Shown here piece by piece: positions 1-26,423 of a DNA stretch of 26,423 bases. The notes beneath the pieces are model-generated. The model did not search any database. It was not told the DNA's origin and saw only the letters and a list, made by a program, of their open reading frames with translations. Positions within the stretch are counted from its first letter, which is position 1. Each line of letters starts with the position of its first letter. The DNA comes from a virus. The stretch covers positions 1 to 26,423 of IMG/VR virus record IMGVR_UViG_3300045009_000577; one strand, written 5' to 3'. A program made the translations under genes and the position numbers.

Positions 1-2148
1 ATTCCAAGCATCTCCGTCAAAAAAAGGATAGTACTTAGATTGTATTGTTTTTATTGTGAAAGAAGATGTTGAATTTGAAGTACTTTGAGCGCTTTTATAT
101 CTTAAATAGCCATAAGCATAACTACCACTCCTTGATGAAGTAGAAAATGCTCTGTAACTTACTAGCTCTAAATTATTATATACTTTGTTACTATTTTTAG
201 AATCCTCTATAGACCATAAACTCATACTAAGGCTAGATGAATTTGTTGTCCTAAACCTAAATTCAGATACACGAGGTGCGGAAACCTGATTTTCATTTGG
301 AGGGATTGATTGTCCCCACGGAATTTTTACAAATTGATTTCCGTCAAATTTTAGTAAATACTGATATCTGTAACTTTTATGCGTCGGGTTGTACTTAGGA
401 GGTCTTGCTCCACCGTATTCCTTTATGCTAATTAATGTCTGAGGTATTCCATATATAGACAATAGCGTTTTTAAACTACGTTCTGTGCCCTTTGTTTTTA
501 AAAGAGTCGGTATGTTATTTACTATTCTTCTCCAAATCTGATGTGTGAGATATTCATGAGCCTGAGAAGCTAAAGTACCGGTTTCTAAAAAACTTCCTGT
601 ATTATCAGTACCTAGTTTATATAGCCAAAGATTACTTAATTGATATCCATTATTTACTTCCCATCCTAATGATTTCGCATAAGTTTTTAAAAGCTCATTA
701 GGAATTCCTCTTTTAGGATGTTCATCTCTTCTATGAATAGAAGTAAGTTCTTTAGTAAAAGCATATAAATTATCAAAGTGCTGTCCTATCATATCAAGAA
801 AAACAAAATATTCGGAGTTGTCCGGATTGTTTACGATATGACCAGGAGTAGCTTCATATAAGGTATTATAATTTCTACTATCGAATCTACTAGCTTTTGA
901 TAAAGAAGATGAATACCAATAATTGTATGCAGAAGATGTTATATGATAGTTATAATACTTATTGTTTGATATATACTTAGGAGCCGGGGTAATGCTTCCT
1001 GTTATGTCATAAGAAAAAATACTACCAGAAGAATAGTACAAATAATTCTCAAATTCATCAAAACTATTTTTAACCTGATAAGACCTTTTTATTATTTTGT
1101 TATAATCAGCAATACCAAACAGACTCCCCGAACCATTGCTATTTTTTATCGCATTACTTTGGCTATTATAAAATTCTATTAACTGTAATTTATAATTATA
1201 ATTCTTTAATCTTTCTTGAGCAGATCCATAAAATACAAAATTAGAAAAATCAGAATAGTCTATATTTAAAGGAACAGAAGCGGAGGATGATATAACTCTG
1301 TTTATTATAGTGTTGGCTGTTTCATACTTTGAATCCAATAAAGTATCCCAATAGTGATAAATATTTTCATCTTTTGAAGGCAATAAACTATTCCATGTAC
1401 TATAATTAGTAGATTCTCCGCTAGTTGTATTTATCGAATAATTTGGAGTTAAAGTTCTAGGTTCACTAACTACTTCAGGGGATGTAACAGTAAATGAATC
1501 AAAATAATCTTCTGCTACTTTATAGCATATATGAAGTAGATTTCCTGTTTTTAAATTTTCTACAGGATTAAATAATTTAACATAAATTACATATTCATCT
1601 TCACAATCTACTTTTATATTTATAATTGAATAAATTTTATTCTCCCCTAAATTTATTACAATATTATTAATAAATCCTAATGTTCTTAAATAAGATGCTT
1701 TTTCTTTAAATAACTCTAATTTATTTATTATATCGGGATTATTTTTTAGGTAATTAGGCCTTATTGCTAATTTTAATTCTAACTCATCCGGACTTATTTC
1801 TTGAATATAAAAATATTGATTATCTATATCACCAAAAATATTATACAAAAAATTAAAACATAATTTATAAGTTCCTTCAAATATTTCAGAATCAAAAAAT
1901 AATTTACATACATCAAAATTTATATCATCATAAGTAGAATCAAAATCATTTCTTACATTATAAGCAGATTTAACTAAATCATAGTTTGTATTATAAATGT
2001 GAGAATCTATTGAAAATGGATTTTTTATATCATCCACTATTCCTTTTGATATATCTAAACTCATAAATGGTTCATAATCAAATGATACTCCTTCAATTAA
2101 TGATGATGAATCCTTTATTTTATCTTTATTTATGAATCTATCTATCAT
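1..2148 (-). CDS. Baseplate/tail structural protein with LamG-like domain (C-terminus cut by window edge)
   Basis: An open frame of 716 codons runs from an ATG at 2148 to base 1 without a stop, so the C-terminus lies outside the window. The ATG overlaps the TGA of the upstream gene (ATGA), which suggests coupled translation. The N-terminal third is Asn/Asp-rich and unrecognised. A middle helical region holds a KTKGTERSLKTLLSIYGIP segment near 450-510, the kind of 'short chain, KGT, helix, G-x-P' motif seen in baseplate proteins of the P2 GpI/tail-protein-I type and in many marine phage structural proteins. The last part, about base 360 down to 1, reads like a concanavalin/LamG sandwich (LLKFDGNQFVKIPW, VSEFRFRTT, YYPFFDGDAW) and is incomplete. 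Its place downstream of gp25 and gp6 fits a wedge or tail-periphery role. The GpI comparison is inference; a structural tail role is fairly secure. Confidence 0.75.
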   Translation of the reverse strand, partial: MIDRFINKDKIKDSSSLIEGVSFDYEPFMSLDISKGIVDDIKNPFSIDSHIYNTNYDLVKSAYNVRNDFDSTYDDINFDVCKLFFDSEIFEGTYKLCFNFLYNIFGDIDNQYFYIQEISPDELELKLAIRPNYLKNNPDIINKLELFKEKASYLRTLGFINNIVINLGENKIYSIINIKVDCEDEYVIYVKLFNPVENLKTGNLLHICYKVAEDYFDSFTVTSPEVVSEPRTLTPNYSINTTSGESTNYSTWNSLLPSKDENIYHYWDTLLDSKYETANTIINRVISSSASVPLNIDYSDFSNFVFYGSAQERLKNYNYKLQLIEFYNSQSNAIKNSNGSGSLFGIADYNKIIKRSYQVKNSFDEFENYLYYSSGSIFSYDITGSITPAPKYISNNKYYNYHITSSAYNYWYSSSLSKASRFDSRNYNTLYEATPGHIVNNPDNSEYFVFLDMIGQHFDNLYAFTKELTSIHRRDEHPKRGIPNELLKTYAKSLGWEVNNGYQLSNLWLYKLGTDNTGSFLETGTLASQAHEYLTHQIWRRIVNNIPTLLKTKGTERSLKTLLSIYGIPQTLISIKEYGGARPPKYNPTHKSYRYQYLLKFDGNQFVKIPWGQSIPPNENQVSAPRVSEFRFRTTNSSSLSMSLWSIEDSKNSNKVYNNLELVSYRAFSTSSRSGSYAYGYLRYKSAQSTSNSTSSFTIKTIQSKYYPFFDGDAWN

Positions 2149-4289
2149 ATTTGATTATTGAATTGATTTTGATTATTTACAATATTTGAATAATCTGCAA
2201 ACTCTATAGTATTACCGGGAATCCCAGAACCGTAAACTCTATCTCCTGTTCTGTCAGACCCGCCGGTTCCTCCTGTATCTCCTCCTCCTGTACTTCCACC
2301 TGTTCCCCCACCGGTATTACCTCCTGTTCCATTACCACCACCAGTATTACCTCCTGTTGTAGAACATTCTAAATTGCCTATTTCTATATTAACACTAGTT
2401 ACTTTTCTACTTCCTAATTCTGTTTCATTGATAGTCATTGAGCCACCTCTATATTGATAAGTTTTATAGGAAGTCAGACCTGTAGTTAGTGTTGCTATTT
2501 GACCTACTATATCTATTTTTTGATATGTGTAAATAACTTCTCCTTGTCCGTCACATGGATGTAACGCATATATAGTTACATCTTTTCCACCAGAAGGTCC
2601 GGAACCACCACCGACTTGAAGACAACTAGTTATCCCTTCCGCTTTTCTAAGTGATGTAAATAAAGTAATTCCATTAACTGTCTTTAAAAATTCAGGATTT
2701 GATCCGTCCCAATAATAAAAACCCTGATTAATAATATTGAAATATATTTGATTTCTTAATGGCTCAACAGAAGTATAGCCAGGACCTTTACTAGGATCAC
2801 AAGAATAAACTTTCCAATATCTATTACCTGCTCCGGTACCAGTACCTGTTCCTGTGCCTACATTTATTGTAGTAGTGGTACTTGTGGTAGAAGTAGTACT
2901 TGTAGTAGAAGTAGTACTTGTAGTAGAAGTAGTACTTGTAGTATTTCCGGTACCTACATTTATTGTAGTTGTGCTTGTAGTAGATGTAGTACTTGTATTA
3001 TCTTTTGGACATTCAGGACAAATAGAATTAGTTCCGGATGCTCCAGTTGGTCCAGCAGGTCCTTGAGGGCCTAGCCCGCCAGGTTGACCATTCTGTCCGG
3101 GTTGTCCATTTTGCCCACTTGGTCCTGTTGGTCCTGTGTTACCAGGCTGTCCGATTGGTCCAATAGGTCCTGTTGGTCCAATAGGTCCAGCAGGTCCAGC
3201 AGGTCCGGGTTGCCCGTCCCTTCCATCTCTTCCATCTCTTCCAGCAGGTCCAGGTAATCCACTACCTCCACCAATTACATTCAATCCATCTTTACCATCT
3301 TTGCCAGGTCTTCCTTCAGAACCGCTAACAATTATAACAATAGGTTCCTTGTCTTCGCAGCAGTTGGACGGTATGTTGTTTATAATTGGAACAACAGGGT
3401 CAATAATGTTTCTTACTTTTTTCCTAACCGCAGGTGTCCATGATGAAGATAAATCAACACAATTTCCATTATTGTTAGTGTTTATAAAATAGTATGTATA
3501 TCCTTCTAATGGTCTTGCTCCAACTTCTGCAATCTTAACAAAAGTTCCTAATGGGTAAGTAGATAATTCAGAGAAATCTACTCGTTCAATAGATATTACA
3601 TCGTTATATGTTTTATTTCTCTCAAACATCATAACTTCCAATGTCTCGTTATTTGGAATAAGACATACAGAAATATCAGTCAATGCTTGTTCATTTGCTC
3701 CAATAAAATAGTTGAAATTTGCGTCGATTAATTTAGATATAACAAAGTCAGAAACAATTACTTTTTCAGGCCTAACAAAATAATACCCGGGGTCTACCGA
3801 TAGACTTGTTCCTTGTAATTTATAGCTTATAGGAACGTATTTTATTCCTTTGAGATTTACTTTTAATTTTGGTTTGTTTGCTTTACTTATATCTTCGGAG
3901 GAGTATCTATTTTTATTCTGTCCTTCGATTTCAGGAATTCTTTCATTTATTGTTCCAAATATTACTTTTTCTACATTTCCCTCATATCTTCTAATAATCT
4001 TATAATTTATGTAATCATCATTTGAGTCAGATGTCAATATAACATTTTTAGGGATTGGAAGAGTTATTTCTAATTTATTATTTACATTTAATGCATCTCC
4101 AATTTTTATTAATTCTTTAGATTCTGCCGTGGTAAATCTTCCAGACATATATTTCACAAACTCATCTACATGATATTGACCTTTATAGATGTCTCCATTT
4201 AAATAAGTAAATTCACCATTAGATAAATTAGGACCTGTTCTTCTATTATTAGGGTCAGATACTCTATGTATGTCTTTCTTTTCCTCCAC
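2145..4289 (-). CDS. Collagen-like tail/baseplate structural protein with Thr-Ser repeats
   Basis: A 714-residue protein starting at GTG 4289, which overlaps the TAG of the gene before it (TAGTG). The first in-frame ATG is near codon 48, so GTG is the likely start, although it is unusual here. Residues 1-320 form a globular head with a YLNGDIYKGQYHVDEF segment resembling a motif common in marine phage structural proteins. Residues 324-419 are collagen-like Gly-X-Y, rich in GPA/GPI/GPT and GRD. A CPECPKD cysteine pair follows, then residues 432-474 of TTS repeats carrying two INVGTG segments. Residues 489-640 form another domain (RYWKVYSCDPS... FYYWDGSNPEF), and a Gly/Thr-rich tail follows. 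The layout suggests a trimeric fibre-like appendage on the baseplate. No enzymatic domain is visible. Confidence 0.8.
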   Translation of the reverse strand: MEEKKDIHRVSDPNNRRTGPNLSNGEFTYLNGDIYKGQYHVDEFVKYMSGRFTTAESKELIKIGDALNVNNKLEITLPIPKNVILTSDSNDDYINYKIIRRYEGNVEKVIFGTINERIPEIEGQNKNRYSSEDISKANKPKLKVNLKGIKYVPISYKLQGTSLSVDPGYYFVRPEKVIVSDFVISKLIDANFNYFIGANEQALTDISVCLIPNNETLEVMMFERNKTYNDVISIERVDFSELSTYPLGTFVKIAEVGARPLEGYTYYFINTNNNGNCVDLSSSWTPAVRKKVRNIIDPVVPIINNIPSNCCEDKEPIVIIVSGSEGRPGKDGKDGLNVIGGGSGLPGPAGRDGRDGRDGQPGPAGPAGPIGPTGPIGPIGQPGNTGPTGPSGQNGQPGQNGQPGGLGPQGPAGPTGASGTNSICPECPKDNTSTTSTTSTTTINVGTGNTTSTTSTTSTTSTTSTTSTTSTTTTINVGTGTGTGTGAGNRYWKVYSCDPSKGPGYTSVEPLRNQIYFNIINQGFYYWDGSNPEFLKTVNGITLFTSLRKAEGITSCLQVGGGSGPSGGKDVTIYALHPCDGQGEVIYTYQKIDIVGQIATLTTGLTSYKTYQYRGGSMTINETELGSRKVTSVNIEIGNLECSTTGGNTGGGNGTGGNTGGGTGGSTGGGDTGGTGGSDRTGDRVYGSGIPGNTIEFADYSNIVNNQNQFNNQI
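2868..2996 (-). repeat. Thr-Thr-Ser minisatellite with two INVGTG modules
   Basis: Residues 432-474 are tandem TTS triplets. At DNA level the core is an 18-base unit (plus strand GTACTTGTAGTAGAAGTA) repeated about three times. Two near-copies of the segment encoding INVGTG border it, so a longer module was duplicated as well. The repeat is in frame, so unit gain or loss would only change linker length. Confidence 0.85.
3033..3320 (-). repeat. Collagen-like Gly-X-Y region (GPx/GRD type)
   Basis: Residues 324-419 of the 714-residue protein are Gly-X-Y triplets with one short break near GGGSG. Pro-Ala, Pro-Ile and Pro-Thr triplets dominate, with a run of GRD triplets near the start. In phage fibres such regions form trimeric collagen-like stalks. 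Confidence 0.85.
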
Positions 4290-5413
4290 TATTTACTAAC
4301 TTTAAAATATATAGAATCATCAATTGTTTTTTCAATGTCTCCTCCATCCATTTTCACTTTAATTAAAACTTTATAATATCGATTTGGAAGAAATGTATTA
4401 AAATTTACTTTAAAATAATTTCCTTTACTATCACAGCTTATTACATTATTATCATCAAATGGAACAACATACATAGATGTTTGTTCATCTTGTATAGCAT
4501 AGTAAGAAGATGTTGGTAATCTTTTACTTGATATGTAATTAGATGATGTAGAATATGTTTTAACTGGGATTCTGTCTCTTACTAAGAATCTAAATTTTGT
4601 TTTATCTGTTGGGTAGTAAGATGCTTTTTTATTTTTGAAATGTATGATGAAGTCTTCATTAGGTACTTGAGTGAATGAAGATGTTCCGGAGAAGTCTGCA
4701 TCATTCCATACGATATCTATTCTTGGTATGAATATAGTGTGAGTTTCCCTGCCGAAAAATTTGATTGAGCCCATTTCTTCTGAACTCTTTTCATCAACAT
4801 CACTTCTTTTTATTATAAGTCCATTATTTTGAATAGAACCTGAAATCCATTTGTGAACAATGTTAGTTATGTCCATTCTAATATCAGGAATTTCTTGATC
4901 AAATGACTGTGATGCAACATAACCACTTTGGTAGTACCAATTACCACCTCCTTTTTGAGTAACATAAGAACCTGTAGTTCCAGCAACAAAAGAACCAGTA
5001 GTCCATTTTTTACCTGTATTGTTAAAATAACCATCTCTATATGTCCACGAGACTCCTTCTTTTATATAAGGTGCAGCAATAAAATATCCTTTTCCTTGAT
5101 TCCACGATTGACTCACTGGATAAGCATATAAAGAATATGATAAAGATAAATTTTCTGCTTGAGCGGAGAATAAATTAAGGTAATATTTACTAGATTTTTT
5201 TATAGTTCCATTTTGAATTAATTTATTTATCTCAGCAGTATCTAGTTGCAATAATATTCTAGAATTGTAGTTATAATCCCAATAGATATTATCAGAATCT
5301 ATTGTTTTTGCTGTTATTTTTTCCAACTCAATTATTTGATCTAAACCTGTATTCATATCAGGTTTTCTCTCATAAATAGTTGCGTCTCTTGTTGGATATA
5401 CTGAATATTGCAT
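4289..5413 (-). CDS. DNRLRE-like beta-sandwich tail/baseplate protein
   Basis: A 374-residue protein. The first ~235 residues follow the pattern of DNRLRE-type domains: DATIYE near the start, RILLQLD, a YLNLFSAQAENLSLSYSLYA strand pair, a W-rich middle (SWNQGKG, VSWTYRDG, NWYYQSG), MDITNIVHKWISG, NNGLIIKR and FFGRETHTIF. The C-terminal ~130 residues are a second beta-rich domain (FIIHFKNKKASYYPTDKTKFRF, then YYKVLIKVKMDGG) of a type often seen in phage structural proteins. It lies two bases after gp6 and overlaps the collagen-like gene by one base, so it is probably a baseplate-decorating or connector component. DNRLRE domains are known mainly from secreted and adhesive bacterial proteins. 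The assignment is by motif reading only. Confidence 0.65.
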   Translation of the reverse strand: MQYSVYPTRDATIYERKPDMNTGLDQIIELEKITAKTIDSDNIYWDYNYNSRILLQLDTAEINKLIQNGTIKKSSKYYLNLFSAQAENLSLSYSLYAYPVSQSWNQGKGYFIAAPYIKEGVSWTYRDGYFNNTGKKWTTGSFVAGTTGSYVTQKGGGNWYYQSGYVASQSFDQEIPDIRMDITNIVHKWISGSIQNNGLIIKRSDVDEKSSEEMGSIKFFGRETHTIFIPRIDIVWNDADFSGTSSFTQVPNEDFIIHFKNKKASYYPTDKTKFRFLVRDRIPVKTYSTSSNYISSKRLPTSSYYAIQDEQTSMYVVPFDDNNVISCDSKGNYFKVNFNTFLPNRYYKVLIKVKMDGGDIEKTIDDSIYFKVSK

Positions 5414-5414
5414 T

Positions 5415-7301
5415 TTATGATAGATTTACTACTCTTCCTAATATGTCTTTATTTTTAAATTTAACTTCAAAAATAGATGGGTCTAAAGCAGGATATAAAA
5501 TATTATTTCTAGTCGCTGTAGCTATATCGTAATAATTTCCTGAATATCCCTCATCTTCTTTGTATTTATTATGTATATCAAAATTCAATATATTTTTTAC
5601 ACCGGGTACATCCTTAATTAAACACATAACTTCACTTATATAAATAGGTTGACCTATCTGCATTTTATCATTAGAAAAATAATCTCTAAGATTTGATAAA
5701 CATTGTAAAAGAACTTCATTTGAATTATAAGTAGGGGATGTCAATATTTCAAAACTTATTGCTATATTAATAATGAAAGCATCTCTAATATTTATAGCGT
5801 CTGTCAACATCCTATATTGAAGTAAATAATTTTTAAGATTCATTTTTACTGCCATGTTTAAAGGAGTAAAATTCTTATTATTATCATATCCTAATAAATA
5901 TAAATTTAAAGATAATGGATTTGGAACAAAATCAAATGTTCCATAGGCTCTAGTTTGTGCATCTCTTTCAATATGAGATTTAGCAATAGCTCCAAATTTA
6001 GGTGGCATAGTGTAACATCTTACCATATAGTCGTCTTTTGTCACCGCCCTATTTTGTGATGCAAAGTGATTTATAGCCTCCTCTCTTAAAACTTCTATGG
6101 GCTTGTCAGAAATACCTCCTCTTGCTGGTTCTGGGTTATTTATAGCAAGAGATCCTATAGCTGCATTATATAGAGTAGAATCTAAAGCACCTAAAGGAGT
6201 AAGTACATTTATTGATGATATAGTAGTTATAGAATTAGCCGGAACATTATCAGGAATTCCTCCTCCTATTGTATATCGAACAGTTAAAGTAGTATTTGAT
6301 GGAGCACTACCATAAGTCTTCGTGTACAAAAAGTTTTCAGGAGATATGCTTAAATCTACAATTCTTTCAAAATAGTTTAAACCAGATCCTACATTGAAAG
6401 GATTTGGTACAATTTCTTCGTCTACTTCACTACTAACACCTCCTCCAAATTGTATTTCAGTTCTGTCATCTAATCTAAGTCTAGTAACAAATCTTTTTTC
6501 AGTTTGTAAATATGTCAATAAGTATGGAGCCGAGTCTCTATATTGAGATAAATTTTGATCATTATGCGGTAAATTCTGGACTGGAATAGGTATTGTGTCT
6601 TGAGCTAAATAAGGAACTTCGTACCATTTATTTCCGTCCGAATCTGTTATGCTTAGTATTTCTAATACATTAGTTTCTGGTAAAGTTATCTTATTGTAAG
6701 GTTTAGGTGTAGCAAACGTATATTCTCTAGATATAATAGTCCCAGAAACAGCTTTTACTTTTTTTCTAAACAAGTAGTTTTCAACTTCTCCTGTATTATC
6801 AATAGAATATACAGATATTTCAGTAGGGTCTAATGAAGAACTATATCTAAAATCAATAGAATCTATAGCCCTAAAAGTTACAGCTTCGTCACTAGAAGCT
6901 ATCATATTAGCATCTATAGCTAATGCATATTTAAAATCAGGTTTATTATTAGGTCCAGTTCCAGTAGCAGGAACTATTTGATATATATCCAAATCTACAG
7001 ATGCTCCTGTTATAAGGGCAGGTTTAAAACCTAAAGAATTAGCTATATTATATAAATTAATTTTTTCTTGTACAGTAGATAAAAGAGATTCTCTTAATTG
7101 TATATCAGTGTAAAAAGATAGAACATCTCCAACATAAGATGCTAACTCTATAAACATCATACCCGGGGAGGCTTCATTGAAATCATTATAAGTATCTGGA
7201 AAATAGTTTTTAGAAAAATCTATAAGAGATTGCCTAAATTCTCCAAAATCTTTATTTACATATTTTACATCCTTGCTAATTAAATTACTTCTTTTACTCA
7301 T
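5415..7301 (-). CDS. Baseplate wedge protein, gp6-like (Baseplate J family)
   Basis: A 628-residue protein, close to T4 gp6 (about 660). The N-terminus carries the family signature: DVKYVNKDFGEFRQSLIDF followed by FNEASPGMMFIELASYVGDV and FYTDIQLRESLL at residues 41-72. A middle beta-rich part (RLRLDDRTEIQFGGG, TLTVRYTIGGG) leads to a Baseplate-J-like segment around residue 410 (RGGISDKPIEVLREEAINHF, AVTKDDYMVRC). In contractile tails gp6 dimers link neighbouring wedges into the baseplate ring that surrounds the hub and transmits the sheath-contraction signal. It is three bases downstream of gp25, the order expected for a wedge operon. Start at ATG 7301. Confidence 0.93.
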   Translation of the reverse strand: MSKRSNLISKDVKYVNKDFGEFRQSLIDFSKNYFPDTYNDFNEASPGMMFIELASYVGDVLSFYTDIQLRESLLSTVQEKINLYNIANSLGFKPALITGASVDLDIYQIVPATGTGPNNKPDFKYALAIDANMIASSDEAVTFRAIDSIDFRYSSSLDPTEISVYSIDNTGEVENYLFRKKVKAVSGTIISREYTFATPKPYNKITLPETNVLEILSITDSDGNKWYEVPYLAQDTIPIPVQNLPHNDQNLSQYRDSAPYLLTYLQTEKRFVTRLRLDDRTEIQFGGGVSSEVDEEIVPNPFNVGSGLNYFERIVDLSISPENFLYTKTYGSAPSNTTLTVRYTIGGGIPDNVPANSITTISSINVLTPLGALDSTLYNAAIGSLAINNPEPARGGISDKPIEVLREEAINHFASQNRAVTKDDYMVRCYTMPPKFGAIAKSHIERDAQTRAYGTFDFVPNPLSLNLYLLGYDNNKNFTPLNMAVKMNLKNYLLQYRMLTDAINIRDAFIINIAISFEILTSPTYNSNEVLLQCLSNLRDYFSNDKMQIGQPIYISEVMCLIKDVPGVKNILNFDIHNKYKEDEGYSGNYYDIATATRNNILYPALDPSIFEVKFKNKDILGRVVNLS

Positions 7302-7303
7302 TA

Positions 7304-7816
7304 TTATAGTATTTGAGCTGCCAAATCATTATTGGAATTATATATTATTATGGTTCGATTAGCACCTCTTTCTGTTACGGAAAAATTTATTCTAACATTA
7401 ACGGAATTTTCTGCTTCAGAATATCCGTAATTTTGATTCCCTCCAATAACAACATCTAGACTTATAAGTACTATATAAGGTAGCCAAAAACCGATATCCT
7501 CTTCTAAAGATGTTTCTAAAAAACCTCTATTAAAAGAACTATTTTGCTCAAATACAAAATCTCTTAAGATAGTTCCAAAAGTAGGATGCATATATCTCTC
7601 TCCTTTTCTAGTCATTAGTAAATTTATTAAATTACTAATAGCTTGATCTTCTGTTGTATAAGATAATTGAAAAGCTCCAACATCTCTAGCGGGTTTTTTA
7701 TTATAAGCTTCTAATGGACTTTTAACATAAGTATTTCGATTAAAAGGAAGTAGTATGCCTACTGCTTTATCTAATTTTACATCAGGTGGATATGCCTTAT
7801 ATATTATTCTAGCCAT
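7304..7816 (-). CDS. Baseplate wedge protein, gp25-like (GPW/gp25 family)
   Basis: A 170-residue protein, somewhat longer than T4 gp25 (132). It has the family signature: DQAISNLINLLMTRKGERYMHPTFGTILRDFVFEQ at about residues 58-91, in which the GER-x-M-x-P-x-FGT core is the conserved gp25 motif. The C-terminal half is beta-rich and ends with VNVRINFSVTERGANRTII. gp25 sits at the inner baseplate, joining wedge to sheath, and is among the most conserved parts of contractile injection machines. The ATG at 7816 overlaps the TAA of the preceding gene (TAATG). The N-terminal ~50 residues are an extension I cannot assign. Confidence 0.93.
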   Translation of the reverse strand: MARIIYKAYPPDVKLDKAVGILLPFNRNTYVKSPLEAYNKKPARDVGAFQLSYTTEDQAISNLINLLMTRKGERYMHPTFGTILRDFVFEQNSSFNRGFLETSLEEDIGFWLPYIVLISLDVVIGGNQNYGYSEAENSVNVRINFSVTERGANRTIIIYNSNNDLAAQIL

Positions 7817-8235
7817 TATTTTATTTTTTCCGCTTTCTTAAGCACAGGAGTATAATTTCTAGAAAGTAGCTTATTCATTAAATTACCTCCTTCCGATGAA
7901 GGTAATACTACTTTTCCATCCATATCAATAACAGGTTCATTTAGATAAGAATTTGATACGTTCGTATTTTCTGTGGTAACAGAAGGGCCGTAATCCATTT
8001 CAGAACTATTAAAAGGAGAAGTACCTGAAAGTAAGGAATCTAAAGACTTATAAGTTTTTGACTTATCGTTTTCATTTTTATATATAGGGGTTGTAATCTT
8101 ATTTGAATTTATAGAAGTGCTAAAATTACTATATGATAATTTATTAAATTCATCCCTAATAATAGATCTTACTTCTTTTTTTAGTTCTTGGGATATCTCT
8201 TTTATTAAAAATTTTATAAGTGAGTTCTTATCCAT
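7816..8235 (-). CDS. Unknown small protein between hub and gp25 genes
   Basis: A 139-residue protein with no family I recognise. Residues 1-35 form a charged amphipathic helix (NSLIKFLIKEISQELKKEVR) that could be a coiled coil. A Ser/Thr/Asn-rich low-complexity middle follows, then a short ordered-looking tail with VIDMDGKVVLPSSEGG and a basic end (LLSRNYTPVLKKAEKIK). No signal peptide or membrane segment. Its stop overlaps the gp25 start, and 26 bases separate it from the gp5-like gene. Position alone suggests a baseplate assembly factor or minor hub component. Confidence 0.75.
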   Translation of the reverse strand: MDKNSLIKFLIKEISQELKKEVRSIIRDEFNKLSYSNFSTSINSNKITTPIYKNENDKSKTYKSLDSLLSGTSPFNSSEMDYGPSVTTENTNVSNSYLNEPVIDMDGKVVLPSSEGGNLMNKLLSRNYTPVLKKAEKIK

Positions 8236-8261
8236 GTTTATAATAAATATTTATTTTGTTA

Positions 8262-10214
8262 TCAATTTAAAAAATTAACTTGAACTATTTTACTAAGGTC
8301 AACTAATTCATGAGATATATGAGCATAATTATCTTTATATAAATAAATTTCTAATTCTTTTCTTATGCAATCAGAATTAACTAATAATTTTTTCTCTACG
8401 AGCATAGAATCTTCTAATATAAATAAATTAGTATTAAGTAATTTGTTTATATCAGTATTGTATTTAAACTTATTCCCTACAATATACCAACCCGGCTTAC
8501 AGTTTTCTCTTATTATTAATATCAAATAAACTACATCTGAAATAATAGCTTGAGTTCTTTTACTTTTTATTATCGAGACTATTTTATAAAAATGACCATA
8601 ACATCTTCCATCAGGATATATGTAATTAATTGGTATGCTTATTAAATCTAATTCAGGATTATAGGGGATTCCAGGGTTTCCAGGTCCACCTGGTCCATTA
8701 GGCCCTCCAGGCCCTCCAGGTTGTCCTGGCGGATTACCTGCACTTGGTCCTTCCGAAGGTGAAGAATTACCTTCACCTTGTGGTGTTCCGGGTAAATTTG
8801 CAGGAGTACCATCTGGTTCTGTAGCATTTCCACCAACTTCGGGAGTAGGATTTGTATTAGTATTACTAGCACCTCCTAGAGTTCCTGGTAGTTTTACATT
8901 AATTGAATTTATATAAGAGTCGATAGATAAATCAGGTAAATTACTAGATGGATTACCTATTGAATTAGTTTCAGATTCAGAACCTCCGGGCATATCAGGA
9001 GAAGATGTTATAGAGCCTCCCACTTTACCGTCCATTCCGGGTATGCTATTTGTGAAGCCCGTAGGAGCAACTCTTGATAATCCATCAGTACCTAATTTGT
9101 AATTTGCAGGTAGTGCAGGAGGTTGTGGAAATCCTTGTGGACATCCTCCTTGCCAAAAAGGACTTATCGTATATCTTTGAAGAGCTAATATGCTAGGAAG
9201 CCATTGAGAAACTAAAGAGGGTCCAGCAGCTGTCGCTATTCCAGATATTCCGGCTACATTTTTTAATTGTTCCCATAACCCTTGAACAAAGTCAATAAGA
9301 TCATCAAAATCAACATCATGTATATCTGTAGTTAATCTTATTTTAGATGCAGATAAATATAATGTTTTTTTAGCAATTAGCATCATATCATCTTTTTTTG
9401 CCTGCATAACAATCCTATCCGCATTTGTAGCAGATTGAGCTTTACTAAAACTTGGAATACTAGATAAAGGAGCGGGACAAGCTCTTACAGAAACAAACCT
9501 AGATAATGCTTGATCAGAGGTCCAGTAAGTTGTGGAAAAATCATTTGCAGCATCCTCTATCGCATAAGATAATGAATCTTTTATTTGTCTATTTGGTATA
9601 TCTTTAACTTCGTTTGGTAATGGTTTATTAGGACCTAAAGGTTTATTTGCCACTATCGTTATTGGATTCCCTGCCTTACCGGATTTCCATGTAGGTTGAA
9701 CAGCATGTTGTGGATGATTTCCAGTTCCAATACCTAATCTAATTGAAGATCCTCCTCTCCCCGTAAAAGTTGTATCTCCTTCAAACGGTTGCATAAAATT
9801 AAAAGTGTAAGGCCTAGTAGGAAATGTATTACCGGGTTTTACAAATTCGGGTGCAGGTTTATTATCTTTAATTTTAGACCTATTAGTTACATGAGGGATT
9901 TGATTTATTACCGGATCATTCGTGGTATTTATCGGGAGAGGAATATAATACATTACTTTATCCAAATTGGGAGCATCTGTACCATCATATCCAGTTAACT
10001 CAAATACAACTACATGCTCTCCTTTTAATGGAATATTTCTAAAATTTGTAAATAAAGGTCTAGCATAATGAGCTCTAACATTACCTATTAATGATTCCGG
10101 ATGCAATTTTACTTTTACGGATCCTAGTGGAAGAATTCTACCTTTATCGTCTTTTTGATTTTTACCATACGCCTTAAAGGTCTCTATCACTTCCGCCGAT
10201 ACTAAATAGCCCAT
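8262..10214 (-). CDS. gp5-like baseplate hub/spike protein with OB-fold, collagen-like linker and extra C-terminal domain
   Basis: A 650-residue protein. Residues 1-95 read as the N-terminal OB-fold of gp5-type hub proteins (GSVKVKLHPES, IPLKGEHVVVFEL, MYYIPLPIN). Residues 140-190 carry FEGDTTFTGRGGSSIRLG and GNPITIVAN; residues 216-295 carry a YAIEDAANDFSTTYWTSDQ segment, then DRIVMQAKKDDMMLIAKKTL and SASKIRLTTDI, the short beta-repeat pattern of trimeric spike helices. No lysozyme domain is visible, unlike T4 gp5. After a low-complexity stretch (400-490), a Pro/Gly collagen-like linker (490-515) leads to a separate ~135-residue C-terminal domain of unknown function. The first 41 bases overlap the preceding gene in another frame. 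The OB/spike assignment is fairly secure; the role of the tail domain is unknown. Confidence 0.82.
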   Translation of the reverse strand: MGYLVSAEVIETFKAYGKNQKDDKGRILPLGSVKVKLHPESLIGNVRAHYARPLFTNFRNIPLKGEHVVVFELTGYDGTDAPNLDKVMYYIPLPINTTNDPVINQIPHVTNRSKIKDNKPAPEFVKPGNTFPTRPYTFNFMQPFEGDTTFTGRGGSSIRLGIGTGNHPQHAVQPTWKSGKAGNPITIVANKPLGPNKPLPNEVKDIPNRQIKDSLSYAIEDAANDFSTTYWTSDQALSRFVSVRACPAPLSSIPSFSKAQSATNADRIVMQAKKDDMMLIAKKTLYLSASKIRLTTDIHDVDFDDLIDFVQGLWEQLKNVAGISGIATAAGPSLVSQWLPSILALQRYTISPFWQGGCPQGFPQPPALPANYKLGTDGLSRVAPTGFTNSIPGMDGKVGGSITSSPDMPGGSESETNSIGNPSSNLPDLSIDSYINSINVKLPGTLGGASNTNTNPTPEVGGNATEPDGTPANLPGTPQGEGNSSPSEGPSAGNPPGQPGGPGGPNGPGGPGNPGIPYNPELDLISIPINYIYPDGRCYGHFYKIVSIIKSKRTQAIISDVVYLILIIRENCKPGWYIVGNKFKYNTDINKLLNTNLFILEDSMLVEKKLLVNSDCIRKELEIYLYKDNYAHISHELVDLSKIVQVNFLN

Positions 10215-10626
10215 CTTGTAATTCTTTATCTATGCCTGTAAATTCTTTTAATAAGTCATCATCCCCTTTTTGTAACATCTTTAATTCCGTCAATTCTTTT
10301 TGTGTTTCTAGAGATAATTCTTGAAGTAAATGCTCTTTTTCCTCCTCAGTTAAATTAAAATCACCATTAGATATAGACGATGCTCTACTATGCATTCTTT
10401 GTACAATAGCTGCCATTTTTATAAGTTGGTCATCATTTTTAACCATAACATCAAAAAATTCTTTAACAACAGGTAAAACAACAACAGCATCATTTATACT
10501 TTGTACAACTCCATCTAATCCTTTTAGCGTCTTATCTAATTCTTTCCCTCTTTTCTTTGAGTTACTGTAAATCTCTTTTAATAGATTTGACATGCTAAAA
10601 TCATCAAATAATTTTATATCATCCAT
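10174..10626 (-). CDS. Unknown helical protein upstream of the gp5-like gene
   Basis: A 150-residue, mostly alpha-helical, charged protein (FDDFSMSNLLKEIYSNSKKR, then VVLPVVKEFFDVMVKNDDQL, then FNLTEEEKEHLLQELSLETQ). I do not recognise a family. It has no signal peptide and only a weakly hydrophobic patch at about 46-62 that is too short for a clear membrane span. It begins one base after the sigma gene's stop and its last 41 bases overlap the gp5-like gene. That overlap and its fixed place next to the hub suggest a structural, chaperone or tail-length-related helper, but this is context only. Confidence 0.75.
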   Translation of the reverse strand: MDDIKLFDDFSMSNLLKEIYSNSKKRGKELDKTLKGLDGVVQSINDAVVVLPVVKEFFDVMVKNDDQLIKMAAIVQRMHSRASSISNGDFNLTEEEKEHLLQELSLETQKELTELKMLQKGDDDLLKEFTGIDKELQDGLFSIGGSDRDL

Positions 10627-10627
10627 A

Positions 10628-11287
10628 TTATTTTTTCATGTATTTATTAAATTGTAAATCAAAATCATCTTTAAATATTTTTACTATTTTAGTGATTCTA
10701 TTAGTATTAGTCATAGGGATGTTAGATCGTTCTCTTATTAATACATATAATGCTTTCTTATTAAATGCATATAAAGATTTTCGATGTTTAAAGATGTCTA
10801 TAATAGAATCTGCAATAGATTTATCTAAATTGTTTTTAAATGTATGTCTAAATTTTTCATATAAATCATCTGTCCATAAATTCATAAAGTCATCTAAAGA
10901 TTCTTTATAATGTTTAATCACCACCTCATTTATTATATCTCTTTCTTCATCTATCTCCCATAACTCTGCTTCTCCTACTCTATTTTTATAACCTTTTTTA
11001 TTCTCCATAATAAGATAATTTATGGCAATACGGGTAAAAAAAGAATAGGCTTTAGCTCTTTCTTCATTATATCGATGCATTTTTATAGTCAACATGGAAA
11101 CTAATTGACAATGTAAATCTTCGTAAGGTAAATCAATGTACATGTATTTACCCATGTTTATTAAATTCTCCGCTAGTTTACAAAATGCAGGATAAATGTT
11201 AGTTTCATATATTATATTTTTTTCTTTTTGTGAGTTTGAATTATTATAGTTTACTATAGAATTTTGTACGGTTTCATCAAAATACAT
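10628..11287 (-). CDS. Late transcription sigma factor, T4 gp55-like
   Basis: A 219-residue protein, slightly longer than T4 gp55 (185). Residues 30-110 match the pattern of gp55-like phage sigma factors: YPAFCKLAENLINMGKYMYI, then YEDLHCQLVSMLTIKMHRYN, then KAYSFFTRIAINYLIMENKK, corresponding to sigma region 2 (core binding and -10 recognition). The remaining helices (KEKFRHTF-like, RKSLYAFNKKALYVLIRERS) could include a C-terminal clamp-binding or region-4-like part, which I cannot confirm. In T4, gp55 with gp33 and the sliding clamp directs host RNA polymerase to TATAAATA late promoters. Here it sits just upstream of the hub and wedge genes it may control. Two tandem TATAAAAT octamers lie 11-26 bases before its ATG. 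Confidence 0.75.
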   Translation of the reverse strand: MYFDETVQNSIVNYNNSNSQKEKNIIYETNIYPAFCKLAENLINMGKYMYIDLPYEDLHCQLVSMLTIKMHRYNEERAKAYSFFTRIAINYLIMENKKGYKNRVGEAELWEIDEERDIINEVVIKHYKESLDDFMNLWTDDLYEKFRHTFKNNLDKSIADSIIDIFKHRKSLYAFNKKALYVLIRERSNIPMTNTNRITKIVKIFKDDFDLQFNKYMKK

Positions 11288-11297
11288 TTTTTCTTTA

Positions 11298-11313
11298 ATT
11301 TTATAATTTTATA
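11298..11313 (-). promoter_or_regulatory. Possible late promoter: tandem TATAAAAT octamers
   Basis: Two directly adjacent TATAAAAT octamers (11313-11306 and 11305-11298, read on the minus strand) precede the sigma ATG at 11287. They differ by one base from the T4 late promoter core TATAAATA. The region is very AT-rich, so such octamers can arise by chance; their tandem arrangement just after a terminator is what makes them worth listing. Confidence 0.3.
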
Positions 11314-11321
11314 TTAAATAA

Positions 11322-11347
11322 AAAAGTCACCCTAAAAGGTGACTTTT
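11322..11347 (-). terminator. Rho-independent terminator, symmetrical
   Basis: An inverted repeat with stem GTCACC/GGTGAC (11326-11331 with 11338-11343), a 6-base loop, and flanking AAAA/TTTT that extend the stem. On the minus strand it is followed by T-rich sequence, so it should end transcripts from the membrane-protein, HD-like and coiled-coil genes. It separates that unit from the sigma/baseplate unit. Confidence 0.85.
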
Positions 11348-11355
11348 CATGTTGA

Positions 11356-11658
11356 TTATTTTTTTTCCGAAGTGAAAAGTAAATCTAAATCTTCTATTGT
11401 CTTACTTAACTCTTTAAAAACTACCCCTACTTCGTCATCTGATTCAAAAGCTCCAATCCTATCTAAGGTTCTCATTGTTGCTAGTGAATCTCTTACTCTT
11501 GCTCTTATTGATAATATTACATTAAAATAATTATCATTTTCTTTCTCTAAATCATTTAAGTACTTTTCTGTTTCTTTTAGTAATTTTTCATTTTTAGAGA
11601 AATTTATTATGGCTATATATAAAAGTATTACGTTTAATATTATTGATGCTATTAACAT
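11356..11658 (-). CDS. Small membrane-anchored coiled-coil protein
   Basis: A 100-residue protein with an N-terminal hydrophobic helix (ASIILNVILLYIAIINF, about residues 4-20), then a long charged coiled-coil-like region to about residue 75, and a tail RTLDRIGAFESDDEVGVVFK that resembles a motif found in small hypothetical proteins of large marine phages (AFESDDEVG). A single-span inner-membrane protein with a cytoplasmic coiled coil is likely. It starts 11 bases after the HD-like gene and is the last gene before the terminator at 11322-11347. No specific function can be assigned. Confidence 0.75.
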   Translation of the reverse strand: MLIASIILNVILLYIAIINFSKNEKLLKETEKYLNDLEKENDNYFNVILSIRARVRDSLATMRTLDRIGAFESDDEVGVVFKELSKTIEDLDLLFTSEKK

Positions 11659-11669
11659 GTATTTATTTT

Positions 11670-12269
11670 TTATGGAGAAATCATTTGTCTTGCTGCGTCT
11701 GTGGAAGCCATAATGATTGATCCCAATGTTACTTTTTTAGTTTCTGGGATTTGTAAATATTTGGATGCAGTGTCATCGTATAGCCCCGCCTGAATTTTTA
11801 TTGATACGTATTCATTGTAAGATAAAGTCACATATTTCTGTAAAAGATATAAAGATTTATCGGAGGCTACTAGAAATTTAGCTCCGTCATTAAATTTATA
11901 TCCTCTGTTTAGATTTTTTCTATGCCAATCCGAAGTTTCTTCTACAAAGAATGGATCCTCGTCAACTCCACATAAACCAATAGAATTAAATAAAGCAGCA
12001 ACTGTAAACTCCTCTAAATTAAAATCTAAAGCAATTTCTGTAGACTTATACAATTTGCATAGACCTAACCCAAAATTATAAGTGTTAATTGCAAAATGTA
12101 GTAAACCTCCTTCGTAGCAGTAATTGTTGTCCAAAAACATAGAAGCAGGCGAACTTTTTAATGTAGTTTCATAGTCGGTTAATAACTTCAAGAACTTTTC
12201 TTTTCTTTCGCCTACTACTCGCAATTCTAATAAATCCGTAAATTCTTTAAACAACTCTTGTGATTTCAT
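11670..12269 (-). CDS. HD-domain-family-like protein with degenerate active site
   Basis: A 199-residue protein. The order of landmarks matches phage HD-type phosphohydrolase-like proteins: YEGGLLHFAINTYN (52-65), EEFTVAALFNSIGL (86-99), DWHRKNLNRGYKFN (114-127), SLYLLQKYVTLSYNEYVSIK (139-158), GLYDD (162-166) and ASTDAARQ (188-195). In active members the second segment reads LFHDIG, giving the metal-binding His-Asp; here it is LFNSIG, so both ligands are replaced. The His in the first segment also appears one position off the usual place, and the usual His before the final Asp is missing. It may be a non-catalytic nucleotide-binding or scaffold protein. Family membership rests on motif reading and is moderately sure; loss of the HD pair is directly visible. 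Confidence 0.65.
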   Translation of the reverse strand: MKSQELFKEFTDLLELRVVGERKEKFLKLLTDYETTLKSSPASMFLDNNYCYEGGLLHFAINTYNFGLGLCKLYKSTEIALDFNLEEFTVAALFNSIGLCGVDEDPFFVEETSDWHRKNLNRGYKFNDGAKFLVASDKSLYLLQKYVTLSYNEYVSIKIQAGLYDDTASKYLQIPETKKVTLGSIIMASTDAARQMISP

Positions 12270-12292
12270 AAAAACTTTTTTGGTGTAACAAT

Positions 12293-12379
12293 TTATTTAT
12301 TATTTTTGTTTATTTTGTGCCATTCTTTTATTTGAGCCGGGGACATATTTCTTAACTCCGATTCAGAGAGTTTTTTTTT
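12293..12379 (-). other. Possible -1 frameshift site and alternative C-terminus
   Basis: Nine A residues (12379-12371 on the minus strand) are read in frame as GTA AAA AAA AAC, which contains the canonical -1 slippery heptamer A-AAA-AAC. Without slippage the protein ends six codons later at 12352. After a -1 shift the frame stays open for 25 residues (LSESELRNMSPAQIKEWHK then INKNNK) and ends at TAA 12295-12293. This fills most of an otherwise long 82-base gap in a tightly packed operon. A sequencing indel in the homopolymer, or transcript slippage, would give the same protein. Confidence 0.5.
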
Positions 12380-13863
12380 ACATTTGATTTTGGTTCTCTA
12401 TAATTTCTACTTTTTGCTTGATTTGTAGGAGGAGGGAGTATAATTTCTTCTTCTTGCTCACCTGAAGAAATATCATAATCCTCATCTATAGGTTCAAAAG
12501 TAATATCTTCAACCATTTCTAATTCCTCTTCATTTATACTTGAGCTATTAAAACTACTAATTACTTCCGTTTTTATTTTAGGTTCGTAAATATCAAATGA
12601 GTTAGTATCTTCATAAACTTCATTATCTATTTGTAGAGATCCTGCCATAACAGGAATATCAATAAGTTCATTTGTAGATTCTATACTATTATTTTTTACC
12701 TTATTCTTACTTCCTGTAGGTCTACCTCTTCTTTTTGGTTTTGGTAAGTCTACAAATTTAGACCATGAAAAAGGACCTTGTAAATTATGTGGATTTGTAG
12801 GTACTATTGAACCAATTATAGGCTCTCCAAAATAACTATTATTTTCTACAAAAGAACTAGTAAATTTTACTTTTTCATCAAAGTGTTTAATATACTCTGC
12901 ATCTTCTGGTGTCAAATCATCTGAATAAAATTCCGCTAAAGGGCTTCTCTTTTTTTGTTTTTCTGGGGTAGGATTTTCTTCAATAGTATTATTATCTTTC
13001 TCATTATCTTCTAATATTACTTTTTGAGTATAGTGATAAGCAGTCAAAAGAGCGATAGCTAATGGGTCTGCTAAAAATACGATAACTAATAAAAACCAAA
13101 ATAGTACTTTATCTAAACTTGTATTAGTTACTTCAGAAAGGTAAATGAGAGGACCTAATTCTACAGCTACATCATTACTTGACTTTATTTCAATAATCTT
13201 TGTCTCATAATAAAAGATAGAATCGGAGATATTTGTAATGTCCACATATACTCCATCTCTCCTATTTTCCATTTTTCCAATGTCAGAATTAAGACCCTCA
13301 ACTTGCTTTAAATAATCTTTTCTGGTAGATGCATTTGATCTTGTTGATGTTCTTCCTCTACTATCTGTATAAACATCTTTAGAATCATTCATCATCCCGG
13401 AAGATGTCGTATTTCTTTGTAATCTTGTTTGAGCAATGTCTGAAATTATTTGCTTGTATTCATTTTGTAAGTCATTTTTCTTATCCTCGAAGAATTTCTT
13501 TTTCTCTTCAACCAATGCGACTTCTGATTTAGAAGCCATTAATTTATTCTTATTTTCAGTATATGCTTGAGATAGGATACCATAAACTCCAGAAGATGTT
13601 ACAAAGATGACAAGAATCAAAAAAATTAATCCTCCTACTTTATATCCGAATGTCAATTTATCCCAATATATATGAAGGAATGATGCGATTACAAGTTTTG
13701 ATACTTCTATACCGGCTCCTAAAAGAACAATAGCTATTCCTGCTCCGGCGAAAACTTGCGCTAGTCCTTTAACTGAAAAAAAACCTACGACAGATGCAAG
13801 AAAAATAGCGCAGGTTAAAAGAAGATATGATATTCTCTTTTGTGTTTTAATGTCTTTGGTCAT
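12352..13863 (-). CDS. Polytopic membrane protein with coiled coils and an AT-hook
   Basis: A 503-residue protein. Hydrophobic spans lie at about 12-33, 37-65, 76-98 and 252-279. The loop between spans 3 and 4 (103-230) is charged and predicted coiled coil (SEVALVEEKKKFFEDKKNDL; DYLKQVEGLNSDIGKMENRR). The C-terminal ~220 residues are acidic and low-complexity, apart from a basic AT-hook-like motif KPKRRGRPTGSKNK at residues 375-388. AT-hooks bind the minor groove of AT-rich DNA, so the cytoplasmic tail could tether the AT-rich phage genome, or RNA, to the membrane. It is the first gene of its unit, with a good promoter directly upstream. A 9-A tract near the stop may allow frameshifting to a longer C-terminus. 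No family name is assigned. Confidence 0.8.
   Translation of the reverse strand: MTKDIKTQKRISYLLLTCAIFLASVVGFFSVKGLAQVFAGAGIAIVLLGAGIEVSKLVIASFLHIYWDKLTFGYKVGGLIFLILVIFVTSSGVYGILSQAYTENKNKLMASKSEVALVEEKKKFFEDKKNDLQNEYKQIISDIAQTRLQRNTTSSGMMNDSKDVYTDSRGRTSTRSNASTRKDYLKQVEGLNSDIGKMENRRDGVYVDITNISDSIFYYETKIIEIKSSNDVAVELGPLIYLSEVTNTSLDKVLFWFLLVIVFLADPLAIALLTAYHYTQKVILEDNEKDNNTIEENPTPEKQKKRSPLAEFYSDDLTPEDAEYIKHFDEKVKFTSSFVENNSYFGEPIIGSIVPTNPHNLQGPFSWSKFVDLPKPKRRGRPTGSKNKVKNNSIESTNELIDIPVMAGSLQIDNEVYEDTNSFDIYEPKIKTEVISSFNSSSINEEELEMVEDITFEPIDEDYDISSGEQEEEIILPPPTNQAKSRNYREPKSNVKKNSLNRS
12700..12741 (-). other. AT-hook motif in membrane protein
   Basis: Codons 375-388 encode KPKRRGRPTGSKNK, with the RGRP core flanked by basic residues on both sides, the canonical AT-hook layout. 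It lies in an otherwise acidic, disordered cytoplasmic tail more than 90 residues after the last membrane span. Confidence 0.7.
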
Positions 13864-14296
13864 GTTATTTTTTTTACAAAGGTAGTCAATTTTTTTATAT
13901 AATCAACTTTTTGCATATTTTTTTTACATGTTTTTTACATGAATGCTATGTAATATAAAGAAAACAATTATGTATATAATTATGTTAAAATTACATGTTT
14001 ATTGTTTTAACATTTTGTTTTAAAGATATTAATGAGCATTAACATGAATATACATTTATACATGAATGTATGTCAACATATTTTTTTTGACAAAGGTTGA
14101 ATATTTGAATGAAAGCATATAATTTTAACATTTTATTAACATGTATAGATTTTTGGCAGGGAAAACTTGATAAGACATCCCAGCAAAAAATAAAAAATTT
14201 AAAAAAACATGAAAAATACATGTAAAATCTATTTATAATAAACATGTAACAAACATTTATTGATAATTGATTATAAATTAAAACACATTATACATT
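13864..14296. promoter_or_regulatory. Divergent 433-base non-coding region with ACATG cluster
   Basis: No convincing gene. Nine ACATG pentamers occur on the plus strand at 13926, 13937, 13993, 14042, 14060, 14139, 14207, 14218 and 14242; five are the palindrome ACATGT. In sequence this AT-rich, fewer than one is expected. A weak imperfect hairpin (GCAGGGA...TCCCAGC, about 14157-14184) is the only GC-richer stretch. A TATAAATT octamer at 14272-14279 precedes the plus-strand gene start at 14297 and could be a late-type promoter. The region separates the divergent gene blocks and probably carries operators or another protein-binding array. Confidence 0.6.
13877..13906 (-). promoter_or_regulatory. 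Bacteroidota-type promoter for the membrane-protein operon
   Basis: On the minus strand TTG (13906-13904), 19 bases, then TACCTTTG (13884-13877). This is an exact match to the Bacteroidota -33/-7 consensus (TTG, about 19-21 bases, TAnnTTTG). The start codon at 13863 follows so closely that the leader would be under about 10 bases. Confidence 0.65.
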
Positions 14297-14656
14297 ATGA
14301 CAACAATGATAAAAGCAATATCAGATTTTGAACATACCGGACATATGGTTTACTTAAAAAAAATATTTCCGGAAGCATTCTTTAAAATCAAAGCATTAAC
14401 TGTACATTTTAAAGAAAAAGAAACATTAATTCCCATTGGAGGAGATGATGGGGAGATGAAAGCAGAAATTACATTATGCCCCACAATAAAATGTCAATTC
14501 TACATCTATGCAAATAAAGATGTTTTCGATAATAAAGGAAATGCTTTAGTTCCTTACATTATAGATTTAGATGTTGATGAAACCAATGATGTAGAAGATT
14601 TGTTAGATAAATTAAAACAAATGCTACAGGATGAATTTAAAGAAAAGATTGAATGA
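14297..14656 (+). CDS. Unknown 119-residue protein, first of plus-strand block
   Basis: I recognise no family. The protein has no signal peptide or membrane span. It has a mixed alpha/beta look: a basic/hydrophobic N-terminal half (MVYLKKIFPEAFFKIKALTV, LIPIGGDDGEMKAEITL), a CPTIKCQFYIYA strand with two cysteines, and an acidic helical C-terminus (VDETNDVEDLLDKLKQML). It is the first gene rightward from the divergent regulatory region and overlaps the next gene by up to 26 bases. Context gives no clear role. Confidence 0.7.
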   Translation: MTTMIKAISDFEHTGHMVYLKKIFPEAFFKIKALTVHFKEKETLIPIGGDDGEMKAEITLCPTIKCQFYIYANKDVFDNKGNALVPYIIDLDVDETNDVEDLLDKLKQMLQDEFKEKIE

Positions 14657-15212
14657 CACATTGTCTTTTATGTCAGAACATGATAGGGTGATGTTTTTGT
14701 ATAATAACATCTTGCTAAAGAATCCCGATGACAATTTTGATTTAAATAAGGAAACATTTAACATGCTATTTTCTAATGATTCTACCAATTCTGACATTTT
14801 TGGTAATATGTTGCATGATTCAAGAGAAATGAATGACTTTTTTTCATTTTTAGACAATAATGAAAATTTTATAAGTCCCGAGGATGAAAACTTCGATGCT
14901 TTTTCTTATTCCGATGAAGAAATGGATAGCATGTTAGATGAATTAGGAGATGAAGAACATTTATTTAATTCGGATGATAGCTTAGAAGTAGAAGTTATTA
15001 TAAATGATGATATCTTATTGGTGTTTTCTAATACTGAGGAGGATATACATACTTATATCTACAATTATTGTTTTTTAGATGGTTACATATATACTAAAAT
15101 ACCTGATCAAGAAATAGATAAGATAAAAACATTAGACATAGTAACTGGTTATAAGTTTAAGAAAGTATATAAGATTCTTGGGAAATTAGAAAATGATATT
15201 TGTTACAATTAA
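14631..15212 (+). CDS. Unknown acidic 193-residue protein
   Basis: No family recognised. The protein is strongly acidic, especially residues 75-125 (SPEDENFDAFSYSDEEMDSM and DELGDEEHLFNSDDSLEVEV), then ends in a more ordered region with Tyr/Ile-rich strands (HTYIYNYCFLDGYIYTKIPD). The longest start at 14631 overlaps the previous gene by 26 bases; an alternative ATG at 14670 (MSEHDRVMFLYNNI) lies 13 bases after that gene's TGA and may be the true start, giving 180 residues. Highly acidic phage proteins sometimes mimic DNA or act as scaffolds, but nothing here proves that. Confidence 0.7.
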   Translation: MNLKKRLNDTLSFMSEHDRVMFLYNNILLKNPDDNFDLNKETFNMLFSNDSTNSDIFGNMLHDSREMNDFFSFLDNNENFISPEDENFDAFSYSDEEMDSMLDELGDEEHLFNSDDSLEVEVIINDDILLVFSNTEEDIHTYIYNYCFLDGYIYTKIPDQEIDKIKTLDIVTGYKFKKVYKILGKLENDICYN

Positions 15213-15223
15213 TTTAACATAAA

Positions 15224-15247
15224 ATGGCACATATTTTGAAGATTTGA
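15224..15247 (+). other. Truncated copy of the next gene's 5' end, or 7-residue leader
   Basis: ATGGCACATATTTTGAAGAT followed by TTGA mimics the start of the gene at 15286 (ATGGCAAATTTTGATGATTT), aligning with a small gap, 62 bases upstream. It encodes seven residues and stops. It could be a decayed duplicate or a short leader. Confidence 0.3.
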
Positions 15248-15285
15248 TGATATATATTATTAGTTAACTCTTTAAAATAAATAAA

Positions 15286-15666
15286 ATGGCAAATTTTGAT
15301 GATTTAGGTTACGACGAAGTGGTAGATACTATCTGCGACGTAATTGAACTAGGTAAAAATGTAAAAAACGTATTTGCTGACGGATTCCAATTAATTCCTG
15401 ATCTTATTGCGTTGACACCTGAATTCTTTAAAGTTCAAGAGATTATTTCTGATGCTCCTATGGCAATCAACCAACTTAAAAACTTGAGTGTTGAAGAAGC
15501 TAAAAAAGCACACGCAGAAATCGCAAAGCGCACCGGCGTAGCTCAAGACAAGGTAGTTGACACGGTAACTAAGGGCTTCGGAATTATCGTAGAATTGTAT
15601 GAAGTATTTGCTTGGAATCAGGCAAAATTCTTCGCAATCAAGCAAAAAGTTCAAGACCTAGTGTAA
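15286..15666 (+). CDS. Helical 126-residue protein, probably highly expressed
   Basis: No named family, though small helical proteins with a 'V-x-EA-x-x-x-x...V-D-x-V...I-x-x-x-x-E' pattern are common near tail genes of marine phages. It appears all alpha-helical: VVDTICDVIELGKNVKNVFA, FKVQEIISDAPMAINQLKNL, EEAKKAHAEIAKRTGV, KVVDTVTKGFGIIVELYEVF. No transmembrane span or signal peptide is clear. Its codon use (GGC, CGC, ACC, GAC, CAC) is visibly richer in G and C than that of its neighbours, it stands alone with A-rich leader sequence, and it has its own strong terminator. Together these suggest a very abundant protein, perhaps structural, but function is unknown. Confidence 0.85.
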   Translation: MANFDDLGYDEVVDTICDVIELGKNVKNVFADGFQLIPDLIALTPEFFKVQEIISDAPMAINQLKNLSVEEAKKAHAEIAKRTGVAQDKVVDTVTKGFGIIVELYEVFAWNQAKFFAIKQKVQDLV

Positions 15667-15687
15667 TTGTAAACTATTCGATTTTTC

Positions 15688-15717
15688 GCCCCGCTAAAAA
15701 AATTGGCGGGGCTTTTT
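15688..15717 (+). terminator. Strong rho-independent terminator
   Basis: Stem GCCCCGC (15688-15694) pairs with GCGGGGC (15706-15712) around an A-rich 11-base loop, followed by TTTTT. It lies 21 bases after the 126-residue gene and separates it from the fibre cluster. It is the most GC-rich hairpin in the window. Confidence 0.93.
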
Positions 15718-15756
15718 AATTAATACAAAATGCAATATTTATAATAAAGGTTAATC

Positions 15757-18700
15757 ATGCTAATTTACAGGCCTACGATTATTTCTGGATCAGGATATTA
15801 CTCCGGGTCTTTCGATGGAGACGGGTCTAGGTTATATAACATAAGATCCTCCTCTTATGCTCTAACTGCATCTTACGCTCTAAATGGAGGAGGTGGTGGT
15901 GGCACAGGAGCTGGCTTTCCTTTTTCCGGAGCAGCAGTAATAACAGGATCTTTGACCGTTTCTGGTTCTTATGTTGACTTTTCCGATGTAGTTTATATAA
16001 CAGGTTCTAGATTAAGAGTTTCTAAATTAAATGTATTATCTGAATTAACTGCGAGTGGACTTAAATATCCGAAGATAGATGGTATTGCTGGTCAAATTAT
16101 AGAGACAGATGGAGCTGGTAATTTGTCATTTGGTAATATTGATACTATTGTAGAGAATGTAAAAAACGTATCTGGATATACCTTGTATAAAGGAACGCCT
16201 GTACATGCAACGGGTTCCGGAACATCTGGTAATGTTGTTGGAGTTATTGCTGCTAGTGCTTCCGTAGCTTCTACAATGCCTGCAACTTTTATATTAGCTC
16301 AAACATTAGCAGCAGGAGCTGAAGGTCTAGGTATAATATCTGGATTAATAACAGGAGTAAATACATCTGCCTTTAAAAATGGAGAAGTTATATATGTTGG
16401 AGCTAGAGGGGGATACACTAATGTTGCACCTACTGGTTCAAATCTAGTACAAAATTTAGGTATTGTAACTAAAGTACACCCTACAAATGGCGGAGGTGTT
16501 GTTCTTGGTGCGGGTAGAGCAAATGCAACTCCTAATTTATTAAACGGTCAAATTTTTTACGGAGTAGGAAATAAATCTGTAGCTAGACCTTTGAGAGATG
16601 TTATATCAGGAAGTGCTTTTGTTTTCTCCGGATCTTTTAAGGGAGATGGTAGTGGATTGACAAATGTTTCAGGAGAAAAAGGGCAGAAAGGAGAGGCGGT
16701 AGCGTATATTTATACATCTTCTTTACAGGGAGTTGTAGTTAGTGTAAATCATAATTTAGACCTTGCTTACCCCGTTTACAATATATATGACAATTTAGGT
16801 AATGAAACAATACCAAAGTCTTTTTCTATAATAAATAATAACACTGTAGAAATAGATTTCGGAGTTCCTTTTACCGGCTCTCTAACCATATCTTCCGGGG
16901 ATAAAGGATTAAAAGGAGACAAAGGAAATTTCAAAGGGCAAAAAGGAGAGAAAGGAGATAATAAAGGAAGTAAAGGAAATATAGGACCCAAAGGAAATAT
17001 TGGACAAAAAGGAGCTACAGGAAATAAAGGACAAAAAGGAGATATAGGACAGAAAGGTTCTGTAGGTTCAACTGGATTAAAAGGTTCTATCGGTGAAAAA
17101 GGATATAAGGGAGATTTAGGATATAAAGGGGAGATAGGACTAAAAGGTCAAAAAGGAGAAATAGGAGCTTCTGGAAGTAAGGGAAATGCTAGTACAGTAC
17201 AAGGACCTAAAGGTATAAAGGGAGATATAGGCCCTTCTGGTAGTAAAGGTAATGCTAGCTCTATCCCAGGACCTTTGGGACCAAAAGGACAAAAAGGTGA
17301 ACTTGGTTATAAAGGAAGTAAAGGTAATGCTAGCTCAGTCCAAGGACCTTCGGGAAGTAAAGGCAATAAAGGAGATAATGGTTCTCTATTTACGAGTCCG
17401 TTATCTGGTTCTTTAGTTACTCTTAATCATGGATTAAACAATAAGTACCCAGTATTTGTAGTTTATGATATTACAGGTTCCGCAATATTCCCCAACTCTT
17501 TTGTTTCTGTAAATTCTAATACATCCCAAGTTTCTTTTGTTGATACTTTTTCCGGCTCTATCAGTATAATGTCAGGAGGACAAAAAGGAGTAAAAGGAGA
17601 AAAAGGAGAATTTAAAGGAGAAAAAGGAACAAAAGGACAAAAAGGATTAAAAGGTGAAGGTACTTTATATACAACTTCTATTAGTGGGTCTATAGTAACT
17701 ATAAATCACAATACAGGACATTTATATCCTATATTTTCTGCTTATAATAAAAATAAAATAGCTGTTCAACCAAAAACCGTACTTGTTATTGATTCAAATA
17801 CGTTACAAGTTGATTTTGGAACTTCTTTTAGCGGGTCTATTTCCGTCGGAAGCGGAGGATTAAATGGATTAAATGGATTAAAAGGAGAGAAAGGAAATTT
17901 CAAAGGAGAGAAGGGAACAAAAGGACAAAAAGGAAACAACGGTCTTTTTCCTTTTTCTGGAGCAGCTTCTATAACCGGGTCTTTAAGCGTAACTAATTCT
18001 AGTTCATTTTCTCATGTACTTCCTAAACAAAATAATTTATATGATTTAGGAAGCTCAAGTAATAGATGGAGAGATTTGTACTTAACAAGTGCCTCGATAT
18101 ATTTAGGCAGAACAAAAATAACATCTGGCCCAAATGGTAAGATATCTTTTGTAGATTCTCAGAATCCAAATCAAAAAATAACAGGAAATTATACAGGATC
18201 TTTCTCCGGTAGTTTTAACATATCAGGAATAAGACAAGGATCAAATGAAAATAAAGTTTTACTTTTAGATAGCAATAATAACATTATATATAGAAATAAT
18301 TTAGCTCTCACGGGATCTAAAGGAAATAAAGGAGATATGGGCCCATCGGGTTCAAATGCAGGAATTCAAACTTATACAAATCCATCTAATAATAGAGTTA
18401 TAACATCAGTTTCATCAACAGAAATAAATGCTGAATCAAATTTAACTTTTGATGGCTCTATTTTGTCTGTAAATTCTAATTCAGCAATAAAATTACCTTC
18501 TGGAACAACTAATCAAAGACCTGTAAGCTCATCAGCTGGTATGATTAGACTAAATTCCACAAACAGTAGTGTGGAATCCTATATCAGTGGATCTTGGCAC
18601 TCGGTACCATCTTTTCCGGGGCTTAATTCTCAAGTTACTATTATAGGTGGTGGAAGTAGGGGTGGTGTCGGAATTGGTTACTTCTCTATAGGTTCTGGAG

Positions 18701-19320
18701 GAGGAGGAGGAGGAGGAGGAGAGGTAATAAATTTAGATTATTTGTTGTATCCGGGTAGTTATACAGTTATAGTTGCAGCAGGAGGTGGAAATTCTTCTTT
18801 CGGAAATATAATAGCCACCTCAGGAAGTGTTGGAGGAAATGCATCAGTGTATATTGGCGGATCTGGTGGAGCGGGTAGCTTAACAAAATCAACAGGTGGA
18901 CCCGGAGGTAGCACAAGTGGAGATTTTTATCCATACGATATTTCATTTCCCGGAGTTGGATGCACTGGGCTCTTCTCTGTTTGCACTGGGGATACGAGAG
19001 CTGGAGGAGGAGGAGGAGGAGGAGCTAGCACTGCTAATCAACTCAATGGAAACACGATATACTCTGGACCGGGAGCAATAGGTTCTTCTGGCGGTGGTGC
19101 GGGAGGAGATGCTTATGTAAATGGAGGCAATGGAGTTGGTAATACAGGAGGAGGAGGAGGAGGAGGAGGTAGTCAAGGAGCTATAGGAGGTAACGGAGGT
19201 AGTGGTATAGTTGTTATAAAATACGTGGGAAATCCTAAAGCAACCGGAGGTACTATAAGTACTTCAAACGGTTATACAAAACACACATTTACTATGACGG
19301 GAACATTAGTAGTTTATTAA
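15757..19320 (+). CDS. Large tail fibre with Lys-rich collagen stalks and polyglycine-rich tip
   Basis: A 1187-residue protein. The N-terminus (RPTIISGSGYYSGSFDGDGS) is the anchor shared with three other fibres here. Residues 108-256 form a domain with VKNVSGYTLYKGTPVHATG and AAGAEGLGIISGLITGVNTS, common in phage fibres. Three ~65-residue sandwich modules (317-381, 544-608, 637-701) alternate with Gly-X-Y stalks (382-543, 609-636, ~703-727) whose Y or X positions are very often Lys (GQKGEKGD). A LYDLGSSSNRWRDLYLTSAS motif follows at 761-780. Residues 957-1187 form a glycine-rich tip with three runs of 7-8 Gly and an ending GGSGIVVIKY, resembling polyglycine-sandwich adhesins such as those at the tips of some T4-like long tail fibres. 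Likely the main receptor-binding fibre. An AAAGG may serve as a ribosome site. Confidence 0.85.
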   Translation: MLIYRPTIISGSGYYSGSFDGDGSRLYNIRSSSYALTASYALNGGGGGGTGAGFPFSGAAVITGSLTVSGSYVDFSDVVYITGSRLRVSKLNVLSELTASGLKYPKIDGIAGQIIETDGAGNLSFGNIDTIVENVKNVSGYTLYKGTPVHATGSGTSGNVVGVIAASASVASTMPATFILAQTLAAGAEGLGIISGLITGVNTSAFKNGEVIYVGARGGYTNVAPTGSNLVQNLGIVTKVHPTNGGGVVLGAGRANATPNLLNGQIFYGVGNKSVARPLRDVISGSAFVFSGSFKGDGSGLTNVSGEKGQKGEAVAYIYTSSLQGVVVSVNHNLDLAYPVYNIYDNLGNETIPKSFSIINNNTVEIDFGVPFTGSLTISSGDKGLKGDKGNFKGQKGEKGDNKGSKGNIGPKGNIGQKGATGNKGQKGDIGQKGSVGSTGLKGSIGEKGYKGDLGYKGEIGLKGQKGEIGASGSKGNASTVQGPKGIKGDIGPSGSKGNASSIPGPLGPKGQKGELGYKGSKGNASSVQGPSGSKGNKGDNGSLFTSPLSGSLVTLNHGLNNKYPVFVVYDITGSAIFPNSFVSVNSNTSQVSFVDTFSGSISIMSGGQKGVKGEKGEFKGEKGTKGQKGLKGEGTLYTTSISGSIVTINHNTGHLYPIFSAYNKNKIAVQPKTVLVIDSNTLQVDFGTSFSGSISVGSGGLNGLNGLKGEKGNFKGEKGTKGQKGNNGLFPFSGAASITGSLSVTNSSSFSHVLPKQNNLYDLGSSSNRWRDLYLTSASIYLGRTKITSGPNGKISFVDSQNPNQKITGNYTGSFSGSFNISGIRQGSNENKVLLLDSNNNIIYRNNLALTGSKGNKGDMGPSGSNAGIQTYTNPSNNRVITSVSSTEINAESNLTFDGSILSVNSNSAIKLPSGTTNQRPVSSSAGMIRLNSTNSSVESYISGSWHSVPSFPGLNSQVTIIGGGSRGGVGIGYFSIGSGGGGGGGGEVINLDYLLYPGSYTVIVAAGGGNSSFGNIIATSGSVGGNASVYIGGSGGAGSLTKSTGGPGGSTSGDFYPYDISFPGVGCTGLFSVCTGDTRAGGGGGGGASTANQLNGNTIYSGPGAIGSSGGGAGGDAYVNGGNGVGNTGGGGGGGGSQGAIGGNGGSGIVVIKYVGNPKATGGTISTSNGYTKHTFTMTGTLVVY
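16900..17946 (+). repeat. Lys-rich collagen-like stalk segments
   Basis: Three Gly-X-Y stretches (16900-17385, 17581-17664, ~17863-17937) separated by sandwich modules. Triplets GQK, GEK, GDK, GTK and GNK dominate. Three tandem copies of GSKGNAS plus a short tail occur within the first stretch. This basic chemistry contrasts with the neutral GPA/GPT collagen of the protein at 2145-4289. Confidence 0.85.
18697..18720 (+). repeat. (GGA)8 microsatellite in fibre tip
   Basis: Eight perfect GGA codons encode Gly981-988 in the polyglycine domain. Two further tracts follow in the same domain. Such triplet tracts can gain or lose units in frame by slippage. Confidence 0.9.
19003..19023 (+). repeat. 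(GGA)7 microsatellite in fibre tip
   Basis: Seven perfect GGA codons in the same glycine-rich domain, after a segment with two cysteines (VGCTGLFSVCTG). Confidence 0.9.
19147..19170 (+). repeat. (GGA)7-GGT microsatellite in fibre tip
   Basis: Seven GGA codons and one GGT encode eight glycines, the third tract of the polyglycine-rich tip. Confidence 0.9.
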
Positions 19321-19331
19321 AAAATTATTTT

Positions 19332-19757
19332 ATGGCACATTTCGCACAAATAAATGAAAATAATAAAGTTATAAATATTGTTGTCGTTTCTGATATTGAC
19401 TTACAAAGTGGTCTTCATTTAGATATAGAAGAATTAGGAGTTCAATACCTTAAGTCTCTTGTAGGAAACGATACAAATTGGGTAAAAACATCCTATAACA
19501 CTAAAGGCGGCATACATTATAACCCGATAACAAATAAACCAAACGAAAATCAATCAAAAGCGTTTAGAAAAAATTATGCTCAGTACGGATATACTTACGA
19601 CAATCAAAGAGATGCTTTTATTCCTCCAAAACCATACCCATCTTGGATACTAAATGAATTCTCTTGTTTATGGGAACCTCCTATACCCTATCCTAATGAT
19701 GGTAATCTGTATGAATGGAATGAAGACACTAAATCATGGGATTTATACACGCCTTAA
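19332..19757 (+). CDS. Conserved phage protein with PPKPYPSW motif
   Basis: A 141-residue protein. Landmarks match a conserved small protein found in many cyanophages and other marine T4-like phages: MAHFAQINENNKVINIVVVS at the start, TNWVKTSYNTKGG, KAFRKNYAQYGYTYD, RDAFIPPKPYPSWILNE, LWEPPIPYPNDG and a C-terminal YEWNEDTKSWDLY. The biochemical role is not established; the beta-rich, Trp/Pro-rich makeup and its place directly behind a fibre gene (11 bases) suggest a small tail or fibre accessory protein. It appears complete, with an A-rich leader and no Shine-Dalgarno. Confidence 0.8.
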   Translation: MAHFAQINENNKVINIVVVSDIDLQSGLHLDIEELGVQYLKSLVGNDTNWVKTSYNTKGGIHYNPITNKPNENQSKAFRKNYAQYGYTYDNQRDAFIPPKPYPSWILNEFSCLWEPPIPYPNDGNLYEWNEDTKSWDLYTP

Positions 19758-19769
19758 ACATAAAGTAAA

Positions 19770-20225
19770 ATGGATTTATATTTTCCTAACATAATTACAG
19801 GTTCCGGGTATTTCTCTGGTTCTTTTATTGGGGATGGCTCTCAATTATCCGGGGTTACGTCATACACGAATACAGATACATTAAACTATATAAATTCTAT
19901 AGGTGTATTATCCGGTTCTTTACCAGCAAATATAATATCAGGCAGTGGGACTAATTCTTACATTCCAAAATACATAGGATCTAAATACATAGGAAATAGT
20001 ACAATTCAACAAGTAGGAAATAATGTAAGAGTTACAGGAAGTCTACAGATAACAGGTTCTGTTTTAGCAGAAACCTATTTAGCAAGTAAAATATTCTACA
20101 GGAATGCAGTAACAATTAGTTTTAATTACACTATACCATCATCAGAAAATGCTATGAGTGCAGGTGATATTTATATAAAGAGTGGATCTACTGTGACGGA
20201 AAATGGTAATTGGTCAATCGTATAA
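19770..20225 (+). CDS. Short tail-fibre paralog
   Basis: A 151-residue protein with the shared fibre anchor (FPNIITGSGYFSGSFIGDGS) followed by SYTNTDTLNYINSIGVLSGS, a segment also found in the fibre at 22893. A GSLQITGSV motif near residue 95 is typical of phage fibre shafts. The C-terminal ~45 residues are a small domain ending GNWSIV. It is much shorter than the other anchor-bearing fibres, so it may be a minimal tip-bearing fibre or a reduced copy. It is co-oriented and tightly packed (12 bases after the previous gene, 9 before the next). Confidence 0.75.
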   Translation: MDLYFPNIITGSGYFSGSFIGDGSQLSGVTSYTNTDTLNYINSIGVLSGSLPANIISGSGTNSYIPKYIGSKYIGNSTIQQVGNNVRVTGSLQITGSVLAETYLASKIFYRNAVTISFNYTIPSSENAMSAGDIYIKSGSTVTENGNWSIV

Positions 20226-20234
20226 TACAAATAG

Positions 20235-20834
20235 ATGAGTTCAAAATTAAAAGTAGATACAATAACAAACCAAAGTGAGAGTCAAACATTGATGTCTAAT
20301 GGTGTAATAACAGTAGGAAATAATGTATTAGAGGATTTTACATTACTTTGCGATGGAGGTTCTTACGTTGGAAAAAATGGAACATTCACATCTCAAAATG
20401 TTACTTCTCAATATTCTATTACATCAACTTATACTGATTTAAATGGTTCTTCCATATCATATTTACCTCCCATCGGCACTACATGTGTCGTGTATTCTTT
20501 TCACTATACTCTATATTGGCAAGGTACTAATGCTCATTCTATATCTCACGCTAAATTTTTTATAGATGGAGTTGAAGTAGTGTTCTCAAGATTTTCCCAC
20601 TCTGCACAATACTTAGAATCTTTGCTTACTTTCACCTGGCCTATTTTTATTGGGGGGATAACAAACAATAATACAGGAAGACAATCTACATGGACAACCC
20701 AGAAAACATTAAAATTGCAAATGAGAGAATATGGAGCATCTAATAACATGGATGCACACGGAACTGTCTATTGGGATGGAGGAGGAGGAAATCAATTTCA
20801 CATGCCATCTATAAGCATAAAAGCAATAAAATGA
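20235..20834 (+). CDS. Small tail/receptor-binding protein, STLKVD-type N-terminus
   Basis: A 199-residue protein. It begins MSSKLKVDTITNQSES, a form of the short N-terminal peptide (M-S/G-x-L-x-V-x-K-I) shared by the next three genes and common on marine phage structural proteins. The rest is a beta-rich domain with aromatic residues (VVYSFHYTLYWQGTNAHSIS, LLTFTWPIFIGG, GTVYWDGGGGNQFH) that looks like a jelly-roll or carbohydrate-binding fold. Its stop overlaps the next start (ATGA). Probably a surface-exposed tail tip protein; no enzymatic motif was seen. Confidence 0.65.
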   Translation: MSSKLKVDTITNQSESQTLMSNGVITVGNNVLEDFTLLCDGGSYVGKNGTFTSQNVTSQYSITSTYTDLNGSSISYLPPIGTTCVVYSFHYTLYWQGTNAHSISHAKFFIDGVEVVFSRFSHSAQYLESLLTFTWPIFIGGITNNNTGRQSTWTTQKTLKLQMREYGASNNMDAHGTVYWDGGGGNQFHMPSISIKAIK

Positions 20835-21388
20835 GTACATTAATTGTAGATAAAATAACATCATTAAATAATAACATAACAATAGATGGAAATCTAAATG
20901 TTAGTGGATCAATTAATGTAAATGGAACAAACATCATTACTCCATTAGCTAACGAGATAGTTCAACAAGTATATGTTCAAACTTATAATCCAAATCACAT
21001 AACTGTTACATCTACATCTGAAGTAGCATTATCCACAACTATTTCAATTACTCCAAAATATTCAAATAGCATTATAAGAGTTGAATTTTATTCTACCATG
21101 ATGTACGGAGCAGCTAACGCAATAGTAGCAGCATTATACAGGAAAATAGGAGCAGGATCATTTACATCTATAATTGCCATAACTCAAACAAATCCTTTAA
21201 CTTATTATGGCTGGTTTTATCATACTAGTAGTTGGGGCCCTTATAAAGCTATATATTTTGATTCACCTGCAACAACGCAACAAGTTACTTACGAATTAAG
21301 ATACCGAAACATATCAACTACAGCAACAAATTATTTAGTTCATGCTACACAATATTATGGTTGGATATTAACAGAAATAAAAGTATAA
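20831..21388 (+). CDS. Small tail/receptor-binding protein paralog 1
   Basis: A 185-residue protein from ATG 20831, which overlaps the previous TGA. A longer frame exists upstream from 20771, but that extension lies inside the previous gene and is basic and unlike any neighbour, so it is rejected. N-terminus MSTLIVDKITSLNNNITIDG, then a NVSGSINVNGT strand pair, then a C-terminal domain: SITPKYSNSIIRVEFYSTMM, IVAALYRKIGAG, YGWFYH, and the ending QYYGWILTEIKV. It is clearly related along its whole length to the next gene, so the pair arose by tandem duplication. Confidence 0.75.
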   Translation: MSTLIVDKITSLNNNITIDGNLNVSGSINVNGTNIITPLANEIVQQVYVQTYNPNHITVTSTSEVALSTTISITPKYSNSIIRVEFYSTMMYGAANAIVAALYRKIGAGSFTSIIAITQTNPLTYYGWFYHTSSWGPYKAIYFDSPATTQQVTYELRYRNISTTATNYLVHATQYYGWILTEIKV

Positions 21389-21389
21389 T

Positions 21390-21953
21390 ATGGGAAATAC
21401 AAGTTTAAATAAAATAGACCCATTATATAATAACACCTTAAATATAAAATCAAATATTAATTTATCTGGTTCGGTATCTTTAAATTCATATAGCTTAAAT
21501 AAATCATCTCCCGGAGAAATAGTACAAGTAAGATATGTTCAATCTACAAGTCCCACTCATATAGAGACAACAACTACTAATGAAGCCATTCTTGATTTAA
21601 CCGTTTCTATAACACCAAAATATAAAGACAGTACTATAAAAGTAGAGTTTAATTCCTCGATGATGCACGGAGGAAATTCCGAAGCCATAGTTGTAGCCTT
21701 ATATAGAAAAATAGGAAAAGATGTCTTTTTTCCTATATTACCTATAAATGGTTCTGGCCCCTTAACTATTTATGGCTGGTTTTATGATTCTAACACATGG
21801 AGAAATATGGAAATACCTTATTTTGATATGCCTAATACTACAGAGCAAGTTACTTATCAAATAAGATATAGAAAATGGGGTGGAACAATCGTAAATTATC
21901 TAGTACATCAAACAATGTATTATGGGTGGATATTAACTGAAATAAAATCATAG
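21390..21953 (+). CDS. Small tail/receptor-binding protein paralog 2
   Basis: A 187-residue paralog of the preceding gene: the same order of SITPKYKDSTIKVEFNSSMM, IVVALYRKIGKD, YGWFYD, EQVTYQIRYR and MYYGWILTEIKS. The N-terminal anchor is more diverged (MGNTSLNKIDPLYNNTLNIK). It starts one base after the stop of paralog 1. Divergence is concentrated in the loops between the conserved strands (for example after ALYRKIG and after GWFY), as expected if loops contact variable receptors. Confidence 0.75.
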   Translation: MGNTSLNKIDPLYNNTLNIKSNINLSGSVSLNSYSLNKSSPGEIVQVRYVQSTSPTHIETTTTNEAILDLTVSITPKYKDSTIKVEFNSSMMHGGNSEAIVVALYRKIGKDVFFPILPINGSGPLTIYGWFYDSNTWRNMEIPYFDMPNTTEQVTYQIRYRKWGGTIVNYLVHQTMYYGWILTEIKS

Positions 21954-21955
21954 AA

Positions 21956-22516
21956 ATGGGAACACTTAGCGTAAACAAATTACAAGCTCAAGTAGGTAGC
22001 AATATAGAATTAACAGGTAACATGGTAGCATCCGGGGCGATAACTGACAGCCATGCTAAAGTTGTTCAATATCTATATGCTATTAGCGGTCCCGCACGTC
22101 AAACAATAAGTAGCCTAACCCCTGTTACTATAAGCGGATTATCATTAACGATTACTCCAAAATATTCAAACAGTTTAATTGTTATAGAAGGCGTAATTCT
22201 TAGCTCTAATACTCACGTATCTTCGTATGGGGTTTTCAAGGATGGTGTCGCTACTGTGTCTACTACTGGACAGACAAATTCTAACGAGCCCAATATGCAA
22301 GTAACTAATTATATAGGAAGTGCTACTACTGATGAACTATGGACAATTCCTATTAGACATCATGAAATATCTTCTACTTTACTTGCTAGAACCTATGATA
22401 TTAGAGCTACGGCAGGATGGTCCGGAACTGCTTATGCTCTATACATAAATAACAGGTCATCTAATGATATGGCAGGATTTAGTTATATGATTGTAAAAGA
22501 GATAAAAATAAGCTAA
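21956..22516 (+). CDS. Small tail/receptor-binding protein paralog 3
   Basis: A 186-residue protein, more distant member of the same series. N-terminus MGTLSVNKLQAQVGSNIELT, with GNMVASGAIT matching the GNLNVSGSIN strand pair of paralog 1. The C-terminal domain keeps LTITPKYSNSLIVIEGVILS and ends YMIVKEIKIS, but the middle differs (VFKDGVATVSTTGQ, TIPIRHHEISS). The sequence fits a beta-sandwich head. Same orientation, with two bases separating it from its neighbours. Confidence 0.7.
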   Translation: MGTLSVNKLQAQVGSNIELTGNMVASGAITDSHAKVVQYLYAISGPARQTISSLTPVTISGLSLTITPKYSNSLIVIEGVILSSNTHVSSYGVFKDGVATVSTTGQTNSNEPNMQVTNYIGSATTDELWTIPIRHHEISSTLLARTYDIRATAGWSGTAYALYINNRSSNDMAGFSYMIVKEIKIS

Positions 22517-22517
22517 C

Positions 22518-22889
22518 ATGAAATATCAAATAGAACATGCTTTAAAAATATTATCTCCGAATGCTCAATATAGTATAATAGGAGACGATTATGAAAATAT
22601 ATATTGGATTGATGAAAATGAATATAAGCCCTCTATAAATGAAATACAAAATAAAATAGAGGAATTACATGTAGAAGAACCTATGAGATTACTTCGCATT
22701 GAAAGGAATAAATTATTGGCAGATGTAGATTGGGAAGTTATAAAATCAATTTCGAGAGGTGAGCAAATAAGCATAGAATTATCCACTTACATGCAGGAGT
22801 TAAGAGATTTACCCAATAACTCAAATCCAACATTAGACAATACTTATAATTTAGACATGTCATCTGTAAATTGGCCAATAAAACCTTAA
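22518..22889 (+). CDS. Tail fibre assembly chaperone-like protein
   Basis: A 123-residue protein. The C-terminal half matches the phage tail-assembly-chaperone pattern (Phage_tail_APC/XkdW-like): RIERNKLLADVDWEVIKSIS, then a helix ending MQELRDLPNNSNP and a final VNWPIKP. The N-terminal half (YSIIGDDYENIYWIDENEYK, then SINEIQNKIEEL) is a small beta region plus helix, also usual in these proteins. Such genes normally sit beside fibre genes and are thought to help fibre folding or attachment. The family's exact activity is not well established. Confidence 0.75.
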   Translation: MKYQIEHALKILSPNAQYSIIGDDYENIYWIDENEYKPSINEIQNKIEELHVEEPMRLLRIERNKLLADVDWEVIKSISRGEQISIELSTYMQELRDLPNNSNPTLDNTYNLDMSSVNWPIKP

Positions 22890-22892
22890 TAA

Positions 22893-23612
22893 ATGAAATT
22901 TTTATATCCTACTATAATATCGGGTTCTGGTAATTTTAAAGGACATTTTACAGGTTCTTTTTCTGGTGACGGATCTAATTTATTGAATGTCATATCATAT
23001 ACTAATTCCGATACTTTAAGTTATATAAATTCTAGAAATGTTGTATCTGGATCATCTCAAATATCATATCCATCAATATCTAATAGACCTCCATTCATAA
23101 TATCTGGAAGTGGCATGTATTTTAATGGAAACAATATTGGGATAGGTGTAAAAAATCCATCATCTAAATTTCAAATATCTGGATCTTCGTCATCTTTAGT
23201 CAATGTAACAAGAGGTGGTAATTCATATTTTTACATTAGCGGTAGCGGAAATATTGGAGTATCTACAACATCTCCTACTCATAAATTTACTATAAGCGGT
23301 TCTTTAAAAACTACAACTATAGCGGATTCATCTAACTCTATAGGTTCTTTAAATCAAGTTCTAACATCTACCGGAAATTCATTATCCTGGATTAATCCAC
23401 TAATAAAACAAATTCAAATAGGTTCCACCTTAATAGGAACTACTTCTAGCGATATTAATTTTTCTACACCTTTTACTAATACTCCGGTAGTTGTATTGTC
23501 ATCTGCCGTAGGAGCAGCTATTTCTATAACATCAATAACAACTACTTTTTTTAGGGTAACTAATCCGACATCGGCTCATACAATATACTGGATAGCTGTT
23601 ACATTAAACTAA
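22893..23612 (+). CDS. Tail fibre paralog with C-terminal H-type-lectin-like domain
   Basis: A 239-residue protein. N-terminal shared anchor (YPTIISGSGNFKGHFTGSFS then GDGSNL), followed by SYTNSDTLSYINSRNVVSGS as in the fibre at 19770. A shaft with GIGVKNPSSKFQISGS and GVSTTSPTHKFTISGSLKTT resembles the 'GIGTTSP' beta-prism repeats of phage and bacterial fibres. The last ~70 residues (QIQIGSTLIG, INFSTPFTNTPVVVLSS, RVTNPTSAHTIYWIAVTLN) have the 'F-x-x-PF-x-x-x-PxV...W-x-A' pattern of H-type-lectin-like tip domains. Probably a receptor-binding fibre. Confidence 0.75.
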   Translation: MKFLYPTIISGSGNFKGHFTGSFSGDGSNLLNVISYTNSDTLSYINSRNVVSGSSQISYPSISNRPPFIISGSGMYFNGNNIGIGVKNPSSKFQISGSSSSLVNVTRGGNSYFYISGSGNIGVSTTSPTHKFTISGSLKTTTIADSSNSIGSLNQVLTSTGNSLSWINPLIKQIQIGSTLIGTTSSDINFSTPFTNTPVVVLSSAVGAAISITSITTTFFRVTNPTSAHTIYWIAVTLN

Positions 23613-23617
23613 GTAAA

Positions 23618-23625
23618 TATAAAAT
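23618..23625 (+). promoter_or_regulatory. Possible late promoter octamer TATAAAAT
   Basis: The same TATAAAAT octamer as upstream of the sigma gene lies 7 bases before the last fibre's ATG, in a 20-base gap after the previous gene. One base off T4 late TATAAATA. AT-rich background makes chance likely. Confidence 0.25.
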
Positions 23626-23632
23626 TTAAAAA

Positions 23633-26423
23633 ATGAGAATACTTTTTCCTACTATTTTTTCTGGTTCAGGCTACTTCTCTGGTTCTTTAGAGGGAGACGG
23701 GTCTAGGTTATATAATATTGTATCCTCATCTTATGCACTAACCGCATCATACGCTTTAAATAATAACGGAGTTGGATTTCCTTTCATAGGTAATGCTAAA
23801 ATAACAGGTTCTTTGAGTATTTCCGGTTCTAATGTAGATTTTACCAATGTGAGAGCTATATCCGGTTCTATATTTTCCGGGTCATTTGTAGGAGATGGTA
23901 GTGGATTAACAGGTATTACAGTATCTCAAGTCGCAACAGCTAAGTCTAATTTTCATGCAGTATATAGCGCATCTGTATACCATAATTTTAATTCTAGGAA
24001 TGTAAATGTATCAGTTTACGATAATAACAATAGATTATTTTTCCCTGATTCTATAGTTTTATCTACGCCAAATAGAGTTGACATAACTTTTTCTGGTCCT
24101 TCTACTGGATATGCAGTAGTATCTAAAGGCGGACATATAATAGAGCCTGCATCTGGTAGTGGTATAGGCTTCCCCTTTTCTGGGAGTGCTGTTATAACGG
24201 GTTCTTTTCTTGTATCCGGCTCTAAAGTAGATTTTACAAAAGTACAAGTAATATCCGGTTCCATATTCTCCGGTTCTTTCGTAGGAGATGGAAGTGGTTT
24301 GACAGGACTAACAGTATCTCAAGTAGCCACAGTTCAACATAGTTTTGTATCTACTTATAGTGCTTCTATAAATCACAACTTTAATTCTAGGAATGTAAAT
24401 GTAGCAGTTTACGATAATAATAATAAACTATTCTTTCCTGATTCGATAACTCTAGCCACTCCGGACAGAGTAGATTTAAGATTTTCGGGTATATCTTCTG
24501 GATATGCTGTTGTATCTAAAGGAGGACATTTAGTGACAGGAGTATATCCTATTTCAGGTAGCGGAATCGGTTTCCCCTTCTCTGGTAGTGCAGTTATAAC
24601 AGGATCTTTATTAGTATCAGGTTCACACGTAGATTTCACTAATGTAAAAGCTATATCAGGTTCTATATTCTCCGGTTCTTTTGTAGGAGATGGAAGTAAC
24701 CTAACTGGACTAACAATATCTCAAATAGCTACAGTACAACATACTTTTACTTCTGTTTTAAGTGCTTCTATAAATCATAACTTTAATTCTAGGAATGTAA
24801 ATGTAGCAGTTTACGATACTAATAATAAACTATTCTTTCCCGATTCAATAAGATTAACCACACCAAATATAGTTGATGTAACTTTTTCCGGTTTATCTTC
24901 CGGATATGTTGTTATTTCAAAAGGTGGTCATTTAGTAACAGGAGTAGCTATACCTTCCGGTAGTGGGGTAGGATTTCCATTTTCCGGTAGTGCGGTTATA
25001 ACAGGTTCATTATTTGTATCAGGTTCACACGTAGATTTAACTAATGTAAAAGCTATATCAGGTTCTATCTTCTCGGGATCTTTTGTAGGAGATGGAAGTG
25101 GTTTAACGGGTTTAACAATATCTCAAGTAGCTACAGTACAAAGTAATTTTACTTCTGTATTTAGCGCTTCGGTAAATCACAACTTTAATTCTAGGAATGT
25201 AAACGTATCAGTTTATGATACTAACAATAAATTGTTTTTCCCGGACTCAATAACTTTAACTACGCCTAATAGAGTAGATATAATATTCTCCGGATTATCT
25301 TCTGGGTATGTAGTGGTATCTAAAGGAGGTCACCTCATAGCTCCATCCTCAGGTAGCGGAATCGGTTTCCCCTTCTCTGGTAGTGCGGTTATAACAGGAT
25401 CTTTACTAGTATCAGGTTCACACGTAGATTTCACTAATGTAAAAGCTATATCAGGTTCTATATTCTCCGGTTCTTTCGTAGGAGACGGAAGTAACCTAAC
25501 TGGAATTACTGTATCCCAAGCTACTACAGTACAAAGTAATTTTACTTCTGTATATAGTGCCTCTGTAAATCATAACTTTAATTCTAGGAATGTAAACGTA
25601 GCAGTTTATGATACGAATAACAAGTTATTTTTCCCTGACTCAATAACCCTATCTACACTTAATAGAGCTGATATTATATTTTCAGGTCTGTCTTCCGGAT
25701 ATGTGGTGGTTTCTAAGGGAGGACATATACTAAGCGGGTCTTTACAAAACGCAGTAACTTTAGATAACCAACTACCTTCTTACTATTTAGACTATAATAA
25801 TCTTACTAATGTTCCCCCAACAAGTAGTGGTGATGGTTTTCCTTTTGCCGGAGACGCGGTTATAACAGGTTCATTATTAGTATCAGGATCTAAGGTAGAT
25901 TTTTCAAAAGCTAAAGTAATATCAGGTTCTTTATTTTCCGGCTCATTTGTTGGAGACGGAAGCGGGTTAACAGGAATAACGGTATCTGAAATAGCAACCA
26001 TACAATCTACTTTTAATTCTGTATATAGCGCTTCTATAAATCATAACTTTAATTCCAAAAATATAAACGTAGCTGTATATGATAATAATGATAAGTTATT
26101 TTTTCCTGATTCGATAACTTTAGCTACTCCCAATAGAGTTGACATAATATTCTCAGGATTATCCTCCGGATATGTCGTAGTCTCTAAAGGAGGCCATATT
26201 GTTACAGGAACATATCCAATTTCAGGGAGTGGTATTGGATTTCCATTCTCAGGTAAAGCAGTTATAACTGGATCTTTGTTTGTATCTGGGTCAAAAGTAG
26301 ATTTCACTAATGTAAAAGCTATATCAGGTTCTATATTCTCCGGTTCTTTCGTAGGAGACGGAAGTAACCTAACTGGAATTACTGTATCCCAAGCTACTAC
26401 AGTACAAAGTAATTTTACTTCTG
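23633..26423 (+). CDS. Giant repetitive tail fibre (C-terminus beyond window)
   Basis: The frame is open from ATG 23633 to the right edge (930 codons and one base). The N-terminal anchor (FPTIFSGSGYFSGSLEGDGS, then RLYNIVSSSYALTASYALN) nearly matches the start of the fibre at 15757. From 23774 the protein is an array of homologous units, each GFPFSGSAVITGSLLVSGS, then SGSIFSGSFVGDGSGLTG, then a ~60-residue sandwich module (HNFNSRNVNVAVYD, LFFPDSITLATP, YAVVSKGGH). Six full units of 131, 134, 134, 131, 157 and 134 residues and the start of a seventh are present. The sandwich module is related to the three modules in the fibre at 15757. A long, rod-like fibre is likely. Confidence 0.85.
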   Translation, partial: MRILFPTIFSGSGYFSGSLEGDGSRLYNIVSSSYALTASYALNNNGVGFPFIGNAKITGSLSISGSNVDFTNVRAISGSIFSGSFVGDGSGLTGITVSQVATAKSNFHAVYSASVYHNFNSRNVNVSVYDNNNRLFFPDSIVLSTPNRVDITFSGPSTGYAVVSKGGHIIEPASGSGIGFPFSGSAVITGSFLVSGSKVDFTKVQVISGSIFSGSFVGDGSGLTGLTVSQVATVQHSFVSTYSASINHNFNSRNVNVAVYDNNNKLFFPDSITLATPDRVDLRFSGISSGYAVVSKGGHLVTGVYPISGSGIGFPFSGSAVITGSLLVSGSHVDFTNVKAISGSIFSGSFVGDGSNLTGLTISQIATVQHTFTSVLSASINHNFNSRNVNVAVYDTNNKLFFPDSIRLTTPNIVDVTFSGLSSGYVVISKGGHLVTGVAIPSGSGVGFPFSGSAVITGSLFVSGSHVDLTNVKAISGSIFSGSFVGDGSGLTGLTISQVATVQSNFTSVFSASVNHNFNSRNVNVSVYDTNNKLFFPDSITLTTPNRVDIIFSGLSSGYVVVSKGGHLIAPSSGSGIGFPFSGSAVITGSLLVSGSHVDFTNVKAISGSIFSGSFVGDGSNLTGITVSQATTVQSNFTSVYSASVNHNFNSRNVNVAVYDTNNKLFFPDSITLSTLNRADIIFSGLSSGYVVVSKGGHILSGSLQNAVTLDNQLPSYYLDYNNLTNVPPTSSGDGFPFAGDAVITGSLLVSGSKVDFSKAKVISGSLFSGSFVGDGSGLTGITVSEIATIQSTFNSVYSASINHNFNSKNINVAVYDNNDKLFFPDSITLATPNRVDIIFSGLSSGYVVVSKGGHIVTGTYPISGSGIGFPFSGKAVITGSLFVSGSKVDFTNVKAISGSIFSGSFVGDGSNLTGITVSQATTVQSNFTS
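23774..26423 (+). repeat. In-frame tandem repeat array (393-471 base units)
   Basis: Unit starts (the GFPF codons) are at 23774, 24167, 24569, 24971, 25364, 25835 and 26237, so unit lengths are 393, 402, 402, 393, 471 and 402 bases, all divisible by three. The 471-base unit carries an extra segment, LDNQLPSYYLDYNNLTNVPP, near 25755-25815. A 127-base stretch at 25424-25550 is identical to 26297-26423. Confidence 0.92.

Follow-up and report, generated by a model that had tools for sequence, protein, structure and literature searches.

A phage membrane-protein gene with a conserved C-terminal tail encoded out of frame behind a poly(A) run: a probable case of programmed transcriptional slippage

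RESULTS

The membrane-protein gene and its surroundings

The window, that is, the whole stretch of 26 423 nt analysed here (virus record IMGVR_UViG_3300045009_000577), carries on its minus strand a membrane-protein gene, followed by an HD-type phosphohydrolase-like gene and three further genes of a shared operon (Table 1). As described previously from the sequence alone, a slippery heptamer, A AAA AAC, lies shortly before the stop codon of the membrane-protein gene. Behind the run of nine A's (A9) the zero frame reads S L N R S and stops, so that the protein ends in KKNSLNRS, and the −1 frame stays open for 25 residues. The positions given earlier for these features proved correct, and so did the shrinkage of the intergenic gap: the distance to the ATG of the next gene (12269) is 82 nt when measured from the zero-frame stop but 23 nt when measured from that of the tail. 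A separate small gene for the tail was rejected, since no ATG precedes the conserved SESELRN in the tail frame, where the sole ATG encodes the M of NMS.

Table 1. Features of the membrane-protein locus in the window and zero-frame tails of distant orthologs
Feature	Position	Strand	Basis, match or locus
Membrane-protein gene, zero frame, 503 aa	12352..13863	−	ORF list
A9 run, proposed slippage site, inside GTA AAA AAA AAC	12371..12379	−	direct reading
Heptamer A AAA AAC, −1 phase, alternative (ribosomal) slip site	12370..12376	−	direct reading
Zero-frame stop TAA	12352..12354	−	direct reading and ORF list
−1-frame tail LSESELRNMSPAQIKEWHKINKNNK including stop (codons 12296–12370, stop 12293–12295)	12293..12370	−	direct reading; kept in 20/20 records
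Conserved core of the tail, 17 codons, LSESELRNMSPAQIKEW	12320..12370	−	clade A alignment, pN/pS, HMM match
Basic stretch KPKRRGRPTGSKNK in linker, putative AT-hook	12700..12741	−	direct reading
Next gene, HD-type phosphohydrolase-like	11670..12269	−	PHROG phrog_28876, E 1.4e-4
100-aa gene of the shared operon	11356..11658	−	no family match
219-aa gene of the shared operon	10628..11287	−	no family match; query for clade B search
150-aa gene of the shared operon	10174..10626	−	no family match
Zero-frame tail ILSPSQMRNMSSQAIKEYLQDQ			L084 (three more contigs with small changes)
Zero-frame tail ELTPNQIKNMSHEAVQNYLKSVTKS			L163
Zero-frame tail NLTPNQIKNMSHESIRRYISKNTT			L164, L165
Zero-frame tail DLSPEQIRNMSHEAVQNYLKNKNN			L166
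Zero-frame tail ELSNSQKRNMTAFQIHQSKKKDS			L177

No Pfam or PHROG family matched the membrane protein. The sole basis for the name 'AT-hook', which the preliminary description had attached to it, is a KPKRRGRP-like string; the putative hook lies in a basic stretch that is identical across seven aligned sequences save for one edge position (K or V). Homologs of the core occur in 13 annotated phage records, and the core family is widespread in large phages (at least 587 of the 600 stretches that came up as candidates in a scan of viral sequences). The tail gave no match among the annotated phages, and a scan of genome contigs returned 65 stretches, none of them a relative. A Foldseek search against viral models gave five matches at E ≤ 0.001, all unnamed or uncharacterized and with TM-scores below 0.4. 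The baseplate wedge protein of the window is nearest to that of Microcystis phage Mel-JY01 (50%) and then to that of Flavobacterium phage immuto (42%), and the window therefore belongs to a contractile-tailed phage. Elsewhere in the window (2145–4289 and 15757–26422), large structural proteins with collagen-like GxP repeats are predicted, and the same regions hold long arrays of GSGSF.GSF.GDGS-type repeats.

The out-of-frame tail is conserved as protein in close relatives

A protein search with N-terminal and central patterns returned 14 viral contigs, and a DNA pattern for MSPAQIKEW returned 19, namely those 14 and five more. Together with the window, these 19 IMG/VR contigs make up clade A (20 records, 10 haplotypes). 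Eight of the haplotypes came from the N-terminal and central pattern search, in which the tail was not used, and the remaining two (L045 and L252) were also found independently of the tail. The membrane gene of the window is identical to that of a 142.6-kb contig, G001 (locus L010).

The run measures A9 in 19 of the 20 records and A11 in one (contig 3300021165); A10, the length that would bring the tail into frame, occurs in none. The tail, LSE[SA]ELRNMSPAQIKEWxxxNK, is present in all 20 records and all 10 haplotypes, its portion LSE[SA]ELRNMSPAQIKEW being constant, and the zero-frame endings diverge (KKNSLNRS, KKNFPNRN, KKNSLRQN and others). Of the variable sites in the first 54 nt of the tail, 13 of 18 leave the amino acid unchanged when read in the tail frame, the corresponding figures for the two other frames being 2 of 16 and 0 of 17; when variable sites were placed at random, 4.4 were synonymous on average, and 13 was reached in none of 20 000 trials. 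The 17-codon core has a pN/pS of 0.01 in the tail frame, versus 3.2 and an undefined value elsewhere, and the value was again 0.01 when only sequences from the tail-independent pattern search were used.

All 10 haplotypes have GTA or ATA as the codon ahead of the lysines, whose last base lengthens the run from eight A's to nine. This choice of wobble base is a weak argument for a selected A9, because the two codons are common (in G001, GTA makes up 48% of Val codons and ATA 52% of Ile codons) and the haplotypes are related. In one record (contig 3300008117, locus L011, 2035–3556), the membrane gene is broken after about residue 160, unlike in the other members of clade A, either by a lesion or by an assembly error. 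Read locally, L011 and L024 have A9 and the tail at −1 despite the broken upstream frame.

In distant orthologs a similar tail is either encoded in the zero frame or absent

Orthologs were read at 58 of the at least 79 loci listed in one scan and at 64 of at least 80 in another. In at least nine contigs, corresponding to seven distinct gene ends, a similar motif closes the zero frame (Table 1); the orthologs concerned are 33–36% identical in the core. We scored the resemblance of these tails against a control made up of the C-termini of 631 naive ORFs from four phage contigs. The scores of the clade A tail with the zero-frame tails of L084 (55), L166 (38) and L177 (40) were reached by none of the 631 C-termini, and the score of 31 obtained with both L163 and L164 was reached by eight. 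Likewise, an HMM of the zero-frame tails had the clade A tail as its top match in the six frames of the window and G001 (iE 0.014). The suggestion in the preliminary description that the real C-terminus may be longer than annotated is thus supported on two sides, by the close records, in which the −1 tail is kept and the zero-frame ending varies, and by the distant orthologs with their zero-frame tails, contrary to the outcome named there as a refutation, namely homologs closing at the zero-frame position and showing no conserved tail.

The gene order of the tested zero-frame-tail loci is that of the window (membrane, HD-like, 100-aa and 219-aa genes), the HD-like gene being the same neighbour in the tail-bearing orthologs, and several of them also share the 150-aa gene and a large gene behind it. 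In the sequence examined around the tail-less L049, L053 and L167, no neighbours of the window type were found; at L128 the HD-like and 100-aa neighbours are kept and the tail is absent. The homologs from isolates that were translated, immuto P0001 and Mel-JY01 P0002, are without the tail.

The membrane gene is present at 256 of 322 loci. Distinct gene ends followed by 330 nt or more of sequence numbered 152, and sorting them by the frame of the tail put 7 in the zero frame, 15 in minus one and 2 in 'plus one' (the A11 record and L011/L024), with 128 tail-less. These figures are no prevalences, as the HMM had been trained on these tails and some loci had been fetched by tail patterns. Most core homologs lack the tail, and the core can therefore work without it. 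A run of at least nine A's lies near the end in 5 of the 128 tail-less gene ends.

A second clade with an out-of-frame tail

A search with the 219-aa operon protein led to syntenic relatives, with the membrane gene in 36 of at least 78 loci; these and a second search, which enlarged the set, gave 12 contigs with five site types, referred to here as clade B. Their zero frame stops after 330–363 aa, just behind an A10 run. The run is exactly A10 in all 12 contigs, and A11, the in-frame length, is found in none, while the sites differ from one another in their flanks, in codon phase and in the base behind the run (G, T or C). The −1 frame goes on for 76–104 residues beyond the stop and ends in ALLTP[DE]EFxxMTD[DE][DE]IKxWY. 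Over ungapped blocks of five of the six rows (L327 was dropped as a near copy of L262), the pN/pS of the extension is 0.19 in the −1 frame versus 1.1 and 4.0 in the others.

The clade B end scored 41–51 with the clade A tail in four comparisons, each score being reached by none of the 631 control C-termini, and its scores with the zero-frame tails of L166, L163, L164 and L084 were reached by 0 to 4 of them; in the same comparison it showed no resemblance to the zero-frame tail of L177. Support from profile methods was weaker. In hhalign, the alignment of the clade B tail fell exactly on the motif, with an E of 0.003 but a probability of 10.5%. An HMM of zero-frame and clade B tails ranked the clade A tail first in G001 (iE 3.4e-4), one of clade B tails alone ranked it second (iE 3.6), and the clade B tail was not among the best three matches of the zero-frame or clade A tail HMMs in the six frames of G014 and G015. 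That the clade B tail is homologous to the others is suggested by where it lies, by its pairwise scores and by its predicted shape.

The clade B extension also holds a perfect or near-perfect inverted repeat, TGCACAATAAA ... TTTATTGTGCA, with a stem of 11–12 bp and a loop of 9 nt, at least 17 nt behind the A10 run. It lies at about 2610–2640 in L262, at the same place in L264 and some 40 nt past the run in L332, is weaker in L330 and was not seen in L260. It could be a stimulator or a regulatory element.

Core tree and structure models

In the core tree, which has 28 rows and leaves out clade B, the zero-frame-tail rows and the clade A rows each fall on one side of a branch, and clade A sits on a very long branch. 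Since the run of clade B stands at a different distance from the gene end, the out-of-frame arrangement may have arisen in two events, or in one that moved.

The AF2 model of L166 (28 sequences, mean pLDDT 68.5) has a helical core and a linker of poor prediction quality that includes a short beta hairpin; its tail forms two helices (364–368 and 372–383) with a pLDDT of about 80–90. For the clade B extension (6 sequences), the model with a mean of 66.7 shows a beta hairpin and two terminal helices (90–95 and 98–109), the other four models being at 53 or lower. The two models, both modest, agree in a small two-helix end module. From these relatives, the tail is predicted to form a short helix, a turn and a second short helix, carried at the tip of a flexible linker.

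Long A runs are avoided in genes of related contigs

The number of A runs of nine or more expected in genes was estimated from synonymous-codon shuffles (200 for G001), genes being naive ATG ORFs. G001 has a single such run inside a gene, at the membrane-gene site, versus 15.4 expected (sd 2.6). Over the four related contigs of 142.6, 92.8, 78.9 and 70.8 kb, 1, 2, 1 and 2 runs were observed versus 15.4, 7.1, 5.2 and 6.6 expected, or 6 versus about 34 in sum, and four of the six are the membrane-gene site. In the 26-kb window by itself, avoidance was not visible (1 observed, 1.6 expected).

The second in-gene A9 of G002 (72740–72970, minus strand; L240–L244) sits in a short ORF, 13 nt from the end, and the next ORF begins just behind it in another frame. 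In G015 (64555–65493, plus strand; L339–L342) an A9 is found in a 312-aa ORF, 579 nt before its end.

DISCUSSION

The conservation of the run, of the out-of-frame tail behind it and of a related motif in the zero frame of other lineages can be read directly from the sequences compared here. That the tail is translated by recoding of one kind or another is very likely. As to the kind, the comparisons make programmed transcriptional slippage on the poly(A) run, yielding a short and a tailed form of the protein, the probable explanation. Faithful A9 transcripts would give the short form ending in KKNSLNRS. In a minority of transcripts, RNA polymerase would slip on the run and add one A, and the resulting A10 transcripts would encode the long form, ending in KKKLSESELRNMSPAQIKEWHKINKNNK. 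In E. coli and Buchnera, insertion of a single A is described as the usual polymerase slip in A/T runs, and the rate of slipping is reported to climb exponentially with run length (PMC5574713); a single-base insertion is also what the tails of both clades need. Rates of 15–55% are given for other bacterial poly(A) sites (PMC4256274).

The features by which slippage sites are judged point the same way. Both clades have a run of about nine or more A's in a coding region, and the frame behind it is conserved as protein (pN/pS 0.01 and 0.19). The length of the run is constant in clade B while its flanks and phase differ, and has one exception, A11, in clade A. Finally, other long A runs are avoided in the genes of the four contigs. 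Such avoidance is what polymerase slippage predicts; however, it could also stem from, or be increased by, replication slippage (PMC1088944). The A11 record in turn fits polymerase slippage and does not fit a −1 slip of the ribosome, although it is a single contig and its length could be an assembly error. Because the run keeps its length and none of the 32 records has an in-frame one, selection appears to maintain both C-terminal forms. We infer that slippage occurs, that it takes place during transcription and at a rate that leaves most copies in clades A and B without the tail, and that the tail serves as a docking motif on a flexible arm; zero-frame lineages would then display this motif on every copy. 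The odds lean slightly towards the broader proposal that the family uses selected slippage on a poly(A) of fixed length as a ratio control for the docking motif, set up at two distances in two clades, with other lineages making the motif on every copy.

Of the three options offered in the preliminary description, transcriptional slippage is thus favoured, though not proven, over its main rival, programmed −1 ribosomal frameshifting, which we consider unlikely. A ribosome slipping on A AAA AAC in clade A, or on A AAA AAG or A AAA AAA in clade B, would enter the same tail, and in clade A the junction would read KKNLSE, as against KKKLSE if the polymerase slips. The heptamer is indeed in phase in 19 of the 20 clade A records and in each of the five site types of clade B. 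Of 12 sites, 3 have a predicted stable structure in the 60 nt that follow (L262, z −5.0; L264, z −3.6; L027, z −3.25), and L332 has an 11-bp hairpin further downstream. On the other hand, the window is without stable downstream structure (z 0.85 and −0.37), the z values of eight other relatives lie between 0.5 and −1.5, and the distance of the clade B hairpin varies from about 17 nt in L262 to about 40 nt in L332. No SD-like string was found in the 25 nt upstream of any of the 12 sites, and the 127 gene starts of G001 (naive ORFs) show no SD enrichment, being A-rich upstream instead. In E. coli, A_AAA_AAC is described as far less prone to frameshifting than A_AAA_AAG (PMC5009743). The run is moreover kept at 9 or 10, beyond the six A's of the heptamer, and in the A11 record the tail lies in a frame that a −1 slip misses.

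Alternatively, the switch may operate on the DNA, with replication slippage toggling the run in the phage population from A9, with the tail off, to A10, with the tail on, and back. Long A runs are mutable, and one record does have A11. Such phase variation should nevertheless show both states, and none of the 32 records, which are consensus contigs, has the run length that would switch the tail on (A10 for clade A, A11 for clade B); we therefore reject this reading as very improbable. Harder still to credit is a non-functional tail, left over from an ancestral C-terminus, with the zero-frame protein alone being of importance. The 128 tail-less ends among the 152 sorted, a non-random sample, would agree with a dispensable tail, but the strong purifying selection in the tail frame of both clades contradicts it at the level of codons. 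A homopolymer error of sequencing or assembly, the true genome having A10 and the tail simply in frame, is suggested by the restriction of the data to metagenome contigs and by the single record of deviant length, but its chance is close to nil, as A9 recurs in 19 of 20 records from different datasets, a differently placed A10 recurs in 12 of 12 clade B contigs and no run in the 32 records is in frame.

The literature associates transcriptional slippage with secretion systems, IS elements and RNA viruses, and host-gene candidates have been detected by ribosome profiling (PMC10986495). A close parallel to the slippage proposed here is tssM1 of the Citrobacter rodentium type VI secretion system. 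Its product, too, is an inner-membrane protein; the zero frame of the gene ends shortly behind a poly(A), and slippage restores a C-terminal part present in relatives, giving two length forms, both of which are needed (PMC4256274). It differs in being a bacterial gene with A11, a measured efficiency of about 20–25% and a large C-terminal domain (PMC4256274), while ours is a phage gene with a tail of 25 to about 105 residues, predicted from sequence only. Shigella mxiE, spa13, spa33 and mxiA and Thermus dnaX likewise have an in-gene poly(A) and two C-terminal forms, and dnaX shares with clade A a run of nine; they are bacterial genes with measured slippage and unrelated products (PMC5009743, PMC1088944). 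In the comparative analysis of IS elements, the avoidance of 9A in genes and its conserved use at a few sites of mobile elements were deduced, as here; slippage there enters the second ORF of a transposase gene, in contrast to the short membrane-protein tail of the present case (PMC1088944).

No conserved slippage site in a tailed phage was found in the open-licence literature searched. The frameshifts of tail assembly chaperone genes are not known to involve long A runs. Phage lambda G-GT and other tail assembly chaperones resemble our case in that recoding close to a phage gene's end is conserved and yields two C-terminal forms, and differ in that the recoding is ribosomal and affects tail chaperone genes (PMC5009743, PMC10885494). 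In the methyltransferase gene of Campylobacter phage CPt10, slippage was proposed to rescue a poly-A frame lesion; that case is a frame-shift mutation in one phage, for which PMC2853527 reports no conservation. If slippage holds true for the present family, tailed phages could be added to IS elements and secretion systems in the list of those that exploit programmed slippage by the polymerase. At the practical level, a gene caller that halts at the zero-frame stop truncates the membrane protein and misses a conserved motif. The coexistence of lineages with a directly encoded tail and of two clades with the tail behind A9 or A10 would amount to a natural experiment on why a virus should favour a fixed ratio of the two forms.

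Two further loci deserve mention. L037, from the 735-kb uncultured phage LR756501, is a distant homolog in which an A9 lies close to the end of the gene and the −1 frame continues for 95 nt beyond the stop. At L164/L165, whose gene has its tail in the zero frame, an A9 run starts 127 nt before the end of the stop codon; slippage at this run would strip the tail from some of the copies, the reverse of the arrangement proposed for clades A and B.
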